A stretch of 64,000 bases of DNA. Source: Mycobacteriales bacterium (GTDB lineage Bacteria > Actinomycetota > Actinomycetes > Mycobacteriales > SCTD01). A program made the translations under genes and the position numbers. The stretch is from the NCBI GenBank assembly GCA_040902655.1, contig JBBDWV010000005.1, forward strand, positions 62,001 through 126,000. The letters run 5' to 3'. Shown in pieces: positions 1 to 64,000 of this stretch (the first letter of the stretch is position 1; the number at the start of each line of letters is the position of its first letter). The notes beneath the pieces were generated by a model, which made no database searches, was not told the DNA's origin, and saw only the letters and a program-made list of their open reading frames with translations.

Positions 1-6
1 ATCCGG

Positions 7-999
7 TCACACCTTCGCGTCGGTCAACGTCGACGGTACGAACAGGTCGTCGGGATCGAGCAGCCGCGCGGTGAAGCCCTGGTCATGGGCATAGCGCAGC
101 AGCGTCGTGAGGGTCGCCCGGTTGGCATCGACCCCGTAGGCGAACACGTCGCCGAGCAGCTGGGCCTCCTGCTCGGCATAGGCCGTCTCCCAGATCAGCG
201 AGGAGAAGGACACTGCGGAGTCGCGCAGTGCGGGAGCGGCCTGCGCCCGCGCCAGTTCGAAGCCGTGCCGCAGGTTGTTGGCCAGCCACGGGTGTTCCTC
301 GACGAGAGTCCGTTTGACCACCACGACGTGCATCAGGGGCACGACCCCCGTCCGGCGGAAGAACTCCTGCTCCTCGTTCCGGTAGTCCGGGAAGAGCCGC
401 CGGATCCGCGGGTCCGCCTTCAGGAACGCGGCCGGTGGCCGGGCGCTGATCAGGGCGTCGATACCGCCGCTCAGCAGCTGGTCGCTGAGGGTTTGGCCGG
501 CGCCCAGCGGCTCGACCGTGAACTGGTCCGGGGGGGTGACCCGTGACTTCTCCTGCCGGCCCGGCTCCTCCAGCCCACCGGTCCGCCAGCGGACACCGGC
601 AAGATCCAGCCCGTAGTGCTCGCCGAGGATGCCCCGCATCCACAGCGACGCGGTCATGCTCCACTCCGGCGTACCGATCGATCGGCCGGCCAGGTCGGCG
701 GCGTCGGTGATCGGCGAGTCGGCCCGCACGTAGACCGCGGAGTGCCGGAAGGCCCGCGACGGGAAGACCGGGATCGCGCACAGCGGACGGTCGGCCTGTT
801 CCACCGCCGCGATGTAGGCGCCGAAGGAGAACTCGGCGGCATCGAATTCGTTGTACCTGCCCTGCCGCCAGAACAGGTCCTCGATCCCGGTCTCGAGGTA
901 GCGTAGGTCCACCCCCTCGATGTGCACGGAGCCGTCGTAAAGCCCTCGCGTGCGGTCGTAGACCACGCCGGCGTAGGTGAGCGGGACAGCATGCGACAC
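7..999 (-). CDS. 4,5-dihydroxyphthalate decarboxylase-like / type 2 binding-protein-fold protein
   Basis: 330 aa from a GTG at 999 preceded by AGGAGG. The protein resembles the family annotated as 4,5-dihydroxyphthalate decarboxylase, which shares the fold of NMT1/TauA-type ABC receptors. The motifs IPVFPSRAFRHS and the GAGQTLSD region typify the family. There is no signal peptide or lipobox, so it is cytoplasmic or works without a standard export signal. It is the last gene of a minus-strand operon that contains an ABC permease and ATPase but no classic receptor. Either decarboxylation of an aromatic acid or ligand binding for the transporter is possible. A clear paralogue lies at 16420-17415. 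Confidence 0.75.
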   Translation of the reverse strand: MSHAVPLTYAGVVYDRTRGLYDGSVHIEGVDLRYLETGIEDLFWRQGRYNEFDAAEFSFGAYIAAVEQADRPLCAIPVFPSRAFRHSAVYVRADSPITDAADLAGRSIGTPEWSMTASLWMRGILGEHYGLDLAGVRWRTGGLEEPGRQEKSRVTPPDQFTVEPLGAGQTLSDQLLSGGIDALISARPPAAFLKADPRIRRLFPDYRNEEQEFFRRTGVVPLMHVVVVKRTLVEEHPWLANNLRHGFELARAQAAPALRDSAVSFSSLIWETAYAEQEAQLLGDVFAYGVDANRATLTTLLRYAHDQGFTARLLDPDDLFVPSTLTDAKV

Positions 1000-1019
1000 G
1001 TTTCCTCCTGGAGCGGACG

Positions 1020-1985
1020 CTAGGTGAGCAGCAGGCCGGCGACACCGCCGAGGATGAGCAGGCCGCCCACGACCGTCCGGCCGGTCACCGCTTCACGGTT
1101 GTGCAGGAACAGCACACTCACGGGGATGACGATGACCGGCAGGGCGGCCGCCACCACGACGGCGACAGCGATCGGGATGTAGCGGGTGGAGGCGATGAGC
1201 GCGATCTGCGCCGAGATGGTCAGGACCCCCGACAGGCCCCACAGGTAGACCCCCAGTCGATCGGCCTCGCGCACGCGCACGACCAGCGAGCGCACCTGGG
1301 TGTGCAGCAGGAGATAGGCGAGGGTGCCGGCGACCGCGCCGACGAAGCCACCGAGGACCGGCTCGTTCCACTCCCGGACGCCGGTGCTGCGGATCACGTT
1401 GCCCACCGCGTAGGAGAAGGCACCGGTGAGGGCCAGCGCGATCTCGCGGGTCGGCAGGGCGCCGAACTTCTTGCCCGGCAGGCGGACGTGCCGGTCCTCG
1501 ACGGCGACCGGTTGATGGGGTGTGTCCCCGCTGGCGACGGCCACCGGAGTCGGCCGCTCGGCGCGTATCCGGGTCGTCAGGTAGAGCCCGAGGATCACGG
1601 CGAGGATGAAGCCGATGGCATCCACGCCGAGCCGTTCGCCAAGAAAGATCCAGCTGATGATCCCGGCGAAGACCGGATTGGTGATCTGCAGCGACGTCGC
1701 GCGCGATGGCCCGATCGCGTGGACCGAGAGGAAGAACAGCCGGCGCCCGAGGTAGCTGGTGAACAGCCCGCCGACAGCGAACATTGCAAAGGCGTCCCAC
1801 TGCACCACGAACGGGCCCGACGCAACGACACGCTGGAGCAGCACAACAAGCCCGGAGAAGACGACGTTGGCCCCGAGCGCCAACAGAAAGCCGATCTCCT
1901 GCCCGAGCCGTGGGGACACGACGCTGACCAACAGCGCATTCGCGCTGAACAGCAGCAGCGCGAGCAGCGCGAGGGCTTCACCCAC
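1020..1985 (-). CDS. EamA/DMT-family transporter
   Basis: 321 aa, about ten hydrophobic helices in two five-helix halves, the layout of the drug/metabolite transporter superfamily. A polar loop of about 40 residues containing several prolines separates the halves. The start is a GTG at 1985, inside the end of the upstream EutA-like gene, so translation is coupled (8-nt overlap). It probably exports or imports a small metabolite of the pathway encoded by the operon; the substrate cannot be read from sequence. Confidence 0.8.
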   Translation of the reverse strand: MGEALALLALLLFSANALLVSVVSPRLGQEIGFLLALGANVVFSGLVVLLQRVVASGPFVVQWDAFAMFAVGGLFTSYLGRRLFFLSVHAIGPSRATSLQITNPVFAGIISWIFLGERLGVDAIGFILAVILGLYLTTRIRAERPTPVAVASGDTPHQPVAVEDRHVRLPGKKFGALPTREIALALTGAFSYAVGNVIRSTGVREWNEPVLGGFVGAVAGTLAYLLLHTQVRSLVVRVREADRLGVYLWGLSGVLTISAQIALIASTRYIPIAVAVVVAAALPVIVIPVSVLFLHNREAVTGRTVVGGLLILGGVAGLLLT

Positions 1986-3639
1986 GTGCAGGCCCGACCT
2001 CCCGGGCTGTGCGCTGGAGCACCCCGCTGCCCTCCACGGGCGACTCCGGAGCGGCGAACAGGAGCGATTTGATCACCAGCGGCACGACGTCACTCGGCTT
2101 GATCAGCTCGCCGATGTCGACGTAGTCGAACTCCTCCAGACGTACGCCGTCCAGACACACCACCGGCTCCCGCACGTCCAGCTCACGGACCAGCAGCCGA
2201 CCCAGCGTCCGCGCGACGTCTCCGTCGAGCAGGACGACGACCGGCTGACCGGCGCGGCGGTGCGCCGCCAGGCCGGCAGCGACGCCCCCGGCCAACCGAC
2301 GCAGCCGGCGGTACTCCGGCTCGCCCTCCCACTCGAGGGCCACGGCGACAGGACTGGCGCCGTCGGCGACGTCGAAACGGCCTGCCGCGGAGACGATCGC
2401 CTTCTCGACCTCGTCCGGGTCGATGTCCCCTGCGAGCGACACGTGCGGGAACAGCACCGGCAGGTTGCGCAGCGGTAGCACCTGCGTCCCGGACAGCGCC
2501 ACCGTGTTGCCGCTGACCTGGACCGAGAACTGCGAGGCGCCGATGACCGTGGCGCGGATGTGGTGACGCGACTCGGCCAGCCGCATCGGGAGACGGCCGT
2601 CGATGAGGGCGTCCCGGAGCTGGGCGCCGAGGGCGGGTGCAATGTCCCCGAAGGTCTGTGACTCGCGCTCGTAGAGGTATTCACCCACTCCGCCGGAGAA
2701 GCTGACCACCTCGGGGACGACACCGGCCGGACGATCGTCGACGAGCAGCAGGTCGGGCGGGAACCCAGCGGGGACACCGCCGCCGTTGATGCAGCTGAGC
2801 AGGATGCCGGCGAGGGCACGCACGAGCTCGTCCTCGTCGTCCTCGGTGAGCTTCTCGCCGAGGGCCAGCGGCACACCCGCCACCCGGGCAACCTCCAGCG
2901 CAGGACCTTCCACGCGAACGACCTCGCGCCCGTCCAGCGCGACCAGCCGGCCGCCGACGGCGACGGCCGCCGTACCGAGGATCTGACCGTCGGAGACGAC
3001 GGCGAGCTTGGCGGTACCACCGCCGATGTCGACGTGCAGGCGAACCCCGCTGTGCTCGCGCGAGTCGGCGACCGCACCGGAGCCGTGCGCGGCCATCACG
3101 GCTTCCAGGTGGTGACCTGCAGACGCGCAGACAAAGGTCCCGGCTTCGGCGGCGAACAGGTCGGCGATCGCGCGGGCATTACTCCGCTTGAGGGCCTCGC
3201 CGGTCAGCACCACGGCACCGCTGTCGATCGCCGATCGCTCGAAGCCGGCCTGCACGTAGCAATCGCGGACGAAGTCGCCGAGCAGATCGGCATCGATGCT
3301 GTTGTCCGGCAGGTACGGCGTGAGCAGCACCGGCGAGCGCCACAGCACCTTGCGGTCGACGACGACGAACCGGCTCGACAGGCCCTGGGCCAGGCGCTGG
3401 AGGTGCACCCGCGCGAACATCAGGTGCGAGGTCGAGGAGCCGATGTCGATGCCGACCGTCGTCAGCTCGACGTTCTCGACGTCCCAGTAGTCCTCCTCCG
3501 GTACCTCGTCGGCTCGGGGAGCGTCGCCCTCGTCACCGTGATGGTGGTCCGGGAAGCTGATCTCCTTCGCCGACACCGACGTCGGCCCGAGGGCTGTACC
3601 GGCCAGCGGGTCGGGCGCGTGCGTGTGCCCTGCCGTCAT
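1978..3639 (-). CDS. EutA-like reactivating factor (ASKHA ATPase fold)
   Basis: 553 aa. Starts at the ATG of an ATGA overlap with the cupin gene. Residues 1-55 are a His/Asp-rich leader. GIDIGSST at 63-70 and HVDIGGGTA at about 202-210 are the two phosphate-binding loops of the actin/Hsp70-like fold, and the spacing and intervening text (GAVVLTGEALKRSNA) match EutA, which re-activates adenosylcobalamin-dependent ethanolamine ammonia-lyase. No eutB or eutC is visible in this window. In the operon it sits between a double cupin and a DMT carrier. Role as a reactivase for another enzyme is inference. Confidence 0.75.
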   Translation of the reverse strand: MTAGHTHAPDPLAGTALGPTSVSAKEISFPDHHHGDEGDAPRADEVPEEDYWDVENVELTTVGIDIGSSTSHLMFARVHLQRLAQGLSSRFVVVDRKVLWRSPVLLTPYLPDNSIDADLLGDFVRDCYVQAGFERSAIDSGAVVLTGEALKRSNARAIADLFAAEAGTFVCASAGHHLEAVMAAHGSGAVADSREHSGVRLHVDIGGGTAKLAVVSDGQILGTAAVAVGGRLVALDGREVVRVEGPALEVARVAGVPLALGEKLTEDDEDELVRALAGILLSCINGGGVPAGFPPDLLLVDDRPAGVVPEVVSFSGGVGEYLYERESQTFGDIAPALGAQLRDALIDGRLPMRLAESRHHIRATVIGASQFSVQVSGNTVALSGTQVLPLRNLPVLFPHVSLAGDIDPDEVEKAIVSAAGRFDVADGASPVAVALEWEGEPEYRRLRRLAGGVAAGLAAHRRAGQPVVVLLDGDVARTLGRLLVRELDVREPVVCLDGVRLEEFDYVDIGELIKPSDVVPLVIKSLLFAAPESPVEGSGVLQRTAREVGPARG

Positions 3640-4721
3640 CCGCGGGCAGCCACGAAGTTCTGCATGCGCATCTCGGCACTGTTCCTGGCGAGCTCCTGGG
3701 CGTACAACTCGTGGACCTTCGGGTTCTGGTCCTCGTACTCGATCTGCCGGCCGCCCTCCTTCAGGCTGACGTCCATGCCCATGAACGTCTTGCGCTTGTC
3801 CTCGGTGAACGGGTAGCGCAGACCGCCGAAGGCCACGGCCAGGTAGCGCGCGGGCTGCGCGCTGGTGTTGAAGTGCTGGTGGAACATGCGGTCCGGCGGG
3901 GCGTAGACGACGCCGTGCTGCCAGTCGACGCGGTGGAAGTCCTCGTCTCCCTCGTACCACAGCAGCGAGTAGCCCTGTCCGGTGACGGCGTAGACGTGGA
4001 AGTCGGCGCCGTGCCGGTGCCCCTTCTTGTACGTCCCGACCGGCATCTCGGAGATGTGGGCGTGCATCGTCCCGTCGGCCAGCACGAACATCATGTTGCT
4101 GCCGCCCGCGCCGCGGGCACTCCACTGCTGGAGCTCGAACGAGCCGAGGTCGGGGACGAAGTTCGTCTCCCACATGTGCCGGCCGGGGCGCATCGGGATG
4201 AAGTCCCCGTCGCCGGAGAAGTGCTTGTCGGTGCCGACACGCTCGCCGAAGACCCACGGGTTGTCGAAGACGAACGCCTCGTTGTGGAACAGGTTCAGCA
4301 TGATCGGCGCACTGGTCGTCGAGGACAGCCGCGCCGGCTCCGCCCCGCTGGCGTTGAAGTGGCGGTAGCGGGAGTTCAGCGGCAGGGCGAACAGGCTCTT
4401 GGGGCCCCACTCGAAGCTGTGCTGCTTGCCGTCCGGGCTCTCGATGGTCGTGCTACCCGAGCCGGACAGGATGTAGACGACCTCCTCGTACAGGTGCTTC
4501 TGCGGCTCGGTGCTGCCACCGGGCTCGAGCTCGACGACGACCACGTTGATGAAGTCGCCACGCCCCTTGAGGTTGACGAACGCGGCGTTCGCGCCGAGCC
4601 GCGCCCACGGTGCGGTCTCCACCTCGAGCAGATTGACGCCGAAGTCTTCGACGACCGGGATGCCCTCTCCCTTGACCCACTCCAGGTAGCTGTCCACCAG
4701 GAACTTGGGTTCCGCGGTCAC
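3636..4721 (-). CDS. double-cupin protein
   Basis: 361 aa with two cupin barrels. The first is around residues 60-130 (EPQKHLYEEVVYILSG) and the second around 230-310 (KKGHRHGADFHVYAVTG followed by HQHFN). Both carry the His/Glu/His pattern expected for a metal site. Bicupins include gentisate-type dioxygenases, ureidoglycine aminohydrolase and isomerases, so the reaction is open. Coupled to the EutA-like gene by ATGA, and 72 nt downstream of the ABC ATPase gene. The operon context argues for a metal-dependent step on the compound imported by the transporter. Confidence 0.7.
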   Translation of the reverse strand: MTAEPKFLVDSYLEWVKGEGIPVVEDFGVNLLEVETAPWARLGANAAFVNLKGRGDFINVVVVELEPGGSTEPQKHLYEEVVYILSGSGSTTIESPDGKQHSFEWGPKSLFALPLNSRYRHFNASGAEPARLSSTTSAPIMLNLFHNEAFVFDNPWVFGERVGTDKHFSGDGDFIPMRPGRHMWETNFVPDLGSFELQQWSARGAGGSNMMFVLADGTMHAHISEMPVGTYKKGHRHGADFHVYAVTGQGYSLLWYEGDEDFHRVDWQHGVVYAPPDRMFHQHFNTSAQPARYLAVAFGGLRYPFTEDKRKTFMGMDVSLKEGGRQIEYEDQNPKVHELYAQELARNSAEMRMQNFVAARG

Positions 4722-4793
4722 GGAGTGTCCTCTCTTTTCACCGCTGTCGCGGTGGTCGGGAGCCGCGCCCCGGCGGGGTGCGGGTCAACCAAA

Positions 4794-5624
4794 TCAGGCC
4801 TGCGCGCTGCCGGGCGCGTGAAGCAACCGCCAGATCTCGCGGCCGAGCTCGGCCAGGCGGTCGCTCTGCTGGAACTCCGCGGTGCGTGGGTGCGGTTCGT
4901 CGATCTCGTACGTCTTGACGAAGCGGCCCGGATTGGCGGCCATGACGAGCACCCGGTCGGCCTGGAAGATGGCCTCGCGGATGTCGTGCGTGATGAAGAC
5001 CGTCGTGGTGTGCGTCTCGGCCACCACCCGCTGCAGGTCGCGCTGGAGCTTCTCCCGCGTCTGCGCGTCGAGCGCGCTGAACGGCTCGTCCATGAGCAGC
5101 ACCGGCGGCTGGATGGCCAGCGCGCGGGCCAGGTTGACCCTCTGCTGCATGCCGCCGGAGATCTGCGACGGGTAGTAGTCGGCGAAAGCGGTGAGGTTCG
5201 TGAGCCGAAGCAGATCCGCCACCCGCTCCCTGCGCTGTTCCTTGGTCGGCGGTCGGTTCGGCGTCCCCTTGAGCACGTTGAGGTCGAGGCCGAACGCGAC
5301 GTTGCGCTGGACGGTCCGCCACGGGAACAACGAGGCCTTCTGGAAGACGAAGCCGGTCGCGACGGTGCCCGGCGGCTGCGAGTCGACCAGGACCTCGCCG
5401 CTGTCGTGCTCCTCGAGCCCCTGCAGGATGCGCAGCAGCGTCGTCTTGCCGCACCCGGACGGCCCGACGATGGCAACGAACTCCCCCGGTCGGACGTCCA
5501 TGGAGACGTCGTCGAGCACCGTGAGCAGTTCGCCCTTCGGCGAGGTGAAGCGCTTGGAGACGTTCCGGACGGTGACTCCCCCCGAGGTCGTCTGTCCGCT
5601 GGCCGGCGTCATGGTCATCGTCAT
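4794..5624 (-). CDS. ABC transporter ATP-binding protein (nitrate/sulfonate/taurine type)
   Basis: 276 aa. Walker A GPSGCGKTT, Q-loop region FQKASLFPW, signature ISGGMQQRV and Walker B VLLMDEPFSALD are all intact, followed by the H-loop FITHDIREA. This is the SsuB/TauB-like subgroup that energises importers of small organic anions. The start overlaps the permease stop as ATGA; a second in-frame ATG lies two codons on. It works with the permease at 5621-6550. No receptor gene is directly attached; candidates are the proteins at 7-999, 12940-14040 and 16420-17415. Confidence 0.88.
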   Translation of the reverse strand: MTMTMTPASGQTTSGGVTVRNVSKRFTSPKGELLTVLDDVSMDVRPGEFVAIVGPSGCGKTTLLRILQGLEEHDSGEVLVDSQPPGTVATGFVFQKASLFPWRTVQRNVAFGLDLNVLKGTPNRPPTKEQRRERVADLLRLTNLTAFADYYPSQISGGMQQRVNLARALAIQPPVLLMDEPFSALDAQTREKLQRDLQRVVAETHTTTVFITHDIREAIFQADRVLVMAANPGRFVKTYEIDEPHPRTAEFQQSDRLAELGREIWRLLHAPGSAQA

Positions 5625-6550
5625 ACCTGTGCCTTCACCTCGATCTGCCACGGCGTGAGCTTCTTCTGCAGGACGCGCAGCACCCAGGTGAGACCGACTC
5701 CCAGGGCCGCCAGGATCAGGACCCCCACGAAGACGTCGGCTGTCGCGAACAGCTGGGCGGACGTCAGGATCAGGTAGCCCAGCCCGGCCTGCGCGCCGAA
5801 CAGGTCGGCCACCACGATGCCGACCAGCGCTCGGGCCATGGCAAGCCGGAGCCCGGTGAAGATGTACGGCATCGCACCGGGCAGATCGACCAGCGCGAAG
5901 ACCTCGCGCTTGTTGGCGCGGAACGCGATGCCGACCTCCCGCAGGTCGCGCTCCACCGCGTGCACACCGTCGATGGTGTTGATGATCACGGGGAAGAAAG
6001 CCACCAGGGCGATGATCGCGATGTGCGACACGTCGCCGAAGCCGAGCCAGATGATGAACAGCGGCGCCAGCGCGACGTTGGGCGTGGCGTAGAGGGCGGT
6101 CAGCCACGGGTCGCCGTAGTCGTGCGCCCGCCGGCTGGCCCCCATCCACAGCCCGAGCGGGATGGCCAGCGCCGAGGCGAGTCCATAGCCGAGCAGGAAC
6201 TGCTTCATACTGACCCTGAAGTGGGTCCACAGTTCCCCGGTCTCCGCGAGCGCCCAGAACGCCGGCGGGATGGCGCTCGGCGCAACGATGATGACCGTGC
6301 TCGGTTCGAAGATCCGCACGGCGGCTTCCCAGGCGGCCAGAACGACCGCCACCGAGACGAAGCCGCGGACGAGTGAGCGCCGTTTCGCGCCGGTGAACCT
6401 GCTCTTGCGGACCATCGGTGCGGGAGTCGGACCCTGGTCAGGCATGGTGGGCGTCGGCACGACCCCGGTGTCGGAACGGCGCTCCGTCGGGGGCGGGGCG
6501 CCGACCTGCTCGGCGTCGCCCGTCATCGGGCTGCTGCTGGGGCTTGCCAT
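5621..6550 (-). CDS. ABC transporter permease (SsuC/TauC type)
   Basis: 309 aa from the ATG at 6550, chosen because GGAAGGAA sits about 9 nt upstream; the frame is open for another 51 codons but without a good ribosome site. After a Pro/Ser-rich cytosolic leader of about 55 residues come six membrane helices with the binding-protein-dependent permease EAA-like loop (ERDLREVGIAFRANK). It forms the membrane channel for the ATPase encoded next. A plausible sigma-70-type promoter is seen at 6618-6646. Confidence 0.85.
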   Translation of the reverse strand: MASPSSSPMTGDAEQVGAPPPTERRSDTGVVPTPTMPDQGPTPAPMVRKSRFTGAKRRSLVRGFVSVAVVLAAWEAAVRIFEPSTVIIVAPSAIPPAFWALAETGELWTHFRVSMKQFLLGYGLASALAIPLGLWMGASRRAHDYGDPWLTALYATPNVALAPLFIIWLGFGDVSHIAIIALVAFFPVIINTIDGVHAVERDLREVGIAFRANKREVFALVDLPGAMPYIFTGLRLAMARALVGIVVADLFGAQAGLGYLILTSAQLFATADVFVGVLILAALGVGLTWVLRVLQKKLTPWQIEVKAQV

Positions 6551-6617
6551 CGATATCGCGTTCCTTCCGCGGGCCGTGGCCGGACGACGGCCGGCAGACG
6601 CCGTGACCGCTCTCACA

Positions 6618-6646
6618 GTTGTACTCTGATCCGCGACATTCGGCAA
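6618..6646 (-). promoter_or_regulatory. putative sigma-70-like promoter for the 6550-to-7 operon
   Basis: Read on the minus strand: TTGCCG (6646-6641), a 17-nt spacer, then TACAAC (6623-6618), about 68 nt upstream of the permease ATG. The -10 region overlaps a TTGTACTC element that is also found upstream of the receptor gene at 12940-14040. No transcription data support it. Confidence 0.4.
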
Positions 6647-6706
6647 CTGGAAATTTGGGATCGCTACTATCTCCGGCGTCGCCAATGACCTCTTCTCCGG
6701 CACGGA

Positions 6707-7357
6707 CTACCGCGGCTCGAGCCTCCGGAGGTAGTCCAGCGCGTCCTCCAGCTGCACGACATCGCCGTACTTCGCGTCGATGTCGAACAGGCTGGCCAGA
6801 TGCGGCAGCTCGGCCCGGTCGCCCACCGCCTCCTGCACCACGATGGTGTGGAAGCCGAGGGAACAGGCATCCACGGCCGAGGCCCGAACGCAGCCGCTGG
6901 TCGTGCAGCCCACCAGGATCAGCGTGTCGACACCGCGACTGACCAGCCGCGCGACCAGGTCGGTGCCGAAGAACGCCGAGGCGTACTTCTTCACCACCAG
7001 CGACTCGCCAGGCTGCCGCCCCAGCCGCTCGTCGAGCTCCACCCACTCCGAACCCTCCACCAGGTAGCCGGTCGAAGGGATCTTGCGGATCCACAGGCCG
7101 GCCTCCTGCAGCTCCTTGTCGTAGGAGACCGTCGTGAACAGGACAGGGACGTCCTTTCCGCGTGCTGCGGCGAGCAGCTCCGTGGTCGACTCGAGCTGGG
7201 ACGTCAGGTCGCTGGCCAGCGGACACCGCTCGTCGGTGAACCCGCGGATGAAGTCGATGACCAGCACGGCCGGATGACGGCCGAAACCGACGCGCGAGGC
7301 GAAACCCTTGTTCAGGTAGAAGTCGAAGGTCTCGGCGTACTGCTCGGGGATCTTCAC
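6707..7357 (-). CDS. isochorismatase-family cysteine hydrolase
   Basis: 216 aa from a GTG that overlaps the stop of the small upstream reading frame as GTGA. The Asp of [10 protein letters not shown], the Lys of [12 protein letters not shown] and the Cys of [12 protein letters not shown] form the catalytic triad of the nicotinamidase/isochorismatase/N-carbamoylsarcosine amidase fold. Family members hydrolyse amides or enol ethers. The frame stays open upstream, but with no homology, so the coupled GTG is preferred. Its downstream neighbour is the transporter operon and its upstream neighbour the aromatic hydroxylase, so amide hydrolysis in an aromatic or N-heterocycle pathway is likely. Confidence 0.8.
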
Positions 7358-7506
7358 GCCGTCCCACCGAAGATGCTCGTCGAGGGCTTGTCGACCTCGT
7401 AGTGCTCGGCGTGCGAGCCGACACAGAAGGCAGCGCGGGCACCACCTGGCCACTGCAGCGGCGGGCTGGCCGGCAGTGGCGAGTACTCGTACAGCTCGTT
7501 GTCCAT
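7354..7506 (-). pseudogene. N-terminal remnant of a polysaccharide deacetylase-like gene, now a leader peptide frame
   Basis: A 50-codon frame with an excellent ribosome site (CGGAGG six bases before ATG). It begins [12 protein letters not shown] and has [20 protein letters not shown] and PSTSIFGG, which are the opening segments of NodB-type polysaccharide deacetylase/allantoinase-like proteins; the rest of that protein is absent. The stop overlaps the GTG of the isochorismatase gene, so ribosomes starting here would feed the downstream gene. Most likely a deletion fused a deacetylase 5' end to the hydrolase. Confidence 0.6.
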
Positions 7507-7672
7507 GAGCGAACCTCCGGCTCGGCCTGATCGGGTCTCGCAGTCCCACGCCGGGGATGAGCAAAACCCCTGACGACGCCCGGCCGAAGGTATCCCCGCG
7601 GGTTCTGACAGTCCACCAGAGGGGATGTCCCGTCCGATAACTTATTCGTCGGCAGATCGAGGACACCCTTCG

Positions 7673-7702
7673 CCCAGGCCCAGGCCCAGGCCCAGGCTCA
7701 GG
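7673..7702. repeat. hexanucleotide tandem repeat (CCCAGG)x5
   Basis: Four perfect CCCAGG units followed by one CTCAGG, in the non-coding gap between the FAD hydroxylase stop (7728) and the deacetylase remnant. It could vary in copy number by slippage. The rest of the 7507-7727 gap shows no gene. Confidence 0.85.
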
Positions 7703-7727
7703 TCAGCGCGGTGGACCGCTCTAGGTC

Positions 7728-9671
7728 CTATGGCCTCCGCACGTCGAGCAGTACTCCGGACAGGAAGGCGTCGAGCTGGTTGTGTCCCTCCAAGGGCAGC
7801 ACGTGCGCCACGTACTGGTCGGGACGAACTACGACCATGCATCCTCGGTCCCGGTCGATGCCACGTACCTCGAAGATGTCCCCGGCGGTCGGACAGGGGC
7901 AGAAGACCTTCTCGTAGTCGACGAGACCGAACCGCCCCTTTCGCGGCAGTAGGACAGCCGGCGTCGTCTCCAGGGTCAGATCGCGATGTCCCTGCTGGAA
8001 GACGGCGCGGACGTCGATCACGGAGTCCGGGTCTGCCCCCGCCGGGGTGAACGCTGCGATCGGTGAGGCCTCCGATGCCAGGAACTCGCACAGCCGGCGG
8101 ATTCCTGAGTCGCGATGCGCGAGGGCTCCACGGTCGGCGAAGAGGTAAAGCCGCCAGGCGCCGTCGGCGCGGGCAGCGTGACCAAGTTGCATCGGTTTCG
8201 CGTCGCACAGCCGAACGACTGGCGCGGAGTGAAAGCGCATCCCGACGGGGAAGCCCTTGGCGAGGTTCTGGTGGGTCGCCTCCCCCGTGATCATCGACGG
8301 CGGATAGCGGGTGGCGACTCCGGCGGTGAAGCGGCCCTGCCGGACGAAGTACCGCTGAAACTCCTCCGTGTCGCCCCCGGCTCCGAGAACCTGTTCGGAT
8401 TCCTTGGGTGGAGAACTGAACATCCGGGCGAACTCACGGTCGAAGTCTATGAGCTCCTGCGCCACCGCATGGCGTTCGTCCGAGTAGGTCCGCAGCAGCT
8501 CCGGCCGGGCGGTCCCGCGCAGCACGCTGGCCAACTTCCAGCCGAGGTTCCAGCCGTCGGCCATGGACACGTTCATGCCCTGACCAGCCTTGGCGCTGTG
8601 GGTGTGGCATGCGTCGCCGGCGATGAACACCCGGGGAAGGCGGCTGGCTGCCTCGTCCGCGGGCGTGTCGTCGAACCCGTCGCACAGGCGCTGCCCGATC
8701 TCGTACATCGACCACCATCCGACGTCCTTCACCTCCAGCGTGTACGGATGCAGGATTCGGTTGGCAACCACGGCGAGTTTCTCCGGGGTCACCTCGCGGT
8801 TCTCCAGCATCTCGCGGTCGTGCAAGGGGTCGAGCTCGATGTAGAGCCGCACCAGGTAGCCACCTTCGCGCGGGATGATCAGCAGGTTGCCCTGGTTCGC
8901 GGAGTGAATGGCGCACTTGAGCCGGATGTCGGGAAAATCGGTGACCGCCAAGACGTCCATGACGCCCCACGTCTGGTTCGTCGCGTCGCCGAGGAGTTCT
9001 CGGCCGATCGCGGACCGGATCGCACTGCGGGAACCGTCGCAGCCGACGACGTACTTCGCGCGGATCTCAGAGGTCTCCCCTGCATCCTGCAGCTCCTTCA
9101 GGTGCTGGAAGGTGACCGTGACCGGATAGCCCGACGAGTCATCGTTCTCGACGTATACGTCCGTGGCGTGGAGCCCGTAGTGCGGCCGGAGCCGGCTGGA
9201 TGAGCGCTCCATGAAGTCCCGCAGGTAGGCCAGCATCCGAGCCTGGTTCACAATGACGTGCGGGAACTCGGACAGGCCCTCCTCGACATCCTGGACGCGT
9301 CCGGTGCGCGTGATCCTCGTACGATCGCCCGGGTCGGGCCGCCAGAAGCTGACCTCGTTGACCCAATAGGCCTCGTCGACCAGTCGGCTGGCCAGTCCGA
9401 ACGCCTCGAACATCTCCACGGTACGGACGGCGACCCCGTCGGCCTGGCCCACCTGGAGCGGTCCGTCGCGCCGGTCGACGATGACGGTGCGGATGTCGGC
9501 GAAGGCAGCCAGCTGCGCGGCCAGGACCAGGCCGGCCGGACCGCAACCGACTATCACGACGTCAGCCTTCTCCGGCAGACCGTCCAGCTGCTCGGCGACG
9601 TGGGGGTGCGGTGGCTCGATCAGCGGGTCACCGGCCCTGTAGCCGTCCAGGTAGAACTGCAACCTAGTCAA
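7728..9671 (-). CDS. FAD-dependent aromatic monooxygenase (3-hydroxybenzoate 4-monooxygenase / phenol hydroxylase type)
   Basis: 647 aa, the length of MobA/phenol 2-monooxygenase flavoproteins rather than the shorter PobA type. The dinucleotide-binding GCGPAGLVLA is near residue 42, the second motif VVGCDGSRSAIR near 208 and the FAD ribityl motif AGDACHTHSAKAGQGMN near 350. A C-terminal thioredoxin-like dimerisation domain follows from about 480. It should hydroxylate a phenolic acid using NADPH and O2. It stands apart from its neighbours (about 80-220-nt gaps), so it may have its own promoter. Confidence 0.85.
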   Translation of the reverse strand: MTRLQFYLDGYRAGDPLIEPPHPHVAEQLDGLPEKADVVIVGCGPAGLVLAAQLAAFADIRTVIVDRRDGPLQVGQADGVAVRTVEMFEAFGLASRLVDEAYWVNEVSFWRPDPGDRTRITRTGRVQDVEEGLSEFPHVIVNQARMLAYLRDFMERSSSRLRPHYGLHATDVYVENDDSSGYPVTVTFQHLKELQDAGETSEIRAKYVVGCDGSRSAIRSAIGRELLGDATNQTWGVMDVLAVTDFPDIRLKCAIHSANQGNLLIIPREGGYLVRLYIELDPLHDREMLENREVTPEKLAVVANRILHPYTLEVKDVGWWSMYEIGQRLCDGFDDTPADEAASRLPRVFIAGDACHTHSAKAGQGMNVSMADGWNLGWKLASVLRGTARPELLRTYSDERHAVAQELIDFDREFARMFSSPPKESEQVLGAGGDTEEFQRYFVRQGRFTAGVATRYPPSMITGEATHQNLAKGFPVGMRFHSAPVVRLCDAKPMQLGHAARADGAWRLYLFADRGALAHRDSGIRRLCEFLASEASPIAAFTPAGADPDSVIDVRAVFQQGHRDLTLETTPAVLLPRKGRFGLVDYEKVFCPCPTAGDIFEVRGIDRDRGCMVVVRPDQYVAHVLPLEGHNQLDAFLSGVLLDVRRP

Positions 9672-9752
9672 CTCCCTTACGAGTGCGGCTCTCGGTTGAT
9701 CGTCGCGTCGTGGGCTGGGCCGGGCACCCTCGACCGGACTGGGCGGCGGACG

Positions 9753-10492
9753 CTACCGGCCGGTGCCGCTGCGCAGGCTCCAGGCGTGCCAGGCTCGGGT
9801 GCTGACCAGAGGGTCGAGCAGCATCCTGGCCGCCCGCTCCACCTCCTCCTCCGACAGGTACCTGACCTCGCCCATGGTCATGGCCTGCATCTGCAACCTC
9901 GCGTTGTGCTCCATGTAGACGCAGGCCATGACGACTTCACGCAGGGAGCCGCCCGCGACCACGCCGCCGTGCCCCCGCATCAGAGCGACGCGGCCGGAGG
10001 ACAGCGTCTGCGCCAACGACTGCCCCTGCTCCTGGGTGCGCACCAGCATGTCGGTGTCACCGAAGGCGTCACCGATGTCCCACACGGGAGGGTCGACGCC
10101 CAGCAAGGCGGCCATGTGGAAGACGGCACGGAGCGGGACACCGGTCACCCCGAACGGGATGATCGACGGCGAGTGATTGTGGCAGATCGCCAGCACGTCG
10201 GGACGGGCGGCGTAGATCGCCCCGTGGATGGCGCGCTCGGCGTACGCCGAGCGCGCCCCCCCCCCCCCGGGTCGCCGGCCAGCTGGTCGCCGGTCAGTGT
10301 GAAGCGCTGCAGATCGCTCTCGGAGACGTACGCAGGACCCAAGGAACGGGAGATGACGTAGGAGCCGGGGTCCTCCGGGTGGCGCGCGCTGACGTGCCCG
10401 AAAGCGTCGAGCACTCCCTGAGAGGCGAGGATGTGGTTCGCTGCAACCACATCGCGCAACAGTTCTGCATCCGCCACAAGCCCGGGGTCCAT
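9753..10492 (-). pseudogene. class II aldolase/adducin-family gene, frameshifted at a 13-nt C run
   Basis: The N-terminal part (from ATG 10492) ends after TLTGDQLAGDP and the C-terminal part resumes as YAERAIHGAIYAARPDV, including the metal-binding CHNHSPS and the later GHGGVV. Together they make one class II aldolase of about 246 codons, like the intact copy at 12106-12846. The break is at 13 consecutive C (10256-10268); one extra base, or two fewer, would restore the frame. It may be a real frameshift, a slippage-controlled switch, or a sequencing error in a homopolymer. Confidence 0.75.
10230..10268. repeat. 28-bp perfect palindrome abutting a 13-C homopolymer
   Basis: 10230-10257 reads identically on both strands, centred between 10243 and 10244, and the C run occupies 10256-10268. 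Both lie inside the aldolase gene and coincide with its frameshift. A hairpin beside a homopolymer is a classic site for polymerase slippage in the cell and for errors in sequencing. Confidence 0.9.
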
Positions 10493-10644
10493 ATCGAGCG
10501 AGTCCCTCTGGTCGTCACGTGTCGTTGCAGGCGCTTCGAACCCTGCATTGTCGAGCTGTTGGAGACTTTCTCGACAGCCGCCCGCAGCCTCCCACAGCGC
10601 GATGGTCTTGCCGGTGGACTGTCCCCGTTCGGGTGCATCTGGCA
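10493..10644. other. non-coding gap
   Basis: No gene recognised between the aldolase start and the flavoprotein fragment. Open frames here lack ribosome sites and family resemblance. Confidence 0.5.
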
Positions 10645-10836
10645 GTGCGCGCCGACTACGTCGCCGGATGCGACGGCGGAGCCAGCACCGTGCGCAAGCA
10701 GCTCGGGATCGGTCTGCACGGGCGCGGGTCGATCGGCACGCTGCGCCAGGTCTTCTTCCGCAGTGATGACCTCGTCGACAAGGTCTCCCGGGTAGTCATG
10801 GCCAGGCACTTCTTCGTCGCCGACCGGCCGTCCGCC
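10645..10836 (+). pseudogene. internal fragment of an FAD-dependent monooxygenase
   Basis: About 64 codons in one frame read VRADYVAGCDGGAST, RKQLGIGL and TLRQVFFRSDDL, the segment around the second FAD motif of MhpA/phenol-hydroxylase-type flavoproteins. The first FAD motif and the GDAAH-like motif are missing on both sides, and homology fades near FFVADRPSA. It is on the strand opposite to all neighbours, so it is a relic rather than part of the MobA-like gene at 7728-9671. Confidence 0.6.
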
Positions 10837-10912
10837 GACCTGAGCGAGATGGGTGGCTGGCGTTCTCTGCGTGCCGGCCTGAGGTGGGTGACCATGCGGG
10901 CGGACGGCCCGG

Positions 10913-12139
10913 TCAGCGTGTCGCGCGCGTCGTGAACCTGGCGACCGCGACCATGGCCGCGGCGGCGGCGTAGACCACCGCGACGACGACCCAGGCCGAG
11001 GCGTAGCTGGCAGCTTCGACCAACAGGCCGAACGAGACAGGCCCCAGCGCGAACCCGCCGTACTGACCGACGGCAAGCAGCCCCGAGGCGGTCCCGATGG
11101 AGCCCGGCGGGACCACCCGGACGGCAGCCGTCATCACCACCACGGTGCCGGCGACGGCCGTCGCACCGGTGAGGACGGTCGCGCTCCACACCAGCCAAGC
11201 CGCCTGCCACTGTGCAGCGGCCAGCAGCAGGCAGGTCGCTGTCGCGCCGCCGAGCGCCATCCACACGAGCACCTGGCGCGGGTCGGAGCTGCGCTCCGTC
11301 ACGCGGCCCCACGCGACCCTCGCGAGCAGTCCGACTCCCCCGAGGAGAGCGACAATGAGACCCGCGGCGGCGACGCTGAAGGACACCTCCTGGAAGGCGA
11401 ACAGTGGCAGATGCACGATGGTCGCCTGCAGGGCCGCGCCGGAGACGAAGCCGTAGGCGAGCAGCAGCCAGACCTGGTGCGGCAGGGGCTGCTCGGTCCT
11501 GTCTCCCCCATCGGCTGGCGGGGGCGGTCGTCCGGCCGGGACGTAGCGGTGTGTCAGCACCATTCCCAGTGCCACGATGGTCAGGGTCGTGGCCAACGCA
11601 CCCCGCCAGCCCGTGAGGACGGCGACGGACGGGAGCGTCAGCCCGATGAACAGCTGAGCGATCTGCACACCCGACTGCTTGACGCCCATCACCGCGCCGC
11701 GCTGCCCAGCGCCGACCTGCACCGAGACAAGCCGATTGGTCACCGGGTTGGTGGCCGACATCGCGATGCCGGCGAGCAGAACGCCGGCCACGAGCCAGCG
11801 GTACGAGGTGGCAGCCGACAGGACGACGAGCGACAGGACACCCGTGCCGAGCAGGCTGAAGATGATGGTCCTGGCGCTGTAGCGGTCGACCCAGCGGCCG
11901 AGCAGCCATGCACTCGGGGCGGCGACGATGAACGAGATCGTCGCCAGAGCACCGAACTGAGACGGCCCGAGCCGCAGGTCGGCCGTGACGAGCGGGCCGA
12001 GCGCGATCAGCGCGAACAGCCCGAGCGGCCCGACCGCCATGGTCACGGTCAGCGTCGCGGTGAGGCCCAGCGGCCGACGCGACGGCGCTGCCCCAGGCCC
12101 GGCCGTCAGGTCGCGAGCCCGCGGACCAGGTAGTCCCAC
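10913..12139 (-). CDS. MFS transporter
   Basis: About 408 aa and 12 predicted helices. The conserved loop after helix 2 (GRWVDRYSART) and the paired N- and C-terminal halves identify the major facilitator superfamily. No ATG precedes helix 1; the GTG at 12139, inside the end of the aldolase gene, is the nearest usable start (34-nt overlap), while the ATG at 12040 would cut into helix 1. Probably imports or exports the substrate of the adjacent class II aldolase. Confidence 0.75.
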   Translation of the reverse strand: MGLPGPRARDLTAGPGAAPSRRPLGLTATLTVTMAVGPLGLFALIALGPLVTADLRLGPSQFGALATISFIVAAPSAWLLGRWVDRYSARTIIFSLLGTGVLSLVVLSAATSYRWLVAGVLLAGIAMSATNPVTNRLVSVQVGAGQRGAVMGVKQSGVQIAQLFIGLTLPSVAVLTGWRGALATTLTIVALGMVLTHRYVPAGRPPPPADGGDRTEQPLPHQVWLLLAYGFVSGAALQATIVHLPLFAFQEVSFSVAAAGLIVALLGGVGLLARVAWGRVTERSSDPRQVLVWMALGGATATCLLLAAAQWQAAWLVWSATVLTGATAVAGTVVVMTAAVRVVPPGSIGTASGLLAVGQYGGFALGPVSFGLLVEAASYASAWVVVAVVYAAAAAMVAVARFTTRATR

Positions 12140-12846
12140 GCCTGCTGGATCAACGCCGGGGGGTAGCAGTGCTGTCGCTTGGCCAGCGACTCCTGCTCGG
12201 ATGACCAGTGCTGCACGCCGCCGGCGGACATCGCCTGCAGCTGCGTGCGGCAGGCCCGGTCGAGCAGGACGGTGGCGACCACCGCGGTCGGCAGGTCCGC
12301 TGCCGCCACCACCAAGCCGTGGTTGATCATCAGTGCGGCGTTGCGGTCGCCGAGCGTGCCGGCGAGCTCCCGGCCGAGCTCCCGGGTCAGGATCAGGTCT
12401 CCGGTGACCGTGAAGCGCGCGATCGACGGGGGGACGAAGAAGTTGCCCTCGTGCGAGACGGGCAGCAGCTCCGCGCCGGTGGCGCCGAGGGCGACGGCGC
12501 TGGCCGAGTGCGTGTGCACGACGCAGTTGACGTCCGGGCGGGCCGCCAAGATCTCTGTGTGGATCGGGTACTCGGCGTGCCGCCGGCCCTCGCCGGCGAG
12601 CACGCCGCCGTCGGCGTCGACCAAGACGATGCGCTCCGGCGTCATCTCCTCGAAGCCGTATCCGGCCGACTTCATCCACACGCCGCGACCGTCCGGGTCA
12701 CGCAGCGACAGGTGCCCCCAGACGAGGTCGGACTGGTCCTGCGAGCCAAGGACCCACGCGCCCAGAGCGGTGGCTGCCGGCGGGTCGGCGGGAAGCCCCC
12801 CTCCGACCGTGCCTGCCGTGGCCGAGTCGATCGTCACGGTGGTCAT
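12106..12846 (-). CDS. class II aldolase/adducin-family protein
   Basis: 246 aa from ATG 12846 with GGAGGAG about 9 bases upstream. Metal-site histidines are visible in CVVHTHSAS near residue 120 and in the later INHGLVVA. Family members are zinc-dependent aldolases, epimerases or decarboxylase-like enzymes acting on small hydroxy or phospho acids. It is the intact counterpart of the broken gene at 9753-10492, which may explain how the latter can be lost. The MFS gene overlaps its 3' end. Confidence 0.82.
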   Translation of the reverse strand: MTTVTIDSATAGTVGGGLPADPPAATALGAWVLGSQDQSDLVWGHLSLRDPDGRGVWMKSAGYGFEEMTPERIVLVDADGGVLAGEGRRHAEYPIHTEILAARPDVNCVVHTHSASAVALGATGAELLPVSHEGNFFVPPSIARFTVTGDLILTRELGRELAGTLGDRNAALMINHGLVVAAADLPTAVVATVLLDRACRTQLQAMSAGGVQHWSSEQESLAKRQHCYPPALIQQAWDYLVRGLAT

Positions 12847-12895
12847 ATGCACCCTCTCCTCCGGTCCCTGTCCACGATCCTGCACGGGACGTGCC

Positions 12896-12928
12896 GGCTG
12901 GGCCCGGCGCGATCCGCCGGGCCCAGCC
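12896..12928 (-). terminator. strong hairpin, likely terminator of the receptor gene
   Basis: A perfect 14-bp stem (12896-12909 with 12915-12928) and a 5-nt loop, 12 nt past the stop of the ABC receptor gene. There is no clear T tract, as is usual in high-GC actinomycetes. Confidence 0.7.
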
Positions 12929-12939
12929 GCACCGCGCTG

Positions 12940-14040
12940 CTACTTCGGCGGCGAGTCTTCGAGCGTCTGCTGCGCCCGCTCGAGGTAGGACTCGTCGATG
13001 TACTTCGTCGGGTCGATCTTCGACTTCAGGGCGCCGATCTCGACGAAGGCGTCGGCGGAGTTCTGCAGGGACTCGGGGTCGGTCCTGCCGTCCTTGCCGA
13101 CGGCCGGGTCCTTGCCGTCGTTGTCGAGGAAGAGGTCCTCGATCCCCCGCGCCGCGTACTTCTCCGGCACCTTCAGCTGAGCCGCGATGACCTCGGTCAG
13201 CTTGTCCTTCATCGCCGGGTCGTAGAGGTCGTTGATCACCCGTTGGTAGGCCCGCAGGAAGCGCACCAACGCCTCCTCGTTGGCCTCTGCCCACTTCTTG
13301 CTCACGGTCAACGTGGAGGCGTTGATGGTGGGCGCGCCCAGGTCGACGCTGGTGTTACCGAAGTTCTTGAAACCGTCCTGGTCCTCGGCCTGGTAGTTCT
13401 GCGGGATGCCGAGCGTCGCGCCCTGGACCTGCCCGGCCTTGAGTGCCGCGTACCGCTTGCTGGTGCCACCGGCCGCGACGAACTTTATCTTGCTGGTGTC
13501 CACGCCCTTGGCCTCGAGACCTGCGCGGGCTGCGGCGGTGCTGATCGAGGCGAGCGAGGAGACGCCGTACGCCTTGCCCTCCAGCTGCTTGAGGTCGGTG
13601 ATCTCCGGGGAGGTGACGACGTCCCAGATGGAGTTGTTGGCCGCCCCCACCACGAAGATGAGGTCAGCGCCCTGCTCGTTGGCCGCCAGCGCCTCCGGCC
13701 CACCGAGGTAGGCGTCGAGCGAGCCGCCGATCAATGCCTGCACGTTGTTCGACGTGACCTCGCCCGTCAGCAGCTCGACCTCGAGGTTTTCGTCCTCGAA
13801 GTAGCCGAGGGCGTCGGCCAGCCGCGGGTAGGACGTCTGGATCACCAGGGCCTGCAGGCCGACCTTCATCTTCAACGGTTTGCTGGTGTCGTAGGCACCC
13901 GGGTCACCGGTGCTTCCTTCAGGCTGCTGCGGACTCGCCGCGTCGGTGCCGGCACCGCCACCGCAGGCGGCCACAGACAGCGCGAGCACGGCAGCGATGG
14001 CGGTGCGGGTCGCCCAGCGCCGGTGGACTCTCCGGTTCAT
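12940..14040 (-). CDS. ABC transporter substrate-binding lipoprotein (NMT1/TauA-like)
   Basis: 366 aa. A basic start (MNRRVHRRW), a hydrophobic segment and the lipobox LSVAAC at about residues 21-26 mark a secreted lipoprotein, followed by a Gly/Ser/Thr linker. The mature part is a type 2 periplasmic binding protein of the nitrate/sulfonate/taurine class. It is the natural partner for the permease and ATPase at 4794-6550, though separated from them by about 6 kb. It is divergent from the SDR gene at 14209. Confidence 0.85.
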   Translation of the reverse strand: MNRRVHRRWATRTAIAAVLALSVAACGGGAGTDAASPQQPEGSTGDPGAYDTSKPLKMKVGLQALVIQTSYPRLADALGYFEDENLEVELLTGEVTSNNVQALIGGSLDAYLGGPEALAANEQGADLIFVVGAANNSIWDVVTSPEITDLKQLEGKAYGVSSLASISTAAARAGLEAKGVDTSKIKFVAAGGTSKRYAALKAGQVQGATLGIPQNYQAEDQDGFKNFGNTSVDLGAPTINASTLTVSKKWAEANEEALVRFLRAYQRVINDLYDPAMKDKLTEVIAAQLKVPEKYAARGIEDLFLDNDGKDPAVGKDGRTDPESLQNSADAFVEIGALKSKIDPTKYIDESYLERAQQTLEDSPPK

Positions 14041-14208
14041 TCGTCTCCTCGGGGTGCGATCGCGGTAGCGGTCCGGGGAAGCCCCCGGTGCTGCCGGTCC
14101 GTCGTGACAGTCGTCACGCCCTCTTTGTACTCCAGATCCCGACAGTTATCTAGCGCGACTTTTCACAAGTCTGCAACTCTTTGGCAACGACTGGGGGATG
14201 CTGACCCC

Positions 14209-14970
14209 GTGGTGGATCTCAGCGGCAAGGTCGTCGTCGTCACAGGGGCAGCGCGGGGCATCGGAGCAGAGTACGCGGGCGCCTTCGCGCGCTGCGGGGC
14301 GCGGCTGCTGCTCGTGGACCGGTCGGCGGCGGGCGGAACGCTGGCGCAGGTGCGGGAGGCCGGCGCCGAGGGGCATGCGGTCGAGGGGGACGTCAGCTCG
14401 CGGGAGCAGGCCGACGCCATGGCAGCCGTGGCGCTCGAGCACTGGGGACGCATCGACGTGCTGGTGAACAACGCCGCCCGTTACGCCGGCCTCTACCGGG
14501 GTCCACTCGAGGACATTCCCACGCAGGAGTGGGACGACGTCATGGCGGTGAACGTCCGCGGCGTCTGGAACGCCACCGCAGCTGTCCTGCCGGCCATGCG
14601 CCGGCAGGCGGGCGGCGCGATCGTGAACATCGGGTCGGGCACGGCACTGAAGGGGACACCGGGGGCGCTGCACTACGTCGCCTCCAAGGGCGCCGTCCTC
14701 GCGATGACCCGGGCGATGGCCCGTGAGCTCGGTGCCTCGGGCATCCGGGTCAACTGCGTCACGCCCGGCCTGGTGAGCAACGAGGCGAGTCGGGAGGGCC
14801 GGGAGGAGGAGTTCGCCGCACGGTCGGCCCAACGCGCCCAGGAGCGCAGCCTGCCGCGGGAGATGCTGCCGCAGGACCTGGTCGGCGCGGTGCTCTTCCT
14901 GGCCTCGGAGGCGAGCGGGTTCGTCACCGGACAGAACCTCACGGTCGACGGCGGCGCGGTCTTCTACTGA
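14209..14970 (+). CDS. short-chain dehydrogenase/reductase
   Basis: 253 aa from GTG 14209 (a second GTG follows directly). The cofactor motif TGAARGIG is near residue 13, NNAA near 90, the catalytic Ser is in NIGSGTAL and the Tyr/Lys pair in YVASK near 161, so all active-site residues are present. Classical SDRs oxidise secondary alcohols or reduce ketones with NAD(P)(H). Its last 7 nt overlap the end of the convergent aldehyde dehydrogenase gene. A 168-nt gap shared with the receptor gene should contain both promoters. Confidence 0.85.
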   Translation: MVDLSGKVVVVTGAARGIGAEYAGAFARCGARLLLVDRSAAGGTLAQVREAGAEGHAVEGDVSSREQADAMAAVALEHWGRIDVLVNNAARYAGLYRGPLEDIPTQEWDDVMAVNVRGVWNATAAVLPAMRRQAGGAIVNIGSGTALKGTPGALHYVASKGAVLAMTRAMARELGASGIRVNCVTPGLVSNEASREGREEEFAARSAQRAQERSLPREMLPQDLVGAVLFLASEASGFVTGQNLTVDGGAVFY

Positions 14971-16409
14971 CGCCCCGGCAGTACAAGGGTCTGCAGTTCG
15001 GCGTACTCGTCGATGCCCCGCAGACCTGCCTTGCGACCGAGCCCGCTCTGCTTCGTTCCGCCGTACGGCGCATTCGTGGAGTTCACGCTCTGCGTGCCGT
15101 GCGCGTTGACGAAGGCGACACCCGTCTCGAGCCGCGCCGCGAGCTCGGCACCGCGCTCGAGGTCGTTCGTCCACACCGAGCCGGCCAGCCCGTATTCGCT
15201 GTCATTGGCCAGCGAGAGCGCCTCGTCCGCGTCCCGCACCCGCACCACGGGTACCGCCGGACCGAACTGCTCCTCGCGCACGAGCGCGGCATCCGGTGGC
15301 ACGTCGGTGACCACCCTCGGCGACAGGAACCACCCGCCATCCTGGGCTCCGTCCGTGCGGCGGCCGAGGACACGGACCGACGCGCCGGTCGACGCCGCCC
15401 GGTCGAGGAGTCCGGTGACCTTTGCCAGCCCGCCCTGGCTGTGCAGCGGCCCCATGGTCACTCCGGCCTGCAACCCGTCGCCGACGACGAGCCGGTCGAC
15501 CTGGGCGCAGAACGCGTCGACGAACTCCTCGTGCACCTGCTCCTCGACGTAGATCCGCTTCACCGCCATGCACACCTGGCCGGCCATCCGGAAGACGCTG
15601 CCGGCCAGCGCAGACATGGTGGCCTCTCCCAGGTCGACGTCGGCCAGCACGACCGCCGGATCGTTACCGCCGAGCTCGAGCGTCACGCTCTTCACCGTCT
15701 CCGCCGCACTGTGCAGGATCCGGCGGCCACTCTCGGTGCTGCCGGTGAAGGCGACCTTGCGCACGAGTCGGTGCCCGACCAGCGCCGCGCCGACATCGAC
15801 ACCGCCCTGCACGACATTGATGCAGCCGGCCGGCAGCATCGCGGCGAGGGCCGCCAGGGAGTCGGTCAGCGTCAGCGGGCAGGTCGGCGGTGGCTTGACG
15901 ACGACCGTGTTCCCCGTGAGCAGCGCGCTCACGACCTGCGGCAGGGTCTGGGTCAGCGGCGCGTTGAACGGAGCGACGCACGCGGTCACGCCGTACGGGC
16001 GCCGGCGCACGACGACTCCCGGCGCACCCTCGACCGGCTCGTCGGTCAGCTGGTCCGCCCACCCGAGCACGAGCCGCAGCCGCCCCGGCAGACCGGCGAC
16101 CTCCCGCTCGGCCTCCGCCAGGGTCTTGCCGTTCTCCCGCACATAGAGCACGGCTCGCTCCGCACTGCGGTGGCGGAGCAACGTCGTGGCCGACAGCAGC
16201 CGGTCAGCACGCTCCGGGAGCGGTAACGCAGCCCACGCCCGTCCGGCGCCATGAGCCGCCAGCACCGCCGCCTCCACATCGTCCGGGCCGGAAGCGGCCA
16301 CTGTTCCGACGATCTCGCTGGGCCGGGCCGGGTTACGCACGGCGCTACCACCGGCGGGGCCACGGGTCCGGCCGGCCACGACCAGGCCGGCGATGGGCAG
16401 ATCCTTCAC
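14964..16409 (-). CDS. NAD(P)-dependent aldehyde dehydrogenase
   Basis: 481 aa, full family length. Visible landmarks are the cofactor-binding FTGSTESGRR, the general-base Glu in LELGGND and the nucleophile Cys in GQVCMAVKR; the C-terminal NAPYGGTKQSG is also typical. It oxidises an aldehyde to its acid and would follow an alcohol or aldolase step in this block. It begins 10 nt after the stop of the upstream decarboxylase-like gene, so the two are co-transcribed. Confidence 0.9.
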   Translation of the reverse strand: MKDLPIAGLVVAGRTRGPAGGSAVRNPARPSEIVGTVAASGPDDVEAAVLAAHGAGRAWAALPLPERADRLLSATTLLRHRSAERAVLYVRENGKTLAEAEREVAGLPGRLRLVLGWADQLTDEPVEGAPGVVVRRRPYGVTACVAPFNAPLTQTLPQVVSALLTGNTVVVKPPPTCPLTLTDSLAALAAMLPAGCINVVQGGVDVGAALVGHRLVRKVAFTGSTESGRRILHSAAETVKSVTLELGGNDPAVVLADVDLGEATMSALAGSVFRMAGQVCMAVKRIYVEEQVHEEFVDAFCAQVDRLVVGDGLQAGVTMGPLHSQGGLAKVTGLLDRAASTGASVRVLGRRTDGAQDGGWFLSPRVVTDVPPDAALVREEQFGPAVPVVRVRDADEALSLANDSEYGLAGSVWTNDLERGAELAARLETGVAFVNAHGTQSVNSTNAPYGGTKQSGLGRKAGLRGIDEYAELQTLVLPGRQ

Positions 16410-16419
16410 GGCAGAACGG

Positions 16420-17415
16420 TCATATCGCGTGTGCCTCGAGGGTCTCCGGCACGAACAGCTCCTCGGGCTCCAGCACCCGGCTGGCCAGGTGCTGTTCGTA
16501 GGAGTAGCGCAGGAAGGTCGACAACGTCGAGCGATTCGCCTCCAGGCCGTACGGCCAGAAATCGCCGCCCATGAGTGCGCGGGTGCGTTCGAGCTCGCCG
16601 ACCGCCCAGGGCAGCATCGTGGCCAGCGCGGTCGTGTCGTACAGCCGTTCGTAGGTCTCCCGCTGCGCTGCGGCGAAGGCCTGCATCAGGGACTGCGCGA
16701 CCCAACGGTGCCGCTCGTAGACCTCGCGCCGGAGGACGACGGTGTGCATGATCGGGAAGATCCGGGTTCGGGCGTAGTAGTCGCGCTCCACCTGCTCGTA
16801 GTCGGGAAACAGTCGCCGAACCCGGCTGCCGGGGCGGCAGAAGGAGTGGGGCATCCGCGCCGTGTAGAACGCGTCGATCTCGCCGCTGTCGAGCATCGCG
16901 GACAGCGTCTGCCCAGGCCCGATCGGCTGGACGTCGATCTCGGGCGGCAGGGAGAGCGAGATCTTCTCCGGCCGGTTGGCCTGATGCTGGCCCCCGGTCC
17001 GGTAGCGCACGCTCTCGACCGGGACGCCGTGGTGCTCGGCGAGGGTCCCGCGGATCCACACTCCGGCGCTGATCTGGTATTCCGGCGTGCCGACCAACCG
17101 ACCACGCAGGTCGCTCGGGCGCTCGATGCCGCTGTCGGCATTGACGTAGATCGAGGAGTGCCGGAAGGCCCGTGAAGGAAAGACCGGGATTGCGACGAAG
17201 GGCCGCTCGGGTGTCAGCAGCGAGAGCACGTACGACGAAAGCGACATCTCCGCAACGTCGAACTCCCGGTGCCGCAGCATGCGGAAGAACGTCTCCTCCG
17301 CGCCCAGCGCCAGGCAGGTCAGGTCGATCCCCTCGGGACGTACCCGACCGTCGAGCAGAGCCTGCACCCGGTCGTAGCGGCCGACCGCGAGTGCGAGCGG
17401 CAGGCGGCAGCTCAT
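16420..17415 (-). CDS. 4,5-dihydroxyphthalate decarboxylase-like / type 2 binding-protein-fold protein (paralogue)
   Basis: 331 aa from ATG 17415. It shares IPVFPSRAFRHS, the GTPE(Y/W) segment, GPGQTLS and IMHTVV with the protein at 7-999, so the two are clear paralogues. No export signal. Downstream it is joined to the aldehyde dehydrogenase, which favours an enzymatic role here more than for the copy at 7-999. It is divergent from the MFS gene at 17523. Confidence 0.75.
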   Translation of the reverse strand: MSCRLPLALAVGRYDRVQALLDGRVRPEGIDLTCLALGAEETFFRMLRHREFDVAEMSLSSYVLSLLTPERPFVAIPVFPSRAFRHSSIYVNADSGIERPSDLRGRLVGTPEYQISAGVWIRGTLAEHHGVPVESVRYRTGGQHQANRPEKISLSLPPEIDVQPIGPGQTLSAMLDSGEIDAFYTARMPHSFCRPGSRVRRLFPDYEQVERDYYARTRIFPIMHTVVLRREVYERHRWVAQSLMQAFAAAQRETYERLYDTTALATMLPWAVGELERTRALMGGDFWPYGLEANRSTLSTFLRYSYEQHLASRVLEPEELFVPETLEAHAI

Positions 17416-17522
17416 CGGCCGCGGCCGGAGAATATCCGTGATACTTCAGTGCTTGACATTCTATGGACAGTAGGACTGCACGGGAGGGCCCGTCAACGCC
17501 CCGCCCCGGGGAAAGGTGCGCG

Positions 17523-18716
17523 ATGACCGACAGCCCGACGATCTCGGATCGTCGTCGCCTGCTCGCGTACGCCTCAGGGGGTTTCGGGCTGGGTGTCAGC
17601 ACGCTGATGTACTTCCTCGTGCCACTGCGGGCGGCCGAGATGGGCGTCGGCGTTGCCGTCATCGGGCTGCTGCTGGGTGCCGAGGCGTTGACCGAGATGA
17701 TCGTGTCCGTGCCGCTCGGCGGCCTCATCGACCGTGCAGGCGCGCGCCGCGCCTACCTCGCCGGCACGCTCGGCCTGGCCCTGGTGGGGGTCGGCTTCAT
17801 GCTTGCGTCGTCGCTCGCGCTGCTGTTCGTGCTCCAGGTGGCGTTCGGGGTGGCCCGGCCGCTCGGCTGGCTCGGCGGGCAGGCGTACGTCTCGGGCATG
17901 CGCTCGCCGGCCGAGCGCAGCCAGGACAGCGGCCGGTTCAGCTTCGTGGCGAACCTCGGCCAGATCGTGGCGCCGGTCCTGGCCGGAGCCGCGGTGCAAC
18001 TGGCCGGCGTGCAGGTGGCCTTCGCGCTCGTCACGCTGTTCGGCGTTGCCTTCTTCGCGGTCGGGCTGGGACTGCCGGACGACCGTTGCCAGGCACCGTC
18101 GCAGCGTGAGGGGCGGGCAACCTTCCGACCCGCGGCCCGGCTGCTCACGCTGCGCGGAATGCAGATCGTGATGCTGCTGACCTTCACCCGGCTGTGGCTG
18201 ATGTCGATGTGGAGCGCCTTCTTGCCGCTGTACCTGGTCGGCATCGGGACGGCCCCCGGGGTCGTGGGAAGCGCGGTGTCCACCATGGCGCTGGTCGCCA
18301 CCCTCACCTCCCTGCTCACCGGCCGGATCGCCCGGCTGGGTCGCGCGACCTTCGTCGGCGCGGGTGGTCTGGCCGTCAGCTGCGCCGGGGTGGCGCTCTC
18401 GCCGGTGGTCACGACGGTGCCCGGCCTCTACCTCCCCGCGGCACTGGTCGGCATCGGCATGGGGCTGAGCCTGCCGATGCTGCTCGTGCTCGTGGCCGCC
18501 AACGCACCACCCGGGCAGCGCAGTCTCGCGCTCGGGCTACGCGCCAGCGTCAACCAGGGTGCCGCCACCGCCGCCCCGGTCCTGGTCGCGCCGGTCATCG
18601 GGATCGTCGGTTTGGCCCTGGGTTTTCCGCTGGCCGCCGTCGTCGGAGGGCTCATCCTCTGCGGTGCGGTGAGCCTCGAGGTGTGCGGGCCACGCGAAGG
18701 CGTCGGCGCCGCTTGA
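17523..18716 (+). CDS. MFS transporter
   Basis: 397 aa from ATG 17523, preceded by GGGGAAAGG. Twelve predicted helices with the MFS loop GGLIDRAGARR after helix 2. It differs in sequence from the MFS carrier at 10913-12139. The divergent position next to a decarboxylase-like gene suggests transport of the same compound class. The frame extends 20 codons upstream, without a ribosome site. Confidence 0.85.
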   Translation: MTDSPTISDRRRLLAYASGGFGLGVSTLMYFLVPLRAAEMGVGVAVIGLLLGAEALTEMIVSVPLGGLIDRAGARRAYLAGTLGLALVGVGFMLASSLALLFVLQVAFGVARPLGWLGGQAYVSGMRSPAERSQDSGRFSFVANLGQIVAPVLAGAAVQLAGVQVAFALVTLFGVAFFAVGLGLPDDRCQAPSQREGRATFRPAARLLTLRGMQIVMLLTFTRLWLMSMWSAFLPLYLVGIGTAPGVVGSAVSTMALVATLTSLLTGRIARLGRATFVGAGGLAVSCAGVALSPVVTTVPGLYLPAALVGIGMGLSLPMLLVLVAANAPPGQRSLALGLRASVNQGAATAAPVLVAPVIGIVGLALGFPLAAVVGGLILCGAVSLEVCGPREGVGAA

Positions 18717-18763
18717 CGGCGGGCAGGTGCCCTCGCGGGACCCCGTGCGCCTACGCTGCGCGT

Positions 18764-19183
18764 GTGCCCAACCAGGACGAGGACCGCCGACTGCAGGCGG
18801 TGGCCGAGGCGCAGCCCGCCTTCGCGACGCACCTGGGAATCGTGGTCACTTCCTTCTCCCGTGACTACGTCGAAGCAGAACTCACCGTGCGGGAGGAGTT
18901 CGCCAACCGCAACGGCGTGCTGCACGGGGGAGCCCTCATGGGCTTCGCCGACAACCTCGGTGGCACGGCCGCATCGCTGAACCTTCCCGAGGGGCTGAGG
19001 ACCACGACGATCGAGAGCAAGACCAACTTCTTCCGGCCGATCCCGGTCGGCAGCACGGCGACCGGGCGGTGTGTGCCGCTGCATCGCGGTCGCACCACGT
19101 CCGTGTGGCAGACCACCGTCACGACGCAGGACGGGAAGGTCGCCGCGGTCGTCACCCAGACCCAGCTCACCCTCCAGCCCTGA
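18764..19183 (+). CDS. PaaI-type hotdog-fold thioesterase
   Basis: 139 aa from GTG 18764. The motif NGVLHGGALMGFAD is the HGG...D signature of PaaI/acyl-CoA thioesterase 13-like proteins, with the catalytic Asp of FADN. Such enzymes release CoA from aromatic or acyl-CoA esters. It starts 47 nt after the MFS stop and may be co-transcribed with it. Confidence 0.82.
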   Translation: MPNQDEDRRLQAVAEAQPAFATHLGIVVTSFSRDYVEAELTVREEFANRNGVLHGGALMGFADNLGGTAASLNLPEGLRTTTIESKTNFFRPIPVGSTATGRCVPLHRGRTTSVWQTTVTTQDGKVAAVVTQTQLTLQP

Positions 19184-19226
19184 CCTGCGCGGTCACAGCG
19201 TCGGCCCGTTTCCGTTGGCCTCCAGC

Positions 19227-19709
19227 TCAGTCGACGTCCAGTACCGTCGCGTCGGCCAGGCGGACGAGCTCCTCGTACGAGGTGCTGAAGACTGCAGCGG
19301 GGTGCCCCGCGGCAGCCCAGAGCTCGTCGTACCTCTGCAGCCACGGGTCGATGTAGGTCCGAAGCGGCAGCGGGTGCGCGATCGGTGACACTCCGCCGAT
19401 GACCTGGCCGGTGTGCTCGCGCACGAAGTCGGGCGCCGCACGTCGAAGCTTTCCGACGCCGAGTTCGCAGGCCACCTTCGCGGTGTCCACCCGGTGCGCT
19501 CCGGAGGTCAAGATCAGAACGGGGCGACCGTCGGCGTCGAAGAGCAGGCTGTTGGCGATGGCGCCGACCTCGCACCCGAGCGCGCCTGCAGCGAGTGCGG
19601 CCGTGTGCGCGGCCGCCGGGAGCACCACGATGCGCCCCGTTCCTCCACGGCGCGTGAGGATGTCCCGGAAGCGGCTGATCGACGGGTGCTCGACACCCTC
19701 GCCAGACAT
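19227..19709 (-). CDS. YbaK/ProX-type aminoacyl-tRNA deacylase
   Basis: 160 aa from ATG 19709. The segments TAALAAGALGCEVGAIANSLLF and LTSGAHRVD match the YbaK/EbsC fold, which hydrolyses mischarged tRNA such as Cys- or Ala-tRNA(Pro). It stands alone and lies just outside the tRNA-derived repeat, so it probably belongs to the ancestral chromosome rather than the island. Confidence 0.8.
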   Translation of the reverse strand: MSGEGVEHPSISRFRDILTRRGGTGRIVVLPAAAHTAALAAGALGCEVGAIANSLLFDADGRPVLILTSGAHRVDTAKVACELGVGKLRRAAPDFVREHTGQVIGGVSPIAHPLPLRTYIDPWLQRYDELWAAAGHPAAVFSTSYEELVRLADATVLDVD

Positions 19710-19744
19710 GGTCAGCGAAGGTAGTCGCCGCGGGACTGCACTTC

Positions 19745-19797
19745 CCTGGGTGCGCCCGAAGGGATTCGAACCCCTAACCTCTTGATCCGTAGTCAGG
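19745..19797 (-). tRNA. truncated tRNA-Arg(ACG) 3' portion, left attachment-type repeat
   Basis: On the minus strand the sequence runs from an anticodon loop CTACGGA (anticodon ACG) through the anticodon 3' stem, an intact T arm with GTTCGAATC and the acceptor 3' strand CGGGCGC plus A. The D arm and acceptor 5' strand are absent, so it cannot be a working tRNA. The first 45 bases are identical to 45478-45522. Confidence 0.8.
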
Positions 19798-20116
19798 TGT
19801 GGGGGTCGGCGGCAGTGCGCCCTCGTCTGTTTCCCCAGGTCACAGGGGTGCAGCGGTTCGCCGGCATTCGCCGCCGTCCGATCCCGTGGCTGTACGTTGG
19901 CTGTACGGAAGCCTTCAACGCGGCCTCTTCGCTCGCCGTCCCGCAAGGAGCTGTCGACCCCGAGAGGACGACGCGCTCGCGGTGAACGCCCTTGGCCGTC
20001 GTCAAGACGCTGGAGCAGAACTGGGGACAGCGGACACCCCCCTCCAGGTGCTCGAGTTTGTCCTCCGGCACAGCTAGTTTCACTCTGACCGCAGGACCAC
20101 CCACGTCGGAGGCACA
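19798..20116. other. gap between the attachment repeat and the methylase
   Basis: No gene or integrase recognised. It includes a short direct repeat GGCTGTACG. A GGAGG ribosome site at 20108-20112 serves the methylase. Confidence 0.5.
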
Positions 20117-21313
20117 GTGCCGGGCACGATGAAGATCGCTGGGCTCTTCGCCGGGATCGGCGGGATCGAGCTCGGCTTCCAGCGCGCGCTCGGGGACGCC
20201 GTCGAGACCGAGTTGCTGTGCGAGTGGTGGCAGCCTGCGCGCAAGGTCCTCGCGGCCCGCTTCGACGGCATCCCGATCCACCCGGACGTGCGCGAGCTGC
20301 GCGACCTGCCGGCCGACCTGGACGTGCTCGCCGCGGGCTTCCCGTGCACCGACCTGTCACAGGCGGGGCGCACCGCCGGCATCACCGGGGCCGCGTCCAG
20401 CCTGGTCTCGCACGTCTTCGAGGCCCTGCGGCTCGCCGGAGGCAAAGGCGACCGGCTGCCATGGCTGCTGATCGAGAACGTCCCCAACATGCTGGCGCTG
20501 GACCGCGGGCAGGCCATGCGCTACCTCGTCCGCGAGCTCGAGCAGCTGGGCTACCGCTGGGCCTACCGGACGGTGGACTCCCGCTTCACGGGGACACCGC
20601 AGCGTCGACGGCGAGTGCTGCTGGTCGCGTCCACGACCCACGACCCGCGCGAGGTGCTCTTCAGCGACGACGCCGGGCCTCGCCCCGATGAGGACTACGC
20701 CGACGACGCCTACGGCTTCTACTGGACCGAGGGCCGCGGCGGGCTCGGCTGGGCGCGCGACGCCGTGCCCACCCTCAAGGGAGGATCGACGATCGGCATC
20801 CCATCGCCTCCGGCGATCTGGCTGCCCGACGCCCAACCCGGGCGCAAGGTGGTAACGCCGCGCATCAGCGATGCCGAAGCCATGCAGGGCTTCCCGCGCG
20901 AGTGGACGGCCATCGCCGAGCAGGGCAAGGCCCGCGGGCCGCGCTGGAAGCTCGTCGGCAACGCCGTCACCGTCGACGTCGCCGCATGGGTGGCCGGAAG
21001 GCTGGCCGCGCCTGGAGAGGTCGACGTCGACAGCCGGGCGTGGGACGGCCCTGCGTCCTGGCCAGCCGCCGCCTGGGGCCAGGACGGCAAGGTCTGGAGC
21101 GTGTCCATCTCCGAGCACCCGATCCGGGCCCCGTACCGCCACCTGCTCGACGTCGTCGACGCTGACCAGGCGCCGACCCTGAGCCACCGCGGCGTCCTGG
21201 GCTTCCTCCGCAGGCTGGAGCAGGGCAACCTCGGGCGTCATCCCGGCTTCCGCGCCGACATGGCCGAGCACGCCGACGTCATGGGCCCCCGGATGACACC
21301 GCTCGCGATCTGA
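20117..21313 (+). CDS. DNA (cytosine-5) methyltransferase of a type II system
   Basis: 398 aa. Motif I FAGIGGIELGF, motif IV GFPCTDLSQAG with the catalytic Cys, motif VI ENVPN, motif VIII QRRRRVLLVA and motif X GNAVTVDVA are in canonical order. The GTG at 20117 is preferred over the ATG at 20129 because GGAGG is 4 nt upstream of it. It protects host DNA against the nuclease encoded 36 nt downstream and, with Vsr, implies a 5-methylcytosine-type recognition site. The sequence specificity cannot be read. Confidence 0.92.
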   Translation: MPGTMKIAGLFAGIGGIELGFQRALGDAVETELLCEWWQPARKVLAARFDGIPIHPDVRELRDLPADLDVLAAGFPCTDLSQAGRTAGITGAASSLVSHVFEALRLAGGKGDRLPWLLIENVPNMLALDRGQAMRYLVRELEQLGYRWAYRTVDSRFTGTPQRRRRVLLVASTTHDPREVLFSDDAGPRPDEDYADDAYGFYWTEGRGGLGWARDAVPTLKGGSTIGIPSPPAIWLPDAQPGRKVVTPRISDAEAMQGFPREWTAIAEQGKARGPRWKLVGNAVTVDVAAWVAGRLAAPGEVDVDSRAWDGPASWPAAAWGQDGKVWSVSISEHPIRAPYRHLLDVVDADQAPTLSHRGVLGFLRRLEQGNLGRHPGFRADMAEHADVMGPRMTPLAI

Positions 21314-21348
21314 CCAGCAGCCGGCGGGCCAGGCCGTAGGTTTGCCGT

Positions 21349-22197
21349 ATGTACGGGCCCGGCATCCTCGCGCGCTTCCTCCAGCAACCTGGCCCCGCCG
21401 ACAAGTACGGCAACCACTGGCAGTACCACTCCCGGTCCGACCGGCACAGCAAGGTCGGCAGCTGGGGCGTGGCGCTAGACCTGCTCGCAACGTCGAGCCT
21501 GCTTCGGCGGCACGTGGACGACGGCAAGGTCGTGCTCGGCGTCAACCACACAATGACCGACTTCGCGACCGGCCGCAAGAAGGATCTCGATCTGGTCATC
21601 GCGCGCCCCACGGGCGCTGTTCCGGTCAAGGCCAAGACCTTCGCCGGACTCGCCGAGCAGTACGGCATCGCCCTGGAGCCCCTCGAGCAGGGCGTGCTCG
21701 CCGCGCTGCCGGCCTTCCCGGTCAGCACCGTCGGCGCGGTCCTCGTGGCGCTGGAGGCCAAGGCCTGCATGACGGCGCACGTAAAGTCGCTGCCCCGGCT
21801 CTACGACGAGCTGAACTCCTCGCACCTGTGCGTGCACGGCGCTTCCCGGCAGGCGCTGGCCATCGGCTACGTCCAGGTCAACGCCGCCGAGCAGTTCCTG
21901 TCCCCGGTCGTGAACAACCGGCGGCTCGGGGACACCCCCGCCGAGGTCACCCAGCATCGGCAGCCCGCGGACACCGAGCGGGTGCTGAAGAAGGTCGCAG
22001 AGATCCCCCGCCGATCGGCTTCGTCCGAGAGCGGCTTCGACGGCATAGGCGTCACCGTGCTGGACCTGCGCAACGACGGCGGCCCCGTCACGATCGTCGA
22101 CGACCCGCCCGCACCGCAGCCCGGCGACTCCTTCCACTACGGAAGCATGATCGTTCGGATGGCGAACGAGTACGACACCACCTTCGCGCAGGTCTGA
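21349..22197 (+). CDS. type II restriction endonuclease, PD-(D/E)XK type
   Basis: 282 aa. A plausible active site is Asp in KDLDLVIARP near residue 80 and ALEAKACMTAH near 140, the D...ExK pattern. It lies between the C5-methylase and Vsr genes, the standard place for the cognate nuclease. I do not recognise its exact subfamily. Its stop overlaps the Vsr start (TGATG), so the two are coupled. Confidence 0.75.
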   Translation: MYGPGILARFLQQPGPADKYGNHWQYHSRSDRHSKVGSWGVALDLLATSSLLRRHVDDGKVVLGVNHTMTDFATGRKKDLDLVIARPTGAVPVKAKTFAGLAEQYGIALEPLEQGVLAALPAFPVSTVGAVLVALEAKACMTAHVKSLPRLYDELNSSHLCVHGASRQALAIGYVQVNAAEQFLSPVVNNRRLGDTPAEVTQHRQPADTERVLKKVAEIPRRSASSESGFDGIGVTVLDLRNDGGPVTIVDDPPAPQPGDSFHYGSMIVRMANEYDTTFAQV

Positions 22198-22637
22198 TGG
22201 CCGGCCCGGTCCCTTCGTCGGCCGTTGTCCGTCGGCGGATGCAGCGGCAGCGGCGGCGGGACACGCGCCCCGAGCTGGAGCTGCGCCGGGCGTTGCACGC
22301 AACAGGCCTGCGCTACCGCGTCGAGCGGTCCGTCATCCCTGGCATGCGTCGGCGGGCCGACATCGTTTTCGGACCGGCGAAGGTCGCCGTCTTCGTCGAC
22401 GGGTGCTTCTGGCACATGTGCCCCCAGCACGCCACCGCGCCGAAGGCGAACGCGGACTGGTGGCGCGAGAAGCTGGAGCGCAACCGCGAACGTGATCGCG
22501 ACACGGACCGACTGCTACTCGATCAGGGGTGGTTTCCGGTACGGGTCTGGGAGCACGAGGACATGGCTGAAGCGGCGCTGATCGTCGTGGAGGTTGTGCG
22601 TCCGCGTCATCCAGGGAGGTCAGGAAGCCCCGGGTGA
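22197..22637 (+). CDS. vsr: very short patch repair endonuclease (Vsr)
   Basis: 146 aa. DTRPELELRRALHATG, RADIVF, VDGCFWHMCP and WWREKLERNRERD are the characteristic Vsr segments, including the Asp and His residues of the active site. Vsr nicks at T:G mismatches that arise when 5-methylcytosine deaminates, so it fits the adjacent C5-methylase. The start codon overlaps the nuclease stop. Confidence 0.92.
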   Translation: MAGPVPSSAVVRRRMQRQRRRDTRPELELRRALHATGLRYRVERSVIPGMRRRADIVFGPAKVAVFVDGCFWHMCPQHATAPKANADWWREKLERNRERDRDTDRLLLDQGWFPVRVWEHEDMAEAALIVVEVVRPRHPGRSGSPG

Positions 22638-23138
22638 GGAGGCAACGCCCTCGCTGGTGCGGGCAGCCGCACGGACGAAGAACCCGCACAGACGAAGAAG
22701 CCCAAGTTCGACGGCATCAGGTACTCGCCGAGTCGCGGTCGATTCCGGCAATGATCGCAGCCCGGCGTATGAACCGGTGGGCACAGCTGTGGACGAGCGT
22801 GAAGAGGTCACTACCAGCGGTCGGGGTGGCAGGCTCGTCCCCTGGGCCCGGGATGTCTGCGGAGGCGATGACCGAGACACGGGCACCGGGCGTCCCGGCG
22901 GCCGGGTCATACGCGCCGACGTCGTGGCCGCGGCCCACGAGTCAGTCTGCGACCTGAACCGGATCGAGGCGGGCGAGGTACGCCTCGGTCTCCGACAGGT
23001 CGCCGTGGAGGCGACAGCCGTTGCGTAGGCGCCGGCGGCGAGGACGGTGGGGCTGTGCGCCGGGTAGGAAGCTCTTCGCTGTGTGTGACACTGTTCCGCA
23101 GGAAGACATCGGATGTATTCGCACTGCTGAAGGATGCT
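22638..23138. other. 501-nt gap between vsr and bioB
   Basis: Contains the operator-like ACATCGGATGT at 23106-23116 and presumably the bioB promoter. Open frames on both strands show no recognisable family. It marks the junction between the restriction cassette and the pathway cluster. Confidence 0.5.
23106..23116 (+). promoter_or_regulatory. operator-like palindrome ACATCGGATGT upstream of bioB
   Basis: Inverted repeat ACATC-G-GATGT, 22 nt before the bioB ATG. Variants sharing TCGGATGT lie in three other promoter gaps of the cluster. The probable ligand is the GntR/FCD regulator at 24152-24958 (inference). Confidence 0.6.
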
Positions 23139-24155
23139 ATGACCGCCCTGCTCGGCCGCGCCAGCACGGAGATCCTCACGACCGCGCGCGAGCAGGTGCT
23201 CGAGCGCGGCGTCCCTTTGACCCAGGAGCAGGCGCTGGCCTGTCTGGAGTTGGGCAGGGATCGGCTGCCCGAGCTGCTGCAGCTGGCCCATGAGGTCCGG
23301 ATGAGGCACTGCGGCCCGGAGGTGGAGGTCGAGGGCATCGTCAGCCTCAAGACCGGAGGATGTCCGGAGGACTGCCACTTCTGTTCCCAGTCCGGGCTGT
23401 TCCCCTCCCCGGTGCGGACGGCCTGGCTCGACATCCCGTCGCTGGTGCAGGCGGCGGTCGAGACGGCGGCCACGGGCGCGACCGAGTTCTGCATCGTCGC
23501 CGCCGTACGCGGACCGGACGACAAGCTGATGGCGCAGGTCGAGGCGGGGGTGAAGGCGATCCACGCGGCGGTCGACATCCAGGTCGCCTGCTCACTCGGG
23601 ATGCTCACCCAGGAGCAGGTCGACGCGCTGACCGCGATGGGTGTGCACCGCTACAACCACAACCTGGAGACGGCGCGTTCGCACTTCCCCGCCGTCGTGA
23701 CCACCCACACGTGGGAGGAGCGCTGGGAGACCCTGCGGATGGTGCGGGATGCGGGCATGGAGGTCTGCTGCGGCGGCATCCTGGGCATGGGCGAGACGCT
23801 CGAGCAGCGCGCGGAGTTCGCCGCGCAGTTGGCCGCGCTCGAGCCGGACGAGGTCCCGCTGAACTTCCTCAACCCGCGGCCGGGCACGCCGTTCGGCGAC
23901 CTGCCGGTGATGGAAGCGAACGACGCACTGCGGGCGATCGCGGTCTTCCGGCTGGCGCTGCCACGCACGATCCTGCGCTTCGCCGGCGGCCGCGAGATCA
24001 CCCTCGGCGACCTGGCCCGCAACGGGATGCTCGGCGGCATCAACGCCGTCATCGTCGGCAACTACCTCACCACCCTGGGCCGACCCGCCACCGAGGACCT
24101 GGACATGCTGCAGGACCTGCAGATGCCGATCAAGGCGATCTCGCAGACGATCTAG
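23139..24155 (+). CDS. bioB: biotin synthase
   Basis: 338 aa. The radical-SAM motif is [11 protein letters not shown] near residue 64, followed by the GGIL(G)MGE and [10 protein letters not shown] segments and the C-terminal GNYLTT of BioB. It converts dethiobiotin to biotin. No other biotin genes are nearby. In this place it should supply cofactor for the two biotin carrier proteins of the cluster. Start ATG 23139 follows AAGGA. The stop TAG shares its bases with the convergent GntR stop (CTAG). Confidence 0.92.
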
Positions 24156-24958
24156 GGAATCGGGGCTCGGAAGGCCAATGCCGCTGCGGTGGCGGTGCCG
24201 GTACCGGTGCCCAGCCAGCGGCTCGCGCTGCCGTCTCCGGCGTTGGCATCCTTGAGCAGGTGCCGCAGCCACTGCTCAGAGGCCGACACGTGCACGGTGG
24301 CCGCGGCCGTGGCCAGCGTGACGTCGCGCTGCTCGAGGGCATCGACGATCATCTCGTGTTGGGCATAGGTCCAGTCCAGGGCGCCCCGATCCCAGACGCC
24401 CCGCCAGATGCGGGCGCGTGCTGTCCTGGTGAACACAGCCTCGAGGAAGGACACCAGCGCCTCGTTGCCGGCTCCCTTCACCACGCACCGGTGGAACGCG
24501 ACGTCCTGCGTGATGAGGTCCTCGCTGGTCGTTGTACGACGCATGGCGTCGAGCAGCCCGCGCAGCTCCTGGATGGCGCCACCCGAGATGCGGGTGGCCG
24601 CCAGCCCCGTGGCTGCCGGCTCGAGCAGCCGGCGGACCTCGAACAGCTCGAGCACCGTCCGGTCCTGCATGAGATCCATGACGAAGCTGAGCCCGCTCAT
24701 CAGCAGCTGCGGCTCCAGGCTGGTCACGTAGGTGCCGTCCCCCCGGCGCACATCCAGCACCTTGGCCTGTATCAGCGCGCGCACCGCCTCACGCAGCGAG
24801 TTGCGGGACACGCCGAGGAGACCGGCGAGTTCGGCCTCCGGCGGGAGCCGGTCACCTGGCGCGAGGTCACCGTTCGCGATGAGGTCCCGGATCCGTTCGA
24901 TCGCGGTGTCGATGACGCCCATGTTTGCTGCTACCTCCGCGACCAGATGGTGTCGCAC
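24152..24958 (-). CDS. GntR-family transcriptional regulator, FadR/FCD subfamily
   Basis: Up to 268 aa (GTG 24958; an ATG at 24922 is an alternative start). The winged helix lies at about 15-85, with [25 protein letters not shown] and the wing VRRGDGTYV; the all-helical FCD ligand domain follows, with metal-site His in DVAFHRCVV. It is divergent from the BCCP/carboxyltransferase operon, with an AGGTCGGATGT element between them. As the only regulator in the island it is the best candidate to bind the ACATCGGATGT sites, with a pathway acid or CoA ester as effector. Confidence 0.88.
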
Positions 24959-24987
24959 GTCACTTCATGCGCTAGAAACTACGGTAG

Positions 24988-24998
24988 AGGTCGGATGT
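24988..24998 (+). promoter_or_regulatory. operator-like variant AGGTCGGATGT
   Basis: Shares TCGGATGT with the other island sites, with two changes in the left half. Located between the divergent GntR and BCCP genes, where autoregulation would act. Confidence 0.45.
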
Positions 24999-25043
24999 TC
25001 CGCGCCTCGGTGGGGCCAGAACCGGAGGATAGGTGACTGAACG

Positions 25044-25571
25044 ATGGGGTTGACACCCGATGACCTCCGAGAGCTGCTCGAGGTGTTCGAGGGCAGCACC
25101 TGGCAGGAGATGACCGTGAACGTCAGCGGCGACAGCCTGCACGTGTCTCGGCGTGCGGAGGCCGCCCCCGCTGCTGCGGCTGAACCCGCCGTGGTGGGCG
25201 CCTCCCCCACACCCGCGACGATGAGTCCGGCGGTCGCCGCGACGAGTGCGTCACCCGAGCCGGCGGCTGCCGGCGCCGCTGAGCCGGCAACGACCGCGGC
25301 TGCGACCTCCGTGGCCGGTGGCGCGCCGGGGACACCCGTTTCGGCGCCGTCGGTCGGGCTGTTCTGGCGGGCACCGAGCCCCGGCGCCCCGCCGTTCGTC
25401 GACGTCGGCAGCCGGGTCGCGGCCGAGGACGCCATCGGCATCGTCGAGGTGATGAAGCTGATGAGCCGGGTGCCGGCCGGCGTCGCCGGCGTCGTCACCG
25501 CGGTTCTGGTCGAGAACGGCGGGATGGTCGAGCACGGCCAGCCGCTGGTCCTCATCGACACCAGCGCCTGA
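25044..25571 (+). CDS. biotin carboxyl carrier protein (copy 1)
   Basis: 175 aa. An N-terminal helical segment (PDDLRELLEVFEGS) like AccB, an Ala/Pro/Thr-rich flexible linker of about 60 residues, then the biotinyl domain with FWRAPSP and EVMKLM; Lys138 is the biotin site. It ferries carboxybiotin between the biotin carboxylase (38444-39853) and a carboxyltransferase. It is 31 nt upstream of carboxyltransferase copy 1, forming a plus-strand operon. Confidence 0.9.
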   Translation: MGLTPDDLRELLEVFEGSTWQEMTVNVSGDSLHVSRRAEAAPAAAAEPAVVGASPTPATMSPAVAATSASPEPAAAGAAEPATTAAATSVAGGAPGTPVSAPSVGLFWRAPSPGAPPFVDVGSRVAAEDAIGIVEVMKLMSRVPAGVAGVVTAVLVENGGMVEHGQPLVLIDTSA

Positions 25572-25602
25572 AGCGCGCAGAGCTGACAGGAGAGGGCTCC
25601 GG

Positions 25603-27060
25603 ATGGCCACCATCGACTTCATCGACCAGACCCTGCGGGACGGCCAGCAGAGCCTGTGGGGCATGCGCATGCGCGCCGGGCACATCCTGCCCATCGCCAA
25701 GGCCATCGACTCCGCCGGCTACCGCGTCGTCGACCTCACCGGCAGCTCGCAGTTCGAGGTGCAGGTGCGGTACTGCCGGGACAACCCCTGGGAGGGGCTG
25801 GACCTGGTCTCGGCCGCGATGCCGAACAGCACCCTGCGCGCCGGCACCCGCAGCAACGGCGTCGTCGGGATGGGACGAACTCCGGACGCGATCGTCGAGC
25901 TGTGGGTGCGTACGCTGGCCAAGCACGGGATCGGCAGCCTGTGGATCTTCGACTGCCTGTTCAACCTCGACCAGATGCGGCGCATTGCCCGCGTCGCGCA
26001 CGACGCCGGGATGAGCGTGTCGCCCCAGGTGATGTTCAGCCATTCGCCGGTGCACACGGACGGCTACTTCGAGCGCATCGTTCGCGACATGGCGACCTGG
26101 GACGGCCTCGACAGCATCATCCTCGGCGACGAGCCCGGCGTGCTCACCGCCGACCGCGCGCGGGACTGGATCCCGCGGATGCGCCACGCCGCCGACGGCG
26201 TGCCGCTGGAGATGCACTTCCACAACACCACCGGGCTCGGCACCATCAACTACCTGACCGGAGCCGAGGCCGGCGTGACGATCGTGCACACCGCGGTGTC
26301 GACGCTCGCCAACGGCCCGTCGATGCCGTCCACCGAGGCGACGCTGGACAACATGCGTCGGCTGGGGCACGACGTCGCGATCGACGACTCCCGGCTGCCC
26401 GAGGTCGCCGAGCACTTCCGCGCCGTCGCCGCCGCCGAGGGCTACGCAACCGGCGCTCCGGCCGAGTTCCGGCTGGCGGTCTACCACCAGCAGCTGCCCG
26501 GCGGCATGACCGGGACGCTGCTCAACCAACTGCGCACCTACGGGATGGAGGACCGTCTGCCGGCCGTGCTGGAGGAGGTGGAGGTGGTCCGGGCCGAGAT
26601 GGGCTACCCGGTGATGGCGACGCCGTTCAGCCAGCTCGTCGGCATCCAGGCCATGCTCAACGTCGTCAACGGCGAGCGCTACGGCGTCATCCCCGACGAG
26701 AACCTCGTGTACCTGGCCGGGCACCTCGGCCCCCCACCCGGGACCGTGGACCCCGAGGTGCTCGACCGTGCCTTCGGCAGCCAGCGCGGCCGTTTCATCC
26801 GGGACAACCCGCCGCCGCAGCCGACGCTGGCCGAGATCCGGCGCGAGTACGGCGAGGCGCTGTCCGACGAGGAACTGCTGCTGCGCTACCTCATGCCCGG
26901 CCCGGACGTGGACGCGATGTACGCCGCCGGACCGGTGCCGCAGCGGCTGCCGGCCGACGTCTCGCCGCACACCGCGTGGGTGCGCGACCTCGTCGCCTCG
27001 ACGACAGCCCGGTCGCTGTCCACCCGCTCCGGTGACGTGAGCGTCACCCTGCGCCGATGA
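25603..27060 (+). CDS. biotin-dependent carboxyltransferase-like protein (HMGL/PycB fold, copy 1)
   Basis: 485 aa. TIM-barrel start IDQTLRDGQQSLWG and metal-site HFH (205 and 207), then HTAVSTLANGPSMPSTE and a C-terminal helical domain, like oxaloacetate decarboxylase alpha, transcarboxylase 5S and pyruvate carboxylase. The carbamylated Lys of those enzymes (IKDMAG) is replaced: here the segment reads ILGDEPG, with Gly175. The acceptor is therefore unlikely to be handled exactly as pyruvate. Its paralogue at 35444-36901 has the same length. Confidence 0.82.
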   Translation: MATIDFIDQTLRDGQQSLWGMRMRAGHILPIAKAIDSAGYRVVDLTGSSQFEVQVRYCRDNPWEGLDLVSAAMPNSTLRAGTRSNGVVGMGRTPDAIVELWVRTLAKHGIGSLWIFDCLFNLDQMRRIARVAHDAGMSVSPQVMFSHSPVHTDGYFERIVRDMATWDGLDSIILGDEPGVLTADRARDWIPRMRHAADGVPLEMHFHNTTGLGTINYLTGAEAGVTIVHTAVSTLANGPSMPSTEATLDNMRRLGHDVAIDDSRLPEVAEHFRAVAAAEGYATGAPAEFRLAVYHQQLPGGMTGTLLNQLRTYGMEDRLPAVLEEVEVVRAEMGYPVMATPFSQLVGIQAMLNVVNGERYGVIPDENLVYLAGHLGPPPGTVDPEVLDRAFGSQRGRFIRDNPPPQPTLAEIRREYGEALSDEELLLRYLMPGPDVDAMYAAGPVPQRLPADVSPHTAWVRDLVASTTARSLSTRSGDVSVTLRR

Positions 27061-27073
27061 GCTGGAGAAGCAG

Positions 27074-28261
27074 GTGACCCGCCGCGCCGTGGTCGTCGAC
27101 GTCGTCCGGTCGCCGTTCGCCAAGGGCAAGGAGGGCGGCGCGCTGGTCGGCGTGCACCCGGTCGACCTGCTCGCCGGCGTGCTCGAGGCCCTGCAGCAGC
27201 GCACCGGGATCGACCCCGGAATGGTCGACGACGTCGTGGCTGGCTGCGTGCTGCCGGTGGGCGAGCAATCCGGCAACATCGCCCGGCACGCCGCCCTGGC
27301 GGCCGGCTGGCCCGAGCACGTGCCGGCCACGACGATCGACCGCAAGTGCGGGTCGGCGCAGCAGGCCGTGCAGTTCGCGGCCCAGGCCGTCATGGCCGGC
27401 GAGCAGGACGTCGTCGTCGCCGCCGGCGTCGACATGATGAGCACCGTCCCCATGAAGGCCAACCGGCTCGGTCGGGACGAGCTCGGTCCGCGGCTGCGCG
27501 CGCGCTACCCCAAGGGGCTGGTCCGGCAGGGCATCTCCGCCGAGCTCATCGCCGCCCGGTGGAACGTGAGCCGCGAGGCGAGCGATGCCTGGTCGGTGCG
27601 CTCGCACCGACGTGCCGCCGAGGCACAGCAGGCAGGGGCGCTTCGCGCGCAGATCTCGCCGGTGCGTCGCTCGGACGGCGCCGTCCTCGACACCGACGAG
27701 GGCATCCGCGCGGACACCTCGGTCGAGGCGCTGGCCCGGCTCCGGCCGGCCTTCCACGACGAGCAGGCGGCGCAGCGCCATCCCGAGATCGGCTGGGTCG
27801 TCACCGCCGGGTCGTCGTCGCAGGTCAGCGACGGGGCCAGTGCCGCGCTCGTCGTCGCCGAGGACGTGGCCGACCGACTCGGGCTGCGGCCGCGCGCGGC
27901 CGTCGTCCGGGGGACCGTGGTCGGCGTCGACCCGGTACTCATGCTGCACGGGGTGATCCCGGCGACGCAGCGCGTGCTGGCCCGCACCGGGCTCGGCATC
28001 GACGACATCGACGCCAGCGAGGTCAACGAGGCCTTCGCACCGGTGGTCCTGGCCTGGCTGCGCGAGACCGGCGCCGATCCCGAGCGGGTGAACGTGCACG
28101 GCGGCGCGATCGCGTTCGGCCACCCGGTCGGCGCCTCCGGCGGTCGGCTGCTCGCCACGCTGCTGGACGCGCTCGACGCGCGGCAGGGCCGGTACGGGCT
28201 GCTGACGATGTGTGAGAGCGGCGGAATGGCCAACGCGACGGTGCTGGAACGCCTGTCGTGA
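27074..28261 (+). CDS. thiolase (acetyl-CoA acyltransferase type)
   Basis: 395 aa from GTG 27074. The nucleophile Cys is in IDRKCGSAQQA near residue 90, the catalytic His in GHPVGASGGR near 350 and the second Cys in MCESGGMAN near 382, so the triad is intact. It cleaves a beta-ketoacyl-CoA with CoA. It starts 13 nt after carboxyltransferase copy 1, which fits a pathway where carboxylation produces a beta-keto acid that is thioesterified and thiolysed. Confidence 0.9.
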   Translation: MTRRAVVVDVVRSPFAKGKEGGALVGVHPVDLLAGVLEALQQRTGIDPGMVDDVVAGCVLPVGEQSGNIARHAALAAGWPEHVPATTIDRKCGSAQQAVQFAAQAVMAGEQDVVVAAGVDMMSTVPMKANRLGRDELGPRLRARYPKGLVRQGISAELIAARWNVSREASDAWSVRSHRRAAEAQQAGALRAQISPVRRSDGAVLDTDEGIRADTSVEALARLRPAFHDEQAAQRHPEIGWVVTAGSSSQVSDGASAALVVAEDVADRLGLRPRAAVVRGTVVGVDPVLMLHGVIPATQRVLARTGLGIDDIDASEVNEAFAPVVLAWLRETGADPERVNVHGGAIAFGHPVGASGGRLLATLLDALDARQGRYGLLTMCESGGMANATVLERLS

Positions 28262-28995
28262 CGCCGGGGTGGCAGCCGGCCGGCACGTACAACTTCCGCG
28301 ACCTCGGCGGGCTCTCGACCGAGGACGGCGGCCGGACCCGTTCCGGGATGCTCTTCCGCAGCGACACGATGCAGGAGCTCACGACGGACGACGTCGAGGC
28401 GCTCGTCGAGCGGCTCGGGCTGCGGCTGGTCGTCGACCTGCGCGGACCGGCCGAGGTGGAGCGGGAGGGCCGCGGGCTGCTGGCCGGCTCCCCGGTCCGG
28501 CACGTGAACCTGCCGCTGGACAGCAAGGACGACCGGGCGATCCCTGACCTGGCCCTCGACACGCTGGTGCAGCACTACCTCGGCTACCTGTCGGTCAGCG
28601 CGGGGTCTCTGGTGCAGGCCTTCCGGATGCTCGCCGACGACGGACTCCCGGCCGTCGTGCACTGCGCCGCCGGCAAGGACCGGACCGGGGTGACGACGGC
28701 GCTGGTGCTGCGCGCCGTGGGCGTCCCGGCGGAGGTGGTCGCCGAGGACTACGCGGCGAGCGCGCCCGCCGTCCCGCAGATCCTGGCCCGGCTGCGCCGG
28801 CTGCCGTCCTACGCCGACCGCATCGACCGGCTGCCCGTCGACGTCCACGCCTGCGAGGCGCAGACCATGACGCACTTCCTCACCGAGGTCGACGCGCAGT
28901 TCGGCTCCGTGCGGGGCTTCCTCGTCGACGCCGGCCTGGAGCCGTCCGTGGTGCAGCGGCTGCACGAGCGTCTGGTCGAGCCACCACCAGGCTGA
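28258..28995 (+). CDS. tyrosine-phosphatase-like protein (DSP3/PF13350 type, copy 1)
   Basis: 245 aa. NFRDLGGLSTEDG at the start and the P-loop HCAAGKDRTG (Cys-x5-Arg) near residue 138 identify the atypical Tyr/Ser phosphatase family; the general-acid Asp is probably in the DLRG segment. Coupled to the thiolase by GTGA. A homologue of similar length lies at 29032-29796. It may remove phosphate from a pathway intermediate or from a phospho-histidine subunit; both are inference. Confidence 0.82.
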   Translation: MTPGWQPAGTYNFRDLGGLSTEDGGRTRSGMLFRSDTMQELTTDDVEALVERLGLRLVVDLRGPAEVEREGRGLLAGSPVRHVNLPLDSKDDRAIPDLALDTLVQHYLGYLSVSAGSLVQAFRMLADDGLPAVVHCAAGKDRTGVTTALVLRAVGVPAEVVAEDYAASAPAVPQILARLRRLPSYADRIDRLPVDVHACEAQTMTHFLTEVDAQFGSVRGFLVDAGLEPSVVQRLHERLVEPPPG

Positions 28996-29031
28996 CACCG
29001 GGGCGCCGCCCGCCCTGCGCCCGCCCGGTCG

Positions 29032-29796
29032 TCAGCGGCGATGCTCCTCGCGAAGGGCGGCGCGCACCCGAGCCAGGATCTCGGGTGCCAGCCCCTGATC
29101 GAGCGCCCACCGCTCGGCGCCTCCGTACCGCTCGTCGAGCGCGACCAGGAAGCGGCGCATGGTCGCCGCCTCCGCGGTGTACACCTCCCGCGGCAGCGTG
29201 GCGATGTTGCGGGCATAGGCCGGCGACGGCATCAGCCGCTCGCGCAGGATCACCTCGGCGCTCTCCGCGCTGAGCAGGTAGTCGTCCACCACCGCCTCGG
29301 CCCGCACGCCGACCAGGCGCAGGACGAGCGCCGACAGCACGCCGGTACGGTCCTTGCCCGCTGCGCAGAAGAACACCGTCGGCAGCGTCTCGGCCTCGCT
29401 GAGCAGCTCGATCGCGCGCAGCATCGCCCGTCCCGGCGAGTCCAGGTAGGACAGGTAACGGGGCACCAGGTCGACGGTGCGCCCGTCCTCGAGGTAGCTC
29501 AGCAGCGAGCCGTCCTCCTGCACCAGCGGCAGGTTGACGTACCGGACGTCGCGCTCGGCGAGCAGTCCGCGCCCCTCGCTGAGCACCTCCTCCTCGCCGC
29601 GCAGGTCGACGACGGCGCGTACGCCGAGCCGCTCGTGCAGCAGGGTGGCGCCCTCGGCCGTCACCGACTGCAGGCTGTCGCTGCGGAACAGCCGCCCACG
29701 CCGGGTCGTCCCGCCGTCCTCGGTCGGCAGGCCACCCAGGTCACGCAGGTTGTAGACGCCGTCGAGGCGGTGCCGGCGCGCGGCGGCCGAGGTCAC
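29032..29796 (-). CDS. tyrosine-phosphatase-like protein (DSP3/PF13350 type, copy 2)
   Basis: 254 aa from the GTG of a GTGA overlap with the CoA-ligase gene. It has NLRDLGGLPTEDG near residue 16 and the P-loop FCAAGKDRTG. It is clearly paralogous to the convergent neighbour at 28258-28995, only 36 nt away tail to tail. Each copy is coupled to a different CoA-linked gene (thiolase or ligase), which supports a metabolic role rather than signalling. Confidence 0.82.
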   Translation of the reverse strand: MTSAAARRHRLDGVYNLRDLGGLPTEDGGTTRRGRLFRSDSLQSVTAEGATLLHERLGVRAVVDLRGEEEVLSEGRGLLAERDVRYVNLPLVQEDGSLLSYLEDGRTVDLVPRYLSYLDSPGRAMLRAIELLSEAETLPTVFFCAAGKDRTGVLSALVLRLVGVRAEAVVDDYLLSAESAEVILRERLMPSPAYARNIATLPREVYTAEAATMRRFLVALDERYGGAERWALDQGLAPEILARVRAALREEHRR

Positions 29797-31280
29797 CGCG
29801 GCACCGACTGCACGCGCGCACGCTCGGCATCCCGCACCTCGCGACGCAGGATCTTGTTCGCCGGGCTCTTCGGGAGCGCGTCCCACACCGCGACGCTGCG
29901 CGGCCGCTTGTAGCCTGCGATCCGCTCCCCGACGAACGCGAGAAGCTCCTCCTCGCTCGCCCGGGCGCCCGGGCGCAGCGCGACGACGGCGTGCACCAGC
30001 TCGCCCCACCGCTCCGAGGGCAGGCCGACGACGGCCGCCTCGCGCACCGCCGGGTGGGCGCTGAGCACGTCCTCGACCTCGCGCGGGTAGACGTTCGACC
30101 CGCCCGTGATGATGACGTCGTTGCGGCGGTCGACCAGGTAGAGGAAGCCCTCTTCGTCCATCCGGCCGATGTCGCCGGTGTGCAGCCAGCCGCCGCGCAA
30201 CGCCCCGGCGCTGGCCTCCGGGCGGTTCCAGTATCCGCTCATCACGTGCTGCCCGCGCGTGACCACCTCCCCGGACTCGCCGAGCGGTACCTCTCGGTCG
30301 TCCTCGTCGACCACGCGCACCTCGACGAGCGAGTACGGACGTCCGGCCGAACCGACCCGGTCGTGCTCCTCGGGCTGCAGCACGCTGATGGCCATCGGCG
30401 CCTCGGCCTGGCCGTAGGTCTGCGCGAGCACCCGGCCGAAGACCTGCTGGGCGCGCTCGGTGACCGTCGGCGCCATGGGAGACGCGCCCCAGCACAGCCG
30501 GCGCAGCCTCGGCACCGAGAGCGACTCCGCTCCGGGCTCGTCGACTGCCATGGCGATCATCGTGGGGACGAGGAAGGACGCGGTCGCCCCGGTGCGCTGC
30601 AGCTCCTCCAGGTAGGCCGACGGGTCCCACGTCGTCAGCACGACGTTGTGCGCCCCGCGGACCAGGTGCGGGAGGAAGAACGCGCCACTGGCGTGGATGA
30701 CCGGCGCAGCGTGGAGCATGACGTCACCGGGGCCGACACCAGGCAGCAGGTCGACGAGGAAGTGCGCGAGCTCGGCGTGCTCGCTGCGCATGGTGAGCAC
30801 GGCGCCCTTCGGCTTGCCGGTGGTGCCCCCCGTGTAGCCCAGCCGGTACGGCGCCTCCACGTCCCGCGCGACGTCGCACGGCGGCGCGTCACCCGACCAC
30901 GCCGTCGCCTCGAGCCACTGCGGGTCCCAGGACTGCACCAGGTCCGGGCCGTCGATCGGCGTGCCGCTGTGGACCAGCCCGCGCGAGCCCGAGTCGGTGA
31001 GCTTGTAGGTCCACTCCGCCGGGGTCTCGCGATGGTTCAACGGCACGCGCACGAGCCCGGCCTTGGCCAGCGCGTAGTAGACGACCAGGCCCTCGATGCC
31101 GTTCGGCAGCATGACGCCCACCCGGTCGCCGGGCACGAGACCGCTGGAGAGCAGCGCGTTACCGACGCGGTCGGTGGCCCGGTCGAACTCGGCGAAGGAG
31201 ACGGTGCGCCCGTCCGCGGTCAGGCACGGCGCGTCGCCGAACCGTCGGGCCGCGATGCGGATGAGTGAACCGACCTGCAC
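29793..31280 (-). CDS. AMP-forming acyl-CoA ligase (copy 1)
   Basis: 495 aa. The P-loop-like YTGGTTGKPKGA is near residue 150, followed by YGQAEAP, TGDIGRMDEEG and the C-terminal hinge and Lys motif PKSPANKILRRE. It activates a carboxylic acid to its CoA ester through an acyl-adenylate. The start may be ATG 31280 with GAGGAGGA upstream. It is 42 nt downstream of the SDR gene and upstream of phosphatase copy 2, in a three-gene operon. Confidence 0.9.
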   Translation of the reverse strand: MQVGSLIRIAARRFGDAPCLTADGRTVSFAEFDRATDRVGNALLSSGLVPGDRVGVMLPNGIEGLVVYYALAKAGLVRVPLNHRETPAEWTYKLTDSGSRGLVHSGTPIDGPDLVQSWDPQWLEATAWSGDAPPCDVARDVEAPYRLGYTGGTTGKPKGAVLTMRSEHAELAHFLVDLLPGVGPGDVMLHAAPVIHASGAFFLPHLVRGAHNVVLTTWDPSAYLEELQRTGATASFLVPTMIAMAVDEPGAESLSVPRLRRLCWGASPMAPTVTERAQQVFGRVLAQTYGQAEAPMAISVLQPEEHDRVGSAGRPYSLVEVRVVDEDDREVPLGESGEVVTRGQHVMSGYWNRPEASAGALRGGWLHTGDIGRMDEEGFLYLVDRRNDVIITGGSNVYPREVEDVLSAHPAVREAAVVGLPSERWGELVHAVVALRPGARASEEELLAFVGERIAGYKRPRSVAVWDALPKSPANKILRREVRDAERARVQSVPR

Positions 31281-31322
31281 GTGCTCCTCCTCGAGAAAGA
31301 CCCGCCACGACGGCGGGAACCG

Positions 31323-32060
31323 TCAGCCCAACAGGTCGGCGCCGCCGTACACGGCGATCGTCTGACCCGTGACCATTTCCGCCGCGGGCGAGGCCAGGAA
31401 GGCCACCAACCCGAGGTAGTCGTCGTGCCGGAGCCCGCGCCCGGCCGGGATGCTGTCGGCCTTCGCTGCGAGCACGGCCTCGGTGCGGTCGCCGAACAGC
31501 GTGCGCACCGCAGCCGTGTCGAGCATGCCGGGTGCGACGGCGTTCACCCGCACGCCCTGCGGCGCCAGCTCGACCGCGAGGTAGCGCACCAGCGCCTCAC
31601 CGGCGGCCTTGCCGACGCCGACCGCGGCGTAGCCGGGGATCACCACCCGGCCGCCTCGGCTGGACACGAACAGCACGAGGCTGCCTCGCCGCAGCCGGGG
31701 GCGTGCCGCCCGCGTGAGGTGCAGCAGCCCCATGCCGTTGACGGCGACGGCGTGGTCGAACCGCCCGGGGTCGGCCTCGGTGGCGTCGCCGGGGACGACC
31801 TCGACCGCGCAGTGCACGAGCTGGTCGACGTTCTCGCCGTCCGGCACGGCGGCGAGAAGCTCGGCCGCGCCCTCCGGCGTGCCGACGTCGGACGGCACCG
31901 TGACCGGGTGCGCGCCCCGCGCCGCGACACGGTCGCGAGCGGCCGCGGCGACGGCAGCGTCCCGGTGGTAGCCAAGGACGACGGTCGCACCGGGGGTCGC
32001 GAGGGCGGCGGCGATCTCCAGCCCGATACCGCGCGTGCCCCCGCTCACCACCACTGCCAC
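31323..32060 (-). CDS. SDR with enoyl-reductase-like active site
   Basis: 245 aa. The cofactor motif SGGTRGIG is near residue 7. The catalytic Tyr and Lys are spaced as Y-x6-K (YAAVGVGK), as in FabI/InhA/FabL enoyl reductases, not the Y-x3-K of ordinary SDRs. The C-terminal MVTGQTIAVYGG is typical of SDRs. It may reduce an enoyl intermediate, or act on a ketone or alcohol with an altered geometry. It is the first gene of a minus operon; ACATCCGAGGT lies 38 nt upstream. Confidence 0.78.
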   Translation of the reverse strand: MAVVVSGGTRGIGLEIAAALATPGATVVLGYHRDAAVAAAARDRVAARGAHPVTVPSDVGTPEGAAELLAAVPDGENVDQLVHCAVEVVPGDATEADPGRFDHAVAVNGMGLLHLTRAARPRLRRGSLVLFVSSRGGRVVIPGYAAVGVGKAAGEALVRYLAVELAPQGVRVNAVAPGMLDTAAVRTLFGDRTEAVLAAKADSIPAGRGLRHDDYLGLVAFLASPAAEMVTGQTIAVYGGADLLG

Positions 32061-32097
32061 GTGCGCTCCTTGTCGGCGAGGGACTTGCGAGCAGAGG

Positions 32098-32108
32098 ACA
32101 TCCGAGGT
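32098..32108 (-). promoter_or_regulatory. operator-like variant (minus strand ACCTCGGATGT)
   Basis: One change from ACATCGGATGT. It is 38 nt upstream of the SDR start and keeps TCGGATGT in the direction of transcription of that gene. Confidence 0.5.
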
Positions 32109-32321
32109 CTGCAGGCTCCACCGTGCAGGGGACGGACGTCAAGACGCACCGCTGCCGGCGTCGGACCGAGCTGCGGACGGTGCTGCGTATCAGTGTGACG
32201 TACGCTACATTTCCGCCTACGAGGCGTCCTTTCGACGCCGGCGACACATGCAGGGGGACACGGGATCGATCAGCAGAGCCGCCGCACTGCCCGCCAAACG
32301 CATGGCGGGCCGCTGCACGAA

Positions 32322-32332
32322 GCATCGGATGT
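32322..32332 (+). promoter_or_regulatory. operator-like variant GCATCGGATGT
   Basis: One change from ACATCGGATGT. It is 44 nt upstream of the swivel-protein ATG, in the same orientation as that gene. Confidence 0.55.
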
Positions 32333-32376
32333 CTAGCGGAGACCGCGACGGCCGCGGGCCTCTTGGAGGAGGGTTT

Positions 32377-33078
32377 ATGACGGAGACCGGCGCCATCCCC
32401 GACAAGTGGGGCGGGGCGGCGATGAACCCGACCGTGGAGTTCTTCCACTCCGCGGTCCGCAAACTGGTGGCCGAACGGCTGGCCGCGTCCGGGAAGAGCT
32501 GGGAGGAGGCGGTCGGCGATCCCTCGCTCGAGCTGACGCGGGAGGACTTCGTGCGCATCGAGGCCGCCATGCTGGCGACCGGCTACCGGTTCGAGGCCTC
32601 GGCGCAGGTCTCCGCCGTGGAGGAGCCGGACAAGTACAAGCCCGAGGGCGTCATCGGCGACAGCGGCCAGCAGCCGCGCGACGAGCAGGGCCGCCTGATC
32701 GTCGGCGCCGGTGACAACGTCTTCCATGCCAAGAGCGACATCACCGGCACAGCCCGGCTCATCAGCACGGTCGACGTGGTGATGGACATGCTCCTCAACG
32801 GCGTGCCGGACGGGACGATCGCCGTCATCGACGACTCCGGCGGCACCCTCACGGCGCCGATCCTCGAGCAGTTCACCGGCGTCATCTGCATGGGCGGAAC
32901 CGTCCGGTCCCACCTGGGCATCCTCACCCGCGAGTACAACATCCCGTGCCTCATGGCGGCCGAGCTCGACGGGCTGAAGGAGGGCGACCGGGTGCTGGTC
33001 GAGTACTCGCGGCCGGCCGCGGATGCCTACGCCGAGCGGGACGACGCAGGTCGCGCCCGCATCATCCAGGTCGACTGA
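32377..33078 (+). CDS. stand-alone PEP-utilising-enzyme mobile (phospho-histidine swivel) domain protein
   Basis: 233 aa from ATG 32377 with GGAGGAGGG upstream. Residues about 20-110 are helical and of unknown family. The C-terminal part resembles the swivelling domain of PEP synthase and PPDK: DGTIAVID, then CMGGTVRSHLGILTREYNIPC with His179 as the likely phosphorylated residue. The loop has one residue more than the usual GGxTSH. It lacks ATP-grasp and PEP domains, so it must receive phosphate from another protein, presumably the dikinase-like protein at 40431-42218. It is co-transcribed with the unknown gene at 33092. Confidence 0.75.
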   Translation: MTETGAIPDKWGGAAMNPTVEFFHSAVRKLVAERLAASGKSWEEAVGDPSLELTREDFVRIEAAMLATGYRFEASAQVSAVEEPDKYKPEGVIGDSGQQPRDEQGRLIVGAGDNVFHAKSDITGTARLISTVDVVMDMLLNGVPDGTIAVIDDSGGTLTAPILEQFTGVICMGGTVRSHLGILTREYNIPCLMAAELDGLKEGDRVLVEYSRPAADAYAERDDAGRARIIQVD

Positions 33079-33091
33079 GAGGACTCCCGCG

Positions 33092-34657
33092 ATGCCCACG
33101 AAGCACAGCTATGCCGACCTGCTCGAGGCCAACGCCTGGATCCGCAAGGCCAGCGACGCCTTCTACTTCCAGTGCACCGCCCGCACCGTGCAGGAGTCCA
33201 AGCTCTTCCCGGTCAACCCCTACATCGCGCTGTCGTACCTCAACGCGTGGTACCGCTACCCCGACCTCTTCCGCAAGATCGAGGCAGCGATGCCGGCGGA
33301 GGAGATCGGCGACTACGCGCGCGAGCGGTCCACCTCGGCGAACATCATCACCAACGGCATTATCGAGCAGTTCTACCTCGGTGGCCGGCAGATGCTCATG
33401 GACATGGGGATGCTCAAGCCGACGGATGCGCTCGACGACGTCATGTACGTCCTCGACTTCACGCGCCGGCTGAACCTCAGCTACCACCGCAACCACGCGC
33501 ACATCCTGCCGACCGACGCGGGCCTGTCGGCGCAGCTGCTGCCCGAGCGTCAGGTGCAGGTGTTCGAGGCCGACGCGCTCGGCACCAAGCCGGGCGACAA
33601 GCTGCACACCGCGGTCGCGCAGTTCCTGGCCGCCGTGAGCCAGTACGCCTTCCTGAAGAACTCCGAGTGCCGCCTGGGCATCCACAACTCCGGCCCCTAC
33701 AAGGTGGCGCAGGGCGAGATGCTCGTGCGCGAGTTCGTCGACCTGGCCGAGAGCGACCTGCCCTGGCTGGACGGGGTGGCGGCCGACGTCGAGCTCAACA
33801 ACATCACGATGCCGGTGTTCATGAAGGACACCCACTTCAACATCGTGGACGACTGGGCCAGCTTCGAGGCCCAGCCCAGCTACAACCACGACAACATGTA
33901 CGCCGTCGGGCTGTACACCTCCGACTACCTCTCGGACGGGTACCTCCCGGTGCACATGGACAGCGCCTCTGAGCTGGCCGACTACCTGGACCACCTGCGA
34001 GACAGCATCCATGCGGCGACGCAGGGGCTGTGGAAGCAGGTCGCCGGCTGGTCCCGTGACCAGATGATCGATTCCGGCCTGCTGGTGTACTACAACGTGC
34101 CCAAGGACCTCGCGCACATCGCGGGCGTCTACGACCAGCAGGACTGGTACACCGTCGAGGACCGCGTGCAGCGGTTCAAGCCGATGTTCAACGACGAGTA
34201 CGGCAACCACCTCATCGCCGAGCTCGTCGGGTACATCTCGCTGCGGTCGCAGCAGGGCAACGAGTACCACATGGCGAAGGGGTCGAACGCCCGCGGCGAC
34301 ATGTGGTCGACCATCCCGTACAGCGTGCTCGGGGACGACGAGTGGACCGAGAGCGTCGGCCCGATCCGCGGCGGCAGCACGTCGCTGCCGCAGAAGACGG
34401 CGCTGTACACCACGACTCAGGGCAAGCTCACCCAGGAGCAGTGCAACGAGGCGGCCAGGGCGCTGCGGGTGCCGACGCTCGAGGACGGCTTGCGCCACCT
34501 CGACGACACGTGGGTGAAGAACCACCCGGACGACCCCCGGGTGCACGAGCTGTACCGCCGCACTCAGGCGAACTCCTTCGCGCTCAAGGACCAGGGCGCC
34601 GGGCTGCTGCGCGAGGACGTCCTGCGGCTCCGCAAGGGGGCCGGCCGGGAGGAGTGA
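33092..34657 (+). CDS. large conserved-looking protein of unknown family
   Basis: 521 aa from ATG 33092, 13 nt after the swivel gene. I do not recognise the family. It is acidic and soluble, with no signal or membrane segment. Striking stretches include NIITNGIIEQFYLGG, YHRNHAHILPTDAG, YNHDNMYAVGLYTSDYL and a Ser/Gln-rich SLRSQQGNEYHMAKG. It has clustered His, Tyr and Asp residues and few low-complexity segments, so it reads as a real enzyme. The linkage to a phospho-His carrier recalls the 70-kDa subunit of phenylphosphate synthase, where a swivel histidine is joined to a large substrate-binding part; here the two would be split (inference). Confidence 0.7.
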   Translation: MPTKHSYADLLEANAWIRKASDAFYFQCTARTVQESKLFPVNPYIALSYLNAWYRYPDLFRKIEAAMPAEEIGDYARERSTSANIITNGIIEQFYLGGRQMLMDMGMLKPTDALDDVMYVLDFTRRLNLSYHRNHAHILPTDAGLSAQLLPERQVQVFEADALGTKPGDKLHTAVAQFLAAVSQYAFLKNSECRLGIHNSGPYKVAQGEMLVREFVDLAESDLPWLDGVAADVELNNITMPVFMKDTHFNIVDDWASFEAQPSYNHDNMYAVGLYTSDYLSDGYLPVHMDSASELADYLDHLRDSIHAATQGLWKQVAGWSRDQMIDSGLLVYYNVPKDLAHIAGVYDQQDWYTVEDRVQRFKPMFNDEYGNHLIAELVGYISLRSQQGNEYHMAKGSNARGDMWSTIPYSVLGDDEWTESVGPIRGGSTSLPQKTALYTTTQGKLTQEQCNEAARALRVPTLEDGLRHLDDTWVKNHPDDPRVHELYRRTQANSFALKDQGAGLLREDVLRLRKGAGREE

Positions 34658-34669
34658 GCGACGCGCAGT

Positions 34670-34696
34670 GGGCCCGCACCGCACCGGTGCGGGCCC
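34670..34696. terminator. hairpin between convergent operons
   Basis: A perfect 12-bp stem (34670-34681 with 34685-34696) and a 3-nt loop, 12 nt after the unknown gene and before the convergent HAD gene. It could stop transcription from both sides. Confidence 0.7.
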
Positions 34697-34763
34697 TCGG
34701 CGCGTCCGTGGGGCCCTGGGTCTCTCGGCCCGAGACGTGTGCGGGCCGTCGGCGTGCGTAGCC

Positions 34764-35447
34764 TCAGCGCAGCAGGCGGTGCCGAACCAGTGCGGCGCGG
34801 AGCTCGTCAAACGAGCCGACGACGTCGTCGGCTCCGGCAGCCCGTAGCGCCTCCGCGTCGCTGGAGCCCCACGTGACGCCGATGGAGGCGACGCCGGCGG
34901 CGCGACCGGTCGCGATGTCGACGCCGGTGTCGCCCACCATCACGGCCGCGTCGGCCGCGACGTCGAGAGCCTCGAGCACCTGGTGCACCGCCTGCGGGTC
35001 GGGCTTGCCCCGGGCGACGTCCTCGGCACACGCCACAGCGCTCACGAGATGCGCCAGACGCCCGCGGTCGGCGTCGGCGACGTACCGGGCCCGCGCCTTG
35101 CTGGTCACCACGCCGACCGCGATCCCGCGCTCGTGCAGGTCCTCCAGCAGGGCGACCGCGCCCGGGAAGGGGCGGACGCCGTCGGTGGCGTGCCGCTCGT
35201 AGGCGGGTGTGAAGCCGTCCTCCAGCGCCCGAACGACCACCGGGTCGTCGGACAGGCGGGGGAACACCTCGGTGCCACGGCGGCTCAGCACCAGCCGCAC
35301 GTCATCGTCGTCGAGCGGCCAGCGCCGACCGAGGTGCTCCTGCGTGACGTCATGCCAGGCCGCGACGAGCGCCTGCTTGCTGTCGACGATCGTGCCGTCC
35401 CAGTCGAACAGCGCCGCTCCGGCCCACCTCCGGGTCGCGTCGGTCAT
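34764..35447 (-). CDS. HAD-superfamily phosphatase (phosphoglycolate-phosphatase-like)
   Basis: 227 aa. HAD motif I is FDWDGTIVD (nucleophile Asp), motif II VVTSKARAR (Thr/Ser), motif III the Lys of ARGKPDPQAV and motif IV VMVGDTGVD. The cap domain lies between I and II. It is the last gene of the seven-gene minus operon, coupled to carboxyltransferase copy 2 by ATGA. As the third phosphatase in the cluster it may recycle a phosphorylated dead-end product. Confidence 0.85.
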   Translation of the reverse strand: MTDATRRWAGAALFDWDGTIVDSKQALVAAWHDVTQEHLGRRWPLDDDDVRLVLSRRGTEVFPRLSDDPVVVRALEDGFTPAYERHATDGVRPFPGAVALLEDLHERGIAVGVVTSKARARYVADADRGRLAHLVSAVACAEDVARGKPDPQAVHQVLEALDVAADAAVMVGDTGVDIATGRAAGVASIGVTWGSSDAEALRAAGADDVVGSFDELRAALVRHRLLR

Positions 35448-36901
35448 GACCGGCGCAACTCGAGGTCCATGCTCTCGGTGACGACCCGGACGTACGGCGT
35501 CCGCGTCGCGGCGAGCAGCGCGCGCACCTCGTCGACCTCCGGCGACGCGAGCGGGAAGTCCCGGCGGACCGGCCCGGCGGCGCGCATCGCGGCCAGAGCC
35601 GGCTCCGGCAGCAGCGCCCGCAGCACGAGCTCGTCGCCGTCGGTCGTGCCGTGCCGCTTCTGCAGCTCCTCCAGCGTCGGCTGCTCGGGCGGGTTGTCGA
35701 CGACGCGCTGCGCGCGCGGCGCCGCCATGATCCGGTCGAGGACATCCTGGTCGACCGGGGCCGGTGGCGTGCCGTAGTGCCCGGCGGCGTAGCCGATCAC
35801 CTCGTCCGGGACGTGGCTGTACCGGCTGCCGGTGACGATGTTGAGGACGGCCTGCGTACCGACCAGCTGGCTCAGCGGCGTCGCCATGACCGGGTAACCG
35901 AGCTCGCGCCGGACGGCCGCGGTCTCCTCGAGCACCTCGTCGAGCCGGTGGTCCATGCCGTGCTGCGTCAGCTGGGCCTTGAGCGTGCCGACCATGCCGC
36001 CCGGGACCTGGTGCGTGGTGTTGAACAGGTCGTACTCGCTGACCTGGTCGACCAGATAGCCGACGGCCGTCCCGACGGCCCGCATGTGCTCGGCGACCGG
36101 CGGCAGCAGCGCCGTGTCGATCGAGTGCATGCAGCCCACCATCTCGAGGTTGCGCACGACGCTCTCGGTCGACGGGACGGAGGGTCCGTTGGCCATCGGC
36201 CGGCTGGCGGTGTGCAGGATCGTGACGCCGTGCCGGACGGACTCGGCGTAGGCCAGGCCGGACAGCCCCATGAGGTTGTTGGAGTGGAACTCGACCGGCT
36301 TGCCCCCGGCGGCGTCGACGATCGTCGGCACCAGCGTGCGGAGCCGGTCGACGTGCAGGCTCCCGGCCGTGTCGTAGAACAGGATCGTGTCGATCTCGGG
36401 CACCGCCGCCATCTCCGCCGTCCGTGCCGCGAAGTACTCATCGGTGTGCACCGGCGACATCGTGTAGAAGACGGTCCCGGCGATCTCCGAGCCATACTCC
36501 TTGGCCACCCGGCCGAGCCGAGCGAAGTTCTGCACCCCGTACAGCACGTCGTAGATCCAGAAGGACCGGACGCCGTGCTCGTTGAGCCGGCGCATCCACA
36601 GGTCCATGAGTGCGTCCGGCGTCACGCCGAACGAGACCGCCGCGTTCCCCCGCATCCCGCCGCGCATCGGGGTCCGCCGGATCCGCTCCCGAACGAGGTC
36701 GAGCCCCTCCCATGGGTTCTCGCGGCAGTACTTCACGAGCACCTCGAACATCGAGCTGCCCGCATAGTCGATGACGCGGAAACCGGTCTGGTCGAGCAGG
36801 TGGGCGACCGGCAGGGCCATGCCCGCCTGCATCCGCATCCCCCACAGGCTCTGCTGGCCGTCGCGCAGCGTCGTGTCGAGGATCTCCACGTCAGTGGTCA
36901 T
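35444..36901 (-). CDS. biotin-dependent carboxyltransferase-like protein (HMGL/PycB fold, copy 2)
   Basis: 485 aa from ATG 36901, overlapping the CoA-ligase stop by 11 nt. The start LDTTLRDGQQSLWGMRM is nearly identical to copy 1 and the domain order is the same. The carbamyl-Lys position is Tyr176 (ILFYDTAG), and the metal HxH has become HSN (His206, Asn208). It is therefore more degenerate than copy 1 and may be the non-catalytic or substrate-binding half of a heteromer with it. Confidence 0.82.
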   Translation of the reverse strand: MTTDVEILDTTLRDGQQSLWGMRMQAGMALPVAHLLDQTGFRVIDYAGSSMFEVLVKYCRENPWEGLDLVRERIRRTPMRGGMRGNAAVSFGVTPDALMDLWMRRLNEHGVRSFWIYDVLYGVQNFARLGRVAKEYGSEIAGTVFYTMSPVHTDEYFAARTAEMAAVPEIDTILFYDTAGSLHVDRLRTLVPTIVDAAGGKPVEFHSNNLMGLSGLAYAESVRHGVTILHTASRPMANGPSVPSTESVVRNLEMVGCMHSIDTALLPPVAEHMRAVGTAVGYLVDQVSEYDLFNTTHQVPGGMVGTLKAQLTQHGMDHRLDEVLEETAAVRRELGYPVMATPLSQLVGTQAVLNIVTGSRYSHVPDEVIGYAAGHYGTPPAPVDQDVLDRIMAAPRAQRVVDNPPEQPTLEELQKRHGTTDGDELVLRALLPEPALAAMRAAGPVRRDFPLASPEVDEVRALLAATRTPYVRVVTESMDLELRRS

Positions 36902-38447
36902 CAGCGTCCTGTCCGTCGGCGGCGGGCACCTGGCCGCGCAGCGCTGTCTTGAGCACCTTGCCGGCGGCGTTGCGCGGGAGCGCCTCCACCACCACGTACT
37001 GCGTCGGCCGCTTGTGTCGGGCGATCGACGCGAGGCACCGCGCATCCAGGGCGTCGGTGTCGGGCTGCTGCACCGGCGTCGGCACGACGAACGCCACCAG
37101 CCGCTCCCCCCACTCGGCGTCGGGGACGCCGACGACCGCTGCCTCGGCGACGGCGGGGTCGTCCACCAGGACGTCCTCCACCTCGCGCGGGTAGACGTTG
37201 TAGCCGCCGGTGATGACGACGTCCTTGACCCGGTCGACCAGCGTCAGGTGCCCGGCTTCGTCGAACCGGCCGAGGTCTCCGGTGTGCAGCCATCCGCCGC
37301 GCAGCGTCTCCGCCGTGGCGTCCGGGCGTCCGAGGTAGCCAGTCATCACGGTCGGGCCGTCCACGACGACCTCGCCCACCTCACCGGGTGGGAGCGGGCG
37401 GTCATCGGCGTCGACGACGCGGACCCGGGTCGCCCACCGGGCGGTGCCGACGGAGCCGAGACGATCCGGCTCGTGGAGCGCGGCGGCCGTCGCGGCGGCC
37501 GGCATCGCCGTGATCGTGCACGGGCTCTCGCCCTGCCCGTAGCCGTTCCACAGCCGGGGACCCAGAGCCGCGAGGCCGCGGCGCAGGTCGTCGCCGAGCA
37601 CCGGCGCGGCGCCGACGAGGACGGTGCCGAGCCGGTCGACCGCCGACGGCACCGGCGCCCGCTCCACCGCGGCGGTGAGCCGGCGGAGCAGCACCGGCGG
37701 GAGGAAGAAGCTGGATCGATCCTGCCGGCCCACCAGGTCGAACAGCTCGGCCGCGTCGAAGCCCGCCGAGACCGGCAGCACCTGCGTGGCGCCCCGGGCG
37801 AGGAACGGCAGGGCGAACAGCCCGGAGGCGTGGCTGAGCGCGGCGACGTGCACGAACGTGTCGCGCGCGCCGACGTCGGCGACGTCGGCATAGTAGGCCG
37901 CGCTCATCGCGAGCAGATTGCCGTGGCTGAGCCGGGCGCCCTTGGCCTGACCGGTCGTCCCGGAGGTGTAGAAGATCCACGCGTCGTCCACGGCGCTGCG
38001 GCGGACCGGCTCGATCGGCTCGGCGGACGCCGTGGCGCGCTCGTCGTCCGCACCGACGACCAGCAGTCGCGTCCGCGGTGCGAGCAGCGGGGCCAGGTCC
38101 CCGGCGAGGTCGTCGGTCGCCACGCACAGCGGTGCGCTGCAGTCGGCCAGCAGCGCCGCCGCCTCGCGGGCGTGCAGCCGGCCGCTCACCGGCACGGCGA
38201 CCGCGCCGGCGTGCCAGATCGCCAGCAGCCACTCGAGGTACTCGGGGCAGTTCGCGGCGACGAGCGCGACGCGGTCGCCCGGGCGGATACCGAACGTCGT
38301 ACCCAGGGCGCCGGCGCGCCGCGCGACGGCGCCGGCCAACCCGGCCCAGGAGCGCACCGGCCGGTCGCCGAGGAGCACCGCTGGCGCGTCGCCGCGTGCG
38401 CGCGCCGGGCCGTCGAGCAGCAGCGCGAGGTTCGCGGAACCGCTCAT
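36891..38447 (-). CDS. AMP-forming acyl-CoA ligase (copy 2)
   Basis: 518 aa. The motifs FYTSGTTGQAKGA, NGYGQGES and TGDLGRFDEAG and the C-terminal PRNAAGKVLKTAL are all intact. It resembles copy 1 in design but differs considerably in sequence, so the two probably take different acids. Coupled to the biotin carboxylase by ATGA. A likely substrate is the acid released by carboxylation. Confidence 0.9.
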   Translation of the reverse strand: MSGSANLALLLDGPARARGDAPAVLLGDRPVRSWAGLAGAVARRAGALGTTFGIRPGDRVALVAANCPEYLEWLLAIWHAGAVAVPVSGRLHAREAAALLADCSAPLCVATDDLAGDLAPLLAPRTRLLVVGADDERATASAEPIEPVRRSAVDDAWIFYTSGTTGQAKGARLSHGNLLAMSAAYYADVADVGARDTFVHVAALSHASGLFALPFLARGATQVLPVSAGFDAAELFDLVGRQDRSSFFLPPVLLRRLTAAVERAPVPSAVDRLGTVLVGAAPVLGDDLRRGLAALGPRLWNGYGQGESPCTITAMPAAATAAALHEPDRLGSVGTARWATRVRVVDADDRPLPPGEVGEVVVDGPTVMTGYLGRPDATAETLRGGWLHTGDLGRFDEAGHLTLVDRVKDVVITGGYNVYPREVEDVLVDDPAVAEAAVVGVPDAEWGERLVAFVVPTPVQQPDTDALDARCLASIARHKRPTQYVVVEALPRNAAGKVLKTALRGQVPAADGQDADDH

Positions 38448-39853
38448 ACCGCGGCGGGCACCGGCTGACCGGCTCGGGCGCCGCCGGTGCCCGCGTCCGC
38501 GGCAAGGGAGGGCATCAGGTCCTGCTCGACCCAGCGTGTGTGGTGCGTGCCGGCCCGGAAGTCGGCCGAGTCGATGACGGCGAGCAGCATCGGCACGGTC
38601 GTGGACACGCCCTCCACGACCAGGTGGCGCAGCCCCCGGTCGAGCCGGCGCAGCGCCTGCTCGCGGTCGGTTCCGTGGGCGATGACCTTCGCGAGCAGCG
38701 AGTCGTAGTGCGGGGGGATGCGGTAGCCGCCGAAGCAGTGCGTGTCGATCCGCAGTCCCCCGCCGACCGGTTCCACCCAGCGCGTGACCGTGCCCGGACT
38801 CGGCGCGAATCCACGGCTCGGGTTTTCGGCGTTCACCCGGACCTCGACCGCGTGCCCGTCGAGCCGCACGTCGGACTGCCGGAACCGCAGCGGCTCGCCG
38901 CCGGCGATCTGCAGCTGCGCCCGCACGATGTCGATCCCGGTCACCATCTCCGTCACCGGGTGTTCGACCTGAACCCGGGTGTTGACCTCGAGGAACGCGT
39001 ACTGCCCCGTGTCGGCGTCGACGACGAACTCGACGGTCCCGGCCCCGACGTAGTCCAGGGCCCGGGCCAGCTCGACCGCCGCCTCGTGCAGCGACCGGCG
39101 CACCTCCACGGGCACGGACGTCGCCGGCGCCTCCTCCACCAGCTTCTGGTAGCGCCGCTGCGCGGAGCAGTCGCGTTCGCCGAGGTGGACCACGTTGCCG
39201 TGCTGGTCGGCGAGCACCTGCACCTCGACGTGCCGGGCCCGGGTGATGAACCGCTCCAGGTACATCCGCCCGTCGCCGAATGCCGCCTGCGCCTCGCGGC
39301 TGGCGTTCTCGAAGGACTGCGCGAGCCCCTCAGGCCCCTCGACGAGCACCATGCCGCGCCCGCCGCCACCGGCCGCGGCCTTGAGTACTACGGGGTAGCC
39401 GACCCGGTCGGCGATCTCCTGTGCGGTCGTGGCGTCGTCGATCGTGTCGCTGCCCGCGCCGACCGGGATGCCGAGCGACGCGGCGATCCGGCGGGCAGCG
39501 GCCTTGTCCCCACCGCGCCGGATCGTGTCGGCCGACGGGCCGACGAAGGCCAGCCCGTTCTCCGCGCACGCCTCCGGCAGCTCCGGGCGCTCGGAGAGGA
39601 ACCCGTAGCCGGGATGGATGGCGTCGCAGCCGGTGCCCAGCGCGGCCGCGACGACGCGGCCGACGTCGAGGTAGCTCGAGGAGGCGGCGGCCGGACCGAT
39701 GCAGACGGCGCGGTCGGCGACGAGCGCGGCGCGCGAGTCGCGATCGACCTCGGAGACCACGACGACGCTCTCGATGCCCTCGTCGGCGCAGGCACGGATG
39801 ACACGGACGGCGATCTCGCCACGGTTGGCGACAAGGACACGGCGCAGCGACAT
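38444..39853 (-). CDS. biotin carboxylase subunit
   Basis: 469 aa from ATG 39853. LVANRGEIAVRVIR at the start, HPGYGFLSE, the ATP-grasp Gly loop AGGGGRGM, the QKLVEEAPA segment and the bicarbonate-site EVNTRVQVEHPVTE are intact. It carboxylates biotin on the carrier protein using ATP and bicarbonate. It is the single carboxylase for two carriers and two carboxyltransferases, and a complete free-standing subunit like AccC, starting 5 nt past the end of the BCCP copy 2 gene. Confidence 0.93.
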   Translation of the reverse strand: MSLRRVLVANRGEIAVRVIRACADEGIESVVVVSEVDRDSRAALVADRAVCIGPAAASSSYLDVGRVVAAALGTGCDAIHPGYGFLSERPELPEACAENGLAFVGPSADTIRRGGDKAAARRIAASLGIPVGAGSDTIDDATTAQEIADRVGYPVVLKAAAGGGGRGMVLVEGPEGLAQSFENASREAQAAFGDGRMYLERFITRARHVEVQVLADQHGNVVHLGERDCSAQRRYQKLVEEAPATSVPVEVRRSLHEAAVELARALDYVGAGTVEFVVDADTGQYAFLEVNTRVQVEHPVTEMVTGIDIVRAQLQIAGGEPLRFRQSDVRLDGHAVEVRVNAENPSRGFAPSPGTVTRWVEPVGGGLRIDTHCFGGYRIPPHYDSLLAKVIAHGTDREQALRRLDRGLRHLVVEGVSTTVPMLLAVIDSADFRAGTHHTRWVEQDLMPSLAADAGTGGARAGQPVPAAV

Positions 39854-39858
39854 GCGGG

Positions 39859-40434
39859 TCAGGCCTCCTTCTCGATGACGAACAGCGCCTGACCGTGCTC
39901 CACCATCGCGCCGTTCTCGATCTCGACGGAGCGGACCGTGCCGGTCACTCCTGCCTGGACGTGGTTGAACAGCTTCATCACCTCCACGATGCAGACCGGG
40001 TCGTCCGGCTCGACACGCTGCCCGATCTCGACGAACGGCGGGGCGGACGGGTCGGGAGCGCGCCAGAACAGCCCGACGCTTGGCGCGGTCACCCGGTGGG
40101 TGCCCGTCGTGTTCTCCAGGAGCGCCTCGGACCGGCGCTCCGCCGCCTCGACGGCGGCTACCGAGGCGACCTCGGCGGGGGCTCCGACGGCTCCTTCCTC
40201 GACGGGCGGTGGCAGCCGCGCGGCGTCGACGCCCGCAAGCGGCGGCGCCGGGAGGTCGCCGGGCTCCGCCGCCGCTGAGCGGCCCCCCGCCCCTGCGATC
40301 TCGCTGCCGGCCGGCGGCCGCCCGGTCTTGCTGAGCTGCACCTGCTCGCCAGCGAGGCTGAGCCGCATCTCGTCCCACGCGGAAGCGTCGAACGCGGCCA
40401 GGAGCGCCTGCAGGTCGCTCGCCGTCAGGCTCAT
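39859..40434 (-). CDS. biotin carboxyl carrier protein (copy 2)
   Basis: 191 aa from ATG 40434 of an ATGA overlap with the dikinase-like gene. The N-terminal helix SDLQALLAAFDAS parallels copy 1; an Ala/Pro-rich linker leads to FWRAPDP and EVMKLF, with Lys154 as the biotin site. Copy 1 and copy 2 share the same architecture, which fits two alternative or cooperating carboxyltransferases. Confidence 0.9.
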   Translation of the reverse strand: MSLTASDLQALLAAFDASAWDEMRLSLAGEQVQLSKTGRPPAGSEIAGAGGRSAAAEPGDLPAPPLAGVDAARLPPPVEEGAVGAPAEVASVAAVEAAERRSEALLENTTGTHRVTAPSVGLFWRAPDPSAPPFVEIGQRVEPDDPVCIVEVMKLFNHVQAGVTGTVRSVEIENGAMVEHGQALFVIEKEA

Positions 40435-42218
40435 GCCGCGGCCTCGCGGCGGCGGGCGTCGGCGTGCAGGAGGTGCAGCAGCAGGACGAGCGGGGGCTGC
40501 CCGGGGCACGTGACGACGGTGCGCACGCCCGAGTCGAGCACAGCGTCGGCACCCGCGGGGCAGGCCAGGATCGAGCCGCGCACGCTGCGGTTGCCGGCGA
40601 TCGCCTCGACGATCCGGGACCGGTCCGGTGCCTCGTCGGCGGCCAGTGCGACCCCCGCAGCGTCGAGGTCACGCGTGCCGTCCTCCGGCTCCTCCACGAC
40701 CTGCACGGGGCTGGCCTCGCGGGCCCACTCGAGCAGGCGCGACAGCGACGGGTCGTCCTCGACCCGGACGGCCTCGGTCGGCAGGCGCCCGGCGTACACG
40801 ACGCCCTTGGTGGCGTCGACGGTGACCTCCCGGCCGGACCACCCGGCGGTGGCCCCGCTGCCGGCGCCCACCACGCACGGCCGGCCGAGCGCCCGCGTGA
40901 CGACGGCCGCGTGCGAGGTCGACCCGCCGAGCTCGGTGACGACGGCCCGCGCCGCGATCATCCCGGTGATGTCCTCCGGGCTCGTGGTCGGGCGGACGAG
41001 CACGACGTCGCGCCCCTCGGCGGCAGCCGCGGCGGCGGCCTCGCTGTCGGTGACCACGACGCCGGACGCGACCCCCGGGCAGGCCGGCTCCGCACGGGAG
41101 AGCACCTCGGCGGAGTCGGCGCCGCCGGCCAGCCGGGGCTGCAGCACCGAGGACACCTGCTCGGGCGTGACCCGCCGCAGGGCTGTCGCCCGGTCGACGG
41201 CCCCGGCCTCGGCGAAGTCGACCGCGGTACGCACGGCAGCGGCGGGTGACCGCTTGGCCGCCCGGGCCTGGAGCAGGAACAGCCGGCCGCGCTCGACGGT
41301 GAACTCGATGTCCTGGACGTCGCCGTGCTCGCGCTCGAGCGTGCGCCCGATTGAGAGCAGCTCGGCGTGCACGTCGGGGAGCTGCGCGGCCAAGTGGGCC
41401 AGCGTCTGGACGGCGTGCGTACCGCTCACCACGTCCTCGCCCTGTCCGCCGGGCAGCCACTCCCCGTAGGGCTCGGCTGCGCCGGTGAGCGGGTCACGCG
41501 TGAAGAAGACCCCGGTTCCCGACCCCTCGCCGAGGTTGCCGAACACCATGGCCTGCACGGTGACGGCGGTCCCGCCCTCCTCGCTGATCCCCCAGTGCTT
41601 GCGGTAGGCGACCGCACGCCGGCTGCGCCAGGAGTCGAAGACGGCGCTGATGGCCTGCCGCAGCTGCTCGAGCGGGTCACGCGGCACGTCCCGGCCGCAG
41701 TCCCCTCGGATCTCTGCGCGGGTGCGCTCGGCGTCGGAACCGGGTCCCGGCGCGTCCACGTCCGCACCGAGCACGATGCGGCCGAACTGCGAGCAGAACC
41801 GCGTGTGGGTGTCGCACGCGAAGTCCGGATCGCCCGACACCTGGGCCAGCGTGCGCTCCACCTCGTCGGTCATCCCGAGGTTGAGGACGGTGTCCATCAT
41901 CCCGGGCATGCTCACGGGAGCTCCGCTGCGGACGCTGACCAGCAGAGGCGCGGCGGGGTCGCCGAGCCGGCGCCCGGTCTCCTGCTCGAGGCGGCGCAGG
42001 CCCTCGAGCACCGCCTGCCACGTCTCGTCGTCCAACTGCCGGCCGTTCTCGTGGTAGCGGTGGCACTCGGTAACGGGCAGGACGAACGCCCCTGGCACCG
42101 GCAGCCCGAGCCGCCGCATGCGGACGATCCCCCACGCCTTGCCGCCGAGCACGTCCTTGCCCAGTGCGACGGACCCGTCGAGCAAGACGACGCGTTCCAC
42201 TGCCACGGTGGCCGTCAC
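40431..42218 (-). CDS. PPDK-like dikinase lacking the PEP/pyruvate barrel
   Basis: 595 aa from GTG 42218 (GTGA overlap with the small upstream gene). Residues 1-330 match the nucleotide-binding half of pyruvate phosphate dikinase: LGGKAWG, SVRSGAPVSMPGMMDTVLN, RFCSQFGR and GDVQDIEFT. The swivel domain follows with ELGGSTSHAAVV, catalytic His436. PPDK is about 870 aa because of a C-terminal PEP/pyruvate barrel; here only about 115 residues of unrelated sequence follow. ATP should phosphorylate His436, but the acceptor cannot be pyruvate bound in cis. By analogy with phenylphosphate synthase, phosphate may pass to an enol or phenol, or to the swivel protein at 32377. Confidence 0.85.
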   Translation of the reverse strand: MTATVAVERVVLLDGSVALGKDVLGGKAWGIVRMRRLGLPVPGAFVLPVTECHRYHENGRQLDDETWQAVLEGLRRLEQETGRRLGDPAAPLLVSVRSGAPVSMPGMMDTVLNLGMTDEVERTLAQVSGDPDFACDTHTRFCSQFGRIVLGADVDAPGPGSDAERTRAEIRGDCGRDVPRDPLEQLRQAISAVFDSWRSRRAVAYRKHWGISEEGGTAVTVQAMVFGNLGEGSGTGVFFTRDPLTGAAEPYGEWLPGGQGEDVVSGTHAVQTLAHLAAQLPDVHAELLSIGRTLEREHGDVQDIEFTVERGRLFLLQARAAKRSPAAAVRTAVDFAEAGAVDRATALRRVTPEQVSSVLQPRLAGGADSAEVLSRAEPACPGVASGVVVTDSEAAAAAAAEGRDVVLVRPTTSPEDITGMIAARAVVTELGGSTSHAAVVTRALGRPCVVGAGSGATAGWSGREVTVDATKGVVYAGRLPTEAVRVEDDPSLSRLLEWAREASPVQVVEEPEDGTRDLDAAGVALAADEAPDRSRIVEAIAGNRSVRGSILACPAGADAVLDSGVRTVVTCPGQPPLVLLLHLLHADARRREAAA

Positions 42219-42820
42219 TCCTGCCTCTGCCGGCCGAGCATGCGCAGCAGGTCCTCGTGCATCTGGTGCCACACCACGTGGTAGCTGTCGACGCGCACTC
42301 CGCTCACGAAGTCGGTCTCGCCCGCCAGCGCCTTGTCGTAGGCCGTGTCCAGGCGCTGCACGTAGTGCTCCAGCCGCGGCTCCGCGCTGCTGAGCCGGTC
42401 CAGCACCTTGGCCGCCCGGTCGTGCAGGTCTCCGAGCCGGTCGAGGATCGCCCGGTCGTAGTCGGCGTCGGTGTGCGTGTTCGGCACGCGCTCGCCGCCG
42501 GCCGGCATGCTCTGCCAGTCGGTGAGCAGGGCGAGCAGGTCGCGGTTCACGCGCTCGAACCGGTCCGCCGCGGCCAGCACGTCGACGTCCTCGCGCAGCG
42601 CCCCGAAGACCTGCGGGTACTGCTCGTCCAGCCACGCGCGGCCCTGCGGGGTGACCATGAACGTGCCCTTGGCCCCGACCGCCCGACCGTTCCCCACCTC
42701 GGCCTCCAGCGCCTGCTGGACCTCGTCGGGTTCCCGGCCCAGCAGCACAGCCACAGCCTTCGGACTTCCGGCGCTTCTCACGGCCAAGCCGTGCAGCGCG
42801 AGCAGCTGCAGGTCACTCAC
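42215..42820 (-). CDS. small winged-helix-like protein, putative dikinase partner
   Basis: 201 aa. Residues 1-75 look like a winged helix (LLALHGLAVR, then VGAKGTFMVTPQGRAWLDE). The rest is alpha-helical with conserved-looking Asp, His and Trp residues (NTHTDADYD, VVWHQMHEDLLRM). I do not recognise the family. It is the first gene of the dikinase/biotin operon and is coupled to the dikinase by GTGA, so it is more likely a subunit or allosteric sensor of that enzyme than a free transcription factor, though DNA binding cannot be excluded. Confidence 0.65.
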   Translation of the reverse strand: MSDLQLLALHGLAVRSAGSPKAVAVLLGREPDEVQQALEAEVGNGRAVGAKGTFMVTPQGRAWLDEQYPQVFGALREDVDVLAAADRFERVNRDLLALLTDWQSMPAGGERVPNTHTDADYDRAILDRLGDLHDRAAKVLDRLSSAEPRLEHYVQRLDTAYDKALAGETDFVSGVRVDSYHVVWHQMHEDLLRMLGRQRQE

Positions 42821-42833
42821 CCGATCCTCCTAC

Positions 42834-42844
42834 ACATCCGATGT
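42834..42844 (-). promoter_or_regulatory. operator-like palindrome (minus strand ACATCGGATGT)
   Basis: An exact copy of the bioB-upstream element, 13 nt before the first gene of the dikinase operon and inside the divergent gap with the SDR at 43054. It overlaps the probable 5' leader, so binding would block transcription start. Confidence 0.6.
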
Positions 42845-43053
42845 ATCAACGGGGACGACGGCCGCGTCGGGACTCTTGCGTGGAAGCCCCATTGCCCCAG
42901 AAGACGCGGCCGGTTAACGTGACGCGCGCCACACTACCGGTGGCGGGGGCGCAACGGTACCCCGCCCAGGGTGGCGAATCATCCGACCCTTGCCGACCGG
43001 CTCAGTCAGGCGTCTGCTCCACGAGCGCCGTCGGCGGACCCACTGGAGGAACT

Positions 43054-43854
43054 GTGCAAGGAACGTTGAACGGCAGGCTCGAGGGCAAGGTCGCCGTCAT
43101 CACCGGCGCGAGCACCGGGATCGGCCGTGCGGCCATGGAGATGTTCGCGCAGGCCGGCGCGAAGGTCGTCGGGGTCGCCCGTACCCAGTCGACGCTGGAC
43201 GAGGCCGTGAAGGCGGTGGGCAACCTCGGCGGCGATGCGCTCGCCGTGTCGGCCGACCTGTCGTCCGACGGCGCGGCCAAGGACGCCATCGCGGCCGCGG
43301 TCAGCAACTTCGGCGGTGTCGACATCCTCGTCAACAACGCCGGGGTGGGCTACAACTACCGCGCGGTGCGGCCGGACTCGATGCTCGACGTGGCTGGGTC
43401 CAGCGTCGAGGAGTGGGACAACGTCATGTCCATCAACCTGGGCTCCGTGGTCAGCTGCAGCCGGTATGCGGTCCCCGCGATGCGCGAGCGCGGCGGCGGC
43501 TCGATCGTCAACGTGGCGAGCGTGCTGGGTCTGGTCGGCAACCCGGACGCGCATGCCTACACCGCGGCCAAGGGGGCGATGGTCAACCTGACCCGGTCCA
43601 TGGCGGTCGCGTACGGCAAGGAGGGGATCCGCACCAACGTCGTCTGCCCGGGCTACACCGAGACGCCGCTGGTCGAGGAGTACATCGACTACCTCAACTC
43701 GGAGGAGAACCGCTTCGCCTGGAACCCGATGGGCCGGATGGGCCTGCCGGAGGAGATCGCCTACGGCCTGCTCTACCTGGCCTCGGACGAGGCGTCGTAC
43801 TGCAACGGGACGATCCTCACCATCGACGGCGGCATGATCTGCAAGCCGAGCTAG
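43054..43854 (+). CDS. short-chain dehydrogenase/reductase
   Basis: 266 aa from GTG 43054, with GGAGGA a few bases upstream. Cofactor motif TGASTGIG, NNAG, catalytic Ser in VASVLGL and Y-x3-K in YTAAK are all present. It is divergent from the dikinase operon and shares its control region with the exact operator-like site. A natural role is oxidation of a secondary alcohol to the ketone that the pathway would then carboxylate (inference). Confidence 0.87.
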   Translation: MQGTLNGRLEGKVAVITGASTGIGRAAMEMFAQAGAKVVGVARTQSTLDEAVKAVGNLGGDALAVSADLSSDGAAKDAIAAAVSNFGGVDILVNNAGVGYNYRAVRPDSMLDVAGSSVEEWDNVMSINLGSVVSCSRYAVPAMRERGGGSIVNVASVLGLVGNPDAHAYTAAKGAMVNLTRSMAVAYGKEGIRTNVVCPGYTETPLVEEYIDYLNSEENRFAWNPMGRMGLPEEIAYGLLYLASDEASYCNGTILTIDGGMICKPS

Positions 43855-43868
43855 GCACCAAGAGCGGC

Positions 43869-43910
43869 GGCGGTCGGGGTCAGCGCGAGAGCAGCGTGAC
43901 CCCGATCGCC
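43869..43910. terminator. hairpin between convergent SDR and thiolase
   Basis: A 14-bp stem with one mismatch (43869-43882 with 43897-43910) spans the 25-nt gap and the 3' end of the thiolase gene. It could act in both directions. Confidence 0.55.
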
Positions 43911-45076
43911 GCCGAGTCCGTGTCCAGGTAGCCACCGGCGTTCTCCGCGAGGGCGAGGCGGGCGTCCGGTACCTGCCGGGCGCCGGCCCGTCCGCGCAGC
44001 TGGTCGACGAGTTCGACGAGCTGCGCGCAGCCGGTCGCGCCGATCGGGTGGCCGCGGGACAGCAGGCCGCCGCCGGTGTTGACCGGGACGCGGCCGCCCA
44101 GCGCGGTGTCACCGGAGGCGAGCAGCTTCGGTCCCTCGCCCGGCGCGCACAGCCCCAGCTGCTCGTACACGATCAGCTCGGCCGGCGCGGCGCCGTCGTG
44201 CACCTCGGCCACGTGCACGTCGTTCGGGCCCAGCCCGGACGCCTCGTACGCGGCATTCGCCGCCAACGTCACTCCGGGGAGGTCGTCGGCGCCACGGTCG
44301 GTCCCCGACCGCAGCTCGCAGGCCCGCACCCGCACGTCGGCACCGCCGTGACGTCGCGCGAACGACTCCGAGCACACGACGAGGGCGGCTGCGCCGTCGC
44401 TCACCGGCGAGCACATCAACAGCCGCAGCGGCGGCGAGATCAGCCGGCTGGCCAGCACCTCGTCGCGGGTGACGCCGTTCCGGTACTGCGCCTTGGGGTT
44501 CAACGCGCCGTGCCGGCCGTTCTTGACCGCCACGTCGGCGTAGTCGGCCTCGGTCGCGCCGGATTGCCTCGTGTAGTCCGCCGCCATCGCGGCGTAGACA
44601 TCCATGAAGTAGGACCGAGGCCCGGCCGGGTCCTCGTCCCCGGCGATGCGGCCGGCGAGGGTGGGCGGCTCGGACAGGTCGATCGCCGTCCCGATCGCCG
44701 CAAGCGGTCGGGCTTTATCGGCGTGCGTGAGCTTCTCGGCACCGACGGCCAGCGCTACGTCCGCGGCGCCGGACTCGACCGCCATGCAGGCGAGGCGGAA
44801 GGCGGTGGTGGCCGAGGCGCAGGCGTTCTCGACGTTGACGACGGGCCGGCCCAGCAGCCCGGTGTGCCGCAGCGCGGACTGCCCGCGGATCATCTCCTGG
44901 CCGGACAGCAGCCCTTCGGCGGCGTTGCCGAAGAACACCATCTGCACGTCGTCGGGCCCGAGCGCCGCGTCGGCGAGCGCGCCCTGCACGGCCTCCTCGG
45001 CGAGACTGCGCAGCGTCCTGCCCGGGATCTTCCCGAACGCGGTCATGGCCGCCCCGGCCACCCGTACCGGACCCAC
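43880..45076 (-). CDS. thiolase, SCP2/lipid-transfer type
   Basis: 398 aa. The nucleophile Cys is in VENACASATTAF near residue 86 and the catalytic His in SRGHPIGATG near 345; the HDGAAPAEL segment replaces the NEAF motif, as in the SCP2-thiolase branch. It cleaves or condenses ketoacyl-CoA. It is a different branch from the thiolase at 27074-28261, so the two may serve consecutive rounds or different chain types. It is the last pathway gene before the island end. Confidence 0.87.
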   Translation of the reverse strand: MGPVRVAGAAMTAFGKIPGRTLRSLAEEAVQGALADAALGPDDVQMVFFGNAAEGLLSGQEMIRGQSALRHTGLLGRPVVNVENACASATTAFRLACMAVESGAADVALAVGAEKLTHADKARPLAAIGTAIDLSEPPTLAGRIAGDEDPAGPRSYFMDVYAAMAADYTRQSGATEADYADVAVKNGRHGALNPKAQYRNGVTRDEVLASRLISPPLRLLMCSPVSDGAAALVVCSESFARRHGGADVRVRACELRSGTDRGADDLPGVTLAANAAYEASGLGPNDVHVAEVHDGAAPAELIVYEQLGLCAPGEGPKLLASGDTALGGRVPVNTGGGLLSRGHPIGATGCAQLVELVDQLRGRAGARQVPDARLALAENAGGYLDTDSAAIGVTLLSR

Positions 45077-45224
45077 CCTTGGCCTCCTCCGTGCGTTCCC
45101 GCCAGCGCTCGCACGTTAGCGGGTACTCGTCCACGACTCGACCGAACGTTGCGAGCACCCCACGCCGGAGTAACCCCGGATCCACCGTTGCTCTTGCCAT
45201 CGACCCGGCTGCTGGGATCAGTAG

Positions 45225-45433
45225 TCGGGCGTATGGGCGGACGTACTCGACGGACGACCAGCCGGACCTGGCGGGCGTGCCGCAGGTCGCATCTGGCTGG
45301 CAAACGCGGTGAAGTCGGTCTCGGCGACATCCGGCCCGGAGACCTCCGGGGTGAACAGCCGGTACGGGATCGGCTGCCGCGCCTGGTCCGGGATGGCGTC
45401 GACCGCGGCGCGCACGCGACTGTAAGAAACGCG
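45225..45433 (-). pseudogene. IS1380-type transposase remnant
   Basis: On the minus strand, RVRAAVDAIPDQARQPIPY, SGPDVAETDFTAF and, in a shifted frame, QVRLVVRRVRP follow each other. This series occurs in the central part of IS1380-family transposases of actinomycetes. About 70 codons remain, with a frameshift and no terminal repeats. It sits directly inside the right tRNA repeat. Confidence 0.55.
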
Positions 45434-45477
45434 AAAGAGGAGCCGCCCGAACCGGCGACCCCTCCGACCTGCACTTG

Positions 45478-45525
45478 CCTGGGTGCGCCCGAAGGGATTC
45501 GAACCCCTAACCTCTTGATCCGCAG
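45478..45525 (-). tRNA. truncated tRNA-Arg 3' portion, right attachment-type repeat
   Basis: Identical to the left copy over 45478-45522. The anticodon loop reads CTGCGGA instead of CTACGGA, and the 5' half of the tRNA is missing, so this copy is also non-functional. Confidence 0.8.
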
Positions 45526-46135
45526 ACCCCGTCGTCGCGCGGCCCGGCACCCATTGTCGGATCAGTCGTCACTCGGTCCTCCGCTCACAGCGTGCCGTTC
45601 ACTGCCAAGCCACTCGGGGCGCGCGGGGAAGCACGCTGTCGTAACAGCCGAAGGGTTTCTGCTGGGAGGCGTGGCAGGCCGCTGACCTGGCTGCTTCCGC
45701 CGCGCGGGTGCCGGATCCCGTCCGTTCAGGGCGTCGGTGAGCAAGCCCTTCACGACGGGAGGACCTCTGGCGGCGTGCTGTGCGGTTCCTCGCTGACGTT
45801 GGCCAACGCAGCAGGATCGCCGCCGGCGGCGATGGCAGCCTTCAAACTGCGTAGCGCGTCCGAGCATTCGCGCCCTGAATCAGGCGATGACGGGGGTCGA
45901 GGGTGGATCCACCGAAATCGCAACATCGTGTGGGTCAGCGCGCCAGTCGACTGTCGCAAGTACATCCGCTGAAGCCAATGCATCACCTCTCTGCTCCCCG
46001 GCGCGCGCAGTTCGCCGGTGAGTCCTGCAGTGACAACAAGCGGGGGCCTTTGCCATGGCTCGGTACTCCAGTCGACGCCGCTTCAGGACGATCGCAGGGG
46101 ACGCATGGCATGGCGAGAACCGGTACGGTGCGTAG
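45526..46135. other. 610-nt gene-poor gap right of the island
   Basis: No intact gene. A short minus-strand stretch at 45753-45866 is reminiscent of the helical tail of serine recombinases; otherwise nothing is recognised. Confidence 0.5.
45753..45866 (-). pseudogene. possible serine-recombinase tail remnant
   Basis: The frame contains DALRSLKAAIAAGGDPAALA, a pattern seen in the coiled-coil tail of large serine recombinases (LR..I..GADP..). It is only about 38 codons with a stop soon after. The resemblance is weak. Confidence 0.25.
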
Positions 46136-46903
46136 GTGGAGTCCTCGACCGATCCGAAGAACATCGTCGGGTCGGTCGTGAAAGCGGCGCGCCTGCTGGA
46201 CAGCTTCAGCGTCGAGCGCCCAGAGGTCACGCTCAGCGAGTTCACCGAGGACACGGGCCTCAACAAGACGACCGTCTACCGCCTGCTGCAGACCATGCTT
46301 TCGTGTGGATGGCTCACGCGAACGAAGTCGGGCGGCTACCGGCTCGGGATGCCTCTGCTGTACCTGGGCGCTATCGCGCGCGGCAATCTCGATCTTCGCA
46401 ACGAGGCCGTGCCGCTCATGCGGCGGCTGTCGGAAGAGTTCGGCGACACGTCCTTCCTGATGATTCCGGGTCCCCATGGGGCTGTGACGATCGAGCTGGT
46501 CGTAGGCAGGAATCCTGTCCGTATCCATGGCGTAACCGTGGGTTCTGTACTGCCTTACCACGTCGCCGCTGGGCCGGTCGCGATCGCCGCGTTTACTCCC
46601 GAGATCGAGGCCCGCCTGGTCGCGTCGGAGCAGCCTCGGCTGACCAGTCGCACCGTGGTGTCGAGAGCAGATCTGTCTCGCTACTTCGCTCGCGTCCGGG
46701 AAGCGGGCTATGTCGTGAGCGTCGAGGACTACATCGAAGATGTCGCGGCCGTCGCGGCACCCGTACTCGATGCGGACGGCGTAGCCATCGCAGCGCTGAG
46801 CCTCGGCGGCCCCGCCAGCAGATTCGAGGAACCCATGCTGTCGCGTGCGATCGACCGCGTGTGCGCAATGGCGCGGGAGCTCAGCGGACGCATGAGCGCC
46901 TGA
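46136..46903 (+). CDS. IclR-family transcriptional regulator
   Basis: 255 aa from GTG 46136. The winged helix (VVKAARLLDSF, then TGLNKTTVYRLLQTM) lies at residues 14-70 and the IclR effector domain follows from about 85 (LRNEAVPLMRRLSEEFGDTSFL ... VAAPVLDADG). IclR proteins usually control nearby catabolic genes in response to a small acid. It is the only regulator in the right block and is the likely reader of the composite motif upstream of the lyase operon and the ABC receptor gene. Confidence 0.88.
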   Translation: MESSTDPKNIVGSVVKAARLLDSFSVERPEVTLSEFTEDTGLNKTTVYRLLQTMLSCGWLTRTKSGGYRLGMPLLYLGAIARGNLDLRNEAVPLMRRLSEEFGDTSFLMIPGPHGAVTIELVVGRNPVRIHGVTVGSVLPYHVAAGPVAIAAFTPEIEARLVASEQPRLTSRTVVSRADLSRYFARVREAGYVVSVEDYIEDVAAVAAPVLDADGVAIAALSLGGPASRFEEPMLSRAIDRVCAMARELSGRMSA

Positions 46904-46931
46904 CCCGCCATCGGCGCGTGGAGCAAGCATG

Positions 46932-47366
46932 TCAACCCGCCCGGGCGACGATCTCGACCGGGATGTTGCCCCTCGTCGCGTTCGAGTACGGACACACGGC
47001 GTGCGCCGCGTCCGCCAGCTCGCGAGCCTGCGTCTCGTCGACCCCGGGCACCTCGACGGTGAGGACGACGGCAAGGCCGTAGGCCCTCCCCACAGGACCG
47101 ATGCTCACGTCGCAGGCGATCTCGCACGACGACGCGTCGATGCCGGCGCGGCGGCCAGCCACCATCAGCGCGCTCTGGAAGCAGGCGGCGTAGCCGGCAG
47201 CGAACAGCTGCTCAGGGTTCGTCGCGCCACCCGGGCCACCCATCTCGACGGGCGGTCGCAGGTCCAAGTCGACGAAGCCGTCGCTGGTCTTCACGTGGCC
47301 GGACCGTCCGCCCGCCACCTTCGCCGTCGCCGTGTACACGACCTTCTCGGGGCCACTGGCCGTCAT
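46932..47366 (-). CDS. organic hydroperoxide resistance protein (OsmC/Ohr)
   Basis: 144 aa. The two redox cysteines are in AAGYAACFQSAL near residue 62 and AVCPYSNATRGN near 126, the Ohr arrangement. It reduces organic peroxides with a dithiol cofactor. It is 28 nt downstream of the flavoprotein gene, so it may protect against by-products of that dehydrogenase. Confidence 0.88.
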   Translation of the reverse strand: MTASGPEKVVYTATAKVAGGRSGHVKTSDGFVDLDLRPPVEMGGPGGATNPEQLFAAGYAACFQSALMVAGRRAGIDASSCEIACDVSIGPVGRAYGLAVVLTVEVPGVDETQARELADAAHAVCPYSNATRGNIPVEIVARAG

Positions 47367-47394
47367 CTGCTTCCTCTCACAGTGTTTGCGCCGC

Positions 47395-49047
47395 TCAGGA
47401 AGAGCGGCGTGGAGCTGGTGCCTGGACAGGTGCGGCCGACATGGCGCGCACGGACCGGTGCGCCATCGCAAGGTTGCGGCTGTTGGCGTAGCCGGTGACA
47501 TAGCCGCGGAACTCGGTGGTGGCGACCGCGTTGCCCGTCGCGTGCAGGCCTGGGACGGCCGATCCGTCACGGCGCAGGACACGGCCGTCCTCGTCGGTCC
47601 GCAGGCCGAATGTGCACATGCCCGTTCCGAGCAGGCGCAGGGGGAGCCCGTAGAACGGCGGCTCCGCAACGGGACCGAGATTGGCGTTGGGCTCGTGCGA
47701 CGGGTCGCCGTAGCGACGTCGCACGAACGGCAGCGAACCTCGTCCGAAGGAGGGGTCCTCGCCCCGTTCGGCGTGGAAGTTGAAGAACTCGACGGTTCTC
47801 GTGAGCGCCTCACCGTCGATTCCGAGGATTGCGGCCAGTCCGCGCAGATCCGCGGCTCGAGCGATCGACGACGGGTACGGCGCGCCCGGCTGCAGGGAAC
47901 CCAGCCGGTACGTCCGCCGGAAGCGCTCGTCGACCACGAGGTAGCAGGGGAAGTTCTCCCAGCGCTTCTGCACGGCGTCCCAGCGCCGGAGCGCCTCGTT
48001 GATCCCGACGTAGTAGCTCTCGTCCCCGAAGCGCCGTCCCGACCGGTTCACCACCAGCGTGTGCGGCAGCCCCATGACGTCGAACAGCTGCTGGCACAGG
48101 ACCTCTGCGGTGCCGGGGTGCGTCAGCGAGCTGTCGAGCTCCGCACCCATGGAGAACTGGGGGCCACTCCCGCGGACCAGGCCGGCGCCGACCGACTCAG
48201 CAAGCACCAGGTGGTCCCCGCTGATCGAAGGAGGACTCGCCTCGGCGAAGTCCGGCAATCCCTCCAGGTCCGCCGCAGCGGGCGACCAGCCGTAGCCGCC
48301 CGTCGCCAGGACCACGCCCCTCCTCGCGCCGTAGTGCGCGGGGCCGCCGGACCCTTCTGCCACGACGCCGGTGACCCGTCCCGCCTGCGTGACCAGCCCG
48401 GTCACGCTCTGCTCGGTGAGGCAGGACGCGGCCCCCTCCGCCAGAGCTGCGCGGACGAAGGCCCCGGCCAGTCCGACCCCCATCGTCAGCACGTCGCCGC
48501 GCTGGCGCGCGCGCAGGAGGGAATTGGTCAGCACGCTCGTCCGGGTCGAGTCGAACATCTCGCTGTGCCGCAGCCCGATCCGGTAGTGCGGGCTCGGCAT
48601 GAGACGAGTGCGCCACGACCCGAGCGAGCTGCCGTCGACTGCGCACTCGAGCATGCGGCCCGACGCGGTGGAGCCGGGTGCCTGGGGGTGGTAGACGTCG
48701 GGGTTGCCCGGCACCACCTCCAGGGGGACGCCGAGTTCGCGGTAGGCCCTGGTGGCGTCGCGCATCGCGCGCACGACCGACAGTCGCAGCGCCTCGTCGC
48801 ACTCGCGCTCGCCCTGCACGTGGTCGAGGTAGGCGCAGGCCGCATTCAGGCTGTCGGGCGGAACCGTCTCGTCCAGACCCGGGACCCAGCACAGCCCGCC
48901 GCTGTAGGCAGCGCCTCCACCGAGGTACGACGACTTCTCCAGCACGAGCGCCGACAGGCCATGCGCCTGCGCGCTCAGGGCTGCGGCGAGACCTCCGAGG
49001 CCTCCCCCGACGCAGACGAGGTCGAACTGCTCGAGCTCAGACGTCAT
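47395..49047 (-). CDS. FAD-dependent dehydrogenase, fumarate reductase/3-ketosteroid dehydrogenase-like (copy 1)
   Basis: 550 aa from ATG 49047. The FAD-binding VGGGLGGLAAAL is at the N terminus, then EKSSYLGGGAAYSGG, a central cap domain and the C-terminal GLHATGNAV, as in KstD and soluble fumarate reductases. It introduces or reduces a C=C bond. It is 10 nt downstream of the aconitase small-subunit gene, suggesting desaturation of a dicarboxylic or cyclic intermediate rather than a steroid. Its paralogue lies at 51886-53490. Confidence 0.85.
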   Translation of the reverse strand: MTSELEQFDLVCVGGGLGGLAAALSAQAHGLSALVLEKSSYLGGGAAYSGGLCWVPGLDETVPPDSLNAACAYLDHVQGERECDEALRLSVVRAMRDATRAYRELGVPLEVVPGNPDVYHPQAPGSTASGRMLECAVDGSSLGSWRTRLMPSPHYRIGLRHSEMFDSTRTSVLTNSLLRARQRGDVLTMGVGLAGAFVRAALAEGAASCLTEQSVTGLVTQAGRVTGVVAEGSGGPAHYGARRGVVLATGGYGWSPAAADLEGLPDFAEASPPSISGDHLVLAESVGAGLVRGSGPQFSMGAELDSSLTHPGTAEVLCQQLFDVMGLPHTLVVNRSGRRFGDESYYVGINEALRRWDAVQKRWENFPCYLVVDERFRRTYRLGSLQPGAPYPSSIARAADLRGLAAILGIDGEALTRTVEFFNFHAERGEDPSFGRGSLPFVRRRYGDPSHEPNANLGPVAEPPFYGLPLRLLGTGMCTFGLRTDEDGRVLRRDGSAVPGLHATGNAVATTEFRGYVTGYANSRNLAMAHRSVRAMSAAPVQAPAPRRSS

Positions 49048-49057
49048 TCCGCTCGCG

Positions 49058-49633
49058 TCAGTCGTCCGCGGCGGCCATCGCCCGCCGGGCACGGCCCTCG
49101 GGGCCCTGCTCCTTGAGCAGCAGGTTGAACCCTCCACCCGCTTCGATCACGCGCACTGCGTGCTCGCTGAGGGGGCTTCCCTGCAGCACCTGGCCCGATC
49201 CCGGCAGCGTCACCCGAGCGGCGCGCCAGTCGAGCTCGACCTCGTCCCACCGCTCCACCGCCGAGCTGATGCCGGGCACCGTGATGAGGGGCATGCCCTG
49301 GTAGATCTCACCGCGCCAGTACCCGGGTGCGAAGGACTCGGCGATGACCGCCGATATGCCTTCGTTCCGCAGAGCGATCATCGCGGGGTAGTGCGGATGG
49401 CCGTAGCCGAAGTTGCGACCACCGACGATGACGTCGCCCGGTCGCACCGCGGAGATGAAGTCCGGGTCGTAGGTCGCCATGCAGACCGAGCGCAGGTGCA
49501 CCGGGTCGTAGGACTTGATGTTCTCGACCCCTATGACCAGGTCGATGTCGAAGTCGTCACCGAAGATCCACGCGACCCGCCCCCTGAGCAGGTCGGGGAC
49601 GACCGACGACGGGCCGGGAGCCACTCCCGTCAT
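49058..49633 (-). CDS. aconitase-family small subunit (LeuD-like)
   Basis: 191 aa from the ATG of an ATGA overlap with the large-subunit gene. Substrate-binding GGRNFGYGHPH (cf. GxNFGxGSSR of LeuD, with altered residues) and the swivel-domain IAESFAPGYWR are present. The changed GSSR-like site means the substrate is probably not isopropylmalate. It forms a two-protein hydro-lyase with 49630-50904. Confidence 0.85.
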   Translation of the reverse strand: MTGVAPGPSSVVPDLLRGRVAWIFGDDFDIDLVIGVENIKSYDPVHLRSVCMATYDPDFISAVRPGDVIVGGRNFGYGHPHYPAMIALRNEGISAVIAESFAPGYWRGEIYQGMPLITVPGISSAVERWDEVELDWRAARVTLPGSGQVLQGSPLSEHAVRVIEAGGGFNLLLKEQGPEGRARRAMAAADD

Positions 49634-50904
49634 GACGGCACCACCTCTCGCGGGTCGGCGATCGTGCCGGTCAGCGCCGAGGCAGCGACGGTGTACGCAC
49701 TGCCCATGTAGATCTGCGCCTCCGTGCTGCCCATGCGGCCGGAGATGTTGAGGACGCCGGTGGAGATGCAGGAGTCTCCCGCCGCGAGCGGAGCGGCGTA
49801 GCCGATGCAGAAGTCGCACGACGACTTCGCGACGTGGGCGCCGGCTTCGCTGAGCACGCTGAGCAGCCCCTCCTCGTCGGCCTGCTGGTAGATCTGCTCC
49901 GATGTCGGCACGACGTTCAGCCGCACGTTCGCGGCGACCTTCTTGCCGCGCAGGATGTCGGCCGCCGCTCGGATCTCCTCGATGCGCCCGCTCGCGCACG
50001 AGCCGATGTAGGCGTGCTGCACCGGTGTGCCTGCCAGCTCCTCGATGGGGCGCGTGTTCGACGACTTCGCGGAGCCCGGCAGCACGACCTGCGGGGAGAG
50101 CGTGGTGAGGTCGATCTCGTAGCTCGCAGCATACTCGGCGTCGGGGTCACTGTAGAGCGGCTCGAAGTCGCGCCGCGCGACCTTCCGCGCGTACTCGAGT
50201 GACAGCTCGTCCGGGTTGAAGATGGCCGACACGGCACCGGTGAACATCGCCATGGCGCAGAGCCCCTGGCGACGGTCGATGCTCATCGCCTCGGCCCCGG
50301 GACCGACGTACTCCATCACCTGGTGCGCGCAGCCGTCGGCGCCCATCTCGGCGATGATGTGGTGGAGCAGGTCCCGGTTGTCGACGCCCGGACCGAATCG
50401 GCCCTCGAGGTGGAACTTCGAGCTGGCGGGGACGTCTAGGTAGACCGCTCCGGAGACCCACGCCTCGAGCAGGTCCTTGCGGACGCCCCACCCGAGCGAG
50501 CCGAACGCGCCGAGCCCGCTGATGTGTCCGTCGAAGTGGACGAGGAACGTGCCCGGCATCGCGTAGCCGAGCTCGGCCGCGACCTGGTGGCCGATGCCCT
50601 TGCCTTCGTGGACCTCGACGCCGTTGGCGCGTCCCCATTCGCGCGTCACGCGGTGGATCTCCTCCTCGCGCTCGCCGCCGCGGGTGACCAGGTGGTCGAT
50701 GAACAGAACGTAGCGGTCGGGGTCATCCAGCGTGGTGATGCCGAAGTCGTCAGCCATCTGCTTGAACATCACGTCGGTGTAGCCAGGGAAGTCGTAGGCG
50801 ACCATGTAGTCCGGTCGGAACGGCGCGTTCTGCCCTGGACGGACCACGTCCATGCCACCGGCGCGCGCGAGGATCTTCTCCGTGATCGTCGAGCCCATGG
50901 TCAT
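49630..50904 (-). CDS. aconitase-family large subunit (LeuC/dimethylmaleate hydratase-like)
   Basis: 424 aa. The Fe-S ligand cysteines are in YIGSCASGR near residue 300 and SSCDFCIGYAAP near 362; the active-site loops VLFIDHLV and GKGIGHQV match the short LeuC/HacA branch. It catalyses reversible hydration of a C=C acid. Coupled to the lyase gene by ATGA and to the small subunit by ATGA. With the neighbouring lyase it recalls dimethylmaleate hydratase of nicotinate fermentation. Confidence 0.87.
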   Translation of the reverse strand: MTMGSTITEKILARAGGMDVVRPGQNAPFRPDYMVAYDFPGYTDVMFKQMADDFGITTLDDPDRYVLFIDHLVTRGGEREEEIHRVTREWGRANGVEVHEGKGIGHQVAAELGYAMPGTFLVHFDGHISGLGAFGSLGWGVRKDLLEAWVSGAVYLDVPASSKFHLEGRFGPGVDNRDLLHHIIAEMGADGCAHQVMEYVGPGAEAMSIDRRQGLCAMAMFTGAVSAIFNPDELSLEYARKVARRDFEPLYSDPDAEYAASYEIDLTTLSPQVVLPGSAKSSNTRPIEELAGTPVQHAYIGSCASGRIEEIRAAADILRGKKVAANVRLNVVPTSEQIYQQADEEGLLSVLSEAGAHVAKSSCDFCIGYAAPLAAGDSCISTGVLNISGRMGSTEAQIYMGSAYTVAASALTGTIADPREVVPS

Positions 50905-51773
50905 GCCTCCACGGTCGCCGGCAGGTAGCGCTGCTGGAGCTCTTCCATCTCCGGGAAGCCGATCATCCCGATGAACTCGCCGTGCTTCATGTAGTCGGCC
51001 GACACCGCCTCCGAGCGCTCACCGGCCGCCAGCCGCCGCAGCGAGTCACGCATGGCCGTGGCCGCCGAGAGCACGAGCTGCGTCGGCAGGAAGGCAATGG
51101 CGATCCCTGCCTCGAGCATGGCCTCGCGGGTGAAGTCGCGCTCCACCCAGGTCCAGGCGGTCAGCGCCGCGACGAGCGGCACGCCGGCGACCTCGGAGCA
51201 GCGACGCCACTGCTCAAGGTCGCTGAAGGTCTTGGAGACGGGCATGACCATGTCGGCGCCGGCGGCCACGTAAGCCTCGGCGCGCTTGAGCGCCTCGTGA
51301 CCGACGGCGTCGGTCCGGGCGATGAGGATCACCTCACCCTCGAGGGAGTCGGCCACAGCCCGCACCTTGCCGGCGGACTCGCCGATCGGCAGCACCTCGA
51401 CGGGGTCACCGACGCAGATGGGACAGCGCTTCGGAGAGATCTGGTCCTCCATGAAGACCGCCGCCACCCCTGCACGGCGAAACGATGCCGCCGTGCGCGC
51501 TGCGTTGATGGCGTTGCCGTAGCCGGTGTCGATGTCAGCGACGATCGGCAGCGACGTCGCCTCGCGGATCTTGCGGACCGCCTCGAGGTTCTCCGTCGCC
51601 GTGAAGACCTCGGCGTCGGGAAGCCCGAGCGCTGCCGAGATCGCGAAGCCGGAGGCGCACACCGCCCCGAACCCGGCCTGTTCGGAGAGCCTCGCGGACA
51701 GGCCGTCCCAGACGCCGGGGGCGTAGACGACCCCCTGGGCCTCGATGAGCGCGCGCAGATCCTGTGCCGACAT
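50901..51773 (-). CDS. isocitrate lyase/PEP mutase-family lyase (2,3-dimethylmalate lyase-like)
   Basis: 290 aa with GAGGGG before ATG 51773. The TIM-barrel features SGFAISAALG, the metal-site ADIDTGYG, EDQISPKRC (catalytic Cys loop) and ARTDAVG match the PrpB/oxaloacetase/dimethylmalate lyase group. It splits a hydroxy dicarboxylate into pyruvate (or glyoxylate) plus an acid. It is the first gene of a four-gene operon with a hydratase and a flavoprotein. Confidence 0.87.
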   Translation of the reverse strand: MSAQDLRALIEAQGVVYAPGVWDGLSARLSEQAGFGAVCASGFAISAALGLPDAEVFTATENLEAVRKIREATSLPIVADIDTGYGNAINAARTAASFRRAGVAAVFMEDQISPKRCPICVGDPVEVLPIGESAGKVRAVADSLEGEVILIARTDAVGHEALKRAEAYVAAGADMVMPVSKTFSDLEQWRRCSEVAGVPLVAALTAWTWVERDFTREAMLEAGIAIAFLPTQLVLSAATAMRDSLRRLAAGERSEAVSADYMKHGEFIGMIGFPEMEELQQRYLPATVEA

Positions 51774-51788
51774 AGCCGCTGCCCCTCT

Positions 51789-51821
51789 GGTTCCGCATTG
51801 CGGAACCCTTTCCGGAATACG
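51789..51821 (-). promoter_or_regulatory. composite operator-like region of the lyase operon
   Basis: Contains a 19-bp palindrome (51789-51807: GGTTCCGCA, T, TGCGGAACC) and an adjoining TTCCGGAA at 51810-51817. On the minus strand it reads CGTATTCCGGAA followed by TTCCGCA-TGCGG. A close match lies at 63605-63633. The IclR protein is the probable ligand. Confidence 0.6.
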
Positions 51822-51885
51822 TACTTCCGACCGTAGTCCCCCCAGCCCCGAGGGTCAACAGGCGACGGGCGGCGGAGCGCGAGCG

Positions 51886-53490
51886 TCAGGTCAGCATCGC
51901 GCCGACCGCGTTGTAGGCGTAGGTGTAGTTGCGTGCGTTGGCTAGGCCGGTGACGTAGCCCTTGAGCTCCCGGGTCGCCGCCGCATTGCCCGTCGCGTAC
52001 AGGCCGTCGATCGTGCTGCCGTCGCGGCGGAGCACCCGCGCGTCCCCGTCGATGCCGAGCCCCAGCGTGCTCAGCCCGACGCCGAGGACGGTGAGCCGCA
52101 CGGCGTGGAACGGCGCGCGCTCGACCGGTCCGAGGTTCGGGTTCGCGACGTACCGCGGGTCCCCGTAGGCGCTGCGGGCGAAGGGCAGCGAGCCGCGCGC
52201 GTGCTCGAGGTCCTCTCCCGTAGCGGCGTACTGGTTGAAGCGCTCGACGGTGGCTCGTAGGCCCGCGCGGTCGATGCCCGTGCCCGCCGCGAGCTCGTCG
52301 AGGCTGCCGAAGGTCCGGACCTCGTCCGGGTAGGGCGCGCCAGGGTCGTAGGGGCCGAGCGGGTACTGCTCGTGGAAGCTCTCGTCGAAGACCAGCCAGC
52401 ACGGGTAGTTCGCCCACCGTTTGCGCCGTGCGTCGTACTGGCGCAGGCCTCGGATCAGCGCGCCGTAGTAGGACTCGTCGCCGAAGCGCTGGCCGTCGGA
52501 GTTGACGATCATCGAGTGCGGGTAGCCGAGGAACTCGAGCAGCTGCGTGTACATCGGCTCGTCGGTACCCGGGTGCGTCTGCCCCTCGAACCGCTCCCCG
52601 AGCACGACGAAGGGGTCCGCACCGCGGACGACGGCGGCGCCCACCGACTGGGCCAGCGACAGCCCGTCGCCCGCCACGACCGGCGGTGCCGCCTCCACCA
52701 GCTCCGGCACGTCCTCGAGCTCGGCGGCGTCGGGCGCGTTGCCGTAGCCCCCGACGGCGAGCAGCACCCCCCTGCGGGCAGTGATCTCGACCCCGCCGTC
52801 CGGGCCCTCGGCCACGACGCCGACGACCCGGCCGCTCTCCTGCAGGAGTCGGACGACGCGGTGGCTGAGCCGGCACTCCACCCCGCGGCGGACGAGCGCC
52901 TCGCGGACGAAGGCGCCCATGAGCCCGAGCCCGTGCGTGAGGTGGTCCTCCGCGCTGCGGGAGGCGGCCAGCCGCACGCGGGCGGCGACGTCACCGCCGA
53001 GCTCGTAGTAGAACTCGTCGCGGCTCACGCCGGTGCGGTAGTACGGGCTCGGGCGCAGACGGGGCCGCCAGTCGCCGAGCTCCGCACCCGCAACCGCGCA
53101 CTCCAGCAGCCTGCCCTGGGCGGTCGAGCCGGGACACGGGGCGTACAGGTCCGGCGCCCTGCGGATGAGGTTGAACGGGATGCCCGCGTCGGCGAACCAC
53201 TGCGTGGCCTGCGCGGACGACTCGAGGTAGCGCCTGCGCGCTGAGCGGTCGACGGGCCGCCCGCTGCCCTGGACGTGGTCGAGGTAGGCCTCGGCGGCGT
53301 CGAGCGAGTCCGGCGGATCGGCCAGGTGGTTGCCCCCGACCCAGCAGAAGCCTCCGCTGTAGGCGGCCACCCCGCCGACCATGTCCGACCGCTCGAGGAC
53401 CAGGACCCGCGCTCCGAGGTCGTGGGCACGGATCGCCGCGGCGAGGCCGCCGAGCCCCGCTCCCACGCAGATGATGTCGACGTCCGTCAT
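51886..53490 (-). CDS. FAD-dependent dehydrogenase, fumarate reductase/3-ketosteroid dehydrogenase-like (copy 2)
   Basis: 534 aa with GGAGG before ATG 53490. It has VGAGLGGLAAAI, then MVGGVAAYSGGFCW and the C-terminal YATGNAA, colinear with copy 1 at 47395-49047 throughout (e.g. RFGDESYY and GSTAQGRLLECAV/GSTASGRMLECAV). The pair probably arose by duplication. It is 36 nt downstream of the FAH-family gene, the last gene of a three-gene operon. Confidence 0.85.
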   Translation of the reverse strand: MTDVDIICVGAGLGGLAAAIRAHDLGARVLVLERSDMVGGVAAYSGGFCWVGGNHLADPPDSLDAAEAYLDHVQGSGRPVDRSARRRYLESSAQATQWFADAGIPFNLIRRAPDLYAPCPGSTAQGRLLECAVAGAELGDWRPRLRPSPYYRTGVSRDEFYYELGGDVAARVRLAASRSAEDHLTHGLGLMGAFVREALVRRGVECRLSHRVVRLLQESGRVVGVVAEGPDGGVEITARRGVLLAVGGYGNAPDAAELEDVPELVEAAPPVVAGDGLSLAQSVGAAVVRGADPFVVLGERFEGQTHPGTDEPMYTQLLEFLGYPHSMIVNSDGQRFGDESYYGALIRGLRQYDARRKRWANYPCWLVFDESFHEQYPLGPYDPGAPYPDEVRTFGSLDELAAGTGIDRAGLRATVERFNQYAATGEDLEHARGSLPFARSAYGDPRYVANPNLGPVERAPFHAVRLTVLGVGLSTLGLGIDGDARVLRRDGSTIDGLYATGNAAATRELKGYVTGLANARNYTYAYNAVGAMLT

Positions 53491-53526
53491 GTGCCTCCTT
53501 CGGCTCAGCGCGTGATCGCTTCTCCG

Positions 53527-54381
53527 TCACCCGCGAACCGCGACCACGCGGTTCTCCAGCGCTCCGAGCCCGTCGATCTCGCAGCGGACGACGTCGCCGG
53601 AGCGCAGGTAGGTCGGCGGCGTGCGGCCTGACCCGACACCGGCCGGGGTCCCGGTGAGCACGACGTCACCCGGCTCGAGCGTCATCGTGGCGGACAGCCG
53701 GACGACCAGGTCCGCGACGTCGAACAGCATGTCGCCGGTGGTCGAGCCCTGCCGCTGCTCGCCGTTGACGAACGTCCGGATGCCCAGCGCGTGCGGGTCG
53801 TCGATGTCCTCGACCGTGGTGATCCAGGGGCCGATGGGACACGAGGTGTCCAGGCTCTTGGACAGGAAGATCTGCGGCATGCGGCGCTGCAGGTCACGAG
53901 CGGAGACGTCGTTCGCCACGCAGTACCCGAGCACGCTGTCGAGCGTGTTCTCCCGGCGGGCCCGGCGCGTGCGCGCGCCGATGACGACGGCCAGCTCGCA
54001 CTCGTAGTCGAGCTCGGCCGTGAGGTCCTCCGGCAGCTCGACCGGGTCGTACGGGCCGTTGAGCGAGCTCGTCGCCTTGGTGAAGACCATGGGCTCGGTC
54101 GGCGTCGGCTTGCCGACCTCAGCGATGTGGGCGAGGTAGTTGAGCCCGATGGCCATCACCTTCCCGGGGCGGACGAGCGGGCAGGCGAGGTCGACCGCCT
54201 GCTCGTCGACGTCGGGGTCGCGCTCGGCCGTGGCCGCACGGATCTGCCGCTGCGCCTCGAGGACGGCGCCGATGTCCGGGAGGTCGAGATCCAGGGCTCC
54301 GGCGGTCACCCACCCGGAGCGTCCTGCGGTACCGAAGGCGAACTGCTCGCCGTCGGACGAGCGGAGCCGGGCGATCCTCAT
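53527..54381 (-). CDS. fumarylacetoacetate hydrolase-family protein
   Basis: 284 aa from ATG 54381 (ATGA overlap). The core has NYLAHIAEVG, the metal-binding LDYECELAVVIG, ANDVSARDLQ and LTGTPAGVG, all typical of the FAH fold. Members cleave or tautomerise beta-diketo or oxo acids (for example 2-hydroxyhepta-2,4-diene-dioate isomerase, oxaloacetate decarboxylase). Here it would act between the D-2-hydroxyacid dehydrogenase and the flavoprotein. Confidence 0.88.
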   Translation of the reverse strand: MRIARLRSSDGEQFAFGTAGRSGWVTAGALDLDLPDIGAVLEAQRQIRAATAERDPDVDEQAVDLACPLVRPGKVMAIGLNYLAHIAEVGKPTPTEPMVFTKATSSLNGPYDPVELPEDLTAELDYECELAVVIGARTRRARRENTLDSVLGYCVANDVSARDLQRRMPQIFLSKSLDTSCPIGPWITTVEDIDDPHALGIRTFVNGEQRQGSTTGDMLFDVADLVVRLSATMTLEPGDVVLTGTPAGVGSGRTPPTYLRSGDVVRCEIDGLGALENRVVAVRG

Positions 54382-55313
54382 GAGCCGAGCGCCTCGAGGA
54401 TCGATCGCGCGCATGTCAGCGTGACGGTCGCGAGCGCGCTGTCGGAGTAGCCGGCGGTGTGCGGCGACACCAGCAAGTTCGGCGCAGAGAGCAGCGGGAG
54501 GTCCGGCGGGGCCGGCTCGTCGGCGAAGACGTCCACGGCGGCGCCGGCGATCGTGCCCGCGGCGAGAGCGCGCGCCAGCGCCTGCTCGTCCACGATCCCG
54601 CCCCGGCTGTCGTTCACGAGGAGCGCGTGCGGCTGCATCTGCGCGAGCTCGGGCTCGCCGATGAGGTGCCGGGTCGCGTCGGACAGCGGCACGTGCAGCG
54701 AGACCACGTCGGCCGTGGCCAGCAGGGTCGGCAGCTCCACGACCTGCACGCCATCGGCAGCGCCGCGCGTCGCGTCGAGGAAGGGGTCCGCGACGACCAG
54801 CTGCATGTCGAAGGCCTTCGCCAGCCGGGCGAGGTGGCGGCCGATCGCCCCGAAACCGACGATGCCGAGGGTCCGGCCGGCCAGGCCCATGCCTACGTGG
54901 GGCTTCCAGGCGCCGGTGCGTACCGCCGCGTCGTTCACCGCGACACCGCGCGCAAGGGCGAGCACCTGGGCCATCGCGTACTCCGCGACCGCCGAGGAGT
55001 TGCCCCCGGGGACGGAGACGACGGCGATGCCCCGCTCGCGCAGGTAGTCGAGGTCGAAGTTGTCCAGGCCCGCCCCGCACTTCGCGGCCACCTTGAGCTC
55101 GGGCGCGTCGGACAGGGTCGTGCTGTCCACAGGCTCGAACCCGGCGACCCACGCGTCCGCCGTGCGCAGCGCGGCCCGCAGCCTCTCGGTGTCGCCCCGC
55201 TCGACCAGCTCGACCGTGAGTCCGGCGTCCTGCAGCAGCCGCACCGGTTCGTCGGAGTAGCGCCCGAACGACGGGGAGCTGGAGACGACGCTGCCGGTCC
55301 GACCGCTGCTCAT
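54378..55313 (-). CDS. D-2-hydroxyacid dehydrogenase, NAD-dependent
   Basis: 311 aa from ATG 55313 with GGGAG upstream. The NAD motif GIVGFGAIGRHLA, the catalytic Arg in NDSRGGIVDE, Glu in FADEPAP and His in SPHTAGYSD give the full triad. It interconverts a 2-keto acid and a 2-hydroxy acid. It is the first gene of a three-gene operon, divergent from the cyclase-family gene across a 129-nt control gap. Confidence 0.9.
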   Translation of the reverse strand: MSSGRTGSVVSSSPSFGRYSDEPVRLLQDAGLTVELVERGDTERLRAALRTADAWVAGFEPVDSTTLSDAPELKVAAKCGAGLDNFDLDYLRERGIAVVSVPGGNSSAVAEYAMAQVLALARGVAVNDAAVRTGAWKPHVGMGLAGRTLGIVGFGAIGRHLARLAKAFDMQLVVADPFLDATRGAADGVQVVELPTLLATADVVSLHVPLSDATRHLIGEPELAQMQPHALLVNDSRGGIVDEQALARALAAGTIAGAAVDVFADEPAPPDLPLLSAPNLLVSPHTAGYSDSALATVTLTCARSILEALGS

Positions 55314-55442
55314 GCGCTCCCGCTTCCCCTTGTCCGGTTGGGAGCGTGACACTAACATCGCGTACCGCTAACCGTAATCAGGTTCGGATAGTGGAACACC
55401 CTGCCCGGAGGGACGGACGTTCCTCGGCGAACGGAGGAGCGC

Positions 55443-56375
55443 GTGGAGCGGTCGATGACCCCCGACGACGTCCGGGCAGAGGCCCTGCGCCTCGGCGTCC
55501 GCTCGAACTGGGGGCGGTGGGGAGACGACGACCAGCGCGGCACGCTCAACCTCATCACGAGCGACAACGTGCAGCGAGGGCTCGCGGCGGTGCGGGCCGG
55601 CGCTGTCGTCAGCCTCGGGCAGCCGCTCGACGTCGAGGCGCCGCCCTACTACCCGCAAGGGCTGGACCGCGCCGTCAAGCACGAGATGGTGACGGCCTGG
55701 GCGTCCAACGCCGGCGGACCGGTGCAGGCCGCGAGCGACCAGGTCCACGTGCAGTGCCATGGGCTCGACAACACGCACATGGACGCGATCTGCCACATCG
55801 GGTACGGCGGCATCGGCTACAACGGCCGGCCGTTCCGCGAGATGGTCGACGAGACCGGGGCCTCGGCCTGCGACATCCTGCTCGCGGGACCGGTCGTCAC
55901 GCGAGGCGTCCTGGTCGACGTCCCGCGGCTGCGCGGCGTCGACCACCTCGAGGGCGGCGACGCGGTCACCGAGGACGACCTGCGCCGCGCCGCACCCGAC
56001 CTCTCGCCCGGTGACGCCCTGGTCATCCGCACCGGGCGTGCCCGTGCGGGCGACGACGGCCGGAGCTTCACCGAGAAGTACGGGCGGCTGGCCGGCCTGC
56101 ACCACAGCGCCATGAAGGTCGTGGCCGAGCTCGACGTCGGCCTGCTCGGGACCGACGGCTCCGCCGACACCTTTCCCGCGGTCGACGAGAACCGTCTGCC
56201 CATCCACGTCCTGTCGCTGGTGCACCTCGGCGTTCACCTGCTGCACAACCTCGCCCTCGAGGAGCTGGCGCACGCGCTCGCCGAGCGAGCGACGAAGGAC
56301 TTCCTGGTCGTGGCGGCCCCGCTGCGCCTTCCCCGCGGCACCGGGAGCCCGATCGCTCCCGTCGCCGTCCTCTGA
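55443..56375 (+). CDS. cyclase/kynurenine-formamidase-family metal hydrolase
   Basis: 310 aa from GTG 55443 with GGAGGA just upstream (ATG 55455 is a weaker choice). The zinc-site motif is NTHMDAICH (cf. HxGTHxD...H), followed by GPVVTRGVLVDVP and LVIRTGRARAG. The family hydrolyses amides or lactones (KynB, isatin hydrolase, cyclamide-type substrates). It is followed by the Asp/Glu racemase-family gene. Confidence 0.85.
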   Translation: MERSMTPDDVRAEALRLGVRSNWGRWGDDDQRGTLNLITSDNVQRGLAAVRAGAVVSLGQPLDVEAPPYYPQGLDRAVKHEMVTAWASNAGGPVQAASDQVHVQCHGLDNTHMDAICHIGYGGIGYNGRPFREMVDETGASACDILLAGPVVTRGVLVDVPRLRGVDHLEGGDAVTEDDLRRAAPDLSPGDALVIRTGRARAGDDGRSFTEKYGRLAGLHHSAMKVVAELDVGLLGTDGSADTFPAVDENRLPIHVLSLVHLGVHLLHNLALEELAHALAERATKDFLVVAAPLRLPRGTGSPIAPVAVL

Positions 56376-56386
56376 CAGGAGCTCCC

Positions 56387-57199
56387 ATCCTCAGGATCTG
56401 GCACCAGAGCATCAGCGAGCTCGACCACCTGCCGCAGTACCGGGAGATGCTCCAGGAGCACGCGGCCCGGGTGACCGACGACGACACCGTCGTCGACCTG
56501 CACGGCATGCGCGCCGGCTCGTACCCCGACGGCGTGGCGCCCATCGACGTGCTCGCCAACCCGTGGTGCCACTACCTGGCCAACGTCCAGATCGTCGAGG
56601 CCGCGATGGCCGCCGAGCAGCAGGGCTACGACGCGGTGGCCATCACCTGCTTCCACGACCCGGCGCTGCCCGAGGCCCGCAGCATGGTCGACATCCCGGT
56701 GGTCTCCATGTGCGAGTCGTCGCTGCTCGTCGCGTGCTCTCTCGGCGAGTCGTTGGGGCTGGTCGGCATCGGTCCGGCGAACGTGCAGCTGGTTCGCGCC
56801 GCCGTCCGGAAGTACGGCCTCGAGCAGCGGGTGTGCGACGTGCTGCCGGTCGACGACCGCGCGGTCAACGAGCACGAGATCGACGCGTCGTTCGCCACCG
56901 AGAACGCGCTGACCGCGTCGTTCCGAGCGGCAGCCCGGACGCTGATCGCCGCAGGCGCCGACGTTCTCGTGCCGTCGGAGTCCCTGCTCAACACGGCGCT
57001 CGTCAAGCAGCAGGTGACGGAGGTGGACGGGGTGCCCGTCGTCGACGCGTTCGCGGTGATGCTCGCGCACGCGGAGCTGCTCGTCCGGCTGCGCCGGACC
57101 ACGGGGCTCGGGGTCAGCCGGACGGGTGCGTGCGCCCGGCCACGAGCCGGCGGCGTCGAGCAGCTGCGCGCGGCGGCGGCTGGCGTGCTCTCCGGCTGA
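56387..57199 (+). CDS. Asp/Glu/hydantoin racemase-family protein, possible AUC start
   Basis: 250 aa if begun at the GTG-like first standard start (56447); however, family-like sequence (LRIWHQSISE) continues 20 codons upstream to an ATC at 56387 that has AGGAG five bases before it, giving 270 aa. One catalytic Cys is visible in AITCFHDPAL; the usual second Cys region reads VLVPSESLLN, with Ser. Maleate isomerases and hydantoin racemases belong here. It begins 11 nt after the cyclase gene, so the two work together. Confidence 0.75.
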   Translation: MLRIWHQSISELDHLPQYREMLQEHAARVTDDDTVVDLHGMRAGSYPDGVAPIDVLANPWCHYLANVQIVEAAMAAEQQGYDAVAITCFHDPALPEARSMVDIPVVSMCESSLLVACSLGESLGLVGIGPANVQLVRAAVRKYGLEQRVCDVLPVDDRAVNEHEIDASFATENALTASFRAAARTLIAAGADVLVPSESLLNTALVKQQVTEVDGVPVVDAFAVMLAHAELLVRLRRTTGLGVSRTGACARPRAGGVEQLRAAAAGVLSG

Positions 57200-57210
57200 C
57201 GGCCGCGGCA

Positions 57211-58788
57211 TCAGCCGAGGAAGTCGCGGTACAGCGCCAGCGTCTCGGCTGCCGCCTGCGGCTCGGGGTCCGGCCACCACATCGTCGTCGGTGTCGGCAG
57301 GATCCGGAGCATCCCCTCCGGCGCGAGCGACGCCGCGTCCTCCAGCGCGTTGGCCAGCATGTCGTGCGGGCCGGCCGTCAGGATCGCCGGTCGCTTGAGA
57401 TCCGGGAGCCGCGCGCGCGTGTCGTAGGAGAACCCGGCGCGATAGGCACCGGAGTACGTCGTACCGCTCTCCAGGATCCCGACGGCGTACAGGTGCAGGC
57501 CCTGCGCGCCCGGCACGCCGATGCCGCGCGCGGCGGAGCGGTCGACGCGGTACCACGGCCAGTACATGAACATGTCGCGGCGCCAGTGCCAGACATGCTG
57601 CAGGTGCAGCCCGAAATGGTCCGGCGCGAAGTCCGGGAAGTAGCGCTCAAGCAGCTCGCGCCGGAACTCCGGCGTCACCATCACCGGGGCTTCGAGGACG
57701 AGCTTGCCGACGCGCTCGGGGAAGTCGACCCCCAGCTCCAGGCCGACGCACGCGCCCGTGTGGGAACCCCAGACGTCGACCTCGTCGATCCCGAGCGCGT
57801 CGAGCACGTCGACCGCCTCGCGCGCCAGGGTGCCGGCCGTCACCTCGCGCTCCACCTTCTCCGACAGCCCGTTCCCGAGGTAGTCCATCGCGAAGACGGT
57901 GCGGCTCTCGGCGAGCCCGCAGATGACCGGCGCGAACTGCGCCGAGGAGCCGCCGCCGGTGGACAGCACGAGCACCGGCCGACCCCGGGACCCGGCTCTG
58001 CGCAGGTGGACGCGCCCGGACCGGGTGTCGACGTACTGGTTCCAGATGGCCGTTCCCGGACGGGGCTGGGTCGCCGGCGGTGCGACGCGACCGCCAGCAC
58101 CGATAGGCGTCCCGAGCGCGTCGGGCACCTGCTCGACCAGCTCCACGATGTGCACCGAGGCGGGCCGGGCGGCGCTCAGACCGGCGGCGCACAGGGACCA
58201 GGCCACCGCCCACCGCTCCGGCTCGACCGCGGCGGACAGGAACGCCTCGTTGAGCGACGCCGTGTCGGGCAGCGCGGGTCCCGACCCCGAGGGGAGCGAC
58301 GGCGCGTGCGGATCGAGGAGGGCCCGGTCACGCAGGAAGCACCACAGCGCGTTCAGGTGGGTCCCGTCGACGCGCGGGCGCAGGTCGGGCGGCGTCGTCT
58401 GGGTGCTGACCCAGCCCTCCGCCCGCTCGAGCCCGAGGAGCACCGTGGACGTCGGGGGGCTCGGCAGCGCGGAAAGCAGCGCCGGCACCAGCGCTGCCGA
58501 CAGGTCCTGGGCGATCAGGGCGAACGGGTCGGAGGACACGAAGCCGAGCGATTCGGCGACAGCCTGCGCCGCCTGCTCCACCGACGTCACGTCGAGAGCG
58601 GCCGACCCGCCCATGCCGGGAGGCTCGACCACGACGACGCATCGCCCGGGAAGGGCCGAAGACAGCTCCGCGCTCAGCACGGAACCCGAGGTGGTCAGGC
58701 CGGCGACGGCCACCACGACGGGGCCCTCCCCCGACAGCCAGGTGCGAACCTGCCCTTCGCCGGTCGTGATGTAGCAGGGGGTGCTCAC
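57211..58788 (-). CDS. two-domain alpha/beta hydrolase
   Basis: 525 aa from GTG 58788 with GGAGG five bases upstream. Residues 1-245 form a degenerate alpha/beta-hydrolase domain (VAGLTTSGSVLSAEL, PPGMGGS) in which the nucleophile elbow reads QDLSAA. Residues 250-525 form a second, complete domain with VLSTGGGS, MDYLGNG and the elbow WGSHTGA (nucleophile Ser). It hydrolyses an ester, lactone or C-C bond. It is 31 nt downstream of the ABC ATPase gene and convergent with the racemase-family gene. Confidence 0.8.
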   Translation of the reverse strand: MSTPCYITTGEGQVRTWLSGEGPVVVAVAGLTTSGSVLSAELSSALPGRCVVVVEPPGMGGSAALDVTSVEQAAQAVAESLGFVSSDPFALIAQDLSAALVPALLSALPSPPTSTVLLGLERAEGWVSTQTTPPDLRPRVDGTHLNALWCFLRDRALLDPHAPSLPSGSGPALPDTASLNEAFLSAAVEPERWAVAWSLCAAGLSAARPASVHIVELVEQVPDALGTPIGAGGRVAPPATQPRPGTAIWNQYVDTRSGRVHLRRAGSRGRPVLVLSTGGGSSAQFAPVICGLAESRTVFAMDYLGNGLSEKVEREVTAGTLAREAVDVLDALGIDEVDVWGSHTGACVGLELGVDFPERVGKLVLEAPVMVTPEFRRELLERYFPDFAPDHFGLHLQHVWHWRRDMFMYWPWYRVDRSAARGIGVPGAQGLHLYAVGILESGTTYSGAYRAGFSYDTRARLPDLKRPAILTAGPHDMLANALEDAASLAPEGMLRILPTPTTMWWPDPEPQAAAETLALYRDFLG

Positions 58789-58819
58789 GCTACCTCCGCG
58801 GGATTCCCTCGTCGACCGG

Positions 58820-59584
58820 TCACGCGTGCGCGCCCTCGGCCGCGGCCTTCTCGATCTCGGGGGCGGCGATGGACGGGTCGAGTCCCAGGTGCCGAGCGAT
58901 CGTGTCGGGGTCCTTCTCCATGTCCGCCGGCGTGCCGGAGGCCACGATGTCGCCGCGGTGGATGAGGTAGGCGTAGTCGGCCAGCGGCAGCGCAATGGAG
59001 GCGTTCTGCTCGACCAGCAGGACGGTGACCCCGGAGGCGTGGATCTGCTTGATCGCTCCGATCACCACGTCGGTGAGGGCCGGGGACAGACCCATGGACG
59101 GCTCGTCGAGCAGCAGCATGGTCGGCGACGTCATCAGGGCGCGGCCGATGGCGAGCATCTGCTGCTCACCGCCGCTCAGCAGGCCTGCCAGCTGGCCACG
59201 TCGCTCCGACAGTCGTGGAAACAGGTCCCACACCTCGTCGAGCGCCGCCTGGCGCCGGCGTCCGCGGGCGTAGCTGCTGAGGGTCAGGTTCTCCCCGACC
59301 GTCAGCGGCGCCACCACCATCCGCCCCTCGGGCACGAGCGCGAGACCACGGCGCACCACGCGGTAGGCGGCCTGGCCGGTGATGTCGTCGCCGGCGAAGG
59401 TCACCCTGCCGGACGACGGGCGCAGGACCCCGGCGAGGGTCGTCAGCGTGGTCGACTTCCCGGCACCGTTGGCGCCGAGCAGAGCGACCAGGCTCTTCTC
59501 CTGGACCTCCATGGTCAGACCCGTCAGAGCGGGCACGGAGCCGTAGGAGACCGAGAGGTCGTCCACGGACAGCAAGGTCGGCAT
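58820..59584 (-). CDS. branched-chain-type ABC ATPase (LivF-like)
   Basis: 254 aa. Walker A GANGAGKST, signature LSGGEQQMLAIG and Walker B MLLLDEPSMGL are intact, with the short LivF-type length. It pairs with the LivG-like ATPase 6 nt upstream. Substrates of such importers extend well beyond branched amino acids to aromatic acids, urea and dicarboxylates. Confidence 0.9.
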   Translation of the reverse strand: MPTLLSVDDLSVSYGSVPALTGLTMEVQEKSLVALLGANGAGKSTTLTTLAGVLRPSSGRVTFAGDDITGQAAYRVVRRGLALVPEGRMVVAPLTVGENLTLSSYARGRRRQAALDEVWDLFPRLSERRGQLAGLLSGGEQQMLAIGRALMTSPTMLLLDEPSMGLSPALTDVVIGAIKQIHASGVTVLLVEQNASIALPLADYAYLIHRGDIVASGTPADMEKDPDTIARHLGLDPSIAAPEIEKAAAEGAHA

Positions 59585-59590
59585 CAGTGG

Positions 59591-60391
59591 TTACTTCCCG
59601 AAGTAGGCAACGCGGACCTCCGGCAGGCGCAGGCACGCCATCGGCTCGTCCTCGGCAATGACCGCTCCTGCGGCGATGACGGCGATGCGGTCGCAGCAGC
59701 GCTCCAGCAGCCTCATGTTGTGCTCGATGACCACGACGGTGAGCCCGCGCGAGCGCAGCTCGGACAGCAGGTCGGCGATGGGGAGCCAGTCGGCGTCGTT
59801 CATGCCCGCCGTCGGCTCGTCAAGCAGCAGCACGTTCGGGCGGGTCGCCAGTGCACGCGCGATCTCGAGCCTGCGCTGGTCGCCGTAGGACAGCGTCTCG
59901 GCGAGCCGGTCCGCCACATGGCTGAGCCCGACCAGCTCGAGCATCTGGTCGGCGGTCTCCGCGAGCATCGCGCGGTCGCGCCGCTCGCTGGGCAGCCGGA
60001 GCATGCTGGCGAACATCGACGCCGTGCGGTGCCGGTAGGCGCCCGCGCTGACCTGCTCTCGAACGCTCATGCCGCGGAAGAGCCGGATGTTCTGGAACGT
60101 CCGGGCCACTCCCATCCGGCTCAGCCGGAACGCGTCCATCGCAGTCGTGTCGACGCCGCTCACCTGGAATCGGCCGGAGTCGGCGTCGGCGAACCCGCTG
60201 ATGATGTTCAGCAGCGTCGTCTTGCCAGCACCGTTCGGCCCGGCGATCCCGTAGATCGTGCTGCTCGGGATGGACAGGGTGACCGACCGCAGCACCTCGA
60301 GACCGCCGTAGCTCTTGGAGATGCCGTCCAGTTCCAGGGCGGCGCCCGTGGTCACGGCGACCGAGCCGGGACCACCCTCTACGGCGGTCAC
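59591..60391 (-). CDS. branched-chain-type ABC ATPase (LivG-like)
   Basis: 266 aa. Walker A GPNGAGKTT, signature LSYGDQRRLEIA and Walker B VLLLDEPTAGMN, with the extra LivG-type insertion after Walker A. It overlaps the LivM-like gene (ATGA). It is the second ATPase of the heterodimer. Confidence 0.9.
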   Translation of the reverse strand: MTAVEGGPGSVAVTTGAALELDGISKSYGGLEVLRSVTLSIPSSTIYGIAGPNGAGKTTLLNIISGFADADSGRFQVSGVDTTAMDAFRLSRMGVARTFQNIRLFRGMSVREQVSAGAYRHRTASMFASMLRLPSERRDRAMLAETADQMLELVGLSHVADRLAETLSYGDQRRLEIARALATRPNVLLLDEPTAGMNDADWLPIADLLSELRSRGLTVVVIEHNMRLLERCCDRIAVIAAGAVIAEDEPMACLRLPEVRVAYFGK

Positions 60392-61296
60392 CTCCCGGCC
60401 TTCACGACGGGCGACATCGCCTCGGCGTGGTCTGCCGCCACGGCGTCGGGGAGTCGGCGGCTGCGGTAGCGCCTCCAGCGGATGGGGTCGACCAGTCCGC
60501 CCGGCAACCAGATGATGATGGCGAGCAAGAGCGCTCCGTTGATGATCGACTGTCCCTCGGTGATGTACTGCGTGATGTAGACCGGCAGGCCGGTGAAGAC
60601 GGCGGCGCCGATCACCGATCCGAGCCAGTGGTATGCCCCACCGAGGACGACGCTCGCGATCACCGTGACCGACAGGTCGATGAAGTAGGTGTCCGGGTCG
60701 ATGAAGTTCAGCTGCGACGCCAGCATGATGCCGCCGAGGCCTCCGAGCCCACCGCTGAGGCCGAAGGCCACCACGTGGATCCGATTCACCGGGACGCCGA
60801 GGCTTGCCGCGACCGCGGGGTCCTCCCTGCTCGTCGCCGCCGCCACGCCGAAGCGCGACCGGGCGAGCAGGGCGAGCAGGATGCAGACGACGACCAGGAT
60901 GGCGAGCAGGTGCCAGCGCGAGAGCGAGTTCGGGACGACGACACCCGCTGAACCGCCGGTGAGGTCCTCACCCAGGTTCACGACCACGACGCGGGTGATG
61001 AGCACCAGCGCCACCGTCGCGAGCGCGAGCCAGTGGCTGTCGAGCTTGCGGAACAGCCGTCCGACGGCCAGGCCGAACACCGTGGCCAGCCCGGTGCCGG
61101 CCAGCACGGCGACTACGGGGCCGTAGTCGGTGTGATTGAGGAACCACGTGGAGGTGAACGCCCCGGTCGCCGCGAAACTCACCGTGGCGAAACTCAGCAG
61201 CCCGGTCCAGAGAGTGACGTAGGTGCTCAGCGCCAGAACGGCACCCGCCATGGCGAACGCCAGGGCGCTGAGCAGAAGAGCGAGGTTCGGGTCCAT
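60388..61296 (-). CDS. branched-chain-type ABC permease (LivM-like)
   Basis: 302 aa from ATG 61296. Eight or more predicted membrane helices and the LivM-type loop GVPVNRIHVVAFGLSGGLGGLGG. It has a charged C-terminal tail (RWRRYRSRR). The frame extends upstream, but the ATG four nt downstream of the LivH-like stop is favoured. Forms the channel with the LivH-like protein. Confidence 0.88.
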   Translation of the reverse strand: MDPNLALLLSALAFAMAGAVLALSTYVTLWTGLLSFATVSFAATGAFTSTWFLNHTDYGPVVAVLAGTGLATVFGLAVGRLFRKLDSHWLALATVALVLITRVVVVNLGEDLTGGSAGVVVPNSLSRWHLLAILVVVCILLALLARSRFGVAAATSREDPAVAASLGVPVNRIHVVAFGLSGGLGGLGGIMLASQLNFIDPDTYFIDLSVTVIASVVLGGAYHWLGSVIGAAVFTGLPVYITQYITEGQSIINGALLLAIIIWLPGGLVDPIRWRRYRSRRLPDAVAADHAEAMSPVVKAGR

Positions 61297-61300
61297 CAGG

Positions 61301-62182
61301 TCACGCCCTGACCACGTTGGCGGAGCCCAGGATCCCACGCGGGAGCCAGAGCAGGACGACGAGCACGAGTCCGAACGTGATGGCGTCCTGGAAGCCGCTC
61401 GAGATGTATGCCGCGGACATCGTCTGCACGACGCCGATGAGCACACCGCCCAGAGCTGCGCCCCGCACATCACCGAACCCGCCGATGACAACTGCGGCGA
61501 ATCCCTGCAGCAGCAGGTGGTCCCCCAGCGTGAAGTTGAAGCTCTGCCCGCTGGCTAGCAGAATGCCCGACAGCCCCGTGATCGCCCCGGACAGCGCAGC
61601 CGCCCCGATGATCATCGCCCGCGGGTTGATCCCGGCGATCTGCGCTGCGTCCTTGCTGTAGCCCACCGCCCGGATGGCGTGGCCGACCCGGGTCCTGTGG
61701 AGAAGCAGGTAGACGCCAGTGATGACGACCACGGCGCACACGATCGACAGCAACTGGGTCTTCAGGATGCTCACCCCCGCGACCTCGATGAGCCCCCTCG
61801 GAACGGTGTTCGAGGGGAAGCCCACCGGGGTCGCGTTGGTGGCAATGCTCGCGACCTCACGCAGCGCGATCCACATGCCGATGCTGGCGATGATGGCGCC
61901 GAGCATCTGCACGCCGCGCCGCCGGAGCGGCTGGAACGCCAGCTGATCGACGAAGACCGCGACGAGCGCGGCCCCGGCGACCGCCAGAATCGCCGCCACG
62001 ACGAACGGCACGTCCAGCTCAGTGAGGGCGAAGTACGCGAGCATCGCCCCTGCGGTGGCGTACACGCCCTGCGCCAGGTTCAGGATCTGCATCGTCGAGA
62101 AGACGATGCCGAAGCCCACGGCGAACAGCGCGTAAACCGCCCCCACCGAGATGCCGGTGATGAGCTGGTCGACGAAGAGCAA
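61301..62182 (-). CDS. branched-chain-type ABC permease (LivH-like)
   Basis: 293 aa. Begins with MLFVDQLITGISVGAVYALFA, typical of LivH, and has the ATPase-contact loop AGINPRAMIIGAAALSGAITGL. About eight membrane helices. It is 39 nt downstream of the receptor gene. Confidence 0.9.
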   Translation of the reverse strand: MLFVDQLITGISVGAVYALFAVGFGIVFSTMQILNLAQGVYATAGAMLAYFALTELDVPFVVAAILAVAGAALVAVFVDQLAFQPLRRRGVQMLGAIIASIGMWIALREVASIATNATPVGFPSNTVPRGLIEVAGVSILKTQLLSIVCAVVVITGVYLLLHRTRVGHAIRAVGYSKDAAQIAGINPRAMIIGAAALSGAITGLSGILLASGQSFNFTLGDHLLLQGFAAVVIGGFGDVRGAALGGVLIGVVQTMSAAYISSGFQDAITFGLVLVVLLWLPRGILGSANVVRA

Positions 62183-62221
62183 CGTTCCTCCTGGACAGGC
62201 AGAGCGAGCGGGCGGGCCGGC

Positions 62222-63448
62222 CTAGCTGTCCGCGCCCTGCCAGAGCACGATCTCGCCGTCTGGCGCCGAGTAGTTGACGATCTTGACACTCTGCTCGGCG
62301 AACATCTGGCCGTCCTCGAACGTCACCTCGCCGTAGATGGTGTCGGGCAGGGTCGCCATGTCGTTGAGCGCCTCGGCGAGGCTCTCACGCGTCGGGTTCT
62401 CACCGGCCGCTTCCAGCGCCGCCGCCATGACGTAGACCGCGTTGTAGCCCTGCGCCGCGAAGCTGTCCGGCGGCGTGCCATTGGCCGCCTCGTAGGCCTC
62501 GACGAAGGCCTCGCCCTCCGGGGTCGTCTCGCTCGCGAGGAAGTACACCGGGAACGGCACGGCGGTCAGCGCCTCGGAGTTCGACTGGTAGACGCCGGGG
62601 CCGACGATGGTCTCCCCGGTGAGGATCTGACCGTCGTAGCGACGGTCGTGCAGCGCCGCGATCATGCCGACGGCCTCGGCCTGGGTGGCGCTGACGACGA
62701 TCGCGTCGGGGTTCTTCTGCATGACGCTCGCCGCCGATCCGGCGAAGTCGGTCTGCTTGGCCAGGATGCCCACGTCGCCGAGGCTCTCCACACCGGCGGA
62801 CTCGAAGCCCTTCTTGAACGCCTCGGCCTGGCTCACGATGCCGGCGTTGTCCGTCATCACCACGTAGGCGACGCTCTCGACGCCAGACTCGGCGATCGTC
62901 TTGGCTGCCTGCTCGTTAGCGGTGTGGGGCATCGTCGTCGTCCGGAAGACGTACGGCGGCTCGGCCAGGCCGACCTCCGTGGCGCCGTACAAGATCGTGG
63001 GCATCTCCGCCTGGATCACCTGCGGCTTCACCGCGCCGGCCACGGGACTCAGGATGCAGCAGATCAGGCCGAGGTTGTCCTGGTCGGACGCCATCTGCGA
63101 CGCCGCCGAGGCGCAGCGGGCCGGGTCCTCGGAGCACTCCTGCTCCTCGAGCTCAAAGGTGACGTCGCTGCCGATGACATCGTTGGCGTTGATCTGCTCC
63201 TCGGCGACCCGCGCGCCCGAGAGGAAGGCCTTGCCCGCCCCCGCCAGCGGACCGGTCTCCGCCGTCAGGATGCCGACCTGCAGAGTCGTGCCGCCGCCGT
63301 CACCGCCGGAGGCCGTGGAGTCCGAGTCGGACTCCGACGCGCACGCGGCCGTGAGCGCGAGCGCCCCCGCAGCGAACACCGCGGCGAGCTTCCTCCTGGG
63401 GGTGTGTCCTGGGGCCAGGGAACCTGTCGACGCTGTTCTACCGAACAC
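62222..63448 (-). CDS. branched-chain-type ABC substrate-binding lipoprotein (LivK-like)
   Basis: 408 aa from GTG 63448 with GAGGAG upstream. The signal peptide has the lipobox LTAAC near residue 36, then a Ser/Asp/Gly linker and a type 1 periplasmic binding fold (VGILTAETGPLAGAGKAFLSG). Two adjacent Cys in LICCILSP are unusual for a secreted receptor and could form a disulfide or metal site. It is the first gene of the five-gene importer operon, with the composite motif 157 nt upstream. Confidence 0.88.
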   Translation of the reverse strand: MFGRTASTGSLAPGHTPRRKLAAVFAAGALALTAACASESDSDSTASGGDGGGTTLQVGILTAETGPLAGAGKAFLSGARVAEEQINANDVIGSDVTFELEEQECSEDPARCASAASQMASDQDNLGLICCILSPVAGAVKPQVIQAEMPTILYGATEVGLAEPPYVFRTTTMPHTANEQAAKTIAESGVESVAYVVMTDNAGIVSQAEAFKKGFESAGVESLGDVGILAKQTDFAGSAASVMQKNPDAIVVSATQAEAVGMIAALHDRRYDGQILTGETIVGPGVYQSNSEALTAVPFPVYFLASETTPEGEAFVEAYEAANGTPPDSFAAQGYNAVYVMAAALEAAGENPTRESLAEALNDMATLPDTIYGEVTFEDGQMFAEQSVKIVNYSAPDGEIVLWQGADS

Positions 63449-63824
63449 GGGAACTCCTCTGCTTCGAGTTGACTGACGAGCGAGCGTGTTGCGCCTACGG
63501 GGCCGGCGGAAGAACGGAAAGACCCTCACCCGAGCCACCGCCAACAGCGGCCACACGGAATCCTGTGAAGATCTTTTCGGTGGGGGCGTCGCCTCGTAAC
63601 GTTTCGTATTCCGGAATGAAGTCCGCATGGCGGGTTGAGCGTGACCCTAGTCACAGGTCTCCGGCAGCGTCAAGGAGCGTCGCCGACCTGTGACCTGGCC
63701 GTGTCGTCACGTTGCCGGGCATGGCACATTCGGTCCTCCTGGACGGGCCCGCGCGCGACCTCCGCCGGATCCGCGGGTGTGACTGACTCCGCCGTGACCC
63801 GTCCCACTCCAGCGAGGAGCCACC
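63449..63824. other. 376-nt divergent control region
   Basis: Lies between the receptor gene (minus) and a CoA-ligase gene (plus). It contains the composite operator-like element at 63605-63633. No gene recognised. Confidence 0.6.
63605..63633 (+). promoter_or_regulatory. composite operator-like element upstream of the ABC receptor gene
   Basis: Reads CGTATTCCGGAA, five bases, then TCCGCATGGCGG. The minus-strand sequence of the lyase-operon leader reads CGTATTCCGGAA, five bases, then TCCGCAATGCGG. The 12-bp first part is identical and the spacing is the same. Confidence 0.6.
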
Positions 63825-64000
63825 ATGACGACCAGCGCAATGCAGCCGCGACCGTGGCACCGGCTCTACCCGGAAGGCGTGCCGCCTGAGGTCGGCCGTC
63901 CGCCCGCCGGGGTGCTGACGATGTTCCAGCAGAGCCTGGCGCGGGACGCCGCGGCGCCGTGCCTGCACTACTTCGGCCGCACCCTCAGCAGAGGGGAGGT
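63825..64000 (+). CDS. AMP-dependent acyl-CoA ligase, N-terminal part (cut by window end)
   Basis: 58 codons from ATG 63825 with GAGGAG upstream. WHRLYPEGVPPEV, then a TMFQQSLARDAAAPCLHYFGRTLSRGE segment, is the usual start of long-chain-type AMP-forming CoA ligases. The catalytic motifs lie beyond the window. It is divergent from the importer operon and may share its regulation. Confidence 0.75.
   Translation, partial: MTTSAMQPRPWHRLYPEGVPPEVGRPPAGVLTMFQQSLARDAAAPCLHYFGRTLSRGE

Follow-up and report, generated by a model that had tools for sequence, protein, structure and literature searches.

A new protein family as the probable acceptor subunit of a four-part swivel dikinase in an actinomycete carboxylation gene cluster

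The unnamed 521-residue protein described here probably serves as acceptor subunit in a small-molecule dikinase of four parts, which would open a carboxylation pathway resembling that of Hpe, and its family, which no catalogue lists, probably supplies the acceptor subunits of swivel dikinases. Its gene lies in a 64,000-nucleotide stretch of Mycobacteriales DNA, analysed as a whole and called the window below. The gene set points to a second acceptor family, unrelated to the substrate domain of the rifampin phosphotransferase (RPH) type, and neither this family nor the four-part build of the kinase is represented in reference databases. Moreover, the set offers a concrete role for truncated pyruvate phosphate dikinases (PPDKs) of the VadK type, and it names a carboxylation pathway whose substrate is directly testable. 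The four genes of the putative kinase are:

32377..33078, + strand: 233-residue swivel protein (PF00391, E 3.7e-7)
33092..34657, + strand: 521-residue probable acceptor (substrate-binding) subunit, unnamed new family
40431..42218, - strand: truncated PPDK, 595 residues, ATP-grasp plus swivel
42215..42820, - strand: helical protein of about 200 residues beside the PPDK

Results

The 521-residue protein and its family

The open reading frame is a true gene, because it has a GAGAGGA ribosome-binding site upstream, a G+C content of 0.63/0.39/0.97 at codon positions 1, 2 and 3, and, against the orthologue of Geodermatophilus amargosae (91% identical), a dN of about 0.05 with a dS of about 0.49, for a dN/dS of about 0.11. 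It starts 13 bp past the stop codon of the swivel gene. Both the coordinates and the adjacency given in the initial annotation were verified. The product (59.0 kDa, GRAVY -0.44) has a peak 19-residue hydropathy of 0.92 and thus no membrane segment, in agreement with its earlier description as soluble. Clusters of conserved histidine, aspartate and tyrosine had also been pointed out; these are partly conserved, but the His-rich stretches are confined to close orthologues. The core of the family spans approximately residues 1-370, with a C-terminal extension present in close orthologues only. Across the family G98, R99, R194, G201, P202, P262 and Y333 are invariant, and Y44, Y203, R213 and W225 nearly so; as a pointer to function, the conserved arginines R99, R194 and R213 are only suggestive.

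Searches of Pfam, NCBIfam and PDB gave no match for the 521-residue protein and none that was meaningful for any of 28 relatives, and the profile of the 28-member family likewise matched nothing in Pfam, NCBIfam or PDB. The family was thus rightly called unrecognised, and no clear match to an unrelated family came out of these searches; nor was a description of it found in the open-access literature. Since it is invisible to Pfam and NCBIfam, its members are annotated “hypothetical protein.” Close orthologues (48-91% identity) occur in G. amargosae, in one more genome of the same family, in at least 6 genomes of another actinomycete family, on two Rhodococcus plasmids and on one Novosphingobium plasmid. 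Distant members (17-30% identity) come from other parts of the phylum and from plasmids of Rhodococcus, Paraburkholderia and Methylibium. The family thus has a wide but scattered distribution among Actinomycetes and part of the Proteobacteria; of 24 genomes in the window's own family, 2 have it. The single match in the same-family genome G022 (E 3e-4) was set aside as noise: it is a fragment of 75 residues interrupted by a stop codon, and the A4 profile missed it. Genes in the relatives were called by a simple script, and their starts may be misplaced, above all in lower-GC loci; the main conclusions on these loci were repeated with tblastn.

Swivel protein and natural fusions

The start codon of the swivel protein was picked by comparison with orthologues; its catalytic His179 sits in GGTVRSHLGIL, and it carries an N-terminal extension of about 100 residues. 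A swivel gene, usually adjacent, accompanies nearly every acceptor relative with enough flanking sequence, and of 28 small swivels all but one, which is a gene-call truncation, retain the histidine. At least five acceptor relatives are natural fusions, 565-793 residues long and with the swivel N-terminal in every case. Some join swivel and acceptor (L071, L031:7584-9281 and the annotated gene L048:12472-14100), and others include the ~200-residue domain as a third part (L022, L025, L028 and L072). A search for fused versions had been proposed as a check, and those found match the proposed role. Swivel and acceptor distances are correlated (r = 0.951 over 25 pairs, with none of 2000 permutations as high), a value to which co-inheritance contributes.

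The donor module and the acceptor slot

Only PPDK_N and PEP-utilizers domains were found in the truncated PPDK, the PEP/pyruvate TIM barrel being absent. Its swivel histidine is His436, in GGSTSHAAVV, and the catalytic histidine is retained in 15 of 15 PPDKs. One PPDK_N protein and exactly two PF00391 swivels are encoded in the whole genome, all inside this cluster; hence the ATP-grasp partner can only be the truncated PPDK. Two PPDKs of 826 residues (L023 2926-5406 and L024 14077-16557) retain a C-terminal region in which visual inspection suggests a degenerate PEP-binding barrel; in L023, the one tested, it has no Pfam match.

The ~200-residue protein, trimmed to 179 residues for the analyses, adjoins the PPDK in the window and in most other loci; in distant relatives it forms a single chain with the acceptor. 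At four loci (L044, L045, L057 and L058) the PPDK and ~200-residue pair lies instead beside acceptors resembling RPH or HpeH, and the C-terminal part of the plasmid-borne alternative acceptor matches RPH at E 9e-34. Since the same pair is served by such acceptors elsewhere, the 521-residue family fills the acceptor slot. The earlier proposal of a substrate-binding subunit of a phosphorylating enzyme is thus upheld as the probable reading, from swivel adjacency, fusions, co-varying distances, a single possible ATP-grasp partner and the slot itself; by elimination and position, the 521-residue protein is the best candidate for binding the substrate.

It is fairly improbable that the protein is instead a docking scaffold between PPDK and swivel, with the small molecule bound by the swivel's N-terminal extension, the ~200-residue protein or the carboxylase. 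The fusions do link the family to both the swivel and the ~200-residue domain, as a scaffold would. However, the 521-residue protein is the largest and most diversified of the acceptor-side subunits, distant relatives of the swivel do not have the N-terminal extension, and the ~200-residue protein, because it pairs with other acceptor types, cannot set specificity.

Relationship to phenylphosphate synthase and its kin

The initial annotation had seen in the 521-residue protein a split or permuted relative of the large subunit of phenylphosphate synthase, partly on grounds of size. HpeH, CreH and PpsA share about 45% identity among themselves and have an RPH-like substrate domain (PMC12167813). 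The fusions are similar in length to HpeH and PpsA. Swivel plus 521-residue protein come to 754 residues and 84 kDa, in excess of the 70-kDa PpsA and the 71-kDa HpeH. The proposed kinship was not borne out. With the PpsA family (HpeH/CreH/PpsA) represented by RPH (L061) and the RPH/HpeH-like plasmid proteins, hhalign gave E 0.44 and 0.51 at a probability of 0.1% for the acceptor family, whereas the controls worked: the same profiles detected the swivel (E 2.5e-9), and a comparison of one half of the acceptor family with the other gave E 1.8e-33.

Structure prediction led to the same conclusion. The AlphaFold model of the natural fusion L025 reached pLDDT 87.6 and pTM 0.74, with the acceptor mostly above 90. 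Against PDB, Foldseek matched its swivel to PPDK, pyruvate kinase and RPH, the RPH match being limited to 116 columns, the size of the swivel, and it returned nothing convincing for the acceptor part. Thus no solved structure is recognised as a relative of the acceptor fold. The AlphaFold model of the 521-residue protein itself was of low confidence (pLDDT 67), and the Foldseek matches that it gave were discarded as noise. That the protein is a PpsA/HpeH/RPH-type substrate domain, circularly permuted and diverged past recognition, is decidedly unlikely on these results and on the lack of any PDB profile match, even though the genomic role is the same, a swivel is shared and the fusions approach HpeH and PpsA in size.

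The carboxylation gene cluster

Between 23 and 45 kb the window also carries the following genes:

23139..24155, + strand: biotin synthase BioB, the genome's second copy
25044..25571, + strand: biotin carboxyl carrier protein 1
25603..27060, + strand: pyruvate-carboxylase-type carboxyltransferase 1, 46% identical to copy 2
27074..28261, + strand: thiolase 1 (acetyl-CoA C-acyltransferase)
28258..28995, + strand: Y_phosphatase3 1 (PF13350), candidate for dephosphorylating the pathway intermediate
29032..29796, - strand: Y_phosphatase3 2
29793..31280, - strand: AMP-forming acyl-CoA ligase 1
31323..32060, - strand: short-chain dehydrogenase 1
34764..35447, - strand: HAD-type phosphatase
35444..36901, - strand: pyruvate-carboxylase-type carboxyltransferase 2
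36891..38447, - strand: AMP-forming acyl-CoA ligase 2
38444..39853, - strand: biotin carboxylase
39859..40434, - strand: biotin carboxyl carrier protein 2
43066..43854, + strand: short-chain dehydrogenase 2
43880..45061, - strand: thiolase 2 (lipid-transfer/BbsB-like)

Swivel, PPDK, ~200-residue protein and carboxyltransferase are present at all 11 other loci with an orthologue at least 48% identical, one of them the Novosphingobium plasmid. Biotin carboxylase is found at 9 of the 11, and the contigs of the remaining two stop too soon. Every one of these loci with enough sequence also has a CoA ligase and one or more thiolases, and about half have Y_phosphatase3 genes. Kinase, biotin carboxylase, carrier, carboxyltransferase, phosphatase and CoA ligase stand together in the window, L031, L048, L015, L017/L086 and L019/L087; in L031 and L048 the kinase, carboxylase, ligase, thiolase and phosphatase genes run head to tail. 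The order on the Rhodococcus plasmids, likewise head to tail, is swivel, acceptor, CoA ligase, ~200-residue protein, PPDK, carrier (BCCP), biotin carboxylase, carboxyltransferase, an OB-fold protein, thiolase and phosphatase. The window's extras are the second carboxyltransferase, second carrier, second Y_phosphatase3, HAD phosphatase and second BioB, the genome's other BioB being on contig C52. On the Novosphingobium plasmid (L033) the orthologue likewise has a BioB-like neighbour. The two carboxyltransferases each have their own carrier, but there is a single biotin carboxylase; both carboxyltransferases are also kept in several genomes from a different family.

The proposed reaction sequence

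The 595-residue PPDK would phosphorylate its own swivel histidine with ATP, a step shown for its relative VadK, a truncated PPDK that autophosphorylates on swivel histidine H422 (PMC13400623). The phosphate would then move from His436 to His179 of the small swivel protein, which would dock on the 521-residue subunit and phosphorylate a hydroxyl or enol of the bound molecule; for HpeH, phosphate transfer between phenols through the swivel histidine has been reported (PMC12167813). The ~200-residue protein probably keeps donor and acceptor together. From there the phosphorylated product may pass through biotin carboxylase and carboxyltransferase, dephosphorylation, CoA joining and thiolase cleavage, the two thiolases being candidates for the last step. 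To our knowledge the characterised small-molecule dikinases have one swivel and, where the substrate domain is known, it is of RPH type; we know of no precedent among them for two swivels in one system.

The best reading of the downstream genes is that the pathway follows the logic of Hpe, as in the breakdown of lignin-derived ketones, where 4-hydroxyacetophenone or acetovanillone is phosphorylated, only the phosphorylated ketone is carboxylated, and phosphate removal, CoA addition and cleavage follow (PMC9618137). If this logic applies, a hydroxyaryl methyl ketone or similar hydroxy-ketone would be the likeliest substrate.

The same machine might act by enol phosphorylation, with the phosphoenol of a ketone carboxylated with loss of phosphate, so that the substrate needs no hydroxyl. 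PPDK and PEP synthase chemistry is enol phosphorylation, PEP synthase making a phosphoenol from pyruvate, and this counts for such a route, as does a carboxyltransferase of the pyruvate carboxylase type. We consider it rather unlikely, since the closest characterised pathway phosphorylates a phenol hydroxyl and has a dedicated phosphatase that acts after carboxylation (PMC9618137), and the window has two Y_phosphatase3 genes and a HAD phosphatase. Acetone carboxylation via an enol phosphate was dropped as the lead because the substrate of the Hpe carboxylase is a phenol phosphate, and is retained as a rival.

The set might also be a regulatory histidine phosphorelay that controls the carboxylase and makes no phosphorylated metabolite, as proposed for VadK, whose layout (ATP-grasp plus swivel, with a ~200-residue operon partner) the PPDK shares and which both autophosphorylates and binds methylcitrate-cycle enzymes (PMC13400623). 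This appears very unlikely. The set is accompanied by Y_phosphatase3-type phosphatases, the RPH/HpeH-type acceptors that replace the 521-residue family in other loci include characterised ones that phosphorylate small molecules, and HpeCBA, a comparable biotin carboxylase, requires a phosphorylated substrate (PMC9618137).

Neighbourhoods of distant relatives

Most of the distant acceptor relatives sit in clusters without a carboxylase, and the kinase is therefore not tied to ketone carboxylation. On the plasmid of Methylibium petroleiphilum PM1, a known MTBE degrader, distant acceptor, swivel and ~200-residue genes (L029 14986-17875) lie a few kb before a methylmalonyl-CoA mutase family/B12 gene set; a part in tertiary alcohol use is conceivable. 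Two other distant swivel-acceptor-PPDK sets (L030 15007-31841 and L023 5399-5713) adjoin bacterial microcompartment shell genes, and DUF7064/DUF7065 proteins repeatedly adjoin these kinases (L021 3893-7493, L024 13009-14019, L044 and L045).

Discussion

The four-part dikinase may represent a new class, in which a repurposed PPDK relays phosphate via two swivel histidines to a substrate held on a new fold, the PPDK and ~200-residue pair serving as a general donor module for interchangeable acceptors (the 521-residue family or RPH-like proteins) across ketone, terpenoid-like and microcompartment-associated catabolism. We offer this generalisation tentatively, as somewhat more doubtful than secure.

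Among known systems, HpeHI, CreHI and PpsAB share with the window an ATP-grasp component, a swivel-histidine component, a separate substrate-binding part, a conserved catalytic histidine in the acceptor-side swivel (here His179, in SHLGI) and a place at the start of a catabolic route, followed in Hpe by biotin-dependent carboxylation, a phosphatase and a CoA ligase. They differ in having two components as against four proteins, and in that their ATP-grasp protein carries no swivel, whereas the window's PPDK has PF00391 with TSHAAVV. Moreover, their swivel is C-terminal on the acceptor and here is a separate gene, N-terminal in fusions, and their substrate domain is homologous to RPH, while hhalign and Foldseek detected no acceptor kinship here. 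RPH itself likewise has a swivel domain between ATP site and small-molecule site, but in a single chain and with a substrate-binding domain unlike the 521-residue family. Compared with pyruvate phosphate dikinase, the donor is without the C-terminal PEP/pyruvate TIM barrel.

The pair at 40431-42820 has the layout of VadK (Rv1127c) and Rv1126c of M. tuberculosis, a truncated PPDK (ATP-grasp plus swivel) with a ~200-residue operon partner, although no acceptor of the 521-residue family has been described with VadK, which is proposed to regulate proteins. Across actinomycetes such pairs travel with dedicated acceptor genes, and an acceptor for VadK is therefore worth seeking. Finally, the Hpe/Acv clusters of R. 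rhodochrous GD02 and Sphingobium SYK-6 differ from the window in their kinase and in ending with the beta-keto hydrolase HpeF, a step for which the window's candidates are its two thiolases, and the window has Y_phosphatase3 enzymes and two carboxyltransferases; the genes for a kinase, a three-part biotin carboxylase, a phosphatase and a CoA ligase are what they have in common.
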